DNA of 64,000 bases from Polytrichum commune. Lineage: Eukaryota > Streptophyta > Polytrichopsida > Polytrichales > Polytrichaceae. Position 1 is the stretch's first letter; each line of letters opens with the position of its first letter. Below the pieces are notes generated by a model, which was not told the DNA's origin, ran no database searches, and saw only the letters and a list, made by a program, of their open reading frames with translations. This document shows positions 1 through 64,000 of this stretch, piece after piece. The stretch lies in NCBI GenBank assembly GCA_950295325.1, contig OX485807.1, forward strand, positions 8,707,001 to 8,771,000. Reading direction: 5' to 3'. The translations under genes were made by a program, and so were the position numbers.

Positions 1-2020
1 ATAAGGTGTTAAAGCTAGACCTGACCCGGTCACAAACTTCACACCTCCCGACATATGCAGCCACCTGCTGATACATGCCAGTCCACCAATATTGGCCACG
101 CAACATCGAATGTGTCCTGCGTATGCCAAAATGGCCAAGTTCCTCGTGCACTTGTCGCACCAAGGAGGCCCTCTGATCCGGCCTAGGAACAATACGCCTT
201 GTCCCATCCGGCCACAATCGAAATAACAAACCGTTCTCCCAACGGAACCTTGTTATTCGATGTCCAATCCTATATTTTTCCATTGCCGAAATAGACAAAG
301 GAAAGGTACCATGTTGAAGCTTATGCAATACGGGAAGATCCTCCCATATATCCGCAATAGCTTGAGGCCGCTCAGTCTCATCATCCGAGCCCTGTATCGG
401 AATCTCAACAGATGCACCAGAAAATAAAGTGAGGTAGGCAGCCGCGTGCCAACCTGGAACCGCCTCTCGATCACAATCTCCATGCCACCTGGCCCCGGTC
501 AAGTCCTCATCCGAAGGACTTGGATTGCGTGAGAGTCCATCTGCATCCATGTTGGTAATCCCAACACGGTATACCACCTCAAAGTCATACTCCTGGAGCA
601 ACAAAGCCCACCTGGCAAGCTTGCCAGTAAGCTTATCCGACTCCATGAGCCACCGTAACGGCTGATGGTCAGTCACCAAAGTAAAGTTTTGACCATAAAG
701 ATATGGCCGGAAATGGGCAATAGCCCACACCGCCGCCAATGCTTCTCCCTCATAGGACGAATAATTGGCCTCCGCCGTGTTGTTGCTTCGCGACGCGTAA
801 GCAACAACATACTCCCGGCCAACGTCATCTTTCTGAGTAAGAACTGCTCCCAAACCCAATGAACTCCAATCTGTATGCAACTGGAAAGATTTGGAGACAT
901 CTGGACGTCGAAGCACTGGAGCCGTACCTAGTTTCTGCTTCAATGTCTCAAACGCCTGTTGTTGCTCACGACCCCAAGTCCACGGTTGGTCCTTGCTCGT
1001 GAGAATGGTGAGAGGCTTGGCGATCAAGCTAAAGTTCTTGACGAATCGCCGATAGTAATTCGCCAAGCCCAAGAAAGCACGAAGTCTCGGCACATCAACC
1101 GGTGCCGGAATCTTCTGCAAGGCGTCCACCTTAGCTTGTTGTACCCCAAGACCTCCTGGAACAATCATATGCCCCAGATATGCCAACCGGTCATGGAAAA
1201 ACTTGCACTTGCCGTGGTGCAAGCGCAGTCCCCACCGCTGCAACCGTTCAAAAACGGCTTGCAAATGCCTCACATGCTCCTGTGGTGTTGTGCTGAAGAT
1301 GATCACATCGTCTATGTAACACCGAGCAAAGGGCAAGCCAGAGAGAACCTGATCCATCACCCGTTGAAACTCAGCTGGTGCATTCTTTAGGCCAAATGGA
1401 AGAAACTTCCAATGATAAAGTTGATCTTTCCCATCTTGATCAACTCCCCAAAATGCGGTTTTCACCCGATCTCCCGTAAGTAATGGAAGTTGGTGATATC
1501 CGGATCTCAAGTCCAATGTGCTAAAGACCCGAGAAAATCCGATGGCATCGAACAACTCCTCCGGGATCGGCATGGGATACCGATCCGACTTGGTCTTCCG
1601 ATTAACTGGACGGTAATCCCCACACATCCGCTTCTCCGTCCAATTGCCAAAGATATCCTTCTTCGATGGCATAACCGTAGCACAAGCATACTCCCCGTTG
1701 GAAAGTTCGATTAGCCCTGCTGCCAAGAGCTCTCGGCAACGAGCCTGAACGCCAATCCGCTCGGAAACACTGAGCCTGTAAGGTCTCCGAAAAATGGGAT
1801 GGTCGTCCTCCAACTGAATGTGGATGGGTTTTCCTTTATAACCTTCAAGATCTTGAAGGCTAAAAGCAAAACATCTACGGTACGAGCGAATAAATGCCCG
1901 TACCTTCCGTGCCTCAGCACCAGTGAGACGAGGGCCTAATTCAAGTGGCCAATCATCAAACTCTGTGGTCTCCCTTTCCACTAGAAGAGAGCCACCTGGT
2001 GCTGGCACGGACTCTAATTG
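1..2020 (-). CDS. pol: Pol: reverse transcriptase, RNase H, integrase N-terminus (partial; readthrough product)
   Basis: The frame is open from the codon after the UAG (CAA at 2020-2018) to the left edge, in the same frame as the upstream Gag ORF. It has no obvious own start, so expression as a Gag-Pol readthrough fusion is the simplest reading. RT is clear: the region around 1640-1560 gives MCGDYRPVN and the catalytic YIDD box lies at 1318-1307, followed by VIIFS. The palm and connection run to about 1020 (AFLGLANYYRRFVKNFS). RNase H follows with LHTDWSS (aspartate at 871-869), YSSYEGEALAAVWA near 750-710 and LVTDHQPLRW near 675-640. The integrase HHCC zinc module is visible as HEELGHF near 145 and CEVCDR near 40. 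The integrase catalytic core lies outside the window. The RT is of the type using YIDD and the RNase H ends with DADGLSRNP, both usual in Ty3/gypsy. Confidence 0.95.
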
Positions 2021-2023
2021 CTA
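2015..2023 (-). promoter_or_regulatory. Leaky stop codon UAG-CAA-UUA between Gag-MTase and Pol
   Basis: On the minus strand the junction reads CAT TAG CAA TTA GAG. The stop plus the next six bases match the known plant-virus readthrough motif UAG-CARYYA, first defined in tobacco mosaic virus, at every position. Upstream and downstream frames are identical and the downstream frame stays open for at least 673 codons. This strongly suggests programmed translational readthrough as the way Pol is made, rather than the -1 or +1 frameshift common in other LTR elements. The motif is seen directly; readthrough itself is inferred. Confidence 0.88.
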
Positions 2024-5000
2024 ATGAGAGGAGGGGGCATTAACTATGCCCCCAGTATCGGTGCTAGCACTAGAGTCTGACAGTTCTTCATCACCACCAA
2101 TATGTGATGATGAAGCCACCACCGGAGGCGAAGAAACCGAAGCGGTGTAAACATGTTGAGCTCGAAGCTCCTCCATCACATGCTGCTTGAATTGAAAAAT
2201 TCGTTCGACTTCTCCAACCATGGCGTGAATTCCCTCCTCCATGGGTGTGGACCGCTGTGCCCCCTGACCAGAGTCCTCTGCCCCCAGAGACAACCACTGG
2301 TCACCACGATGCCTTTGCAATGAAAGGCATAAAGCAACAGTCCACACCATGGTATGAAGATCCATAGCTTGGCCCAACACGAAGCGTCGTTGGCCCTCAG
2401 AAAGGCCGGGAGCTGCGGTGGTGCCAGTGCGGAATCCCATGGCACGCTCCCGTTCATCAGCCAATGGTTCGGTGTGGGTTTTGGTGTGAACATCCCACAC
2501 CATACCCGGCCCCCTATCGCGAAAAGCGAATGACTGTGGAAACGTCATAAATGTGGGAAATGCCCGCCGCGGTGCCCCGATTTTGTTGACCAATGCCAAC
2601 GGGGGTAAATCATCTCGAACAACCGGCAAAGAAGTCCGGTTTGGCTCCAAGATGTCATCCACCTTTTGATCCAAAGGTGGAGACACTGCAGAAAATGCTG
2701 CAGCTAAAATAGATGACGGTGCGAGGTTGGTCCAAATCCACCGAGGCCGGTGGGCATAAGAACCAATGCTCGCGGCATCCACAAAAATGGGATCTCCAAG
2801 GTGTTGACGAACATAATAATCGCCTTTCAACACCTTGTCCCGAGAGTCTCCCAACAATGGTACATTCTCGAAGATATACCCTGGCAGGGTATGTTGGTGG
2901 GAAAACCACCACTGCATGAGGCGGATGAGGTCCCAAAATAAATTAGACCTGGGATCCTCTAGACCTCGGCCGGCTCCAGCACGTGAATGGCCCTGGCATG
3001 GCCATCCCGCAATCACCATATCCACCGGACCTAAGTGTCGTAAATCGGCCTCACTGATGAGTGTCACATCACGAGGGAGACGTGAAAAACACCCACGAAT
3101 GGCAGTTGGAGATAACTGCTGGGGGTACAATACCATCAATTGGTGAAGATGGTGACGAGCCACACAGGTGGACACTTGAGAGTTGTCCACATAGACATAC
3201 CGTCTAACCGTGAGGCCAGCCTCCAATACGGCCGTTAAGCCTGTGCCGATGCCCCCAAACAGTTCCACCAAAGTAATTCCCGCGTCTGGCGGCTGCCATA
3301 AAATGGGATGTGCCAATGCCGAGAGGACACCCGGCATAACCGGTGTTCTAGGAGTGAGAGAGTGAACAATATCCTCGCACCTCCGAAATAGCTCGGCGGA
3401 ATCACGCCAAGGACGAAGGGAATCCTTGGGATGGCGCACAAATGCATTCTTAGGTGTTATATCCCGTTGATCGTCTGTACTCCCCATGAATGCCAATGAC
3501 TCCTCCAACAATGCGGAACCATAAGGCAATGTGTCCACCATAGCACCACATCCAAAAACCATAGATAATGGTGCTATGGTCGCGGCCGCCGCGAAAGCAA
3601 CGGGAATAAGTTCCCTGCGGCCATCCCCAGCCGACCAACCTGGTCGGATCCACGCCTCTTCAGTCCAGTTGTCCAAACCAAAACCAAGAGGGTAAAGTGC
3701 TTGCTGACCAACTAAAATGTCATAGTTGGTCGCATCCGTCACCGCACACCTAAGAAGAAGAGGTGCGGGTGAATCTCCAGGCTTCACTCGGAAGCTAAGC
3801 TGTAATGGCTCTCGAGTATAACCCATGGCTTGCTCCACGTGACCAATGGATGTGACAATGGTGAATGGACAGGGAGCCAAATCCTCGGCCGTCAACCTCA
3901 ACTCTTGGGCAAGCCTCTTGCCGATCATAACTGGCTGTGCCCCTGAATCCATCATCACACAACGGGGAGCAACCCGAGTAGCGTTGCTCCCAGTACGACT
4001 GACCACCAAAATTCCGGTATCATTCACCATACGCACAACGCCGGGTCGAATGCCGCGGCGTTCGCAGACAGGTCTAGCAGCGACATCAGACAGATAGGCT
4101 GCACCCGCGGATACTGGGTAGTCATAAGACGTGGTCGGTGCCTTGTCATCTGAGGCGTGTGCGTCAAAAGACGCAATGGTCTCTGCCGCAAGTCTCGCTC
4201 GCCATTTGGCCACATCCTCAGGATCTTCGGAAGCAGGAATGTCCGTAGTGGCTTGAGCCACGGTCAGAGAAGGTAAGGATGCCTTCCCTTCCAAAATCCT
4301 ACCTGCTAAGTGAAAAATCTTAGCAGATTGGAACTCTGGCGATGACCACTCCATGGCCGTGAACAAAGGTGTGTGCAACACCTTGGATGCCAACGTGTGC
4401 GCCACATTGGTCGTTGAATGTGAAACCTCATCGTTCGGATGACGACCACTGACAGATTGGATGGCATCGGCCAATCCAAAAGATAATGGTAGTCGTGCCT
4501 GACCAATTTGGTCCGCGGACGCATTGTCCCGAGCTCGCGAGCTTGCCACATATTCATTTGTGGTCGAAGGTATGGATTGTGACACGGCTTGAGCACGTGT
4601 CACGGCCGCGGAACTCACCACCTCGCCCGAGGCTCCAAACATATAGTAATCCGGAGTGGAAGAACTAGCCTGAGCTCCGGAGGAAGACGGTGAGGCCAAG
4701 ATTTGGCCGGATGACGCCAAGCTTTTGAACCTCTCCTCCATGGCTCCAATCTTCGCCTCCAACGTCTTCTCCCGGTCGGAAGAAGGACGTTTCTCAGGAT
4801 GGAGAACAAAGCAGTTCTCTACTGCGTGATTGTTCCGCCCGCAATGAGAACACTTCAACTGCTTGGGTAACTGATTACCTGTCGTCCCCTTCGCCGAGCC
4901 CTTAGCGGGAACAAATGGTTTCCGCTTCGGAGTAGTGACGGTCTGGGCTTGCCTTTGCTTCGAAGGGCAGTCCTTCTTAGCATGGCCGGCCTGCCCACAA

Positions 5001-6106
5001 GACCAACAATACATGGTCTTGTCTACCTCGGCCTCCGCCAATCCTGCAGCCGCAACCGGAACTCTTCGGGATTTGCTAGAATCTACTAGCAGAGACACCA
5101 AATCAGTGGCATCGTGTTGACACAACGCACGATCACACTGCTCCACAATGGCGAATGCCTCTGCGAGTGTCGCCCGACCACCATAATCCATGATGATCTT
5201 GGGCAGTGCCAAGTCAAGGAGGCGTTTGTCAATCTTGGACAAAAACACCTTTACCAACTGGCTTTCGGCGAAAACACCTCCAGATTCCCTCGCAAACCTC
5301 GCCAACCTCGTGTACATGGTACGAGGTGTGTCATCTTTCTCCCGTCGAAAGTCCTGTATACACTGCATTTGATCGCGGCGGAAGCCTCCATATTCCTTCT
5401 CCAAATGGAGTTGGAATTCATGTAGAGGATCAAAACCCGGCGGAGCTCCTAAAGAAGCTAATGCCGCCTGGGTAGCCTGGGCATAACGTGACAGTGGAAG
5501 AATGGGGCTCGAGGTACTCGCCGCTGCGGGAGCTTGGCCCTGAGCCGTGGGATTGATAGGAAAAGCTCCCTCCACATCCACCACAAATACTCCATCCAGC
5601 ACCTCCGATTTAACCTCAGGGACGGCCATGAAACTGGAAGCTGCGCCTTCCTTCAATGCGGATACCAACTCAACCCGAGTCTCCCAGTACCGCTCCACCT
5701 GGCGTAGCTCCATCCAATGAGTGTCCGTCCACTGCTCATAAGTTTGGAGAGCTTCATGCTCCAAATGCTGAGGCAGAAGCTCGAACGCATACCAATCGTT
5801 AAAATTAGTATTGCGTTGGCGTTTCTCTCGCATCCACGTACGAAACCGGATTTTCCAGTCTTGCAGAGAAATGGTCCCTGCTCGACCGGAAAACCGGTCC
5901 CGTATCCCTCCCCTAGTCTCCTCCTCCATATCGTCAAAGGTTCCCACCCACAGGACGTGCGACCGAGTGATAGTCCCCCACGCCGAAGTAGGCTGAAAAG
6001 CCTCGTTGGGTGCTACCACTGGTTCAACGTCCGAGAGGTCCGAGGGATGACCTTCCGATGCTCCTGGGGACGGAGAACGATAATGTTGAGTACGAGTTGT
6101 AACCAT
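2021..6106 (-). CDS. Gag - protease - C5 cytosine DNA methyltransferase polyprotein
   Basis: This is a 1361-residue ORF. Residues about 200-330 have the Ty3-type Gag capsid pattern (LHEFQLHLEKEYGG onward). Two zinc knuckles follow: CWSCGQAGHAKKDC at 367-380 and CSHCGRNNHAVENC at 419-432. A retropepsin-like aspartic protease has its active site at DSGAQ, 720-724. Residues about 940-1265 form a cytosine-5 methyltransferase: motif I ELFGGIGTG (948-956, AdoMet binding), motif IV AGWPCQGHS with the catalytic cysteine (1033-1041), motif VI IFENVP (1078-1083), motif VIII HRPRW (1119-1123), then ERAMGF and LGQAMDLHTM (1244-1253) as motifs IX-X. The motif spacing and the end pattern resemble DNMT3/DRM enzymes more than DNMT1 or bacterial Dcm. 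Motif X has GQ where GN or GR is usual. The target-recognition segment is short (about 90 residues). The ATG at 6106 is taken because Gag-like sequence begins soon after and the upstream leader is non-coding. A serine-rich acidic tail (1325-1361) precedes the UAG. The MTase sits between protease and RT, so it is made on every Gag molecule and probably enters virus-like particles (inference). Confidence 0.95.
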   Translation of the reverse strand: MVTTRTQHYRSPSPGASEGHPSDLSDVEPVVAPNEAFQPTSAWGTITRSHVLWVGTFDDMEEETRGGIRDRFSGRAGTISLQDWKIRFRTWMREKRQRNTNFNDWYAFELLPQHLEHEALQTYEQWTDTHWMELRQVERYWETRVELVSALKEGAASSFMAVPEVKSEVLDGVFVVDVEGAFPINPTAQGQAPAAASTSSPILPLSRYAQATQAALASLGAPPGFDPLHEFQLHLEKEYGGFRRDQMQCIQDFRREKDDTPRTMYTRLARFARESGGVFAESQLVKVFLSKIDKRLLDLALPKIIMDYGGRATLAEAFAIVEQCDRALCQHDATDLVSLLVDSSKSRRVPVAAAGLAEAEVDKTMYCWSCGQAGHAKKDCPSKQRQAQTVTTPKRKPFVPAKGSAKGTTGNQLPKQLKCSHCGRNNHAVENCFVLHPEKRPSSDREKTLEAKIGAMEERFKSLASSGQILASPSSSGAQASSSTPDYYMFGASGEVVSSAAVTRAQAVSQSIPSTTNEYVASSRARDNASADQIGQARLPLSFGLADAIQSVSGRHPNDEVSHSTTNVAHTLASKVLHTPLFTAMEWSSPEFQSAKIFHLAGRILEGKASLPSLTVAQATTDIPASEDPEDVAKWRARLAAETIASFDAHASDDKAPTTSYDYPVSAGAAYLSDVAARPVCERRGIRPGVVRMVNDTGILVVSRTGSNATRVAPRCVMMDSGAQPVMIGKRLAQELRLTAEDLAPCPFTIVTSIGHVEQAMGYTREPLQLSFRVKPGDSPAPLLLRCAVTDATNYDILVGQQALYPLGFGLDNWTEEAWIRPGWSAGDGRRELIPVAFAAAATIAPLSMVFGCGAMVDTLPYGSALLEESLAFMGSTDDQRDITPKNAFVRHPKDSLRPWRDSAELFRRCEDIVHSLTPRTPVMPGVLSALAHPILWQPPDAGITLVELFGGIGTGLTAVLEAGLTVRRYVYVDNSQVSTCVARHHLHQLMVLYPQQLSPTAIRGCFSRLPRDVTLISEADLRHLGPVDMVIAGWPCQGHSRAGAGRGLEDPRSNLFWDLIRLMQWWFSHQHTLPGYIFENVPLLGDSRDKVLKGDYYVRQHLGDPIFVDAASIGSYAHRPRWIWTNLAPSSILAAAFSAVSPPLDQKVDDILEPNRTSLPVVRDDLPPLALVNKIGAPRRAFPTFMTFPQSFAFRDRGPGMVWDVHTKTHTEPLADERERAMGFRTGTTAAPGLSEGQRRFVLGQAMDLHTMVWTVALCLSLQRHRGDQWLSLGAEDSGQGAQRSTPMEEGIHAMVGEVERIFQFKQHVMEELRAQHVYTASVSSPPVVASSSHIGGDEELSDSSASTDTGGIVNAPSSH

Positions 6107-7277
6107 AAACCCACAATGGGATGGTCACCGAATCAACAACCCAAATGAATTAGTATCCAGTTACAAAGAGAAAAATGGTCAAAGGCAACCTGCACCTGCA
6201 ATCACCACCAAAACTTATGGTCTGCTGGTCATTAACCCAGCCTCACCACAAGTGAAAACAAGCACCGCCCACTTGGTGCACAAACAAAGGTCCCGTCGGT
6301 CATTAATCCGACCTCACCTCCACAGTACCCTATCACAATCTAGGACTACACAAAATGGGGCAGTGCTAGAACACTCCAGCACTACAGCCCGCCACAGGGG
6401 AAGGTACCAAAACAAAATACAAGAAACAATGCAAGTACAGCACTGGATCCTCTTCCCCAAAACAACATTCAAGCAAAAATTGAAAACGACCGCAACCAAC
6501 TGGCACCCGCCTGCAGTTGGTGGTCAAAATGAAGAGCCCCTGTTGCTTAAGAAAAGAAATTGGCACCAATGCACATCTCTCATCTCCCCACTACTACCTA
6601 GAAATCCCTCTTCACAACAATGTCGGGAATATGTGTTGACAAACACAATTCGGCCCTAATAATAATTTATTCTAAGCCGAACGGAAATCCCATATGCCAT
6701 CCAATCTCCAATGACATCCTCCTCAGAAATTTCGTGCAACACAACCCCCAAACGAAATCTCAAGTATATTTCTTAATCCCCTAGAAATTGACTTCTTAGA
6801 GAGAGAAGGAAAGATGAGAAGTTGAAAGGTAACATGAAATAAATAAATAAATAATAAAAAGTCCGGTTTTTAATTATTTAAATAAATAAATAAATAAAAT
6901 CCGGTTTTAATTCATTAATGTATTAATTAATTAAAACAAAATAAAACAAAATAAAAATCTACCTCCGTTAGCAACGGAATCGGGTAATGTGTGCGCCTGC
7001 TACCTTCCTTGGATGTGGCAGCCGCTGAGGCTCTATCTCCGGAATCATTCCTCGGGCTCCCTCTTCTAGCCTGCAGCCTGGATGGTCTGGCTTGCTGTCT
7101 GCTTGCCCTGGCCTGCAGTCTGCCGCTCTGGCCTACTGCCGCCGCGAGCCGCAGGCAGCCGCTGGGCACGGCAGCAGGTTTGCCAGCAGCAACACAATTC
7201 ACAATGATGTGTAAACTCCACAAGCACACATTTTTCTTCTTGTTGCTCCGCTAATCCGCGATGTTTGTCGTTCTCCA
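6107..7277 (-). other. Retrotransposon 5' leader (untranslated)
   Basis: This is 1171 bases between the primer binding site and the Gag ATG, with no convincing ORF. It holds an AT-rich (AAAT)n-type microsatellite around 6835-6955. Near 6225-6325 there are two short similar units, each containing GGTCATTAA followed by a CCTCACC box on the plus strand. Such a long leader probably carries packaging and dimerisation signals, and perhaps ribosome shunting or internal initiation, but no specific element can be named. Confidence 0.7.
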
Positions 7278-7296
7278 CTCCACAATCCCGCCACCA
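7278..7296 (-). other. Candidate primer binding site (minus-strand DNA priming)
   Basis: On the minus strand the LTR ends in GAGGACA, followed by the dinucleotide AG and then TGGTGGCGGGATTGTGGAG. The LTR-CA, two bases, TGG layout is the canonical one. The primer would be a tRNA ending in ...TCCCGCCACCA. It is not the initiator-methionine primer (TGGTATCAGAGC) used by many plant elements, and I could not match it to a tRNA from memory. Confidence 0.65.
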
Positions 7297-7298
7297 CT

Positions 7299-7706
7299 TG
7301 TCCTCACACTCTTGCTTGAATGTTGTAGCTCAAGATTTGAAGAAAAGAGAAGGACTCAAACATTCTTGCCAAGTGAGAAGGAAGAGAGTAGAACACTCAC
7401 AATAGCTCTAAATCTCTTCAAATGTATACAAATTAATCAAGCTATCTCTCACTCCACCAAGGGAGAATCCAAGAGTGTAAGTAGGGGAAGAAGAACTCAA
7501 GATTTATTGCAAAATCATGCAATCTACACCTCACACAAGCTCTCTCCACACACTAACTCACAAGACTTGACTTGGCAAGAATGCCAAGCCAAGGAGGAGG
7601 CTCCTCACTTAGGAGCCTTCCTCTCCACATCTAGATTCATCCATCCAAATCTAGATGGATGAAACCCAACGGATAAGGTGCGGCCTTCGACGCCGTATAC
7701 CGTGAC
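7299..7706 (-). repeat. 5' LTR of the methyltransferase retrotransposon
   Basis: This is a 408-bp segment beginning TGTCACGG and ending GAGGACA on the minus strand, so it has a 4-bp TGTC/GACA terminal inverted repeat. It lies immediately before a well-formed primer binding site. An AATAAA polyadenylation signal is present at about 7508-7503. Several small hairpins lie in the U3 part, for example GGCTCCTAAGTGAGGAGCC near 7620-7595. No clear TATA box was found. The boundaries rest on structure alone, because the partner LTR is outside the window. Confidence 0.7.
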
Positions 7707-9959
7707 AATTCACATGAGTTTGTATGTTATCCACCCCCTAGGGGAAAATCTCTATTTTCTCTTAAAGCCTCATTCAAGCTTGCAAGAAAAGAAATCTAGA
7801 ATCATCCTTCGCATAGATGACATTGCTCGAGCTATATCTCTTGCATTCGAGAGCAATGATTATTTGTTGGAAATGTCCAATGATTGTGGGACCATGGCCT
7901 TTATTACTAGCTCATTAGATCGGCTTTCTTGTCATTACATAAGATTGAAACAAATGTTGACATATGTGAAAAATTAAAAGAGAGAGAGAGAGAGAATTAA
8001 AACATGAATTGTATGCCCAAAAATATATTGTGCCAAACCTTAAAACCTATCAAAATAATTCTCATTCTTATATGTGTGGTATATGTAATAGTTGGTCCTT
8101 ATAATGTGGGTCAGTGGACATATTATTTTCATTTGATATATATGATCAATAATAATGAGACCACTAGATTCTATGTACATAAAAGTGGTGAATTTAAATT
8201 GTATATACATGTTGGAAATAATAGTAGAATATTTGAGGCGTGGAAACGGACCCACGATAGGATATCAATACTAACTAGTATTACATTAGGGTATCAACAT
8301 TGCACCTCATACAAAATATAGAATATGCATGTTATGGATGTGAAATTCAGCATTGGGGTTACGGGTTACGGGATATGTTCTATCAAAGACATTTAATATT
8401 TTTTTAACAATATTAAATCAAGTTTTTAAAAAACCATGGTTGGTCTATATACCTTGGCCCAATACAGGGTATCTTGAGTCAACATAATATTATCTAGGAT
8501 GAATCATAGTGATAAAAATATTATTTATTTTGGGCTTCTAGTTTTAGATAAAATACTATTTATTGTGGGCTTCAACTCCTTCTATTTTAATATATACCAC
8601 TTTATTTTCATATAATATCCCATGTGTGGTAACTAACATGACATACTTATGAGCGAAAAAAGTTTGCTACCCCGTTACCAACCACATAAGGATTGAGCAT
8701 TTTATTTACTTGGTGCAACTTCAAGTATCCAGCTAGTACATCATGTCATGAGTCTAGCAACCTAAGTTTTCTGATGTTTTGTTTTTGAGTTTGCATTTTT
8801 GTATTATCTCAATGTCTAAAAACGTGAAAAAATATTATTTTTCAATATGTTTTTCAAATAATTAAGCCCACGGTTGTTATGTGAAATGATATTTCACTTC
8901 ATATATATTGTTTTCAAGGTAAATATCCACCAAATTGTTGTCTTTATTTCCTTAGAAGGAATTTGTCTCCGAATTTTCATGTATATTATTGTCTAAAAAC
9001 TAACACATATTTTCAAAGGAAAACAAAATTAGTTGTATTATTACGGATAGAATTATTTACTAGTTGAGCTCATAAAACTTGATGAAAGTCTTTATTATCA
9101 TTACATCCTTTAACTTCTTGAGATGGTATTGGATGGGGAGGGCGATCTATAAATTCATTCAGTTCTCTCCATTCTAGTAGAATTTTACATTTTAAAAATC
9201 TTTTTATGAAGATTTATGTAAGTAAAAATCCACTTCTTCTCCCCTAGTATGACCCTATTAAAAAGAAAACAATCATCTAAGAAGTAAATATTATAAATAA
9301 ACAATATAATAATAAAATAGAAAATAAATTACTTAGATATTTTTAAGGAATTTGTACGACGCCATTCCAAAACTGGAGCCACCATTTGGTTTTTTGTATT
9401 TTCAAAATTTTCCAATTTTTAGATATAAAAATATTTATCATAATCTTAATAATTTTCTTGTTAGAATTGGATATTTAAGAACCAAAGTAGTCAAAACTTC
9501 ATAACCATATAATTTCTAAATTGATCTATATCAATTAAATTTTTTCTCAAATAAAATATTCCCAAAAAACTCTTCACATTTTTTAGAATTTTTCATAAGA
9601 TTTAGAAGTGTAGGACATGAGCCCACATGTTAATTTTCCTTACTTTTTGCCTTCAATTTTTCAATGCAACGCTTGTCTTTGCTTTCTATTGCTTTCTATT
9701 GCTTTGACTTCTTTGAAATTTTTTCTTTGCCCTCTTCAATGAATTTGTCATAATTTTCAAATTAATGGTTTTTAAATTCACCATCCTTATATTTTTTTTT
9801 CCATCATTCTTGATAGTATGTATTTTTTGTCATGTACTTCACTTTAAAAGTGAATATATGATTGGTTTTCCTCGTGTGATCATTCAAATGAAATCCATAT
9901 TTGAATGACGCATATGGACATTTCTTTCCTCCTGCTTTCACAAGGCAATGAAAAGTCAT
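7707..9959. other. AT-rich intergenic DNA without supportable genes
   Basis: Only short chance ORFs occur here. There is a (GA)n microsatellite at about 7979-7995 and many homopolymer A/T runs. No protein similarity, RNA gene or element end was recognised. Confidence 0.6.
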
Positions 9960-12170
9960 TTGTTGATTAACAAGATGAATCTACTCTTGCCTCTCGATGG
10001 CATTTTCCAAGGAATCTTCTAGGAATTTCTTCGAGAAATTCAATGTGCATACAGATGCGAGTGGTTTCGCCATTAGAGGCGTCTTGATGCAAGATGACGA
10101 CATGGTGAGGTATGAAAGTCTCACATTAACAAATAGTCAACTAAGGTGGCTAACCCACGAAAAAAATCATTACGCTATAGTTCATTGCCTTAAGGTTTAG
10201 ATGTACTACGTAGGCGAGAAGAAAACATAAGTTTTTACGTACAATATTTCGTTTATGTATGTCGATACTATAGAATAAGGATCGCCAAAAGGGTTGCAGT
10301 GGTATGACAACATCATTTCGATAAATGTCGAATTGATCTAAAAGTCGGGACGAGATAACTTGGTGTTGGACGCACTAAGTCGACGAGAAAAATCGATCAT
10401 TCCTCGTCTACTTATGCCAGCTAAGGAGGATCTCGACGAAGTAGAAAATGACTTTCGAGATGATGTGAGAGAAACGATGAAATAAGACGAATATATGATG
10501 ACGAACAACCGATCATTTGATGACTGAGGCTCGAAGAAGATCCATTGGAAGACCGACATATGAAAAATTTAAGACAAAAATATGGGCTTCATTATTTCAA
10601 GCAAATGCGGTTGTACATTCTGATAATTAAGCTTTAAAACAATTGTTTCACGAGTTCATTGATACGTTGTTAGCGGAGCATAAGGGAGTTTGTATCACCA
10701 TGGCCAAACTCCAAAAGAGATATTTTCGGCCTTGTATGAGCGCGGATGTCAAGGAGTACGTCAAAATATGCGTAAAATGCCAAATAACAAAATATAACAT
10801 CTAATGTAAGACCTTTACCAATTCCGAAACACATTTTTTATTCGATTACAATGAATTTTATGATACGTATTTCTGAAATGAGAGGCTAAGATGCCCTACT
10901 GATCATAGTGTGCCGATTGACCAAGTGAATAACTTTAATACATTGTACGAAACAAGCTACGGCGGAAAAGGTGGCACAATTATTTTTTGACAATTAGGTG
11001 CGGTATAAGATATTCATGTGAAATGTAATTATCGATCGGGGGTTGTTGTTTCATACACAATTTTGAAAACACATGATGCGACAAACGGGGGTGAGTCTTT
11101 TAATGACGACGGTTCGGCATCTACAAGAAGATGGCGAAACCAAAATGATCAACTTTATTCTCAATATGTATATGAGAGCGTTTTGTGAAATATATCAATA
11201 AGAGTGGCCCACGTTGATACATTGTATTGAATTATGATATAACATGACGGCGTGAAGGACAACCGAATAAATGTCATTCTTTTTGTGTTATAAGCAAGAG
11301 GCCATGGTTGCTAACAACTTATCCGTTAGTCAAAACGAATTTACGCGTGATAAAAAAAGACTCTCGAGATTTTACTCGATAGATGCGGCATAATGGGTTG
11401 CATGGAGACAAACGATCTTCTGCAACGCTAAAGCGATGATAGTGAAGGCTCAAGATTGTTATGCCAATGCGGTTAATAAAAAACGGCGGGAATAAACATT
11501 CCAAGTGGAGGAGAATGTATGGTTGGACTCCAAAAACCTAGGGATACCAAAGGAGTTATCCATTAAATGGTTCACGAGGTGGTTCGAGCCCTTTCCGATG
11601 AAGATCCTTCATCCGGACATGTATGTACTTGACCTAGACAAGAAAGTTGATAAATGTTGGCATCCAATGTTCCATATTATCTCATTATTCAAAAAATATC
11701 TTCGTGATGAAAAAAAATTGCATTTGTGGCAAGAAGACTCAAGACCGCCACCCGAATACAAGTTGTGGGATGGTGCGGTGAGGAAGGTGACGGTGATCCT
11801 TTATTCTAGGCAAATACATGGATGTAGTAAACAATATAAATGCTTAATGTATGTGTATTGGCTGTACGAGTATGAATTGATTACTGGGGTAAACCTACCG
11901 CATGTCCAAACTGTTATCAAAGTCTTTGAAGCGAGAAAGCTAGCCGACGCATGAATCGCGGCCAATGCTAAGGCAAACAAGCCGGCACAGAGACGAACCA
12001 CCTCTAGCAAGAAGTTGTCACCCATCATAGACGATAATGACATCAAGGTGGATGAGGAGCTAGTGACGCAAAGAAAAAAAGAACCAACCATCCCATTGAA
12101 AACGCCAAAGTATTCTAAACTGACAAAGAACAAACGTAGGATGACGAGATCCATTCAAGTGAGGTATTGA
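9960..12170 (+). pseudogene. Decayed Ty3/gypsy chromovirus pol (RNase H, integrase, chromodomain)
   Basis: This is a relic readable only by switching frames and passing many stops. RNase H is seen at about 10035-10200 (FNVHTDASGFAIRGVLMQDD, then THEKNHYAIVHCLKV). The next codon is TAG where a Trp (TGG) is expected. DNLVLDALSRRE follows near 10360. The integrase is recognisable at 10620-11330: a CVKCQ zinc half, PLPIP, ATAEKVAQLFFDN and DRG motifs. The C-terminal part (11505-11954) has VWLDSKNLGIP, WFEPFPMKILHPDMYVLDL and WHPMFHI. It is followed by a degenerate chromodomain (VTVILYSRQIHG, YVYWLYEYELITGVNLP). A basic tail ends at TGA 12168-12170. The gag, protease and RT parts are missing upstream. 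Confidence 0.85.
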
Positions 12171-12774
12171 AATGTTGGTGAGGACACCAACGTCTTTAAG
12201 TGGGGAACGATGAGCATGTAATTAGTGAGACGAGTAATAGAGGAAGGTACAACCTAAACACAAATGAAAAATTTAAGGGTTAAGAGTATAAGTACATGAA
12301 AGAAAGACTAAGTCAAATTTGGAGGATGGGCACTGCCAAGGGGACCTATCAAAGTAAGGTAAGATAGGCTTGGTTATAGCGAGACCAAGGTGCAGGTATC
12401 AAGTGTGAGGAGAATCTTCCGCAAGCCACGCTTCGGAGCGAAAGCATACGAACGACCATTCATGTCCCAAAGGGTGAACGAGGGAGAGGCGTAGCTAGCC
12501 TTAAACGCATTCTATTATCACATGGTAAGAAATACCCACCATTTACTGCGGTCATGTGAGGTTTGAGAAAGGAGGTGACTTGATTGATTTCCATCAAAGA
12601 GGTGAATCCCAAAGTTGGGGTAGTTCACGCAAAGACCAGCGCAAGAGGCAAGTGAAGGTTGACAAAATTCGGAATTGGTCCACACCGAAGGCATCAAGAC
12701 TTCACCTCATCTAGGATGGGAAAAACCGTGCTAAAGACTTTATGAGGACATGAAGAGTTTTAAGTGGGGGAGGT
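12171..12774 (+). other. Post-pol untranslated region and polypurine tract of the chromovirus relic
   Basis: About 600 non-coding bases follow the pol remnant and end in a purine-rich tract (AAGTGGGGGAGG, about 12762-12773) directly before a TG start. That is the expected plus-strand primer position. An AAGTGGGGAACG tract near 12197 is similar and could be a duplicated or older copy. Confidence 0.55.
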
Positions 12775-13212
12775 TGTAAGGCCTTTTAGAATGAGAGACT
12801 TAGACGGACGGACACCTAAGGGTTTGGGTGTACGGCTAGTTGCGCCCCTTAGAGTAAAATGGGTTGAATCCGGTTAGAAGTCACATTTAGGCAGGAGGTT
12901 TTGGTGTGAGGTACGGTGACCAGTGCCAAGATGATGCACAAAGAGCTTGAATTGAGAATTGAAAGGGTGAGGACTTAGAGACTTTGAGCACACGCGGGGC
13001 ATGTGGAAAAGCCCAAGCCTAGGTGCTAGCAGGTAGCATTGAGGTGGCCTGTGGGCTGACTTGTGAGGCCCCCACGAGTGTTAGGATCAACGGGGTCCGC
13101 GGTATTAAGAAAATGGACTCACCTTAGCAAGTGGCTTGTGCTCGTGAATTGAGTACTTAGCTTCGCGCGGGGCACGAAGGACGTGGCGTTAGGTGCTATC
13201 TCTCTACTATCA
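12775..13212 (+). repeat. Probable 3' LTR of the chromovirus relic (end uncertain)
   Basis: The segment starts TGTAAGGCC immediately after the polypurine tract, which is typical of a chromovirus LTR start. The 3' boundary is a guess: the first plausible CA end after a composition change lies near 13212. No second LTR copy is present in the window to define it. Confidence 0.4.
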
Positions 13213-14798
13213 TATGGATCCCTCACCATGGCTAAACAACCTAAAACACCAATGAAAAAAATTGCTTATCCATGTTTGAATTTAAATTTGATATTTAAGT
13301 ATTATAAACAAAAATAATCCACATACATGGCCTAAATTGCAAACACTCAATGATTACATGAAATACCCATTCTAAGTTGAATTTCAAATGGGTCTCTACA
13401 CTATTAACACATAAGAAAGACATGCCTACTTCCAATACAACAATAATCTAAAGATCTAATATGAGTGACATGTGGTTGAAAATGGATCTAAAAATGGACA
13501 TAAAAAAAACATGTGTTCTACAAATATTGAACTATATGCTCAAAATATACTCACCATTCTAGGCCTAGTAATCAATATGATTGGTCATTTAATAAACACA
13601 CAATCTTCATTTTGATAATCAATAAGATGTTCATATGAACTTTGAAATTTAGGAAATAAATAGCTATAGGCATGTTATGACTTTGTTGATCATCTCGTAC
13701 TAATTGCATATTATTTCTAGACAATAATCAACTATAAGGAAATGAAATGCAATGGGATGGTAGAACTGCTTTGTTTTTAAAACCTGACGAAGATGAGTCA
13801 AAAGATAAAAAATGTGGGCATAATTATTCACCAGAGTCTTAGTTATGACATATTTGTCAATTCAATACTTGTCAATGTAACTCATCCATACAAAATGCCA
13901 AAATAGACTATAGTTAGATGCTTACAATTCTACATGGATCAAAAGGGGTGATGAAGTGCAAAAAGACACTCTATAGCAGACATTGAGAGCCATACCGGAC
14001 AATATCTAATTTTTATTCACTTGAATGAGGACTGCTTGCCCCTGGGTTTTTCATGTGCAATAAGTAGAGGTGACAAGGCATGCACAAAAACTTACTGCAA
14101 GATGCAAAGCGAAGTTGATAAACTAGTGATCACAAAAATTAACAGATAATACACTCATGTGTTGAATTGGGACTAACTTTGTGTATACAATGCTTGGTAA
14201 AAATCTTCTTCTCTTGCATCAAAAGCATCTCAATGTAGATAAGCTTGCATCACAGAGATAACGAATGCTTCAGTAAATCTTGGAGAATTTTAAGTACTCA
14301 AGGATGTAGGATAAAAGCAATACTATGATCACCAACAACAACAATTTTATAAAATCTCAAGTAGCCAGTGATAGCAATTTACAACTCAAAATTTTTAGAA
14401 ACTTGGTTCGTAGATGCTTACAACTCTTGGGGGGTAGAGCTAAGTTTGCAACACGCTCAGTTTTTGTTCTTCAAAGAAGGGTGTTGTCTAAAACCTTGCA
14501 CTTAAGAACCATCATGGCCTTTTGACCTTCATTTACATAACCCCACTTCTTGATTGGATTTGCTATAAACTACACCCAACCCAATATCCTACAAGCAACA
14601 AAAATCCAACATTCTTTTGCATGTATTGTTTGTCATACATTGCAGAACAAACTATCTATTTAATCAAGTTGTTCAATCACAAGTATGACTTGGGGGAGAA
14701 GAAAACAAAACCTCCTCAATGATCATCATTCTTGATTAATTAGCAGCACTATGTGAGCGGGAGTAGGAGGTGGTGTCATAGTGGGACCCCCCTAACTA
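13213..14798. other. Intergenic DNA with one interspersed-repeat copy
   Basis: No gene is supported. Bases about 13560-13680 resemble the family also seen near 21.4, 44.3 and 58.3 kb (shared ...AATCTTCATTTTGATAAT... core followed by a TGAACTTTGAAA-type segment). Confidence 0.45.
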
Positions 14799-14823
14799 CG
14801 GTTAACCACTTCAAGTGGTTAAC
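14799..14823. repeat. 25-bp near-perfect palindrome
   Basis: GGTTAACCACTT and AAGTGGTTAACC are exact reverse complements around a single C at 14811. It abuts the left limit of the LINE remnant, and no binding factor is inferred. Confidence 0.7.
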
Positions 14824-17650
14824 CTAATTTGGATGAGGGGAGCTTTGGATGACAAAGCATGGATGATAGTGTTTGGTACGAGTATACATGTTGGTTCGCC
14901 CCAAGCGTGTTGGACTATCTAGACCTATACTAGCCAAAATGTCGTTGTATACGCTCTCTTTATTCCTATTGCTTGGGTTAAATTGGGTTTTATAAATTAC
15001 CTCCGATGGTAAACTATATGTTGAGTGGGATACTTCTGTTCTTGGGAGCATGTCCCCCATGCTCTTCATTTTGATGTCGGTTGAGAGGTCCCCTTTCTTA
15101 TCCCCTCATTGGAAATTATTCTTGGCCCTAGGTTGACGGGGCTCGGCTGCCCCCTATTGCTTTTCCCTAGGCTACCTTTGCCGTGGAGGCTTGTATTACT
15201 TCCCCACCTCTTGGCCCTTTGCCCATCTCCCTTAATGTCTCTTTTATCTTCCTCGCTCGCGACCTCTTTTCCTCTTCCATCTTGTTTTGTGGCCTCTCGG
15301 CCGTTTGGGGAGGCTTCTCCTTGGTTTTCTCTTAGTGCCACCTCACAACCTTATAGCACTGTGGCCTCTTGGCCCACAGGTGCTGCAGTACACAATACTT
15401 TTTGTTTAATTAACACTCCCTGGCGTTGTGTGCTCTCGACTTGCTAATCGACCGACAACAACTCTTCCCATGTTGGTTGTTTGGTTGGTGTTCACCGACT
15501 CTCAATTGTCGTTGCTTGGGGCAACAACTACCTAGTTGGCGCTTGTAGCCCTGATCCATTTTTTTCAGCTTGTTGTTCCCCTCCGACCGTCCTCAACTGT
15601 TCGTTCATCTGATTCTTGTGAGGCGTCTCTCCGACCTGCAACTCCCCCCTTTCAAACCCCATGTCGCGGTTTTCTTTCTTTCTTAAATTAATTTTTTTTT
15701 CCTTTCCCTCCCTTAATCCCTCTGTTACCTCACTTTTGTTTTCAGGGCCATCCTCTATTTATGGTTTTTTTTCCAGCGCCTACTTCTGGTTTGTCCATTT
15801 AATGGTCCATGTTGGGTCACCTCGGCCCCTCTCACGCATGGTTTCAACCTCTCCAATTACTTGAATTTCCCCATTCTGTGAAATTGATGTAGCCTTCTGT
15901 GTCACTCTGGCAACTACCTCCGGTATTTCCGGTACCTTCGTTGTTGTTGGTTGGTTTGCTGGTCATCCACGGGGTAGGCTTGCTCACAGGTAGATCACTT
16001 AGTGCATTTTAATAACGTCGTGCGGCATAATATAGAGAGGATTAAAATCATTTGAAATAAAAATTATAAAGGAATTCCAAATAATGAAGGGGCCATTAAA
16101 TGTAGACAATCTCATTATAAGTAAGTTAGATGGACATAAAATGTGGGCCATTATTTTTTTGTAAAATTAATATAGGGGCTGAAGATAAGGATCCTAGAAG
16201 GTATGTTTAGTATGGTATGTAAATGGGTTTAGAACTCACGGGGATGGATGATAATTGGGATTTCTGTCTGTCCAAAAATGGCTTAAAAGGAATATAGAGT
16301 ACAAAAAATTGCAGTGACTTGGACAATATAAGTAATGGAAGGGTGCAAACAAATGGGCCATTTTTGAAATTTAAGTAATTATAGGGAGGCTTTAATTCAG
16401 CCCTTGAAGGTAAATAGCCTCAAAACCAAAAAGAAAACCCCTAGCTGCACGTGGTGCACAAAAATGCCTTAGAGTGATCTACCCGTGGGCTTGCTTCCTA
16501 CTGCCAGAGTCTACATTGGTTTGCCCAATAGTCTTGGTATTTTGCAACTCAGTTATATCCACAACCTCGTCTGTTGTGTGTGAGGTTCTTATAGATATTC
16601 TCTGGGATAGTTCCATCTGCTCATACCCTTTTCCTTGCTCCGATGCGTTTTTCCGCAAGTCATTATCCATGATGACGAAAATATTTCTTCGTATGTTTTT
16701 CTTGCTTTTAACATGTTGGAAGCCATCACAATCTATAACTATAATTTTATTTATTTATATATTCTTGTTGATGTGATGGAATGCATGTGGCGGTCTTCTA
16801 ACTCCTTTCACCAATCTTCTCTACATTTCTTTGCAATCCCTTACTTTATGTTTCCAACTTTGACATACTCTACATCGTATTAGTATTTTGTCATAATTTA
16901 CCAACACTTTATGGGGTGGTAAGGTCTCCTCCTCAAATTCTAGATCAATTTTGATTACCCATCCCTTGATAACATTGAGGTATATGTAAAATTTTAAATC
17001 TTTAGCCGGTTTGTTTGACATGTCTAATCCGATCACTTCCCCTAGGGTTTCAGCAATGGCTATGGCCCGATTGTGGTGTTCGAAAAGCAACCTCCTCAAC
17101 ACTACCCAATGTGGGGAATGCTAGGTTGCTAGGGTTATCCAAGTTGACACTTGGAATCCAACTTTGAAGCATACATTTGCTACAAAGTAATTTGAACGGT
17201 CACAACATCAACACATTATGTAAGACATCTTTATCCTCACTTAAAAACAAAACAAAAAAACTTTACCTACACTCCTATAAAATGTCAAGGGCCTACCTCT
17301 CAATTCTTGGTGTAGGGTTTGGAGCCACATCATTGTTCATATGTTGGATCGGAGGCTTAGGCCCCACAAGCTTTGCAATCAAAAATTGATTTGTTAATAG
17401 AGTAATGCATGCAAACAACTTTTGTAAGTTGACTTTGAACGTAATTATAGAATCCTTCATCACTAAGAACCCACTAAAATGTCTTTCTAGATTTGATGGG
17501 AGAACCTGACCGACTTGTTCTTTGAAAATGTTGAGCTCATTTCTTGAGATCTACTTGCTAGCCTCAGCCATGACTTCTATCACAACATCTGACATTTCAA
17601 CATCATGTCATTGTGCTCCGCCATATATCCAGCCTCCCCTGTCTTTCAAC
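14824..17650 (-). pseudogene. Decayed LINE ORF1 (DUF4283-like domain with zinc knuckle)
   Basis: Reading leftwards from about 17650, the minus strand gives MSDVVIEVMAEAS, then a DUF4283-like stretch (NPSNLAFPTWVVLRRLLFEHH, AIAIAETLGEVIGLD). Next come KGWVIKIDLEFEEETLPP and a zinc knuckle, CRVCQSWKHKVRDC, near 16835. Low-complexity charged tails follow at 16670-16496 and 15341-14824. This layout is typical of plant L1-type LINE ORF1. Several frameshifts and stops are present, and a hAT-like MITE interrupts it at 15985-16487. No reverse transcriptase domain was found next to it. Minus-strand coding-like text may continue to about 18200, but that part is uncertain. Confidence 0.75.
15985..16487. 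mobile_element. hAT-like MITE, copy A, inserted in LINE ORF1
   Basis: The 503-bp insert is flanked by an exact 8-bp direct repeat GGCTTGCT (15977-15984 and 16488-16495). Its terminal inverted repeats are CACAGGTAGATCACT and, read from the other end, CACGGGTAGATCACT (14 of 15 identical). Eight-base duplications with CA-starting ends fit the hAT superfamily. Removing it rejoins the LINE ORF1 tail. It has no coding capacity. Confidence 0.85.
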
Positions 17651-20600
17651 ATTAGGTCAAATCTTGATCCGCTCCTACACCAAACATTTGCTGTAATTGT
17701 CTCCATATCAATTTCTAACTCCACTTCTTTGAGTATGCACGCTCTTCCCGCATGCCTTCATTGTTGAACTCGGATCTTAGTTCAATGTCTGAATGCAATC
17801 TCAACGATCAACGATCTAGTAGGGCGTACTCGTCTCCACTGAATTACCTTTGCCCTAATGATTCTACACCCACGCCATATTTGAATACAAATCTCTTACA
17901 CTAATTTTGAAAGTAGCAATACTCACATCTTCTATGTCTCTGATCTATAATGTTAGTTTCACTACCCTTAAGGCACAAATCTCAATGAGCTCAAGCCTAG
18001 CAAAGACTCCGTGGAACTCCATTGGGAACTTAGGGAATCCTCTGGGAACCTTCAAAGTCCCACACAAATGCTCTCATACGATGGGATGAACAATCAACCC
18101 CTTCATCTTGCAAACATTGATTTTATCTGTCATAAGTTTTTTTGGGGTTGCCCGAGTAGTTTTGTAGAGTGTAGGATGAGGCTCTGTGAATGAGTGGCTT
18201 GGATGTAGTCTGCCCATGCCCACACACCCTTCATTCACAACACCTCAATAACATGGCTCCCACACACCTTAGAAGGGGGTGTTCTAATGTATATTTGTGG
18301 TACATCTTGATCCTAACCAATTATGGGCGTGAAGTACTTATTGGCAATTTAGCTACTCAACCTTGTGACATCGAGTATTTCATAGTACATCTTTCCATAT
18401 GCTTCATCCAGAAGTCATCTGACAAATGAACTTATTTAGTCTTAAAAGTTTGTATGCTGGCAAGATCCAAAACTTGATAAGTTAATCGTCCTATGACTTC
18501 CATATAATTTTCTTTGCCAGTTTTGATATGCAAGAACTTCACAAAAAAAATGCACATCAATTGACACGTATGATTTAGTATTTTACATGTAGTGTGACTT
18601 GAGAAGAAAAATACCACACATCAATTGATATGTTAGAAATTGAAATGGCATGTATTACTATGCATGTGACATAGAGATGACATTTTAAAAGAAAATGTAG
18701 ATGTCAATTGACATTCATTTTTGTTTTTGAAAATGCCACGTGACCCTTTGGATTTAAAGTTGAATGTCAAATGAAAATTTTCAAACATACACATTGCATA
18801 TGACGTGTATGAAAGTTAAATGTAACTTACTTTTTCACATGATTTTTTGCAAAAGCTTTGGCATTTAGTAAGAGAAATCTTGTCCCTTGCAACCATGTCT
18901 TGCAAATGAGAAATTGTTATAACTTATGGAATGATATCAAAAATCACCCCTTCCTATAAACAACGCCTAGTTGTAGCAGACATGAAAACATTACATTATT
19001 CAAATGAGTGACCAAGTTGGGTGAGGCTAGAAATATGTCATGTAAGGTGCAATGTTTGTCAATAAGTAGATTCAACATGAAAAATGAGTGAGATTTGGGT
19101 GAAGCATTGTCAGTGATAATCATCAAAATGAAACGACTGATAACAGTTGAATAATGTTATGCTAACTAGTCATAATGAGTGGTTGCATTGCCATGCCATG
19201 CAAGACTGGGCAGAGGGGCAAAAAACCATTTCTCTGCTATTGCACGATGTGGCTTTCTCTTTAAATGTCTCCTATGTGTCCATTCCAGAGGGCAAATGAT
19301 ATCCAGGTTTCATTTTTTCAGGTTCCAAACTCTTAAGCTACCAGTGAAATGAGAAATGTCCAGAACCCATGATCAAAACTCAAACTGACAGGAATTACAG
19401 TTGAAGTCTAAGGATTGCTTGATAAGAGGCTATTTAAGCTGGCATGGATGTAAAAAGATATATTAGCATGCACAAATTTTGACTAAGACATGATGGTACA
19501 ATAATGTTAGATGGACTGATCTATCGAAAAACTTGATTAATTTCAGCAGCATGTATGTGCTGAAGCTAATAACATCTTGAGCGATTCTGTGATCTAGTGA
19601 CAAGGTACCGTCACATGCAATTGAGTTCTGCTGTCCTCAATCAGAAACTTATCTTGAAAGCCACTTTTCTATCAGAAGAATACTATACTTACGACCAATT
19701 CGCTATCAAAAGAATACCATACCATTCTGCAATTCTTCACCATGCATTGGAATGGTGCATGTCAGCACTGTGTATCAAAACTTTGTCACTGTTTATCTAT
19801 ATAGACTTCGAGGTAGGCTCACTCAGTGATCCACAATACTTTTCAGTGCAGTGAAAAACAATATTACATGTCATTTGTTGCATACATTCACTACCAACTT
19901 ATGAGTCCCTGGCAATCATCCTGCATCACTAGAAGAAATATACAAATTCGTCATTGTGTACATTTGCAGATGTTTCAATGAAATAGGACATTTTTTTTAA
20001 TGGTGCAAGTCAAGTATCGAGATTTCATATGTTTGAACTGGTTACATTTTTTGTTTCACATCTACGCATTTTTGGAGCTTGATTCAAGCCACTCATTATA
20101 ATTAAAACCAATGCTTTCAAAATGTACAAGGCGAAGATAGATTGTGATGTGGCTTTATGGTAGAAAGTGAATGTATCTCATTGTCTTGCAAGGTCATTCT
20201 TCTTGACACGCACATAGTGTAACTTGGATAGAATTTTATGAATATCGTATAATATAAAGAGAGATTACAAAATTATGTTGACCAAGTGTTGACCATGCTA
20301 AAAGCATTTGGGGATCAAAAAAACCAAAAAAGAAAAGAAAAAGAAAAGTCAATGATTTTCTAGCAACATGCAATGTCCGTTCACCACTCCTCTCCCATGT
20401 CCGTGTGGACATGAGTGTGGGGACAACTTAATACCTTTTCTCATATAAGGTGGACCAGATTAAACAAACACATAATATGGTCAACCTAGAAATACTCATG
20501 ACAATTGTAGTAGTTGAAAGTGATACTGGATTTGAACTAATGACCCAATGCATCGATGGAGTACCAATTCATCACCAAGTTCATTGATCTGAGCAAAGCA

Positions 20601-23600
20601 ATACTGATCAAAGCCTTGCAAATTCAGAAGTTAGTTCATGCTCTCAAGCCCCTTTCAAGTTACAATTCCAGTGCTGTGTGGAATGGCATGAATTAGGGCA
20701 TGTTAGACCCGTGAAATGCAATATTAAGTTAAGAGGAGATTGCTGTCATCTCGTTTGTTGACGGTGATGATGTTGAAGGCTCCTGCAATGTTGCCTTCAA
20801 ATCCACCACAGATTCTCACCCTCCTCTGCCTCTGCCCTCATGCATGGCCAGCAGAATGGCAGTCGCAGCCCCGCCCCGTCCAGCTCTGCCTTTGAGAGGG
20901 AAAAAGGCCCTGAGTTGATGACAAGTTTCTTATGTTTTCTCCAGGCTCGATGGACCGAAACAGGCCATCTACATTGACCAACATATATGTCTAGTTAAAT
21001 CACTTTGGCCGATTTTGATCTGTTAAATCCAGGGCCTTCAATAAGCATAATTTTGGTCTTGGGGGGAGGAGGGCATTATTACAAGTGAGGGAAGTGCATT
21101 TCCGAGCAGGTGGATTCCTCAGTTGCCACCTCTGCACCGCTGGAATAAAGAAAAGAAAGAAAAATAACGTCAATGCTTTTGCACACTGACATGAATAGGA
21201 TCCTGTTCTTCCTTATCTTACCATGTTATTATCGAATTTCAAGGTACCGTCAGGAATGCAACACTCTATCAAAATATTCAATGTTGACGCATACTTATTA
21301 GATAATAGATTGCATAAAGGCTAACATGTAGACCTATATATGAATTTTGGACTAAATTTAAAAATGTATATGTGTAGTTTTATTGGTGGACCTTATGATG
21401 GAAATGATAGATCTTTCTAGGGTCAATAGTCTACATTAAATGGGAGACCTCTATAAACCATTTAAAGAGCATGAAAATCTTCACTTTGATAATGAAATAA
21501 GCTAGTCATATGAGCTCTCAAAATTACAACGAAAGTGGCTACAACCTCAATCTGGATTTGTTAACTACTTTGTCCAGTTGTTATTAATCGCATGTTTCAT
21601 ATTCTAGGATAAGTGGGCTAGTCAGGAAAAATAACCATTTAAGATCCATCTCCCTAAGTTGTCAGTACTACACCCTTGATCTATTCCCACAAAAATTGGT
21701 GCACTGAATGGCGAAGATCTACCGCGGGCTCTTTACATTGTTGGAGAGTTGCGCTGATTTTATAGAATATTTGGTAAAATTTTCATGCATAGATATTTTG
21801 GAATAATCCCTCTGGTGAGAGAACACATTATTCATGCTGAATGATGTTGAGTGACACGATGAGATTAAGATTAAAATTGAGCTTCCTAAATCTTTTTCAC
21901 TCATATGTGCACTTAGGTTGCCTCTTGACCCATGCAAATTAGCTTGGGTCAAAATCAAATCACAAAAACTTTTAACTTTGTTTATACATCCATATAGCAC
22001 CATTGTATAAAAAACAACTCTTGCATTTTGTTACCGTGGTATTAGATATTCAAAATAGTGTGGAATGCCAATAAATTAGCATGGAGCAACCTAATTGCAC
22101 ATATCAGTGTAGGAATTGAGCATGGAGTTTCAAGCAGGGCACTGTGGTCCATAAGGCCCTACAGGTCGGCTTACAAAATCTCAGGCCCTGCCTTGGGGAC
22201 TTACCCAAGAATTTAATTGCATCAAAAGTTCAATTTTGGCAGAGTATGCACTCAAATTACGTTAATGAGTTTCACGAGCAAATGAGCCATCTCATCATCT
22301 TACATCCATTAACAAATTTTCTTCTTCAGGTCATTTGACTCTCTTTCTGAAATCGCAAACACCTGCAGGGGAATGCACGAGACCATGTCTGAAGTAGGAT
22401 ATGATGATATATGGTCTGTTTACATTGTTTTGCCAAATTCTCTCTGGAGAATCACTGGGAGCACGCCGCACAGCAAAAATGTGCAACCCTAAACCTCAAC
22501 TCAGGTCTGGAATTAAACCAGATAGCTGAATTTAGGCATCATGTCGTAGAAACCTAGAGTAGTAACTTGGTCGCATTTCTTGAATTTGAGAAATATTTCA
22601 AATTTCAGGAAACTATACTATCTTTTCAGACTCATGAATTGACATATTCCAGACATCAAGACTGAAGTGAATCTAAATGCAGGGAGGGTGCAGAGAGCAA
22701 ATCGGGAGATGGAAACAGGGCCTGGCTGTTGCTTGAAAATATCGTGGCCATGGACCCCGGGGTCCTTCTCTCCCTGCATGGCGTGCATTTGCAACAACAT
22801 CAAGATGTGAAGACTCTTGCTGCACTCATGGTCACATCAACACAGCCCAATGGAGTCATTACTTACACTGCTGGACCAGGATAGCTTCACCTCGTCAATA
22901 GTGGCAGGCGGTGGTTTCAAGATTTGGCCAGGAAATTGTCTGCCACCATAACAGGATTAGACAGACGGCCACTTTATTCCCAAAATCTGATCATATTCTG
23001 GCGCTGTGGTCATCGGACGCTCAATGGCTTGTGGCGGTTTGTGAGTATTTGAGCGCAATTTTCTTGCTCACGTCTACCAATTGTCATTCAGAAAGTTGAC
23101 AGTATTAATCAAACATATTCCATTGCATTGTGATTCATCAAAACCCAGACAAAGGTTTGCAACCATTGAATAACTTGAATGCGTATTAAACATGGTCACT
23201 TTCATCCCCACTTCTGGCATGCAGTATTAATCCCTTGGGAAACCGCGGTCCTAGCAGTCGCAGAAACCATACTCAGTTGCGTATTTTTATGAACTTGGTT
23301 TAGGGCACCCTTCATTATATTGTGATTGGAGATTGCTCAATTTCTCCTTAAATGTTTTTACCACAACATGTGTATATTCTCATCTTTCGTAATCTGTATT
23401 TTTTCAAATAATGAAGAAGTTTTCCTATTTTTGCCCCCTAAATAACACATGGCAATCTCACGATTCAACATGTGCGGAGCAAGCATGGCCAAGTATACGG
23501 AAAAAGTGTTCCGGTATACTAAAACTATAATGTTTTTGGTCAAACGCCTAAAAGTTGTAGCAAAGTGTTGTTTCAACTAGATTTTTTTTTCATGGTACCC

Positions 23601-26600
23601 TCTATTGTTGTATTAAGTACTCAAAAATAGAATATCAAGATGAGATTTTTAAAAATTATCATTAAAAGTACTGCCCAAAAGGTAATAACTAAATCTAGTT
23701 TTGGAAGTAGATTTCATGACCTTAAATATTTTGAGATTGAATTTTTGGTTTTCGTGTTCCTTGAATTCATTGTAAACTTGAGGGCAGCATTACAAAAATT
23801 TGTAGGAAAACGTTAATTAATGTAATTTTATCATGTTTTAAACAAATGTTAGATAATTACATGTTCAATATGTCTATTTTCCCACTACTTGCACCATCCT
23901 CTGAAATATGTACACTTTTCTTGGAAAACAATTTGGCAACATGAATTGCTTGGCTTTGTAGATCAATGTGTTTTTCAAATGTTTATGATTTTTTCCTTCA
24001 CAAAATTCAAAGTTAGTATATAGTTTTGAATCACTTTCACTTAAATTTATGCAAGGTAATAGAGTTGTGTACTTGACTATGCTTGCGCCTTGTGGCACAT
24101 GTATTTTGTGCATAATCGGAAAATATGAATTCAAATCTTCAGGCTATCTATGTGGTACCATACAAGCTATCTTGAGCTTCCCCCCCCCCCCCCCGACCCT
24201 GAGATGTTTGCTATTTGGATCACCATATCCTTTGTAAAAATGAAGTGTCTTTGAATATAGCTATTCTACTCATTGATGTATCTGTTGAATCTTGAAAGTG
24301 TGCTCTGGCATGTTTGGATCAATAATCAAATTCACGGCACAATGAACTAGTGGGAAATATTAAATCATTGTTGGTGGACTTATGATTCATTCTAAATATA
24401 CAAAATCTTCATGACCAAAAAGTGGAGTACACATACAAATCAAAGAGTACATAATAATCTCATGAATGCATACGGCAATTTGAAATCATAATACGTTATT
24501 TATTTGTACAAAACTAAGTGAAACACCCTACCTCTCCCATGTGTAAACTTTGTAAGCCAACTCCTCATAAAGTACCCTTTTGTACACCCATGTGATACCA
24601 TGTAGGATACATTGAGTGCCCCCCACCCACCCGAGGAGTGAAACTAAACCTCACCAATGATTTATTTAGTTCCTTGAAAATGACCTCGATATTTTGACGG
24701 TTTTATAGCTGACTCATATTGGGTTTTGATGTTCATATCCATTAATCTTCTACCTCATTAACTTTGGGAGCTTCACCTATCATTTTAGGTGCCTACCCTT
24801 ATGCCAAACTATCACGTCTTGGGTTGGGACTAGTGCTGAACTTGGATCGGTACCATACATTATATTCTTGGAAACCGGTAGGATACATGAGTTTGAGGAT
24901 GTTTTTGTTGTTCAATACTATTCATATCTATATGCCATGCAAGAACCTTCATACCTAAATAAAATCACCCTAATAACAATGTGATTTCAAATGATGTTGA
25001 CCCAAACAATAACTCACGTATACAAAGATTTCCTCACCATGACATGCCCACCAAAAATCAAGACTTCACTATTACTCATGTTGATTATTGATACCATGCA
25101 TTCACTACGCAGACGAGCATTGCCGCTGCCCTTCTCCAGACAACTGCCCCGTCTCTCAAGAATTGCGTCTCACATTTCGTGAGCATTGTCTTCACATTGT
25201 CTTCCTCAATGTGAGTGTGGGAATCAGATGCAAGGAATTCATGGTAGGCTAGCTCTACCAAGTAGCCATACTCGACAAGGGAATAAAATCGACTTTTCGT
25301 GGATTAGAATGTCCCAGAGGGGTCCTTCCACACGTTTGAGGAAGTGTTAATTTAAGGTGCAATGTTCAAGCCCTATTTCGTAGAGCCCACATATTACAGC
25401 TTAAGCAGGAGAGCTGAGCCAGGTTTTGCTTGATCCCTACTACTGAAAAGTAATTTCCCTGCAATTTAAGGAAAGGGATCAACTTTCTAGCAATGCATTA
25501 GGTCTCATGTACTAAAGAAAAGAAAGTGTACCCCTTTCCAGTCAAAGCTAGGAAGATGCAGTCAATTTTACCTGCAATGCGTGATATACATTGCATTTGA
25601 TGCAACCCCGAAGTTCAATCCTGAAGTGTTCAAGAAAGACTACACTAATTATGCATACAACACTGGCGCAGCGTAGATTCACCAAGTGTTGGCTCATAGA
25701 AGTAGCTCGATAAATTATGCAATTTGTCTGAAGAGGTGGTGGTTGTTCTTCTTCTGTTAGACATCCTATGTTGTCTCTGCATCCGACATGTGAAAGAAAC
25801 CCTTCATAGGCAATCCTAAGAGGATTATTAAAAAGAGCTCAACAGATCTGATATAGAAAGGTACCCGGATGCTAGGAAACCCTTTGGAAGAAGCCAGCCT
25901 TCTCGTAATAGCAAGAGCTGTTCATAGAGATTAAGAGAATTGTATGATATCTTTTTGGCGTAGATAATTACAGAGCCTCAATAGTCCCAAGATCTGAATT
26001 TTGAATACTGGCTTGTTGAGCTACTGCCAAGTCATACATGACTGACTCCACCTTGTAGTGGTTTGCAACAGGATCCCAGGAATATTGAAAGGCTGCGCCT
26101 TTCCATCCGTTTGACATTGTGCGAAGAATACAAGCCATCCTTAGAATCTTTCCTCCTCGCTGAGTTCCTAAAAAGCATTGAGCAAGGGGTTCCTCTTAAT
26201 GCATAACTTTGCATGAAGGCACTATGTCTAAAATGCTCAACAACTCTCTTTCATGCCAGCTACTGTGCTTTATGATGTCTGTCCTTTGTAATGTCCTTGG
26301 GAGTGGCATGAGATTGGATAAATGTGGGGTCAGACTGAGCTTCAACACAAATTTTGAACTGTAGTGGTGAGGTCATGTGGGGGGTTGGCTGGAAGAGGGT
26401 CCGTGCAAGGGCTACACAGGATAATGGCCATTGTTGAACAAGCACGGCGGTCGAAACCTAAACAGCCCGCATTTGCAATTGTTCTCTTTGATCAGCACTT
26501 TCTTCATGGGGATTACAACTCAGCTCTTGCCACTTGCAGGGATGTGGAAAAAACCTTCAAGTTGCCTCCATTCCCATCAAATGCCTTCAAAATGCTTCAT

Positions 26601-28241
26601 AGCCAGGATCTATTTGGGGAAACTGCACACTGAGGATTGTTTGTTTCCTTTAACTCGTAGGTTGACGTCTTTTATGGGTGAACTGAACATGGAACCCATG
26701 TATCCTTCAATTCAATGCTTCCTGGTAGGAAGGAGAAGGGCTTGCTTTCTCCCCTTTATGGCCTGGAGATATTGGCCACCTGCTCTCTTTTGCCAGATTA
26801 TTGTGCATTTACAGGTCTTCCTCCCACAGACTTCACTAAATGTCCTTTATTCCTAGAATTCACAGTGCTACTGAAGGTCCGTTCCTCTTTAGATGGAATC
26901 ACCTGTTAGTTTCCATACAGTCACCACGAATTCGTTTGAGGGGGTTGTGTTAATTTCCTACATCCTCGAATTTGGAGTCCATGTGCACAAGTTTGTAACA
27001 GGTATAAAGGAGGACAACTCAAAACAGTGTCTGCAAACATGGGATTTTCTTTTCAATGACTCTGGTCTTCGGACCTAGTCCCTTCTGATCTGGCATTGTG
27101 TTTATTGGCCTGTTCAAGGCTGCTAGGTGAAATACTTTGCAGATGATAGGGTCAAGTGGTTGATGGATGTGAGTGGAGAATGATGTTATCCATAAGGTGT
27201 CTGGGCTTTATGTGGTCACTCCTAAATCGAACACCTATATCAGCGTGGTACATGCATGGCAAGGTTTGTATTTAAAAATAGACACTACATAGATACTTCA
27301 AGGTACTAAGATGTGATTGCACTTTGAGCTCAAAAATAGACACCATTCTAAACTCAATAGATAGCACAATTGGAAGGGTTTTATATGATTGTTTGAAGAG
27401 AAAGAGAATCTTCACTTTGAACTCTTAAAACTCTTACTTCTGAACTCTGATTCTGAAACTTGAAATAATATTTTGCGTGATTCACAATTGCTGCCTGGTT
27501 GTGCCTGAGCTCATTTAACAGTCACAATTGCCCGTGGAATTGCAAATGCTTACAATAGGGCCACATACGTTACATGCTATTCCTCCTGAGCTTTGGTCAA
27601 TAAAGGTGTTTGTTGTTCCAATCGAACTATCATAGTCTAATAGCCTGATGTCTTCTTTCCAGCACAGCATTGAACTTTGAACTTCCCATGACGGGCAGTG
27701 TCACTCGGCACAATCAAATGATCTGTGACAATCACCAGTCTTCTTGAAGAAAACATGTGTTCCCTCTGATTCGTCTCTGGCACTGTGGCAAGTTGTCTAA
27801 GTGACATTTATACAGCCAAGTGACTTGAAAGTGGTGCATTTGCAAGTGCTCGTCAAGCCTCCTGATTTTTGATAAGCTAGTAGTTCAAATTGTGTAGAGG
27901 TTATTGATCTAATAGTGTGATGGCTTTGTTTTTCATGTTCTCTGGAAGCAACATAAATTTAAATCGTTTTTGGTCTGAGCGTGTCCGCCATTTGCATTAT
28001 CAAGTGTGGGTTTCCATTGAACTTGTGCGGTGTTATGATATCTCACAAATCTTGATGTTTGAACCCAATATAAGGTTCTTTTGTGATGTGCTTATTACTC
28101 TTGGATTTGTCTCATATTTGATGGGATTCATCGAGAAGGGTTATATAGTGGGGCACATATTGCAATGGAGCATGGGAATTCCGTTGCACCTACGTCTGCA
28201 TAGAGCTCAGGCTGGGTGGTTACCCATTCCAGAAGTTCAGA
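17651..28241. other. Long gene-poor region
   Basis: I found no supportable gene in these 10.6 kb. Small ORFs show no recognisable motifs and no consistent codon pattern. Features seen are an interspersed-repeat copy at about 21360-21670, a poly-C tract at 24180-24194, and GC-richer islands near 20.8, 22.7 and 26.4-26.9 kb that could be untranslated exons or promoter regions. The last few kilobases may contain upstream exons of the AP2-like gene, but I could not identify any. Confidence 0.45.
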
Positions 28242-29311
28242 GAGGTTGCTTCTTCACATTGTAATCCATTTCTAGATTCACCTAGATCAATTGGTGTTTA
28301 CCTCCGCCCTTCCAAGCATGAAGCCGGGAAACCATATTGGGAGCCACGAGTCAACGTGAAATCACTGGGTCGGAAACATGCCAGGCTCCGTCTTTGTGGC
28401 TTGGGCACTCCAGTGGAGGCGGCTCTCTGTCGCGATGTTGCCGTGAAATGCCTTGGCATAAAGGCACGTGGATTGAATGCAGATGAAAGCGTTTACGCCT
28501 CCTTTAAACCAATTTCAGATGATCTGCCTCACGAGGAGATAGTTGATTTGGTTGCCAAACGCGCAGAAGATGTCGATTCGCAAGCCTTCAAGACCTCATT
28601 GACAGACAAGCACCCTTAGTTCAAGAGAAGCGACACCGATCGCAGGCTCTCAAAAGCGCTCTTGGTGCCACACAAACACTTGATGCACAGCTCCAGGAAC
28701 CGAACGCGAATGACGGTGATCCACGACCAGAAGAACCTTCAAATGGTTGTTCTGGGCAGACAGAGCACCCTGAATTGGAGTCTCTCAGAAGGGCACATGG
28801 ACTCCTTCAGGAACCAAGTGATGGTCCAGCACCAGAATTTGTAAATGGCAACCGTGAGGGATACCTACCAGGAACTACTGCTTTCAATGGAGAAATCTTT
28901 GACGACCTAGGTAACTTGCAAGCACTCCCAAATCTCAGCCCTGAGCAGATGGATGGACTTGAATTAAACATGTGCGTTCAAGGATCTATGGCCCAGCAGG
29001 ATGGCACCAGTGCTGGACAATGTCAAGGTTCTTGGCAGCCAACCTGCGCTGGGAATGTAGGTTCCGACGAGCTGGTGGGTGAGGAGCCTGACGAATCAAT
29101 GGTACAAGAAGGATGTCTTGGCTTTGGCAACGACGGCTTGATTCCAGAGATCCCTACGTCTACGAACTCACCTGCCATTCAACTGGAGAGCATGGGATTC
29201 TTGATCAAGGCACTTATCAACAATCAAGCGCACTCTCTGACAACCCCCGTCATCGATGCTATGGGGTCATTGCTAGCTTTTACTGAGTCCCAAAATTGGA
29301 CTATACTGTAA
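28242..29311 (+). pseudogene. AP2/ERF-like transcription factor gene, reading frame broken
   Basis: Frame 1 (28242-28619) reads SIGVYLRPSKHEAGKPYWEP, RKHARLRL, GLGTPVEAALCRDVAVKCLG, IKARGLNADESVYASF. This follows the AP2 pattern of GVR..W...R....LGT...EAA.A.D.AA....G..A.LN. It ends at TAG 28617. The downstream text continues in another frame from about 28595 to TAA at 29309-29311, giving an acidic, glutamine- and proline-containing tail (for example LSPEQMDGLELNM) of the kind found in activation regions. The switch implies either a one-base indel or an intron I failed to see; no good GT-AG pair is evident. The AP2 match is partial (Arg-rich first strand weakly conserved), so a divergent or decayed member is likely. 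The upstream start was not found. Confidence 0.5.
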
Positions 29312-29320
29312 TAGATGTTA

Positions 29321-29837
29321 GGGCATCTGTAGTGGATCTAGGTAAAGCTCACTGCAAACCAAAACCTATCTTTTGACTGACCTAAAATTAGAAACTGAAA
29401 TTACCATCATTAGAAGCACACCTAAATAAACGTGAGATATTTCTCAAGAAAAAAGAATTGTAAAAATTTGACGTAGGTGAAATCCCTCATTGAAAACACC
29501 ACATTTTCAAAATTTAGAGGGAGTACACCAAATCTTGCTTTAAAATGGAAAGATCCTCCCACACTCCCTCCAAATTTTTGACATTTAGAGGGAGTGTGGG
29601 AGGATCTTTCCATTTTTAAGCAAGATTTGGTGCACTCCCTCTAAATTTTGAAAATGTGGTGTTTTCAATGAGGGATTTCACCTACGTCAAATTTTTACAA
29701 TTCTTTTTTCTTGAGAAATATCTCACGTTTATTTAGGTGTGCTTCTAATGATGGTAATTTCAGTTTCTAATTTTAGGTCAGTCAAAAGATAGGTTTTGGT
29801 TTGCAGTGAGCTTTACCTAGATCCACTACAGATGCCC
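29321..29837. mobile_element. Tourist/PIF-Harbinger-type MITE, near-perfect 517-bp palindrome
   Basis: Two arms of about 250 bp are almost exact reverse complements around a centre near 29579. The ends are GGGCATCTGTAGTGGATCT and its complement, and the flanks carry the 3-bp duplication TTA (29318-29320 and 29838-29840). A TTA duplication and GGGCATCT-type ends fit PIF/Harbinger MITEs. The element begins 9 bp after the AP2-like stop codon. A transcript would fold into a very long hairpin. Confidence 0.88.
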
Positions 29838-29840
29838 TTA

Positions 29841-32070
29841 TGACCACAAGTGTGAAAGTGTCATCCGCATACAGATGTCCGGTTCTGTCGAAGATTTCAA
29901 CTACTCATCGGCCATGGGAAGTACGACCACTCTAGGCTTCATGCATCAGCAACACTCAGACAATCAGATACATTTTGATCAGTTGGAGCCAGATTTATGA
30001 CCGATACCGAGCAGGGTGTACCCAAGTTCTCACTAGGCAAGTGATGTGACTCAGGATTACAAATGTGTTTTGGTCAGATCTTGTTTGTGATAAATTTTGC
30101 AAAGTCAAATGTACATCTAGAGGTTCTGGGGACCATATAATCTATAGATTGCTTTGAAAGGAGCAGGAACGGCTTGATTTGTTAGAAAGCAGACTAAGGT
30201 ATGTCGATTGCAGGCACTTCCAGCTCCACATACAATTTCGGTTGATGGATTGGAATTTGGAACAGGAGTTGTCTTGTACAGTCAACAATTGTGATCACAA
30301 AGGTTGTCATTTCAAGAATCAAGTTGAGATGCAGAAGTGCATATCAGTTCAATTACTAATCTCCTTCTTACTTATATAATCATGTGTTTCTAAATTGGTT
30401 TTGCACTCACAGCGACGCTGATGTGGAGTGGGTAAGTTAAGGGGTTCACCTTGTATTGAAACTTGGTGGTTTAGAAATTAATGCTAAGACTTTTTGCTTT
30501 GAAGTTCATATTTGTTGATTGCTATCTTGTCATATTTACAATTCTCTTGAGCTTTGTAATTGCACTGAGACAGTAAGGCGCATTTCATGTGCCAGCCAAG
30601 TCGGAAAAATTCACAAGATGTCAAAACTATTGACCCCCCTCCGGATGCAAATGTGCACTAAGTTTTTGGTCCAAAAAACGAGACTTGGTGGGTGGCACAA
30701 TTGTTGGGGGGAGTTAGGAGGGGACTTTGATAGTTTCTCCAGTCCGAAACCAAAAATTGACTTTCATTTTAGCAGAATAAAATATTTGATTTACACAAAC
30801 ATGTTGTTGTGGATCTCAACATTGTCATATTTTACATTAAAAATATTCACAATGACATATTTGTATCATTCAAACATGGCCTAAAATTTTCATAGTTTTG
30901 GGAATTTGATTTTTTTTTTTTTTCCATTTCTCTAGAATCTCAAGGGATAACTTCCAATGAATCTAACCATGCAACATTCAAAATACGTAAATGCAACGTT
31001 TACCATGGATGTTGATTTTTCCATTATCCAAGTTAGTTGAGACTTAATATGTCAGTTAAGACACCCAAGTTTGTACCAAACGTTTGTATCTTTAGAGGTG
31101 TCACTTTTCTTTTCCTTTCAAATTGATTCCACATTTGGAATAGGTTCCAACAATACAAGTACAGATGACAGGGATGAGAAAGAAATTGAGAAATATTCAA
31201 GAGGAGTTGCTTCATAAGACATCTTTAGATTTTGTCACACCCAATCAAATGAAGGAAAGAAGCTCAACTATAAGTTTACACTTAAGCTTTTAAATGGAAA
31301 GAACATTTTCACAAATAGAGGAAAATGAGGGGGAACCATTGCTTCGCATCTTGGAAGAGAAATCCAAGTTGCACACTCATTACCCAACCTAGATGCCTAA
31401 TTGAGAAAAATAAATAAATAAATAACACATGATACCACAACAAAAACAAAAACAAAAAAGGAGTTTGCTTTTCTAAAACCAACAAAATTCTTGATGAAAG
31501 TGGCACATACATCAACACTCAACCAAAACTCAAAGGGGCATGAACAACCTAAAAGGAAAAAGTTATAACAACCTGGTATTGCTCACTCGATACGTTGATC
31601 TTGTGCATGACACTGTGCAAGAATGCAACATCAAATGATGTGAATGAGAAAATCCATCAATTCCATGCCAAATTACATCGCCATGGCCATGCTCCTCTTA
31701 GATTAGATTCTTAACCGATATCAGTCCACCTATTAAGTATAAACATTAAGCCACCTCCGTGCCCCCCAACCTTGTGCAAGTATGGGTAGGAATTTGTGGA
31801 TGAGCATTGCTTGTCAATGATCTCACACTGATTTTCCCTTTTCTTCTTTTTCTCTCTTTCGCCATGGCCAGGCTTAGGCATCACTATGCTTCAACCTTTT
31901 TAGGTTCCAATGCGCAACAACCATCAATAAACTACAAATATCCAAATAATTGAGTGTAGGACATGTCCACATGTATTACACAAGTCTCTAGTTTGAGACC
32001 CTTTGCCCAAGCCATGTTAATAGAGTAGATATATAAAGAATGATGTGTCACCTCACTATGCTCAATACGA
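29841..32070. other. Intergenic DNA, nothing recognised
   Basis: Only short unsupported ORFs and homopolymer runs are present, including T runs near 30910. An (AAAT)n stretch lies at about 31409-31425. Confidence 0.5.
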
Positions 32071-32294
32071 TATTTAGTGTCACTTACTATTTGAAAGTAC
32101 ATAGTGCTATATCTTTGCTACTATATCTTTTCACTATGAATATAGTTGTAAGACTCATTTTCTTACCAAATATAGATGTTATTGTTCTTATTATGATTCC
32201 AAACAACCAACTTGAATTTTTTTTTCAAAAAATGAGATATCCAATAAATAGTGCTAGCATTGCATAATTTCAAATAGTAAGTGACAGTAAATAC
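32071..32294. repeat. Small inverted-repeat element (MITE-like)
   Basis: The left arm, TATTTAGTGTCACTTACTAT with its extension TTGAAA, is matched in reverse complement by TTTCAAATAGTAAGTGACAG plus TAAATA at 32269-32294. The arms are about 26 bp and the span is 224 bp. No clear target duplication was found. Confidence 0.6.
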
Positions 32295-32547
32295 TATATT
32301 TACTGAACTAAATCGAATTAATGTTTGGACGGGGGCAAACACATGAGCTATTCTCTTGCAAAAATTCTAAGCAACGCCAACTTAAGTAGAAATGCCTAAA
32401 CTCCGACTTGACATCATGATCAACAATGTATTGTAAAAGTATGATTTGAAGACCTGGTTTGGAGAATACATGCTTTACACCTTCGGTGTACTTAGATAGT
32501 GCATAATTAGGTTACAATGACATACAACCTAAATCACGAAACATGTT

Positions 32548-33144
32548 CACGGGTGAGGTTCTGAGTGCATTTTATAAACGACATGCAGAATAATATAAAG
32601 CAGATTAAATTCATTTGAACTGTGAATCATAAAGGAATTTCAAATAACAAAGGGTATATTAGAAGTTAACAATACCATGACAAGTAAAGTAGGTAGGTAT
32701 AAATGTGAGCCATTACATTTTAGTATGATTAATGCAAGGGTTGAATTTAGGAACTCAACATTTATGTTTAATATGATTTGTTTATAAGCATGTTGCATGT
32801 TGCGTTTGACGTACATGGAAAACATGTTGTTGTGTTCTGTAAAATGAGTCACCTTAAACACAAGTTTCTGGCAATGGCTTGTATGAAACCTTATATGTAT
32901 GGACAAGGATTTATGTAGTAACATGGATTACTTTTTATTAAGTACTCCAAAGAAATTTAGACTACAATAAATTGCATGGGCATGGAAAATATAAGTAATA
33001 ATAGAATGCTAACAAATAGATTGTTTTAGAGAATTAACTAAGTATAGGGAACCTTTAATTCATGCCTTGAAATAAATAGCCCCTAAACAAATACCCCTCC
33101 GTTGCATGTGATGCACAAATATCTTACAAAATACCCCAATTATG
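32548..33144. mobile_element. hAT-like MITE, copy B
   Basis: The segment aligns by eye with copy A: both begin CAC(A/G)GGT..., have (C)T(G)AGTGCATTTT near the start, and share ATCATAAAGGAATT-like and ATGTGAGCCATTA-like internal blocks plus a CC(C)CT...GCACAAA-type tail. It is flanked by an exact 8-bp duplication AACATGTT (32540-32547 and 33145-33152). The right terminus is diverged. Confidence 0.75.
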
Positions 33145-33594
33145 AACATGTTTGAACTAGCCTATTAGAACACCATAAGCAAGAAACTAAAACCATGTAC
33201 AATTAATTTCAAGATTTACAATTCTTCTCAATAAGGTATGAACTTAACTTACTATTATAGTCGCATTCCCCAAATGATGTTATCATACCAATTGGACCTA
33301 ACATTGTAAACCTCCGAGAATTTCCACAACCAATTATGCTTTTTAAAATACTTATTTTGTACAAATTCACAATGAATAATGGCATTCCAATTTGCATCTA
33401 ATATTAGGTTCTTTTCAATTTGTGGTAGTTTGAGGGATTCAATGCTCATCCAGTGTCAAAGCTTCCACTAAACAATAGATGCAACTTTTAAAAGTGGCAA
33501 ATACACTAGATTGAGGTATGTAGTACTCTCTAAATTGACGTCCTTTTTTTTTTATATAAAATGACTTTGAAATACATTAGTAAAGTGACAACAA

Positions 33595-33936
33595 TAACTA
33601 CACTAAATAGGATATTTAGGGTTTAATTATATTTAGTGTTGTTACCATCCTACCCTGCTCAAACACTAATTTTCAAATCTTTGACAATTAGTGTTAGACA
33701 TAATTGTGCCACTACCTACCTTGTTGCCACCTCTCTTATTATATTTTTTTTTCATATCTTTACTAACACTAAATTCAACACATGTAACTTCCACATATTA
33801 CCATAGTTGGTATTATAGTCGATATTTAGTATTTGAGTTTACATTTAATGTTACTTACTTTCATAGGGTTATTGATATTTAGTGTATGCGTTCGTATTTA
33901 GTGTATCAAACACTATATATCCTATTTAGTGTAGTT
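33595..33936. repeat. MITE-like inverted-repeat element
   Basis: AACTACACTAAATAGGATAT (33596-33615) is the exact reverse complement of the right end (33917-33936). Internal text repeats ATTTAGTGT several times. The span is about 340 bp and no coding capacity is seen. Confidence 0.7.
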
Positions 33937-34484
33937 GCATTACATGACAACAAGACAAACTCAATATCTTGAACATTTTCCTCCTCCCTATGCGCACGTG
34001 TAGTCACTAATGAAGACGATGCTTGAGGATACGGGTAACATGAAAGTGTGCCTTAAGGACATACCTCCATGTGCCGCACATTCTCGTCATGCAAAGAAAC
34101 TCAATTTTTGTTAATGGCAAACCTTTGGACATTATTTCATGATGTTTTGGATGAGCAATTCTATTTGGAGTTTGGGGGCCAACATATGAGTGAGATAAAT
34201 TGTTTTTATGTAACAACATGTAAGTTGGAATGTGGTGGTCATCACATTCATCCATTTTGTATGTTGCATGAGTGGATTTGCTGAAGTTTTTTGGTTGATT
34301 TTATTTATTGTTTATTTTTAATGTACTAACCATGATCCTTGTTTTTTTTAAGGAAAAATTTATATGCATTTTCATGTGGGGGGGGGGGGTCAAAATTTTG
34401 TCAATTAGACCCATTTAGAGGGTTTGGGCCATCACCTAGAAGTTTCATAGGCACATTCAGGGGTTGCAAATTAAGGGGTTGTAA

Positions 34485-35684
34485 GGGTGCGTTTCCACGT
34501 AGGCCACTCGCCCACTAGGTTCTAGTGGGAATATGGAGAAACTCGTGCAAATGTAGATGAAATATGGTGGGACATGGTTTGTATATGCCAACTAGCTACT
34601 TTCATCTTCTCAAATCCGGGCTCACCAACTAGCCTCCTCCTCCAAGTTACCAAGGATGAAGTTCTAGACTACACTCCTTTAGGTACTTGTAGGTTCAAAA
34701 GTGCTTTAGTGGGTGCATAGAAGTCTAGCAGCCCATGTCCGCGGCCCTCCGCATTCTATGGTAGAGGGGCCTATTCCCGATTAGGACCCCATCAACAATC
34801 TATAGGGTACCGGAATTTCGATCAGGTTGGGATTAAATTTCAATTGGGCTAGGACTGGATTTTGATTAGGCTAGAGCGTATAGTGCCATGACACATGTCT
34901 TGGTTTTGAGTGCGAAAGTGAGGAGAAATGAGCAATCAAAATGAGTGATTTGATTATGGCATACTCTATAAATTGGAATATGTTCATGCCAACTTTTGAC
35001 TTCAAAAATTCATAATAGTTTCAATTTAAGGAATAAAATTGTTGAAAATTTTGAATTCCTCCCGATTTCTATCTTCCTACTCGGGAAAAATCTACACCGC
35101 TAGGTTATACTTCTCCGAATTTTGTGTAGAATCTCTTAAGTGATCAACTATGGGTGCCTCTACTCTAATAGCCACCATAATGTGGTTGGTTGGTGGCTTG
35201 TGCTTATCTATAGTGAAGGTGCCTATACCCAATCAAAACCTCAATGGCAATCTATAGAGTATTGGAATTTTGATCGAGATAGGATTGAATTTTGAACAAA
35301 TTGGGATTGAAAATTGATTAGGCTGGAACCAATAGTGCCACGACATATGTCATGATTTTGAGTGCTAAAGTGAGGAGGAACAAGTGGTTAAAATTAGCGA
35401 TTATGGCAGACTCTAGACATTGGATTAAATATGCTCGGGCCAACTTTTGGCTTCAAAAATTCGCAGTGATTTCAATTTAAGAAATAAAATTACTAAAAAT
35501 TTAGCAATCTTGTTGATTTCTATCTTCCTATACGGGAAAATACTGCACCGCCTTATACTTCTCCAGATTTGGCGCAAAATCTCTTAAGTGATAAGTTATG
35601 AGCACGTCTGCTCTACATGAGAAAACCTCCAACCCACTACGATCTAGAATCTAGTGGGTGAACGGCCTACATGAAAACTAACCC
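34485..35684. mobile_element. Harbinger-type non-autonomous element with internal tandem duplication
   Basis: The left end GGGTGCGTTTCCACGTAGGCC and the complemented right end GGGTTAGTTTTCATGTAGGCC are imperfect inverted repeats. They are flanked by the 3-bp duplication TAA (34482-34484, 35685-35687). Inside lie two direct repeats of about 400 bp (about 34790-35160 and 35240-35615). Each has GGAATTTNGATC, a GTGCCA(C/T)GACA(C/T) block, CTTCAAAAATTC and a TATACTTCTCC(G/A)(G/A)AT block. No transposase ORF is visible. Confidence 0.78.
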
Positions 35685-35687
35685 TAA

Positions 35688-38600
35688 GCTTTCCTCTTGG
35701 TTGTACTATAGTATAGTCTCACAATAATGCACAATTGTCTTTTTAAAAAGAAAATAATCTAAGAATCTCATTTAATAAGGAACTCAAGAATAACAACCTC
35801 TAACATTCTCATAATTGCTCCTCACTATTACGATGGGTGGAACCTTCCTAAATAATGGTACCTATGTCCCAAACCCTCCAATAATGCACTACCTCCTATT
35901 TTTCCTTAACGTGAAGGTGTGTACCAAGTGAGGGTGCATCACCAAGTATCCTCAACAAAACCACTCACATCATCAAGCAACTGTTTCTCCATTATTAGCA
36001 CATCTGGATAGACTTTCCACCGCAGCGTCCACCTCATAATATTTGGGGTTTTACCTTACACAAAAGACACTTGATGGTTAAGCTTTACACCTCCTAAAAT
36101 ACATATGATATCTAGTGTCATATGGTATTTTATGTCACAATGGTGATGTTTCGGATGACACTTTTTATGAAGAAGTGAACAAATATTGTCTTGGATGATG
36201 AATGAGTTCATCTATTGGCCAAAACCCTACCTTCTCTTGTCAGCAACTTGTGATGAAGTATTGTCATGGATGATTGAATTTTGGGTGGAAAGTCACTTGG
36301 TAAGTGACAATACTTGCAACATTGTAAATCTATCATCCCAATTTTTTTACATGAATGACAAATTATTTTGGGTTAACATGTAGTGTTGGTAACACTACAC
36401 CGCGGTTTACAATTAGTATTGAGCAAGACAGTTAGAATTGTTGACACTACACTACATAGCATGTTTAGTGTACCTATTCAGAGAAGGTGGTACACTAGCA
36501 AGGTGATATCGGCGTCCGGTTTCCACTTCCGAATGGATCAAGGATTCCACTCGGGGTTCTCGTCAACTTATGGCAGGGGCACCGGTAATTCACATGTAGA
36601 TTTTGAGAGGTGGTGTCTCTGTGTCCTGTGGAGATGCCCGCATGTCCAGGTGACATCCTGGATATAGCAGGCCCTGCATCATCAGCACAAATCTGAAAGG
36701 ATGAGAGAAAAAGAATCCCACAGACTGCTTGTGCAGTGCTGAGCAGCAACAGGAGTTGCACATGATTCTTGTCTGCTCTTCTCTTCCCTCCAACGCTAAC
36801 TTAGGGTTGCAATCTTGTGATGGTGGGAGTCTGCTTTACTTCCTTACAGGGAGCTTCACTTAGGCACATCCCTTCCCGCCTCTCGTGCACAGCTGCTATG
36901 CATTTCTTTGATGGACCGGGATATGCATTGACAATGGCATCTTAAGGGCACGCCATCTTTGGCTCGCGTGGGGACAGAGTGCTTTCTAACAAGACTCCAC
37001 AAGAGCTTTATTCAGCTCGATCTTTGTTGCATCCATTATTGTGAGGATATTGGTATAGAGAATGGGGTGCTTGTTGGACTCGTTTTTCGTAGATGAAGGG
37101 GAACATATGGTGGGAGGAGCTCTTTAATCACTCCAGTCACTTATGGGTGGTTCAACTTTGGGATCTGGCAGGTTCGTTCAATCAGCATCAAGTTCTTGCG
37201 TGCTTCTATTTGCGCCTAACCCACCTACAATATTTATCCTTGCTTGGTTTTTATTTTATTTATTTATTGTTAAATTCGTGGCCAGGGCCCTTTTGATGGG
37301 TTTCTTGGGGACTTCCATATTCTGCAATCCCCTTGCATTAAAGGTGACATGATTTTGATGGAATAAACAGTTGGGTATACAGAAGATTCCTATTATCCTG
37401 GGTTCAGAAGATTTTATGTCTGTATCAAGGGTAATTAAAATTAGACCAACTCACAAGAAATGCGATGTGCACGCTTAACCCTAATTTTAAGGTTGAAGAA
37501 AGGTATTACAGCAGACGGATGCTTGCCCAATGGCGCCAAGGTTTGGATTATTGATGTAGAGGTTGAATGTCATCTGAAGTCCACACGAGATGTGGGAGTG
37601 CCTTGGTTTTTACAACAATATACAACACTTTAAGCTACCGGTAAACTCTTTTGGAATCGACTTGGACATTTAACGCATTTTGGAGAACTATCTGATGTGT
37701 ATTTGTGTATCATGTTCAACCAGCTCTGTGACGATGGAGACTCTAGAAGTACCTGCTGGACGATACATGATGAAAAGGATACAGATGGCAGGTGAAAATG
37801 TGCACATTGTTTTAAATACCATTGCTGATTTGACCCTTGGTATTTTGAACACGCATTTGATTAACTACCTCGTTCAGATGAATGTACGTAATGTGGACCT
37901 AATGTGATGACAGTATGACAGCTCTTAAACAAACACTCTTTGCGCTTCCTGTCCTTCTGAATTTTAATAGAATAAAAATTGAACTCTTCTCTAGGGAACC
38001 AAATGTGATTTATCAATAGCATCGGGATTTAAAGAACATTGACGTTCTCATTGTTTCAAGTGGCAGTCACTCACAAGTGGCCTAATGGTTTGATGCTAAC
38101 TCTGGCTGTGCTGTAGGAAAAGCAACAAGCATTTAGCTGGAGTGTCTGAACGGTTTAAGTTCAGGTAAGGGTCTTTGCAACATTTCTCAGATACCTAAGT
38201 TTTAGTTGTTGTCCTGAGTTCGTAAAAACAATGCTCGTTTCACTCCAACAAATACAACACTATCAAGAATGTGGTCGGCAGGGAACTTGTATTAGCATGG
38301 TCAAGGTGTTGTTCATGTTAGCTGTTACAGGCTAAAGTAATGGAAGCTGTGTTCTAGGTTATTTGTTGCAGCAGATCAGTCTTAATTGAAGCATTCTGTC
38401 CTGAGCAGAGTTTTAAGAAAATCCGTATTTGTTTCAGCCTGGTCTGCTGGCCCCTGTGAGTTACCATTTGATTGTGTGCTAGTTGACCTAAAAGGGGAGT
38501 TCACAAAACTGGTCCATTCTGAACTTGTCTTCTGTGTAGATAACAAATTTCTGTTTCGGCATGGCAATGCAGAGAATACAGGATGCGAAAAGGTTTAGCT

Positions 38601-39444
38601 CAATTGCTGTATGAGAATAAATGTGGAGCTTAAGAATATGAGATTTAAGTCCATCCCAAGGTGAAAATTGAGTTGACTTTGAAGTACGATCGCACTGCAT
38701 GTGAATGCTCTATTTACCGCTTTCTCCTAAAGCTTCTTTTCTCTGGGACCTGCTCAATTTCTCAAGATTAAGGTGTCCAATGGTACAGCATTGGATGGGA
38801 GTATATCTAAGTACAGCCATGGTGGTTCAGATTACCACCTAACTTAACAAGTATACCTGCGCAGTTTGCAAATTGGAATTCAGCAGCACAGATTTGCCAG
38901 CTTTCTGTTATCTTTGTTTCTCACTAGTACCTGCTCAATTGCTCAAAGTTAAGGTGCCCAATAAACAAGGGTTGTGGATATATCTGAAGTCGGCATTCCA
39001 ATTGTAGTAGCTGTGAGAATTGATGATGGGATAAAATAGAAGGTCGTCCGGAGGTCTGTGCTCCTTTTGAGGATATTGTGTTTCTTTGGAATAAAAAGCA
39101 AGGTCAATGTTAAGGTACGTGGTCTGCAATCTGCATGGTGTTTGTTGACAGTAACATTCCAGAGCAGTGAAGCTAGACTACAAACATGAGCAATTGGATG
39201 ACACATGTGTGGATGACACACGTGCGTCTCACTCATGCCTTGCCAAATGACATGAATTTATAAGTGACACTTAAAGGGCCTTCTCTCAGGGGAATTCATG
39301 TTGAATCGTGAATATTGGGACATGGGTCTTCTACACCAATCTTAATGGCATACTACATTAGTGTAGCTGAGAAGAATAGGAGCATAGCAACTTACATGGG
39401 AAATTCACAAGGGCTTATATAACGATGCCTGTAGCTTGATGCAG
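35688..39444. other. Region upstream of the CWH43-like gene; possible 5' exons not resolved
   Basis: The first supported CWH43-like exon needs an upstream exon carrying the start codon, which should lie here. I could not identify it. Candidate ORFs near 37.1 and 37.7 kb end at plausible donor sites (CTGGCAG/GT, GATGGCAG/GT), but their translations show no membrane or family signature. Confidence 0.4.
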
Positions 39445-42400
39445 GGGGAACTTGGCTCCTGGTGCAACACGGAGATGGGAGTGGGTTGCTGCTGTGCAAC
39501 CTGCAGTGCAACTATGGGGCGAGGCATATGTTGGTCTTGTTTACTGGACTGGTCTTGTCGAGTTTATGCGAAACATATATTGGTTTCAACTGGCAAAAGG
39601 TGGAATGTCTTTTGAAGTTGGATTTGTGGCCTACCTCTTCACCCCTGCACTAGTGATTGCCCATCCAATATTGAGAGCACGGTTGCAGGGGCACATATGG
39701 TCAAGACCACTATTGTTGCTCTGTGGATTGGTTGGTATTGGAGGTCAGTTCTTTTGGGGTCCTCTTATGCGGCTTGCATTTGCTGCGACATCTGTTGGGA
39801 TACTTGGAATCTATGTGATTGATGGATTGTGGGCAGCTTCTCGAGCTCGTAGGCGGCAGGTTGCCTTTGGGATGGTTGGTGGCATCATTCTTTTGCAGGT
39901 GGAGTTTCTGATACCTGGCAGAGTTTTACTGTTAGTAGTTCAAAGTATGATGTTTCACATTCAACACCCAAATCTAGAATCAAATTGAAAATTCAGCTGG
40001 TTGCTAGTTTTGTTGGATTAGTGGAACTCATCTACCACACAGAGCTTAGTTGACAGGGAGTTGGACTTGTGCTATTTCTGCTTAATTTGAATGTATTTTG
40101 CCGAACTTATTTTTGTTTAGGGAAAGGGGATTGTTTTTTACTTGTGTTGAAGCATTTGTTCAGGTGCTGCGATGGGTGAATTTTGGGGTGAACCCTCTGG
40201 TGGGACGATGGTGGGGTTTCTTTCTATTGGGCGTAATTCCTGGCATTGGCACATCACTGCTACTTCTCACTACGGATGTTGCACAGTGGGAGGCTGAAGC
40301 ATGGGATGACCAGCCTGCCGAAAGTCTTGAATCTGGTTCAGATGGTGACTTCACCGACGACTCCGAAGGTGTTTCTATGCTGTCTATGAACAGAGTACAA
40401 GAGGATAACCTGGAGAACTATGATATTGAAAGTAGTGAACAAGTTCTGAAAGAGATTCGAACTACTTGGATTCAAGACCATCAGCATGAAGCTCAAGAGA
40501 CTCCAAGAGCTTCGCCAAGAGCTTCGCCAAGAATGCCAAGAACACAGAGAGGAGGGTTGCGGGATATGGTACAGGACCCTGCAAGGGTAATAGGGGTTCC
40601 CAACAACACTAGTCCCCTTCGGCATGAAACCCACCATGTGATAGATGACAGGGACGTGCGGCAGTGGCGAGAAGGGGAAGAAGTACCCTGGGCGAATGAC
40701 GATGATGATACTGAGAGTGATCTAGAGAATGAGCACTTTGGACAGCCCAGGTGGAAATTTAGTGCAAGTGTTGCGCTGCGTACACTGCAGATGGGAGTGG
40801 GCTCTGGCTGCCTATGGTTCTTAACTCACTGGCTCTTCACCGCTCCCACAACAATGGCACGATGGTTGGGTACATCAGTGATTTGGGGAGGCCCACTGGC
40901 AATTTGTGTCTTAGGTTTAGGGATGATTATTGCTGCTGAGGCCTCGCGGTCCATGTGGCTGAAGAGGATCCATGGGCTGTTTGCGTGGTTCACTGCACTT
41001 GTCGGGGTTATGCTTATGATGTGGAGTACACCCTGGGCCGTCACGGGAGTGGTGTTGCTTGTGTTAATGTTGCCATCAATGTGGGTCATGATGGCCAGAA
41101 ACATTGTTGGAGTGTACCCAGGAGTTGGGTTAGCCTTGAGTTCTGCAGTTTACTTGAGTTTAGTGTTGTGGAGCACTGCGCTTGTTGCATATCAGTTCAT
41201 GCCGGGCTTTATGCCAGTGCGGGGAACAAGGGAACTTTTGCTTGGATGTGCTGTAGCTGGTATTGGACTTGGACTAGGTAGAGGTCCCGAGGTTACAAAT
41301 TCAGAGCGTCGTGCTTGTGGGGCCAGGTTATGGATTGCTCGACTCACTTGGGGAAGTGGTGTACCAGGACGGCAGGTATTTAGCTACCATATCTTTTGTT
41401 GATATTGTTGATGGAGTTTTTCTTTCAATCCTTTCTCGCTTTTATTGGAGGAAAGTTGTACCCCTGATATCTTCGTACTACTTCATCATAGACACCCACA
41501 ATATAATGTTCTTAGTTTTACCAAGGATCAAGCTATGATCATCTAAGTTCGTAGGGGTCGGTAATTTTACAGATTTGGCTGGACTTTTGCAGGCCCTAGG
41601 CTGCTTGATGTCTGTAGTTGGTATTCTTGTGGTGATTGGTGTAAGCATGCGCTCACACTCTGGACCATCATGGAGCAGTGTCAGTTCACAACTCCGATTG
41701 CTTAACTTCAATGTACAGCAAGGATTCAGCAGGACTGGCGTTGCCAATTTTGACTCAATATATGATATGCTTGATGCTGAGCGACCCCATGTTACCACGT
41801 TGGTTTCTTACTCCTTTTCTTCTCTTGTCTCATCAAAATCTAGCATTGAACCTTTCAGCAATTCCATTGTCTCAGTGACTAGCTTCAACTGTTGCTATTA
41901 GAGTTCACTTGTGTGCACTGACTTGAGGCTTTGGTGAAACATGTGGCAGGTTGCAAGAGACGGACACAATGCACATTGTCCATGGTAATCTAGACCTGGT
42001 AAATAGCTCTACTCTTTTCATTTTCAATTTTCTTATCTTAATCTACTTTTTAGGCAGTACCAACAGCTCTATCTTCCTCTCCTTGTGATGATTCTGAGTT
42101 GGACAAGAAAACCAACTACAGACATCAAGCAGCCTAGGGCCTAATGAACTACTTCAGCTGGCTAAAACTGGCGTAGCTCAAGATGAACTCCATCTGTGAT
42201 TCAACCACCCTGTTGTTTTTAAATTTGGGGGCTATACTGAAAGCAGAGCATATCCATGTAAAGATTACTGAAATTCCTTTTGTGTATAAGTCTGAACCCA
42301 AAGGAGTCTCACCATAGTTTCACACTCTAGTGATAATAGACACTTACCAATTAGCGTAGTCTGGTTGCTTGGAATTTGTGCTTCACCACACATTGTGAAC

Positions 42401-43062
42401 TTGATCTTGTCATAACTGACTCCTATTTGTTTGTTGTTTTCACTGATTGTTTGGAACCCTGCAAAAGTCTGTACTGTGGGGTAGTGCAATGCCGTACATT
42501 TTTTAATTGAATTCCTTTGTGGGGGTTGTCACAGATTGATTTCTGGGCAACAAAACTGAAGATGTACAGCTGGTATGCACCAGCTACTAAAGCTGATACA
42601 TGGGGTTGTGCAATGTTGTCAACCCAGCGACTATCAAGTGGTGAGGCATGGGTTCTCCCATCTCCGCAGGGTGAGAATGCATGCTTCCAACAAGTTGACC
42701 TTGATTGGCGGGGGAAAACCGTGCGTGTCATGAACACCCATTTTGGAGTCCTTGAGTCAGACATCAAACTGCAAGCAGCTGCTTTAGCAGTTCTGGTAAA
42801 TGTAACAAAGCCCCTGATCTTGGCGGGTGATTTTAACATGGCACCATTAACAGATGCGTATAACACCACAATGAGCTCTGGAGTTGTGGACAGTCATGTG
42901 AGACAACATGGACCTTGGAAGGGTCCCGGGGACAGAGACCCAGGTGCAGGTCTTGTATTTTCTTCACCCTCTGTGAACTGTACATCATGGAAGGAACCGC
43001 ACTACGACCAGTCCCTGACATCAGATGGAGATCCTATTGTAGCCACTTTCGACTTAGTTTAA
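39445..43062 (+). CDS. CWH43/PGAP2IP-like membrane protein with C-terminal endonuclease/exonuclease/phosphatase domain (spliced, 5' exon missing)
   Basis: Exons inferred from frame and splice sites are 39445-39898, 40164-41375, 41593-41798, 41950-41998 and 42535-43062. All introns are GT-AG and the phases agree. Together they give about 815 codons ending at TAA 43060-43062. The first two exons encode many hydrophobic helices (for example VGLVYWTGLVEF, LLLLCGLVGIGGQFFWGPL), then an acidic Ser/Asp-rich cytosolic-type loop (40290-40740), then more helices. The last three exons form the EEP fold: LLNFNVQQGF, LQETD split over the 49-bp exon, MNTHFG, AGDFNMAP and SDGDPIVATF in place of the usual SDHP. 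In fungi and animals this family places ceramide on, or remodels, GPI-anchor lipids in ER/Golgi membranes; the role here is inferred from that. The stretch just before the donor at 41376 (GRGPEVTNSERRACGARLW) is odd and could mark a mis-set boundary. No in-frame ATG precedes the first exon, so a further upstream exon is required. Confidence 0.85.
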
Positions 43063-44094
43063 GCCTGTGCTAAACAATTGCTAGAACTTGGTTAGGTTGC
43101 TGTATCATAAACTGGGATCAGGTTGAGGGGCTCAAACCATTCAATGCTCAAATCACAGTTATTGGGGGCGATTGATTACAGCTGGTTGTGCTTCCTGGTA
43201 CTCATGGGCAGGATCCCTTTCAATGGTAGTGGTGTACACAGTCAGGATGGATGAACTTTCAGTGGGTTTACATTTGTTGTTGGTTCCCTGTGGACCTACA
43301 TTTGCATACACTCTAGTGTGCATGCCATCAACAGATGGCAGAATCATAAGGTAGATGACAGGTTTAAGGTATCTTGAGTATACCTGAGAGCGACATAAGT
43401 CAGATGCATCTCTTTCAAAGAACTCTTTCTGAACTTTGTCAAACACATTGGCAATCAGGTTCTTTTTTTTAGTGTATGCCATCAATAGAAGGCCGATTTA
43501 TAAAGTTTTGGTATCTTCTCAAGAATGCATCTTCTCAAGAACTATTTCTGAGCTTTGTTGAACATTTTTGGTATCTTCGTATACCAAAGTGATATATGAA
43601 GATCACTGATGTTCTGCTGAGCTCAATCAATTGAATATCAACATCAAAGGAATGGAACCTTATCTAATCTTACTATACTCTAGTGGGTAGTATCTGAAGT
43701 CACTTGTGATCAACTTTATGTGTTGTATATATCGTTAGATTAGCCTTTTGAAGTGGATTCCAAAGTGGATCACATCTCAACTACTCACAAAATTTTAAAG
43801 TCATATGTGTTCAAAACTCATTGTGTTCAAATAAGGTCATCAGTTGGTGCTACCCTGGTCACCTTTTGAGCAAGGCTCTTCCTCAGTGTTCCAGTGTCGC
43901 GATTTGTCATTGTGTTTCTTAGTGCGTAAAAATTCATTTGGTTTTAAAATGACCAAACAAAAAAACTCCATGATTGTGAGGATATGGGACCATACATACA
44001 TGCTGCATTTTAATATGATATATATTTCCTTAATGTGCAAAACTGACAAGTACTTGAGTCTACTTAAGGTAGACAATCCTTATTTGATTACTGT
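43063..44094. other. 3' flank of the CWH43-like gene, no gene recognised
   Basis: A 108-codon minus-strand ORF at 43159-43485 has no recognisable motif and no supporting context. Two short similar blocks lie at about 43410-43445 and 43528-43560. Confidence 0.45.
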
Positions 44095-44475
44095 TCTTAT
44101 TGTGACACCTATATTTGAATGGTATGTGGTTTGGTGTGTCTCCAAGGACAGAGACCACAAAGACATATAGACATATGTTCAAAAGAGATTGGATTACATG
44201 CCCAATTTACAATATCCATTCTAGACTTAACAATCAACATTATTGGTGGGGGGTGGGGGGGGGGGGGGGCTTATATGACCAATAATGAACACAATAATCT
44301 CTACTTTGATAAATGAATAAGATATTTACATGAGCTTCAAAAATTATGAGGAAAGTGGTTCAATTTGAATTTGACTAACCATCTTATACTACTCACATAT
44401 TTCATTTCCAAGGAAAAGTAGGTTAGTAGGGAAAGTGTCCATTCAAAACCGATCTACCTCACATTGGAACCTCCA
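44095..44475 (+). repeat. Interspersed repeat copy (shared with 13.6, 21.4, 46.1 and 58.3 kb)
   Basis: The block contains CACCTATATTTGAATGGTATGTGG, a G-rich tract near 44247-44270, and CTCTACTTTGATAAATGAAT, followed by GAGGAAAGTGG and a TTAGTAGGGAAA-type end. The same order, diverged, is seen at about 21360-21670. Parts recur at 13560-13680, 46050-46200 and 58280-58430, all in the same orientation. No ends or class could be fixed. Confidence 0.55.
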
Positions 44476-44814
44476 CTCACTTGTCTCCAACATGGTGTGT
44501 AACATAATAGGTGTGCCGCATGTGCACATAGGTCATGGTATACCGTAGAGGATGCCCTATTTTATCTTTACTAGTGTTGGAGTGTAATTTCCATGACAAA
44601 TTCAAGAGGTCTCAACCAATGTAGATTTGACACGTGCTAAAATTGAGGGGAAAATAATTTTTTTTTGTCGGAATAGAAAGGCCTCTACAATACCTCCACT
44701 TGGTTTGCACGTTCCTAAAAATAGTATGATTGATACCATACAATATCCACAATACCCCAAAAATAAAGATCTATAATAAATAACAAACCAAATTGGGTAC
44801 ACCTACCTCAAGTT

Positions 44815-45225
44815 ATGCCATTGTGACATGTGCAATGTGTGCAATGTGCACAAAATCGTTGTCACCTACCGCACCTTGAACCATAGACTTGCCATTGAAA
44901 TTGAACAATGGACGACTATCCTTTTCTCTAGAGAAACTAGACTATGCCACTTTTGCTCCTACAATGTAATTGAAAATGGGGCACATTTCATATTGGAATG
45001 TCCCCTATATAACCCCATTAGAGATAAGTTTCCATTACTATTTGAGAACGTAGTTCCAAGGAGCCTCAAGTCTTTCTTTCAATTAGACCAATAAGTTAAC
45101 ATTAGCCTCTATCTCACACATGCCACAACACTCTGCCACTCTCGAAAATTAATTGGTTTGAAACCATCCTTATGTACTTTCAATCCCATTAGCCTTTTCA
45201 GCTTCATTTCATTTCAATGGCAAAA
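44815..45225 (+). pseudogene. LINE ORF2 3' fragment (zf-RVT zinc domain)
   Basis: The frame at 44828-45094 encodes RTLNHRLAIEIEQW, ETRLCHFCSYNVIENGAHFI and LECPLYNPIRDKFP. This is the CxxC...HxxxxC zf-RVT domain that ends plant non-LTR reverse transcriptases. After the stop, family-like text (SLYLTHATTLCHSR, LIGLKPSLCTFNPISLF) continues to about 45225. No RT core lies upstream, so this is a 5'-truncated insertion. It is on the opposite strand from the LINE ORF1 relic at 14.8-17.6 kb. Confidence 0.8.
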
Positions 45226-48200
45226 GTGTACCAAACAGCAACCAAACAAGCCATGTCTTCTCCAGGTCATACACAAATGCAGAACATAGCAAATTCACAG
45301 TATTCACTGATGAAAGAGAATTTCAACAACAACAACAACAAGAACGTGACAATTCCTGAAACTGTCACGTCTTCGTCAGTCTACATACCAAACATTCGAA
45401 CTTGCCCTGATGTCAGTACAAATTTAATAACTGGTTAATTCCAAGAAAGAACATTTCATATTGGCTAGTAATTAAAGTACCTCATATTCTGTTTCTTAGA
45501 TGGACTAAGAAACTCTGACTGCAAACTTGTGTGATCATGAGCAGCCCACTGTTTCGAAACTTTCATGGACCGTTACAGTTAATTTTTTAGTCACTTTAAT
45601 GAAATCTGGCAATCTCCATTTATCAGTGGGAGACCATTGCGGCAGATGGACAGCATCTAACTTAGAGTAGGTACTTACTTACATACTTGACTGCCAAGCC
45701 AGGCACTGACGCACACTTCAGAAACACGTTTTTGCTGAAGGCGTTCTTTGTCCGCCATTTCGTGGGCAGTGAATTTGGAGGTTCCAAAGCAAGAGGGTGT
45801 CAGGTCAAGTTAGTGAATCATGTGATTTAGCGTAACCGTGCGTTGCTTGGTTGCCGGTTGCTTCATTGTGTTTACAAGAGTGGGAGGTCTCAAGAAACGA
45901 TCCCAGACTTGTGCCATGCACAATTTAGTAGACGATTCTAAATTCATAAACTCATAGGTTTTGTAACCATATCTACATATAGTGGTGAGAGTCAAGACCT
46001 TACAATCTCTGAAATGTTGGGTGACATGTGAAATATACAGGTTTTATTCGGTTACTTTTCATGACCGGACTCCTATATTTGATTAGTATGTGGTTAGGTG
46101 AGGATCCAAAAACAAACACCATAAAGACACATGTTTAAAACAGATTAGACTACATCTTCAAATTTGACTAACCACAGCACACTCAATCGTACACATAATC
46201 AGAAGGACCTGTGTTTTCGGTTTAAGGAATTGACAAACATGTACTTGTGATAATCAGAACTAAACCAGGAATCGGAGAATTCAAGTTAAGAGAACATGAA
46301 CCGAATAACACCCACACACCTTATTGCAGCGTCTCACTCGTCATAATTGCAGGTCTACCAAGGGATGGGTGAATGTGTGCGATGGCTTCCTACATGAGAA
46401 ATCTAAGTTTTTATCATGAGTTTAGACAACCTTTGTATGTTCAAGTGGAAAAGTATTTGGGTCGAAATATGTATAATTCTCCAGCGGAGCTAGTCTTTAA
46501 CCCTCAGAAGTCCAGGTTGTCATACACCATGTCACTTCTCACATGGACACCCAACGACATTTTCAAGGCCTGAACTTGTTTTGTCGCACACGGATGTTGG
46601 GGCAAGTTTCGTGCTTGCAAACTTTGAAGATTTATTGTGTTCGATTGGGTAGGTGAATCTGATGACTGATGTTTCGTTGGAGAGACCTTAATTATATACA
46701 AATGCAACATTGTCTCTTCATTTATTTCATAGTTTGAGTTCGTAACAATGGAACAAGATTATCAACATGATTCACATGAAACTATAGAGCTCTGGAAACT
46801 CATTGTATCACTCCAACAATCGGACAACTTGAAAACATTACTCCATGGGCGAATTGAACTCACCAAATTCTATCCGTTCCTTAACATGCATGCAAGCTAT
46901 ATAGGGCCATCTTGTCAATAGCACTAAATCGGCAACAAACTTTGAGGGAGGGTTTTAGTCCAGTGGGACCAATAGTAGGCTTGCATACAGTGACAAAATG
47001 TCCAATGCTACTATTGATGATGAAGAGAAGAGGGGGAGTCTTTGATTCCTTGGTGTGCTTAGACGCCATACTAGTGCCTTTCTCTATAAGCTCGTGTTTG
47101 TTATTTGGACGGTGGTTTGTTATTGTGCCTACCTAAGTTTGGACTTTGTGTGATAGCTTTAATTGTCGTTGGGGGGTTGTTGCTTTCAAGGTCGTTTGTA
47201 TTGGTGGCCAAAGTTAGGGTTGCTTGCACTAAGATGCACAATACTAGCCTTGAGCAACGGGAATTAGATTCCATCATAATATTTTGTGATAAGAACTTTT
47301 TTTCGGAGGTCATACTTTAAAACAAGGCTTTAGACAAGAGACTTGTTCAAAGGCGCTCAAAGTTGTGTTTTTTGTGACTAAGGGACATGACATTTTTGTC
47401 CAAGTGATGAATTTTGAAGAGGTGGGTGGGGATGCAAAAGAAATATTTTGTTGCTCAGTTGTTTTTGTGGCAATATATGGCATATGTACCTATTTGTGAC
47501 AACAAATTTAAAATGAATCCAAATTTTCATAAGGGGATTCTTTTTCATTTTCTTTATCATCAAGAACTGGTGAATGCTTTTCACCGGTTTAATGCAACGG
47601 AATCACAAATTCCTTCATACAAAATTGTCCCGTTATCCAAATTTCACTACTCAAAAACTAGAAGCTATAAGCAAGCTTTTATGGTAGACAATCATGTAGT
47701 TTTTACAAGACTTGGACCTTATAATGTCCCACATTTGATATAAACTACTTTAAACATTCATATCTCATGAGAAATGCTCATCAATTACAGTTGCATTTTC
47801 AACTTGAAAATTTATAACTCATAAATAGTATTCTAAAATCCAAACTAACATATCTCCCTATATCATACATATATAGTCATTGTCAAATCTCAAAGTTTGA
47901 TATATCATATAAGAGAGATGATGCCAACCTCATGGTTGTGCAAATGAGGAACATCTCACCTTGGTCATAGCCACAAACTCATACATGAACCCAAATGGGT
48001 TCATAGAGCATGGCTATGGGACATGTGTTTGGTACATCATAAACCTATATGTGCTCATTATAACACCTAGAGAGTTTCAACCCAATGTTATGTAATCTTG
48101 ACTTACAGGATATTTATTCATTTTGAAACTGAAAATTTTGTACATGACATCCACCTAGTTAGTTCCTAACAAACTTTAGGGATTACATAATATTCTCAAG

Positions 48201-50502
48201 TATGTATATGTGACAATTTTGAGTTCCTAAATTAAATTGCCTCAATTATGTTTGGACTCCATTTTTTTTGAGTGACAAGGGATGACAATGACACTATTGG
48301 GGGGTTAAGTATATTTGTAGGAAATAAACTTCTCATGTGAGAAACCTTAGGGATCCTTGATGTATACTTATATCTCCCCAAAAGTTCATATTAGTACCCT
48401 ACTAATTCTATATTTAACTAGGTGGACCTATATATATATCTATATATCTATATATATATGTTTGTAAGGCAAAGTCGAGCATTCAAAATATCCTTAAACT
48501 ATATAGCCATGTAATACAACGTGGGCTATTTGGAGACTTGATCCCTTGGCCCAAAGGCTATTGAGGTGTCAAGGTTGGAGTGGGAATGTAACATTTCCCC
48601 AACCTATATTTGTCATCCAGTATTGAGGTTGGGGGTTAAATCCTTTGTAGGGGTACTATGAACCATGTGCACTGAAAGGATATTTAGAAGGGGGGAAGGG
48701 CTATGGAAGTAATGTGTAATTTCATGAAATATTCCACATGTTTGACAAATATACTTGAAAGACAACTAATGCATTCCTGGAGAGGAGTGTTGTATGAGTT
48801 CTTACAACCAAAATAATATGTATATGTGTTGGGTTTTGCATAACGTTATTAAGCAGTGTGTGTCGGTTCATTTGGGCTCCGAGAATATAACCATGAAATG
48901 CCATTGCTTAATAATATTATGTGAATAATATTGCAATTTGGAGCAGTAGTTTACCAGCTGAAAGCTCACTAATGATAATGATAGTATTGCAGCGAAAAGA
49001 AATGTGCAATCTTTTGTTTGTGCTTCATTAAAAAAAAGACGACAGAAGAGTGGTGGTGTGCTTTGTCCCAAATCCTCTCAAAGCTCACAAAACAAGTTTG
49101 TTTGGTCAACATACACTCGACCTAAGGGTCGATGATAATTCACTTGAACTGCTCAACCGAATTGTAAGTAAGGGACTTTCAAGCATTATTTGGCTTCATA
49201 ATGATTGTCCTTTGTTGGCTCTATCCCATGTTGGCATTGTGGAGATTGTCTTTGAGTGGTACTAGGGCCTGGATAATGCATGTTAGAACTTAGTGAATAA
49301 AGTTTGATGAAGCTCAGTGGAAGCTCAGTGAAGTTTCCAATTCAATATGAAAAGAGCTAATAATTATAAATAAGTTCTACTAAATATCATTTAATGTCAG
49401 AGCCTCTCATGACAAAGCCACATTCCTTCTTTATTTGTCCAAGCCCCCTTAAATTCTCACTTTGAGTGCGGCCATTTTACACTTGTTCAAATCATTGATA
49501 GTTGGACGTTTGATCAAGCTCTCGATAATTTTCGTTGTGAATGAAAGCTTGTCAAATCTAAGCATCAATTCCTGGAAATTTTCAAAAATCGAATGCTTGA
49601 CTCAAGCTCTAGGTAGGGGGGAAGCCTAATTGAAGGAAAGCACAAGGAACTTCCACCATATGATGAGAGCATCCTCCATCAACGACTTTCCACCCTCTCA
49701 TTCAGCATATGATATTGTGCATGTGAGAGGACATTGTTGTATAGTATGAGCGTACCTCACATCCATCCTTGCAAGCCCTTAATGTCCCATGTGGACATTC
49801 TTTGTCCAAATGAATTTTTTTGGAATGGTGGATGGGGATGCAAATGAAGTTAATTTTAATCAACTTTTTCTTGAAAAATAGTTGGCATATACAACTTCAC
49901 TAAACATCTTATTAAGTTGTGTACCATTAAAATTGGTATGCCATGTTAAATAGAGTGATCTATGGCTTGGCCCATGTAGCAGAATGTGTTATATGCATGT
50001 CGTATGACACCCTCTCCCCATCCTCTATACTTGCCACCAAGTGACTGCAAGACAATTGATTCGGGTCGACAATGAATAGTGTAGACCATATTGAATTATA
50101 TGTTTAGTGCACTTATGAGATAACAATGGATTGATAATCTCATAAGAACCCATCGTCCCTTTATCACAAAATGTACTAATTATTTTTGTGTAACCAAGGG
50201 GCCAATCAATGAATACTTCTTCACTGGCTAAATGCAACAAGATTGTGAAATCCTTGGAGCAAAGAGGCTTTTATATTCAAATATCATCATCATGATGTAT
50301 GCCTTGTGAAGTATTCTCTTACACATCTTCAAAGCAATACAAGTTTTAAATTAAATCCAACAATTCTTTCCATACCACCCCCAAATGATCATTTAAAACT
50401 CTCGTCTTTTGATACTTTCATACACCTACATGTCTTCAAAACACCCAAAAATTTCCACCCAATGATGGATGCATTCTAGATTTATGAGGAATCTAGCTAC
50501 AA
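45226..50502. other. Gene-poor DNA with a diverged repeat pair and a TA microsatellite
   Basis: Bases about 47395-47500 and 49800-49895 resemble each other (TGTCCAA..GAATTTT....GGTGG(G/A)TGGGGATGCAAA core), so two copies of an unidentified repeat are present. A TATATATC-type microsatellite lies at about 48430-48462. ORFs of 60-109 codons show no motif. Confidence 0.45.
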
Positions 50503-51139
50503 GTGAAACTTTTTAAAAAAGAAAATGCTTCCATAAACTTCCCCAAGTTATTTGAGGACACCAACTGTGTGGATGGGATATTTGAATCAATATCAACAAG
50601 TTTGTTTCACATATGTTTACATTTTAGTCTTGCAACTTTCAATTTATGCCAAATGAACAATGTGTGTTACTATGTAAACAGACTTGAGCCTTTGAGGTTT
50701 AAGAACGTTCCTTGTATTGGTCTCAAGGTGGGCATTTAGCTATTATGTGGTATACACATGCATTAAGAGGGGATTTGCTTGGGAGATATTTTGTATGGGA
50801 CCCTAATTGAAATACCATTGTTGTTTATTACCTACAATTCTATCAAATTTAGTTGACCCTATTGTTACTTACAGAATGTAGGAGACATAAATTTGTAGCA
50901 CATCATGTTTGTTAGAAAAGTTATTTTTGACCAAAAAATTTGGTTGTAGCAAAGCGTATGTGTCTAAATCCAACAAACCTACTCATAACATACATACCTC
51001 ATCTATGAATGCAAACCCAAGCATTATGTCATTTGCATCTACCAACACACTATCGTCACTTGGATTTGGCACACAAAGTAACATTGCAGAGCCTAACCAT
51101 CCACGACACGCAAGGGAGAGCCCTTCACCAAAACAATAG
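50503..51139 (+). pseudogene. Possible decayed retroelement ORF with zinc-knuckle remnant
   Basis: LEPLRFKNVPC is followed, with one frame shift, by QGGHLAIMW. This is reminiscent of a C-C-H-C knuckle after an EGLPFKC-type lead. The next open stretch (50909-51139) is Ser/Asn/Pro-rich, like LINE ORF1 tails. The evidence is weak and it may be chance. Confidence 0.25.
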
Positions 51140-51906
51140 AGAGGATATGAGCACAAAGCTAGACCTTAAAACCCTAAATTGAACAAAAGTTGGGTTTTCA
51201 TTTTTGGGGGGATGATGAGGGTTGATGGGACCCTATGTTAATCCTACATTTTATTTTGTTTTTACCAATTTCCTCCCATGAATCAATCAATCCCTATGTT
51301 TTAACCCACTTAATTACATAACTTTTCTAGGAGCTTACCTTGAGGTATTGGTTTCTAGTCGTTTCATATCAACTTTGTCCCATTACACTAATTTTGAGAA
51401 CTTTGAAACCTCGGGGGGGGGTGACTTAGAAAATTTTAGAATGTAACGTGTGGCCAAAGATATGGTATTTTTTATTTAGTGTAGGTAAAATTTTGAAATT
51501 TATTTGAGGTAATGTACTGTTGTGAAAATAGGAGATTGAGGATTATAATAAATATATGGTCATAGATAAGATGGTAACTTTTTCTTTTTTAGATATAATG
51601 TACAGTCTGGTATAAGCACCCTAGGTTAAAGATAAGAGTACACTATGTACTCCCGCCTTTGGACGTAATTTGAAATTGGATGAGAACGTGTGGTTCATAG
51701 TCACGACGGATGAATTCCTTTCGGCCTTCTCTCCCGTCGGGAACGATGGGTTCAGTTGAGTTCCTGTACATTGTTGCTAGGGTTGTTTGCGTGGAAGGGT
51801 TTGTGCCGTTGTGGATTTCTTGGGAGTTCGAGCGCCAAAGTTTCTTCCACTTCAGTTTGCTGTGGTTTAGGGTTCTCAAGCGATTTATGGTGGTTTAGGT
51901 TGAGCT

Positions 51907-54900
51907 ATGGCTGATCGGTTAAAAATTTGGACCTTAGAAGATGAATCTGCAGCGCCAGAAGTATTCGATAAGGTCAAGGCTTTGGGGGAGGAGACGCTTG
52001 CATCGTTGAGGGTTAGGCTTGAGTCAGAAGAGGTCCTCGACTGGCCCTTCGATTTTTGGGACGTTGAAGATGGGCGACGGATTCGGAGGAAGGTGGAGCG
52101 CCTAAATGAGGTTGCAGAAGATGTTTACGTGATTCCCACGGTGGAGCATGATTCGCGGTGAGGGAAGCGTCGTCGTGTGGAGGACGGATCCCACGTTGGT
52201 AGTGAGGAGGCTCCCAGTCCATCGCCAGGTTTAGGGTTTGTGGTTTTTTCAGAGAGTGTTGATCCTGAAAGTTGTGATCCCATAGGGTCCTCTAGGGTTA
52301 GTGGTGTTAGTGCGGATTGTGATGAAATTGAGGAGGGTGGAGACCCGCTGAAGTCCACATTGGTGCCAAAAGAGATTATGGATATGTATTTAGCCCAAGT
52401 CGATAAACTGAAACGAGATTTGAGAGATTCTGATCTCGATGATCACAAGTGGGAGCTCCGATCGTGGAACCAGGACGGTGTGGGAATCGTCAAGTTGTTC
52501 TGTAAGGAGTGCAGAAAAGAAATTGGAGGACAAAGCGGGAACCATAGTAAGACTACAATCCAAAATTTGTTCTCCAATTTCAAAAGCAGCCACCTGCAAA
52601 GCGCCCAACATGTGAAGAGTTGGTGCAGGAAGCATAACCTAAACTACCTCGACCACCCTCAATCTCAAGCGCCGAAGGGTAAAACTCTTGTGTTGACTGT
52701 GGACGACCACAGAAAGCTGACGAGGGAGGGAGTCGAGATTATGGAAGCCGTGAATGCGGATTTGGGAGAGGGCATCAAGCATTTCCATACTTTGGGTGAT
52801 TTGGAGCAACCGAAACCCAAGAGTTTCTGGTTCAAGGTAAAGTGTCCTTACTGTCGGGATGGATTGATGCAACTTTGCCCACCAAAAAAGAATCTAGAGG
52901 CAACTTTGAGGAATCATATGGCGAGCACGAAGCACATGCAAGCCGTGGAGGAGTCCAAGAATGCCGACAGGAGTGGAAGTGCGCTACTCTCGGGAAGAAG
53001 GGGAAGGCCGCGGACAACATCCTCGATTAGTGTGCACTCAAATCAACCGGATCTTCATACGTTCTACAAAGGTGCAGCTCACGAGGGCCAAGAAGGTGAT
53101 TCGTCAAGTTTTGATAGTCATGCATTGTTGTCTCGAATGTGTTGGGGTTTTCGGGGGCCGAAGGTTATGTATGGGGATGTGTCGTATGTTGTTCTTCCTT
53201 TGCTAGATGATCGTCATATAGGAGCACTTTGGTATCCAGAACCACATGCTACAGCGTCATTCTTTGTTGATAAGGTTGAGGTCTTAGTGAGAGGTACCTT
53301 TCGCCATAGGGACTGCCATAGACTATCCAGGTCTATTGGTGGGTTTCTAAATTATACATGTTCCATGTGTGAACAAATCCCTTGGCAAGATGACTTCAGA
53401 AAGAGAGTCGTTAGAGAGGCGATATGTGATCAATAAAGGGGGTTTAGGTCCACTGCCGGGGGTATGCGTGTAGGATACCTCTCCGTTAGTGAACTGGCTC
53501 GTCACAGCAGGGATGTGGCAAAGAAGTATAGATTGGAAAAACTCCAGCATTGCGCGGCTAGAGTGAGGATCACACAACTCAAAGTCAAACGGCCTACTCT
53601 CCGTGAGATGGCCAAGTCTGCCTCTGCTGATGGAAATGTGGTGAAGTTGTGCCAGAATATTGTGAATGCACATCGTACAGGGGCCTTTGGTGGTAAACCT
53701 GCTTTATGGGATTTCCTTCAAGATGTAGCCCATAATCTTAATCGAGATAGTCGAGGTAACCGTTACACTCTTAATACTAAGTGTTTTGCTCAGACTATGA
53801 AAGTCTATGGAGGCAGACGTATGTGTGACTTGTTGGTCCAAACTATAGTACCATCAAGAGGGATCTTAAAAAGGGAGTGCAATTCCTACCGGGTGAACAC
53901 GCTGAGATTTTTGCTGCTGTAGCGAGCATTTACAGAGATGCTAAGATCGCGCACAATATTGTGGGTCCTGTGCCAGTCATTCTCGCAGAGGATGAGACCA
54001 AGGTTAAGGGTAGGATTTCGTGGGAGTCTAAGTGGGATACATTGGCAGGCTTTTGTGGGCATAAAACAGATCACGTCTGTATTACGACTTTCAAGCCCGA
54101 AGTCGGTTCAGGAGAAGACGGATACAACAATATTGTGGATTCCTTTCGGTCCAATCAGGTTGGTAGTTTCGCCAGAGTCATAGTCGTGAACCCACTTCAC
54201 GAAAAATTGCCTCGCCTTACGTTGGTTGTTTCTTGCACATGCAATTGCTTCGACGCCTCATGGGTGAGGCGACAGTGGGAAGCAATAGATTCTTTGTGGT
54301 TCAAAGAATGTCACTCGTCTGTAGGGCCCATAGTTGGGTATGCCAGTGACGGTGACAGCCAAAGGAGGCAATTGATGCTCCATGACTATCGTACTAAAGA
54401 GGGGTCTCGTTTGGATGTGGGATGGGATGGATGGTTGTTGAGTGCTTCCATGAATAGCGAGGGAGATGCGTTTGGTCTACACGACCAAGATTATGTCCAT
54501 AATGGGAAAAAATTGATTAATCCATTGTTGTCTTCGGTCCGTTGTCTGCAACTTGGTGGAGATGTGTGTTTGCTCCAACATGTTGGTCATGTATACAACC
54601 GCTTCACGGCTGATGAACATGGATTAAGACAAGAAGACATTGATCGAAGAGATAGGCAGAATTGGGCATCAGCACAAAGGTTGTGCTCGGAAAATGTTAG
54701 AGTATGTCTGAAACGTATCCGGGAAGGTGATGATGTACACAGAGAGCGGACGTTGGGTACTGAATATTATTTGCAAATTTGTGCAGATTATATTGATATA
54801 TTTTGCTCCCCAAGGCATTCTTTGAGGTCTAGGATAGTTTTGGCCGCAAAGGTGTCTTTTTTTTTTCGCTTGTGGAGGTTGTGGTTGAAACATGGGTACC

Positions 54901-56374
54901 ACGCCGTGCAGGGCAATTCAATGGAGATCGTTGAGGCCTGTCATTTTGTCAGTCAACAATGCTTCATTGACATTCAATTGTCTTGTCACTTTGTTGTGCT
55001 CCTTATATGCCACTTTTGCGATAGGTATGCCCATCTCCCAGTCCCCTTGCACCTCACTAGGTCAGACTCGTGTGAAGTTTTTTTTCCAAGATTGGGGGCA
55101 TGAATGGGAATGAGAGAGCCTATGATTTTCATGAGTTGTTGAATACAGCAAACACCCTTAATCATGTGTCTGCTATAGAATATGCTGGTAATGGACTGAA
55201 GTTCAATAAACAACACAATAAGATGGAAAACATCTGGGCCAAACTACACCCACTTAAAGCTGACGAAACACCGTGTGACCTTGGTGACTACTTGGAGATT
55301 CCAACAAATGTTGAGGTGGTGTTGGCTCTAAAGGAGGGTCTGAAAGAGGCCCAACGACTTCTACGGCATTTGAACATGGCCCCTTCCGTACATGCTAGAG
55401 CAAACCTTAAAGTTTGGTTCAACAAGCTGTGGGAGCTAGAAAGAATAGATGAGAAATTCATGAAATTCAAATCCACCTCCAAACCTGTATTTGGAGAAGA
55501 TGGTGATTCTGAGGTTATCAGGCATACGCTGCAACAAGCGACGTCTCTTGAGGAAGGAGATACGGTGGTTCTAAACCAGGTTCAGTTGGAGTCGGATTTG
55601 TTTGACGATGGACAAGATATCGGGATGGTCGCTGAGGGTGAGGTGCGAGATGCTATCGCAGATATGCTAAACACCCATGAGGAGCAAGTGACAGCCGTGG
55701 CAGTCCCCTCTATCATCAAACCAGTTGTAGAGTTTGGTGGCCACTTCATCTACAAGTCTACATTGGTATCCCAATTGAATGGAAACCCGTTTCTTTCGAA
55801 AGACAGAGTTACTAGGGTCAAGCATTCCATGTACTACAACAATCATGACGACTATCTTAGTGCTGCTGCATCTTCAAGTACTTGCCTTCTAGGTATTGGA
55901 TCAGATTGCGGGGTCTACTTTGTCCAGCATAGTACAACTACAGTCTCGTCTATTGTGAAGGCAACATTGAAGAGGAAGAAGGGGCGCCAACCAAAATCTT
56001 CAAAGGCTGGGAGGCCTACTAACATCCTCCAAAGAGTTGAGGATGGATCTTGGTGGATAGGACGAGTTCAGTCTATGAGGAGAGTTCATGGGAAGCAGTG
56101 GGGCCTCCTTCGGCAGCCGGTGGACCTCATGAACCTCAAAGAAACATCAGGAAAGCAAAATTCTAACACATGCAACATTCAAGTTATGCTACAGTACTTT
56201 AGGAAATTCCCGGGTCATTTGAAATTCAAATATGATCATACGGACACGAGGTGGATTGATGTAGATACCATAATATCCACTGTCACTTTAGAGTATAACT
56301 CCACAACCGATGTATACACATTAGATTCTAATGACGCTGATGCACTCAATGAATTTGTGAGTTCAAAGAATTAA
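51907..56374 (+). pseudogene. Large zinc-finger/AT-hook transposase-like gene with two nonsense and two frameshift lesions
   Basis: Starting at ATG 51907, about 1480 codons can be followed without introns to TAA 56372-56374. Lesions are TGA at 52159-52161 (CGA to TGA likely), TAA at 53434-53436 (CAA to TAA likely), a one-base loss just upstream of about 53840, and a one-base loss in a T8 run at 55078-55085. Two CX2C...HX5H zinc modules occur, CKECRK...HLQSAQH (about 52501-52615) and CPYC...HMASTKH (about 52845-52940). An AT-hook, GRRGRPRTT, lies near 53000. The central part has conserved-looking acidic motifs: AEDET (53986-54000), SDGDS (about 54346-54360) and SDSCEVFF (about 55062-55086). 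Together these could be a D-D-E RNase H-like core, the last motif resembling the glutamate helix of P-element/THAP9 transposases. A second basic, AT-hook-like patch (KRKKGRQPKSSKAGRP) lies near 55970-56020. I cannot assign a named superfamily, and no terminal inverted repeats were found. Confidence 0.7.
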
Positions 56375-57099
56375 TATATATAGGATTTAGGATTAAGAAT
56401 TTATTTGATGGTGAAAGTGGGTTTCTTTTTAAATGCAGTGGGTAAAGGTTGAATTGTTGAATGATATAATCCTGTGGATTTCTCATATTTTAGTTTATTT
56501 TAGGGTTTATTAGTCACTGCCAGCAGTGAGCAGCAGATGTGTACTCAACCCAAGGGTTGCGTCTTCTGGCGAAATTGACGTTGGTGAATAAGGAGTGTCG
56601 TGACGTGGTTGCAGTGATGGTGGAGCACGCGGTGTTGCGGTTGGCGCAATTTGACTTGGTTTGGGAGTGGTTCATCATAGCTTGTTTTGTATAAACTGTG
56701 TTCTTTCTTAAACACATTTTTCTAATTTGAGGGGGTTGTTTTGAGAGAGGTATATTTTGAAGGGCCAAATCGTGTTTGAAGGGCATTGAAGACTTCAATC
56801 TTGAGCAGTGCGTTCTTCTGTTGTGAAGCTCTTGCCACGCTGAGACTTTCAGATTGTAGATGATGATGGTTTAAGATCGTTTTGTTGTTGTCATAAACAT
56901 TTTGCCGCGTACTTTGCTATGTATGGTATACTAACTTCATGCTGCAGCCCTCTTTACATGTGTCCATGTAGTTCTGCATCCTCTAAACCAACTATGCCAC
57001 AAATCCTTAGTACAAAGACCACGCTAATTTTCTAAAGTTGCTTTGTTATAATGAAGTTATGGTACTATAAAATGCAATCTTTCTGTAATTTGAACTAAA
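56375..57099. other. 3' flank of the transposase-like pseudogene
   Basis: No gene or inverted-repeat end was recognised. If this is a transposon, its right terminus should lie here. Confidence 0.4.
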
Positions 57100-57139
57100 T
57101 GTATGGTATAAAAAAATATAACAATTTAGAAAATTAGGT

Positions 57140-57243
57140 AATGAAATGGTCACTTTAATTAGGTCCAACCACCAAAATACCCCCTAGAAAAATACCTCTC
57201 GGTCACACGTGATATACAAACCCCCTATAGAGTCACCCCCCCG
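57140..57243. repeat. Probable hAT-like MITE fragment (tail, copy C)
   Basis: The sequence AAATACCTCTCGGTCACACG followed by TGATATACAAA and AGAGTCACCCCCCCGAG parallels the right end of copies A and B (AAATACCCCT..., GTG.TGCACAAA, AGAGTGATCTACCCGTG). The left end was not located. Confidence 0.4.
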
Positions 57244-57599
57244 AGTTTGAAACTAATTTTGATGTCAAATCATCTTTAAAGAGTAGCCTCTACCTTACAT
57301 ATTACTTAAAAGGCATTTTTTTGTTGGATGAATGTGTGGTACGAACATTTACATGCAATAAATCACAGGCTCTCGAGTCTCATCCATTGTGCAATATTGT
57401 AGCTTACATTTAATTTTTTTCACAAATTCTCAAGAGAGCAACGTTGACTACAATCATTAAAGTGATGACGCCACATATGGATGAAAATGAAATTTTACAT
57501 TTAAACTTCTACACATTCATCCCAAATCTGACAATTTCATCCAATTTTATGAATTTGGGGGGGTTTCAAGTGATTTTAGCATTCTCATCAACACCAATG

Positions 57600-57905
57600 T
57601 ATTTTTTTTTTTGAGATAGTTGAAAATTTATTTCAATGCCAAAAACCAAAATATCAAGGCCAGTGGGGACCCGAGAAAGAGAATTTGGTGGGCTCTATTG
57701 GGTGCACCTGATGAAAACAATACAACCCAAGTTGGGTTAACAACCTAAACGTGTTTAATTAAGCATGCATTAAGCGCTCTCATGTTCCAATGCATGATTC
57801 TAGTGTTATCCTAATGATAGAGAACTTCATTTCTGCCCCAAATCTTGTCAAACTTCCCAAGTGTGTCCCATGCAATTCTAGCATAATCAAGGATACCTAG
57901 CCAAA
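57600..57905 (-). pseudogene. Possible LINE fragment
   Basis: Minus-strand reading gives GILDYARIAWDTLGKFDKIW and GRNEVLYH. A few stops later comes RIMHWNMRALNA, like the SWNVRGLN start of a LINE endonuclease. There is no further domain, so this is a weak call. Confidence 0.3.
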
Positions 57906-58449
57906 CCATTTGTTTTTTTTGCTTTTTTTTTGCTTTTTTTTGGGGGGGGGTTCATCCCACTTGGTGTTACTGAAGGTAAGGTCATTCCCTTCAACCCAAA
58001 GAGTCCACAATGTGACAACTCACAAGAGCAACCAAAACTCTAGAAAGCTTACAAAGTGTGGATGGGATTTCTTTACCGCAAATGACTTTGAAGGGGTCTT
58101 GAAAGGGGTCATCAACATCAGTGCAGCTTGCTTGTCATTGTGGTTGATACCTTTAAAAAAAGACTTTGAGGTAAAGAATAGAGCTTTACATGTACATCAA
58201 CCTTTGCAAGGTTTGACCATTAGCATACATGGGCCTAATTGTGGGTTTATTTGTCAACGGAATTGGGGAAATCTATAGAATAATTTTAAAAGAAAGAGAA
58301 TATTCACTTAAATAACAAATAAAAAATTCATCCAAGCTTTGAAAACTAAGAGGAAAATGGCTACGGCTTTATTTGGGTTTGAGAATTATCTTGTACCAAT
58401 CACATCATATATGTTTAAACACAGTCCAACTTCCTGATTATATTAGACA

Positions 58450-60268
58450 AAACACATTGCCAAGAACCCTTACCCATGTTTAACCAACCACCGGTGCTAA
58501 AATGACATAATTGTAAACAATAATCAAGTTGAATGTTGTTCATATTGTGGGCAAAACTCATAATAAAAGGAACATAATACCTGACATAACACAGACACAC
58601 AAACTGAGGGAAAATGGCACCCGTGTAAACCTTTTGGCAACGTTTGATGGCTCTTCGGCACATGGCAGCCTCTGAAAGAAAGCATGGCCATGGACGCTGC
58701 TTTCATGCTTCCATGTGCTGTTGACTGCTCCCGAAACTCCGGCGGGTTGATGAGTCTAGTTAGGGCCACTTCACACATGAGCCAAGGGCCGTGACCATGA
58801 AATTGTGAGAGCCCAAACGAAAGTGTCCCAAGGCCGTCCCAACACACCTTCATAATCACGTAGTGTGGTCATGGACCCTCAAGTGTAGTGTGAAGTCATG
58901 TGTGACCACACCCTCAACCAAATGCTATTTCAATGAATTTCTATTCATGCGGGTCCTCAAACATTATAAAGTAAAATAAACCAACGGTTGTGAGTGCATG
59001 GTCGGAGTGCCATGGTCTCCTAGTTTTGTGTTAGGCCTACCTCCAAGAGGTGATTTTGGAAAATAGTCCCAAGTGACCATGAAACATGATCCATTCGATG
59101 CCGTGTAAGAATCCATGTAGACTTTTCATCCATCTTGCATTCACATATATACTCCGTTGGTCCCTCAAGCGTAGTGTGAAGCAAACTTGGACGGGCTCTG
59201 CCTTTTCCACCGATGAGAGTGCTTGAAGTGTCTTGGTCACGGGCTCTCAGTCCCGTGTGTGAAGTGGCTCTTAGAAGCACCCGCACAGTCATATACAGTA
59301 CAGGGCTTGTGGATAGCTTATAGACGAGGATCCATAGATTGCATAATGCGACTAGCTAGGCTCAAAGCACGGCCACATAGTAGCCTCGGCAACGGGAGTT
59401 TCACTAAATTTGGAGGGGCCGGGCCCCCCTGGGAATGGAAGAATAGTATGTTAAGGAGGATCTGGGAAAGAGGAAAGAGAATGCCACACTGGACAAAATT
59501 GGGAGGCCGGATTGGGGGGGGGATGCATTGACGTGTTCAAACAGCTGACAGGTGGAGCATCTGTGACTGCCTAGTCATCAGCATTATTTCGTTGGTAGGA
59601 GAGTCATCTCACAGTTTTTGGAAAGTCCACGTGTCACATGTCGATTGGACGTCCCAACTCCCACCCCGCGTGCAGTGTTACTTCACCTGTATTCACTCAT
59701 GCCCCGATCACACCAACTTCCCTTCAACTTCCGGATGTGAAATAGTTGGGGATGTCATGACGGCCGGATGCCAAGTTGTTCACACCAACATCCCGGTTTG
59801 GTCAACGTTTTGGCATCTCAATGTGTAGCAACCGGAATAGAGTGACCGGCAGAGGCTAATATTGGAGAGGTTACCGTTTTGTGGTGGGACCCACATGTCC
59901 GAGTCATTTTGGTGATGGGGCCTACATGTCCGACGGACGTCCAAACGTGGATGTCAGATTATAGGTGGTGGCCATCTCCGGCGCCGTCATACATCATGGA
60001 CGGTGATGGCCCACCATGAAAATCACTATTGGAGACTTATTCATCTACTGAAAATGAACTTATTGTTTGGTGTGATCAAGGCATCACTGCAGTTCGGGTA
60101 ACTGACATGTTTTACAACACCTATTGGTCGGGGGAGGTTGACATGTGATTTAAGCAAACCAACCCATACATTCGTTCTTTGTTGGTTGCCTAAACCCTTG
60201 CCTCTAAGGAACTAGTGTACGAGTTGGTTTGCACCAGCTGTTGACATGTTCATTCCTTTCAATAGATT
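58450..60268. other. GC-moderate intergenic DNA without recognised genes
   Basis: Several ORFs of 80-110 codons overlap on both strands (58.5-59.8 kb) but share no family motifs. The stretch 59.6-60.0 kb has a short internal similarity (GGGACCCACATGTCCGA and GGGGCCTACATGTCCGA). No repeat ends or RNA genes were seen. Confidence 0.45.
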
Positions 60269-60269
60269 A

Positions 60270-60704
60270 CTACACTAATTATCCCAATTAGTGAGGGAGG
60301 GCTAATAGTGTGTGTGGGAAATTAGTGAAGGTGATCCTAATTTTTTGGTTTTTTTTTATGCTATGAAATTAGTGCCACCCAAAAGATCTAGGATGCATTC
60401 TTCAACATGGTACTATTGGTTGGAAATACTATTCAAAGCAATGTTATTCATTGAAAGTACATTAATTATTCATCTTGACACTATTCATTGACAAGCATTG
60501 TGTTTGCATATAATCTCTTTTACCGCTCTATTAGCATCTTAGAGCGCACACTAATGTTCTTGAAATGTATGGTAAATGAGCATGTATACCTGAATTTAGT
60601 ATCACTAAATAAAAATTTTAGCCCTCACTAATTTTGAGATTTGGAAAAATAGTGCATGTTTTGGGAATCGGTACCACACACACTAATTGGGATGATTAGT
60701 GCAG
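60270..60704. mobile_element. MITE with 24-bp terminal inverted repeats
   Basis: CTACACTAATTATCCCAATT plus AGTG (60270-60293) is the reverse complement, with two mismatches, of 60681-60704. The 435-bp span is AT-rich and non-coding. A clear target duplication was not seen. It is similar in style to the 33.6-kb element (ACTACACTAA... start). Confidence 0.7.
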
Positions 60705-61498
60705 TTTACGTCAAATTGACACTTGGATCGAGGTCAGGGATTTCAAATTAGTTTCAAAAAATTGGACGAATCATTGATAGAAGTTAGTTAGCATTAGGGG
60801 TATTGATGACCAAAAAATTCTTCAAAAGCAAGGTCCAAAACGTTAGCTAACTTCTAGTTTCGTAGCTTTTATTTAAACATAAAGTCTAACTATAAATACA
60901 CTTCTTATTGTATTTAGTATCACATACGTAATAGTGTCACTTACCCTATTTTGAGACGTAGCCACGTATGCAAGTTATGCTAATGTTCAACAACGTCATC
61001 ATTGGCATCACTGATGATACACGGTGTTCAAGTGCACTTACTTATATCTTGGCATGGGTATGCTCAATAGTGTTATGAGGTGTGTATGCTTGTCTTACAC
61101 AATGGTTTACAAGTTGACTAAAAATGTACACAAATGACACTTGCCATTAGTATGCTCAGAAATATCTTCCTCTTGCATACCAAAATACAAACACATGATA
61201 CTTGCCATCAAGACGCTCAATTATACAATATCTTCCCCCTTGTATACACGCAAAACTAGCATCTCAAGCATCCCAATGTGCTACCCTAAATGTCATAATG
61301 TCTCACTTCCAAAAGTTATTTCTTTTGACAAAGAGTGTCATGTTGACAACCAACGGACGTGACACTTTGAGACCTCTAGACATCTAGTTCAGGTTGTTTG
61401 CCAATAGTGTGTGTGACACTAACTACCCTAAACAGTGTAACATAGTTTGAGCGATTACATTATAACATAGCCGAAGGAATGATCGGGGAGAACCGATA

Positions 61499-61704
61499 GT
61501 TAGTTACAATGAACCGGTTGAGTTTGAAAAATATGCGGTTGAATTTCAAGATTGCAGGAAAATTATTGATCATTTTAGAGGAATCTATGGAATACACCCC
61601 AATTTAATAAAGGAAAACCGGAGGATGTCATCAACATGTAACCGGTTGGACTTGCAAACACTAGGATCTCAACCGGTTATGCCCAAAAATCTGCCCGATC
61701 ACTG
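61499..61704 (+). repeat. Direct repeat unit 1 (AACCGGTT-rich)
   Basis: It shares with 62307-62514 the order TAGTTACA.ATGAACCGGT, CATTTTAGAGGAATCTA, AGTACACC-like, AACATGTAACCGGTTGGAC, AGGATCTC and CACTG. Identity is roughly three quarters by eye. Confidence 0.7.
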
Positions 61705-62019
61705 AGCCGAAGCCGTAAGGGCGGGAAGTGCAGGTGGACCCTCACATAGCCTAGGCCACACTGCAGTGTCTGGCATCTCCAATGTGGCATTTGGGAGGTT
61801 TCCAGGTGACTGTCTATGATCAATCAATCATTCCACCAGAGCACCAGCACCAGCAACGCAGAATCACTCCCACAATTCACAGGTGCCAGCAGGAGGGGAG
61901 GGGGGGCCTGCCTGGGGGAGGACGAAGCATACAAAGCCTGCCAGCAGCCCAGCAGCAATGAACAGGGAGGACTGACGGGCCGCTAGAGTAGAGCAACCCG
62001 TAACCGATGACTTCTGAGA

Positions 62020-62306
62020 TTTTTCCCGTGTAGGATGATAGAATGCAGGAGGTTTACAATTTTTTTCCGGTAATTTTGTTCTCTAAATTGAAGTTATTAT
62101 GAATTTTTGAAGTCAAAAGATAGTCCGATCATATTATCAATGTCTAGAGTTTGTCATAACCGTTCATTTCTCTTCACTTTTATCACTCAAAACTAATACA
62201 TGTGTGAGTCATGGCATTATTGGTTCCGGCTTGATTGAAATTCGATCCCGGCCTGATCAAAACTCTGATGAACTTCTATAGATGCCTCTGCTATAGAAAC
62301 CTCTAC
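62020..62306 (-). repeat. Inverted copy of the internal module of the 34.5-35.7 kb element
   Basis: The reverse complement reads GATCAGGCCGGGATCGAATT, then AATAATGCCATGACTCACAC, TTTTGAGTGATAAAAGTGA, CTTCAAAAATTCATAATA and a CACGGGAAAAATCT end. This matches both internal units of the Harbinger-type element in order. The GGGT terminal repeats were not found around it. Confidence 0.65.
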
Positions 62307-62514
62307 TATAGTTACAGATGAACCGGTCGAGTGTGAGAAACAATTGGTTGAAGTTCATTGAGACTTCAGGAACACTTACCCATCATTTTAGAGGAATCTA
62401 CAGAGTACACCTCAGATTAATAAGGAGAAACCGAAGGATGGCAACATGTAACCGGTTGGACGCGGAAACAGAAGGATCTCCACCGAATATGCCCAACAAT
62501 CTCCCCGGACACTG
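62307..62514 (+). repeat. Direct repeat unit 2 (AACCGGTT-rich)
   Basis: Partner of 61499-61704. It begins exactly where the inverted module ends, and it is followed by a CAG/CTG-rich microsatellite at about 62518-62575. Confidence 0.7.
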
Positions 62515-62864
62515 CCCAGCAGCAGCAGATCACCACATCAAGCCCTGCTGCTGCTGCCGCTGCTGCTGACTGCTGGCTCCTCTTCCACGCCCTGTCTGCA
62601 CAGTTGTTGCCGCCCACCCCCAGTGCACTCATTGACTTACTTAATCTGCTTACCCCTCTTCTTCAGCCCACTTAATTAACTTATCTTGCTGTAACTGTTA
62701 CTTAGCTGCTCACTACAAACTGGACTAACTTAGCACACTCAAACTCAGCTCAATCATCACCAAATTCTACTTACGTACATACATCTGTACGCGCATTTCG
62801 AGTTCATGAATCCAGTCCACTGCCTGCACTGCAGCTGGTTGTTGGCTCGACTGCGTATGTAAGT

Positions 62865-63064
62865 ATGCAACGGCCAGTGCTTTACACGCCAGTTGAAGCG
62901 TTGCCAACGAATCCGGGTTCATGGGGAGCTGTCCGCGTGGCACGTGAGAAAATTGGGATGGGTTTTGTCAAGTTAGGAGGCGCAGGCTCCGTGTTGTCTG
63001 CTTTGTTTTCAATCTGCTTCTTTCTTCTTATTATCGCAGTGGCAAGTGGGTTCGGAGGAGTTAA
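62865..63064 (+). CDS. Probable first exon of an unidentified single-pass membrane protein
   Basis: ATG 62865 (MQRPVLYTPVEALPTNPGSW) opens a 66-codon frame ending in a strong hydrophobic helix (VLSALFSICFFLLIIAVASG). A consensus donor, AA/GTAAGT, lies at 63064/63065, two bases into a codon. The short basic N-terminus followed by one helix is typical of type II Golgi/ER membrane proteins such as glycosyltransferases, but no family can be named from this exon. The rest of the gene would lie beyond an intron, mostly outside the window. A GC-richer stretch upstream (62540-62860) is compatible with a promoter and 5' UTR. Confidence 0.5.
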
Positions 63065-64000
63065 GTAAGTCCAGGTGTTGAGTATCTTTGTGTGTGGGAG
63101 TGGTAAAGGTGTGGGCTACGACAACCACCAGCTCCAGCTGATAGCATCAAGGTTTCGGAGACTTACACCAGATTGCATAATCCTTGAGGGCTCATGTGCA
63201 GCTTGAGAAGAATTAATTGTTGCAGCTGGTAGGAGACCCTCAAAAGTTGTCACAATTCTTCGCCTTCTCTCTCTCTCTCTCTCTCTCAAGTATCTATCTG
63301 AGTTGCCTCGGAGCCTTATTTGCGTTTCAGAGTCTTTTTGGGGACTTTTCCTATCGGCTTGCCTACTTTAGGAGCTCAAAAATCATATCTTGGTTTTAGA
63401 GGTTGACAAGCCTTACCGCAGAATTTCAGCTGTCTTATATCTTTCCATCTCAGTAGACGACGGAACTCAGCTTGTGGCTTCCTCGGACAAGCAATGACGG
63501 TTTACGTACAGGATGAAGTACGTAGGTAGCTGGGTTGCATCTTCGAAACTGTGAGATTAGGGAAGATTGTCGGAGACTTGTTCTTCAATCCGGGTTTCGA
63601 TAGTAGCTGGGTTTCAGTGAGCAGCCGTGCTTAACTCTTTATACAATATTCCAGTGGAGACTACAGGTGGTCCGCATTGTTTGGGGATAGTTTGAGTGCC
63701 AACCACGTTGGCTCAGCTACCAAGGACAAAGCTATCGAGGGCATCAAGAGAAGAAGATAGCAGGGATCTCTCAAGCCGATTTTTTTTTAATGCATCACAA
63801 TAGTTTCGCTTGGCAATCCGAACGACATAGAACTTCGTCGTGTTCCGGGTGCAGCCTAGGGTTATGTTGCTGGCAATAGCGAAGAAGACTCCTATGTGGA
63901 GGAAAGTGGACAGAGTTGCAGACTTGGTGGTAGTAATGTTGGAGGGCTTGCTAAACCACTGGTTTAGGGTACATCAGCCATTGGAATTGGACAGCAGGTT
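63065..64000. other. Putative intron 1 of the 62865 gene; CT microsatellite
   Basis: No exon was recognised. A (CT)n run lies at about 63266-63286. Confidence 0.4.

Follow-up and report, generated by a model that had tools for sequence, protein, structure and literature searches.

A Ty3/gypsy retrotransposon of Polytrichum commune with a DNMT3-type methyltransferase domain before a leaky-type stop codon

Organization of ORF1

The window analysed here, a 64,000-nucleotide stretch of Polytrichum commune DNA, contains an open reading frame (ORF1) of 1361 amino acids that reads from 6106 to 2021, from ATG to TAG. An initial annotation of the DNA had placed it at 2021..6106, which was exact; the strand, absent from that annotation, is minus, as for all features described below, and the plus strand in the register of ORF1 is full of stops. 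From the N-terminus, ORF1 comprises a Gag region, two CCHC knuckles and an aspartic protease, followed by a C5-methyltransferase domain that is complete. The Gag-like region (residues 61-350, 5057..5926) was assigned only by its conservation as a block in relatives, and a Pfam scan of ORF1 matched no Gag family. The knuckles share the spacing C-x2-C-x4-H-x4-C (residues 367-380 and 419-432); the first (4967..5008) was recognized by Pfam, alignment and sequence, and the second (4811..4852) by alignment and sequence. Their eight Cys/His residues are invariant in 14 of 14 aligned sequences, namely the window copy and 13 relatives. The protease region (3647..4036), supported by Pfam, relatives and sequence, carries the motif DSGAQ at residues 720-724 (within 3929-3955), and D720 is nearly invariant in the same alignment, in which P0019 lacks that stretch. 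Pfam matched the CCHC at 17.8 bits and the aspartic protease at 14.7 and 13.6 bits, in each case below its cut-off; the two knuckles and the protease are nevertheless plain in the sequence of this single ORF, as initially described.

The methyltransferase domain

The C5-methyltransferase domain (residues 935-1290, 2237..3304) was identified by Pfam, motifs and fold. PF00145 matched ORF1 with E=1e-10 and a score of 42 bits, the cut-off being 22, and the proposed fusion to Gag-protease is right. All motifs listed in the initial annotation (I, IV, VI, VIII and IX-X) were located in order, with LFGGIGTGL at residue 949, AGWPCQGHS at 1033 (Cys1037, codon 2996-2998), IFENVP at 1078 (Glu1080), SYAHRPRW at 1116, RRAFPTF at 1180 and VLGQAMDL at 1243. 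With its frame open over 1361 residues and its motif set complete, the copy appears intact, as had been suggested. Among 19 in-frame copies, motif I is intact in 17, PCQ in all 19 and ENV in 18. The dN/dS ratio is 0.29 for the domain and 0.98 for the adjoining C-terminal tail (2024..2236), where copy comparison thus gives a value of about 1; the methyltransferase domain is under purifying selection.

The linear order I-IV-VI-VIII-IX-X is that of DNMT3. The predicted structure of the domain (pLDDT 90) has its best fold matches in DNMT3A/3B, and among solved structures, the only ones compared, those closest in sequence and fold are DNMT3 enzymes in complex with CpG DNA; DNMT2 scores far lower (36 bits vs 81). 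Compared with these solved structures only, the domain is DNMT3-type by sequence and predicted fold. Of the DNMT3/DRM assignment made initially, the DNMT3 part therefore stands, and DRM membership was rejected because the motif order is linear and that of DRMs is rearranged. A host-genome exon read as DRM shows the rearranged order. Some relatives carry E-C or C-C instead of P-C in motif IV.

In a midpoint-rooted tree without cellular enzymes, the element falls in a 37-member group with a support of 0.129. As the key nodes are weakly supported, the tree fits either history, and the domain may have been captured once and then shifted position, or captured several times. A profile search found no cellular DNMT3 so named among the best 120 of 188 matches; the named matches among these 120 were from Klebsormidium, Closterium and one bacterial MAG. 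One of the Klebsormidium matches is labelled DNA (cytosine-5-)-methyltransferase.

The stop codon and the pol frame

ORF1 ends in TAG-CAA-TTA (2015..2023), a type I leaky-stop context recognized from sequence, copies and consensus. The corresponding UAG-CAA-UUA is identical to the leaky stop of tobacco mosaic virus (tobamovirus) and matches the type I readthrough consensus UAG-CAR-YYA (PMC3542737). This context, UAG-CARYYA, was kept in all 31 copies sampled from two subfamilies, even with a codon changed from Leu to Ser. Behind the stop, a pol frame (1..2020) continues in the same frame with reverse transcriptase (RT), RNase H and an integrase zinc finger. It comprises 973 amino acids in all, leaves the window and ends at C5:8706099, with the integrase core beyond the window edge. 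Matches to RT, RNase H and integrase are strong, the last including rve at 55 bits (DDE integrase). ORF1 and pol are both open in the window copy, and the pol frame has no Met before codon 117. Since the stop is kept in 31/31 copies and pol continues in frame with RT, RNase H and integrase, the methyltransferase lies on the Gag side; its position directly before a leaky-type stop suggests that it would likely be produced in large amounts alongside the particle protein. Furthermore, 14 of the 15 nearest relatives, compared by eye, end at the same place with a similar short ending. Neither the in-frame polymerase behind the leaky-type stop nor the split repeats described below had been noted initially.

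An 8-bp hairpin, GGGGGCAT/ATGCCCCC, lies upstream of the stop (2033..2053) and was not clearly better than shuffled sequences: the upstream-plus-stop piece gave a z of -1.69, with 12 of 200 shuffles equally good, and the piece downstream of the stop gave a z of -0.26.

Element ends and split repeats

The element begins with a 333-bp repeat A (7375..7707; TGTCACGG...CTTCTC) that is 99.7% identical to the A of the C1 copy, in which AATAAA occurs at position 200 of the repeat. It is flanked by GAAT (7708..7711), read by eye as the 5' copy of a target-site duplication, whose 3' counterpart is found beyond the window, immediately below C5:8705483. A primer-binding-site (PBS)-like sequence, ACTTGGCAAGAAT (7362..7374), directly follows A, and the 5' leader (6107..7361) extends from it to ORF1. 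At 7570..7582, a 13-nt stretch is exactly the PBS-like site in reverse complement, and in other copies 13 of 18 junctions show a comparable match of 12-15 nt. This complement is a possible self-primer, self-priming being the mode of Tf1.

In 6 of the 11 copies sampled, the repeats are split in the order A-internal-B-A-B, and others show A...B. In the window copy, which is flanked by GAAT, A occupies one terminus and B the opposite one, and a second A-B pair is lacking. The B/A junction is palindromic (GACAGCTGTC). One identical LTR at each end was therefore not the arrangement found: a repeat search of window positions 1-16000 detected no plain LTR pair, and a blastn comparison of the flanks of the window copy likewise gave none. 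The split repeats co-occur with the PBS-like site, a polypurine tract, a DDE integrase and 4-bp target-site duplications, and each of the nine copies readable at both ends has its own 4-bp duplication. DIRS membership, which implies a tyrosine recombinase and no target-site duplication, was rejected on the DDE integrase and the 4-bp duplications. These two features, together with the order Gag-PR (protease), then RT, RNase H and integrase, are those of Ty3/gypsy, and on this sequence evidence the element is a Ty3/gypsy retrotransposon. How the cDNA ends are made is a question raised by the joint occurrence of split repeats and a DDE integrase; for DIRS elements, a circle model of the cDNA is known.

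Copies and relatives

The search for further copies proposed in the initial annotation yielded 35 ORF1 matches in the 408-Mb host genome, the window included. Of these, 33 cover at least 1183 of the 1361 residues and nine span residues 1-1361 without an in-frame stop, the window copy being counted in both. The genome holds at least 123 PF00145-domain matches. The class had been called known but rare: it is known, and it is perhaps rare across genomes, though not within this one. CpG depletion, a weak test for a trace of methylation, gave no clear signal, with observed/expected values of 0.75-0.82 that were the same in intact and decayed copies.

The Gag-PR-methyltransferase order also occurs in proteins from other sources. 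In other relatives the domain either follows RNase H and precedes integrase or shares a single frame with pol, as in P0029 (2352 aa) and P0035 (2318 aa), whose frame is continuous. As read from these proteins, Gag-side placement is not general among relatives. Viral contigs gave no confirmed match to the element. At 28 viral-contig loci, matches of 30-60% covered parts of the domain only and presumably represent phage or bacterial enzymes.

Proposed role of the methyltransferase

DNA methylation is a main host defence against such elements, and yet this element carries a de novo-type methyltransferase under selection. The initial annotation had suggested that the enzyme may mark the element's own cDNA, tame its own copies or disturb the host epigenome. 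The sequence fits all three, and the marking of cDNA is likely the best of them. In the model that we favour, to which we give an even chance, UAG-CAA-UUA would occasionally be read through to yield the polymerase, and the methyltransferase would be produced in Gag-like amounts. The protease would release the enzyme, which would be packaged in the particle and, if catalytically active with DNA as its substrate, would methylate the element's own cDNA there before integration. New copies might then benefit by resembling host-methylated DNA. From a leaky-type stop that keeps the enzyme with Gag, one would expect each particle to hold many molecules of it and the cDNA to be methylated. Against this model count the lack of a clear CpG depletion, the relatives with the domain placed elsewhere, the failure of the Klebsormidium relative to methylate in yeast (discussed below) and the missing second A-B pair of the window copy. 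A more specific and rather doubtful version joins a particle DNMT3 at Gag stoichiometry, obtained via the leaky stop, and CG-methylated cDNA to a palindromic B/A junction left by a circle that was joined and then reopened inside the repeat by the DDE integrase. Circle joining and reopening are otherwise proposed for tyrosine-recombinase elements.

Alternatively, the enzyme could act in the nucleus in trans, methylating integrated family copies as self-restraint or host chromatin, and so limit host damage. The many copies in one genome are compatible with this, and de Mendoza et al. (PMC5890265) name a slowing of retrotransposition and an influence on the host epigenome among the options. We consider it unlikely, however, as its place in a Gag polyprotein, after the zinc knuckles and next to the protease, speaks for the particle, and the CpG values, a weak test, carry no sign of heavy family-specific methylation.

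Less likely still, the domain might methylate RNA (genomic RNA or the tRNA primer) or serve as a nucleic-acid-binding packaging module. Its grouping with Gag and the zinc knuckles and the motif IV variants of some relatives would suit such roles, and RNA methylation has been considered for LINE-borne enzymes (PMC5890265). Against these readings stand the nearest sequences and folds, those of DNMT3 on CpG DNA, the low DNMT2 score and the PCQ cysteine, kept in all 19 in-frame copies.

That the UAG is ordinary decay, with working copies having one long frame as in P0029 and P0035, is very improbable: it was rejected because UAG-CARYYA stands at one and the same position in all 31 copies of both subfamilies, and the nearest relatives mostly end there too. 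A chimera of a host DRM gene and a retroelement made in assembly, named initially as a possible refutation, has nothing in its favour and practically no standing, since the 35 matches lie at separate places, nine of nine copies have their own duplications, the motifs are not in DRM order, and the same domain order in proteins from other sources, with the genome matches, excludes chance as well.

Comparison with known systems

Methyltransferase-bearing retrotransposons have been reported in dinoflagellates and charophytes (PMC5890265), as the initial annotation had stated, and their purpose was left as a question in 2018 (PMC5890265). A 2019 review, in the text available, gives such elements as absent from land plants (PMC6338049), and a 2025 paper reports them in streptophytes, with an LTR family called Copia (PMC12344493). 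A search of mostly open-access literature found no description of this element family in a named land plant. Marchantia and Sphagnum gypsy elements, known here from gene models alone (P0018, P0019, P0026, P0099 and others), have the Gag-PR-domain order where enough is present; P0018 and P0019 show 32-33% identity across the aligned proteins, and identity in the domain is 34-48%. These relatives, judged from their gene models, extend the gypsy-DNMT3 class to land plants. With at least 123 such domains in one streptophyte genome and relatives in the tractable Marchantia, the role of retrotransposon methyltransferases would be directly testable.

Among more distant systems, SymbioDIRS-Dnmt3 and SymbioLINE-Dnmt of Symbiodinium also carry C5 methyltransferases, in different retrotransposon orders and by independent captures according to the authors; SymbioDIRS domains were active on CG in yeast (PMC5890265). 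The rice gypsy element RIRE2 is cited as a readthrough candidate, in a text whose available part mentions no methyltransferase (PMC2754532). Gypsy elements of Phalaenopsis have likewise captured a nucleic-acid-modifying enzyme, AlkB, which, unlike the enzyme here, is an RNA demethylase in an additional ORF (PMC9289625).

The closest known system is KnitGypsy-Dnmt3 of Klebsormidium nitens (de Mendoza et al. 2018, PMC5890265), which likewise has a gypsy domain set, an unrearranged DNMT3-type domain, split direct repeats in DIRS layout and purifying selection. The present element shares the DNMT3-type domain in a gypsy polyprotein and, in the six of 11 copies with a second A-B pair, which the window copy lacks, the DIRS-like split repeats; the alignment with P0083, a protein of Klebsormidium, covers 255 residues at 43%. 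The Klebsormidium enzyme gave no methylation in yeast, a result that its authors did not count either way because human DNMT3B failed too (PMC5890265). The domain of KnitGypsy-Dnmt3 is described within the Pol ORF, whereas here it ends the Gag-PR frame, with the UAG before RT (PMC5890265). Relative to that element, the target-site duplications, the PBS-like site and the polypurine tract are newly described, and a Gag-side methyltransferase before a putative tobamovirus-type leaky stop is new.

Coding capacity of the window

The 4086-base frame proposed in the initial annotation at 2021–6106 was borne out, on the minus strand, and its product (ORF1) comprises 1361 residues. The N-terminal part, on the same minus strand, is Gag-like; two CCHC knuckles lie at residues 367–380 and 419–432, and an aspartic protease is marked by DSGAQ at residue 720. 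ORF1 also carries a C5 cytosine methyltransferase, matched by PF00145 at E=1e-10, in which all the motifs previously listed were found in the order described. Directly behind ORF1, in the same frame, lies pol (973 aa in all), with the RT, RNase H and integrase zinc finger inside the window and the rve core just beyond its edge. Elsewhere, the window includes exons of a PGAP2IP/CWH43-like gene (39440–43059, plus strand; three Pfam PGAP2IP domains, one below cut-off) and the remains of another gypsy element (9979–12154), with a piece resembling RNase H, recognized by eye, and an SH3_Tf2-1 match too weak to reach cut-off. Three consecutive frames of 408–424 aa (52177–56374, plus strand) show zinc-finger-like Cys/His spacing and gave no Pfam match above cut-off; they are perhaps a DNA transposon.

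The stop codon between ORF1 and pol

The 3' end of ORF1 reads CAT TAG CAA TTA GAG, and the first Met of pol does not occur before codon 117. This context, UAG-CAA-UUA, is the type I readthrough site of tobamoviruses, a site with the consensus UAG-CAR-YYA (PMC3542737). TAG-CAATTA is kept in 20/20 copies of the subfamily of the window copy (19 fetched plus the window; stretch L042, a part of the window copy that stops short of the UAG, is outside the 20), and TAG-CAATCA in 11/11 sampled copies of a second subfamily of the host genome (61% identity over 391 residues around the domain), the 31 copies being close kin within each subfamily and not independent. In the second subfamily the pol residue changes from Leu to Ser, yet CARYYA is retained, an argument for selection acting on the nucleotide sequence of this context. 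Of the 15 closest relatives found in other sources, compared as proteins only, 14 show by eye a similar short ending at the same place. Readthrough of the ORF1 UAG is a strong prediction from sequence, and it would leave the methyltransferase on the Gag side.

Copies in the host genome and relatives

In the host genome (408 Mb, 64 contigs; the window corresponds to C5:8707001-8771000), at least 35 ORF1 matches were identified, at least 33 covering 1183 or more of the 1361 residues and at least 9, window included, spanning 1–1361 without a stop; these are lower bounds, as 34 of 1059 candidates were scored. Besides the window copy, a full-length ORF1 free of in-frame stops lies on the opposite strand about 14 kb past the window end (G000, the host genome, C5:8785413-8789492). 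PF00145 gave at least 123 matches, all above cut-off (123 of 353 candidates scored), only a part of which were shown to sit in elements. In one of these matches a motif X-like sequence precedes motif I, and we read it as an exon of a host DRM gene; as DRMs are reported from streptophytes only (PMC12344493), this would place the host among the streptophytes.

The domain search returned 103 proteins. By our own assignment, the methyltransferase stands behind Gag-PR or ahead of RT in 49, while in 47 (P0066 and 46 others) it lies either immediately before integrase or in the interval separating integrase from RNase H, many of these bearing a PHD finger behind the integrase; placement was left unassigned in 7. 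In the 47, the same type of element has an alternative arrangement. Where a source is named, it is Marchantia (11 proteins), Closterium (3), Klebsormidium, Sphagnum or Monoraphidium (1 each). In the RT tree, the 15 members of the first order, including the window, form one clade (support 0.987); the domain tree was built without cellular enzymes. A search with Gag-PR only yielded 17 proteins, 15 with the methyltransferase domain; the remaining two end prematurely, at ORF1 residues 867 and 941, and therefore provide no evidence for domain-less relatives. In motif IV, Glu or Cys replaces Pro before the catalytic Cys (ECQ, ECK, CCQ) in P0029, P0033, P0035, P0049, P0066 and P0077. P0106, with 68% identity to the domain, carries the label of a bacterial MAG protein (from a 2.4-kb contig of Candidatus Obscuribacterales) and is probably a eukaryotic contaminant of the bin.

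Terminal repeats and priming

A young copy on contig C1 displays the order A (333 bp), PBS-like site, internal region, polypurine tract, B (106 bp), GC, A and B; its two A repeats are 100% identical to each other, as are its two B repeats. This copy (L038/L039, C1:30661000-30680000) lies within a tandem array: the sequence flanking it on the left is repeated many times on its right, indicating that the copy landed in satellite-like DNA. Among 11 copies with a sampled 3' end, the A...B-GC-A-B layout occurs in 6, two stop after the first B (the window copy and C1:63364019), one has B without the usual tract ahead of it, and two gave no match. Both ends could be read in 9 copies, and every one of these has a 4-bp target-site duplication (compared by eye), GAAT in the case of the window copy (C5:8705483-8714707, 9225 bp). 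B-GC-A (441 bp) would be the repeat lying between the tract and the primer site. Integrated copies would be circular permutations, with the opening at the B/A boundary in the palindrome GACAGCTGTC, and one-B endings could arise by recombination between the two B repeats. In the window, a 13-nt stretch inside A (7570–7582) is exactly complementary to the PBS-like site after A (7362–7374), and complements of 12–15 nt occur in 13 of 18 junctions examined in other copies. This recalls the self-priming of Tf1 and suggests that the element may prime itself instead of using a tRNA.

Proposed function and comparison with known elements

Made with Gag, behind the zinc knuckles and beside the protease, the methyltransferase would meet the cDNA in the particle and appears best placed to act on it; new copies would gain by already resembling host DNA. 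Against cDNA marking stand the Klebsormidium enzyme, which gave no methylation in a yeast test judged inconclusive by its authors because human DNMT3B failed too (PMC5890265), the absence of a clear CpG depletion signal in the copies, and the fact that other relatives carry the domain elsewhere. Alternatively, the enzyme may restrain the element itself, act on host chromatin, or have an RNA or packaging function.

Methyltransferase-bearing retrotransposons have been known since 2018 (PMC5890265). As far as the literature searched shows, what is new is that the methyltransferase sits on the Gag side, before a type I leaky-type stop, that split repeats occur together with a DDE integrase and 4-bp duplications, and that the family reaches this size within one streptophyte genome. 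In the K. nitens elements the methyltransferase is described in the Pol ORF (PMC5890265), whereas here it lies on the Gag side. The DIRS-like layout is shared with KnitGypsy-Dnmt3, the gypsy element of Klebsormidium nitens for which it was reported (PMC5890265), and is combined here with a DDE integrase and target-site duplications.
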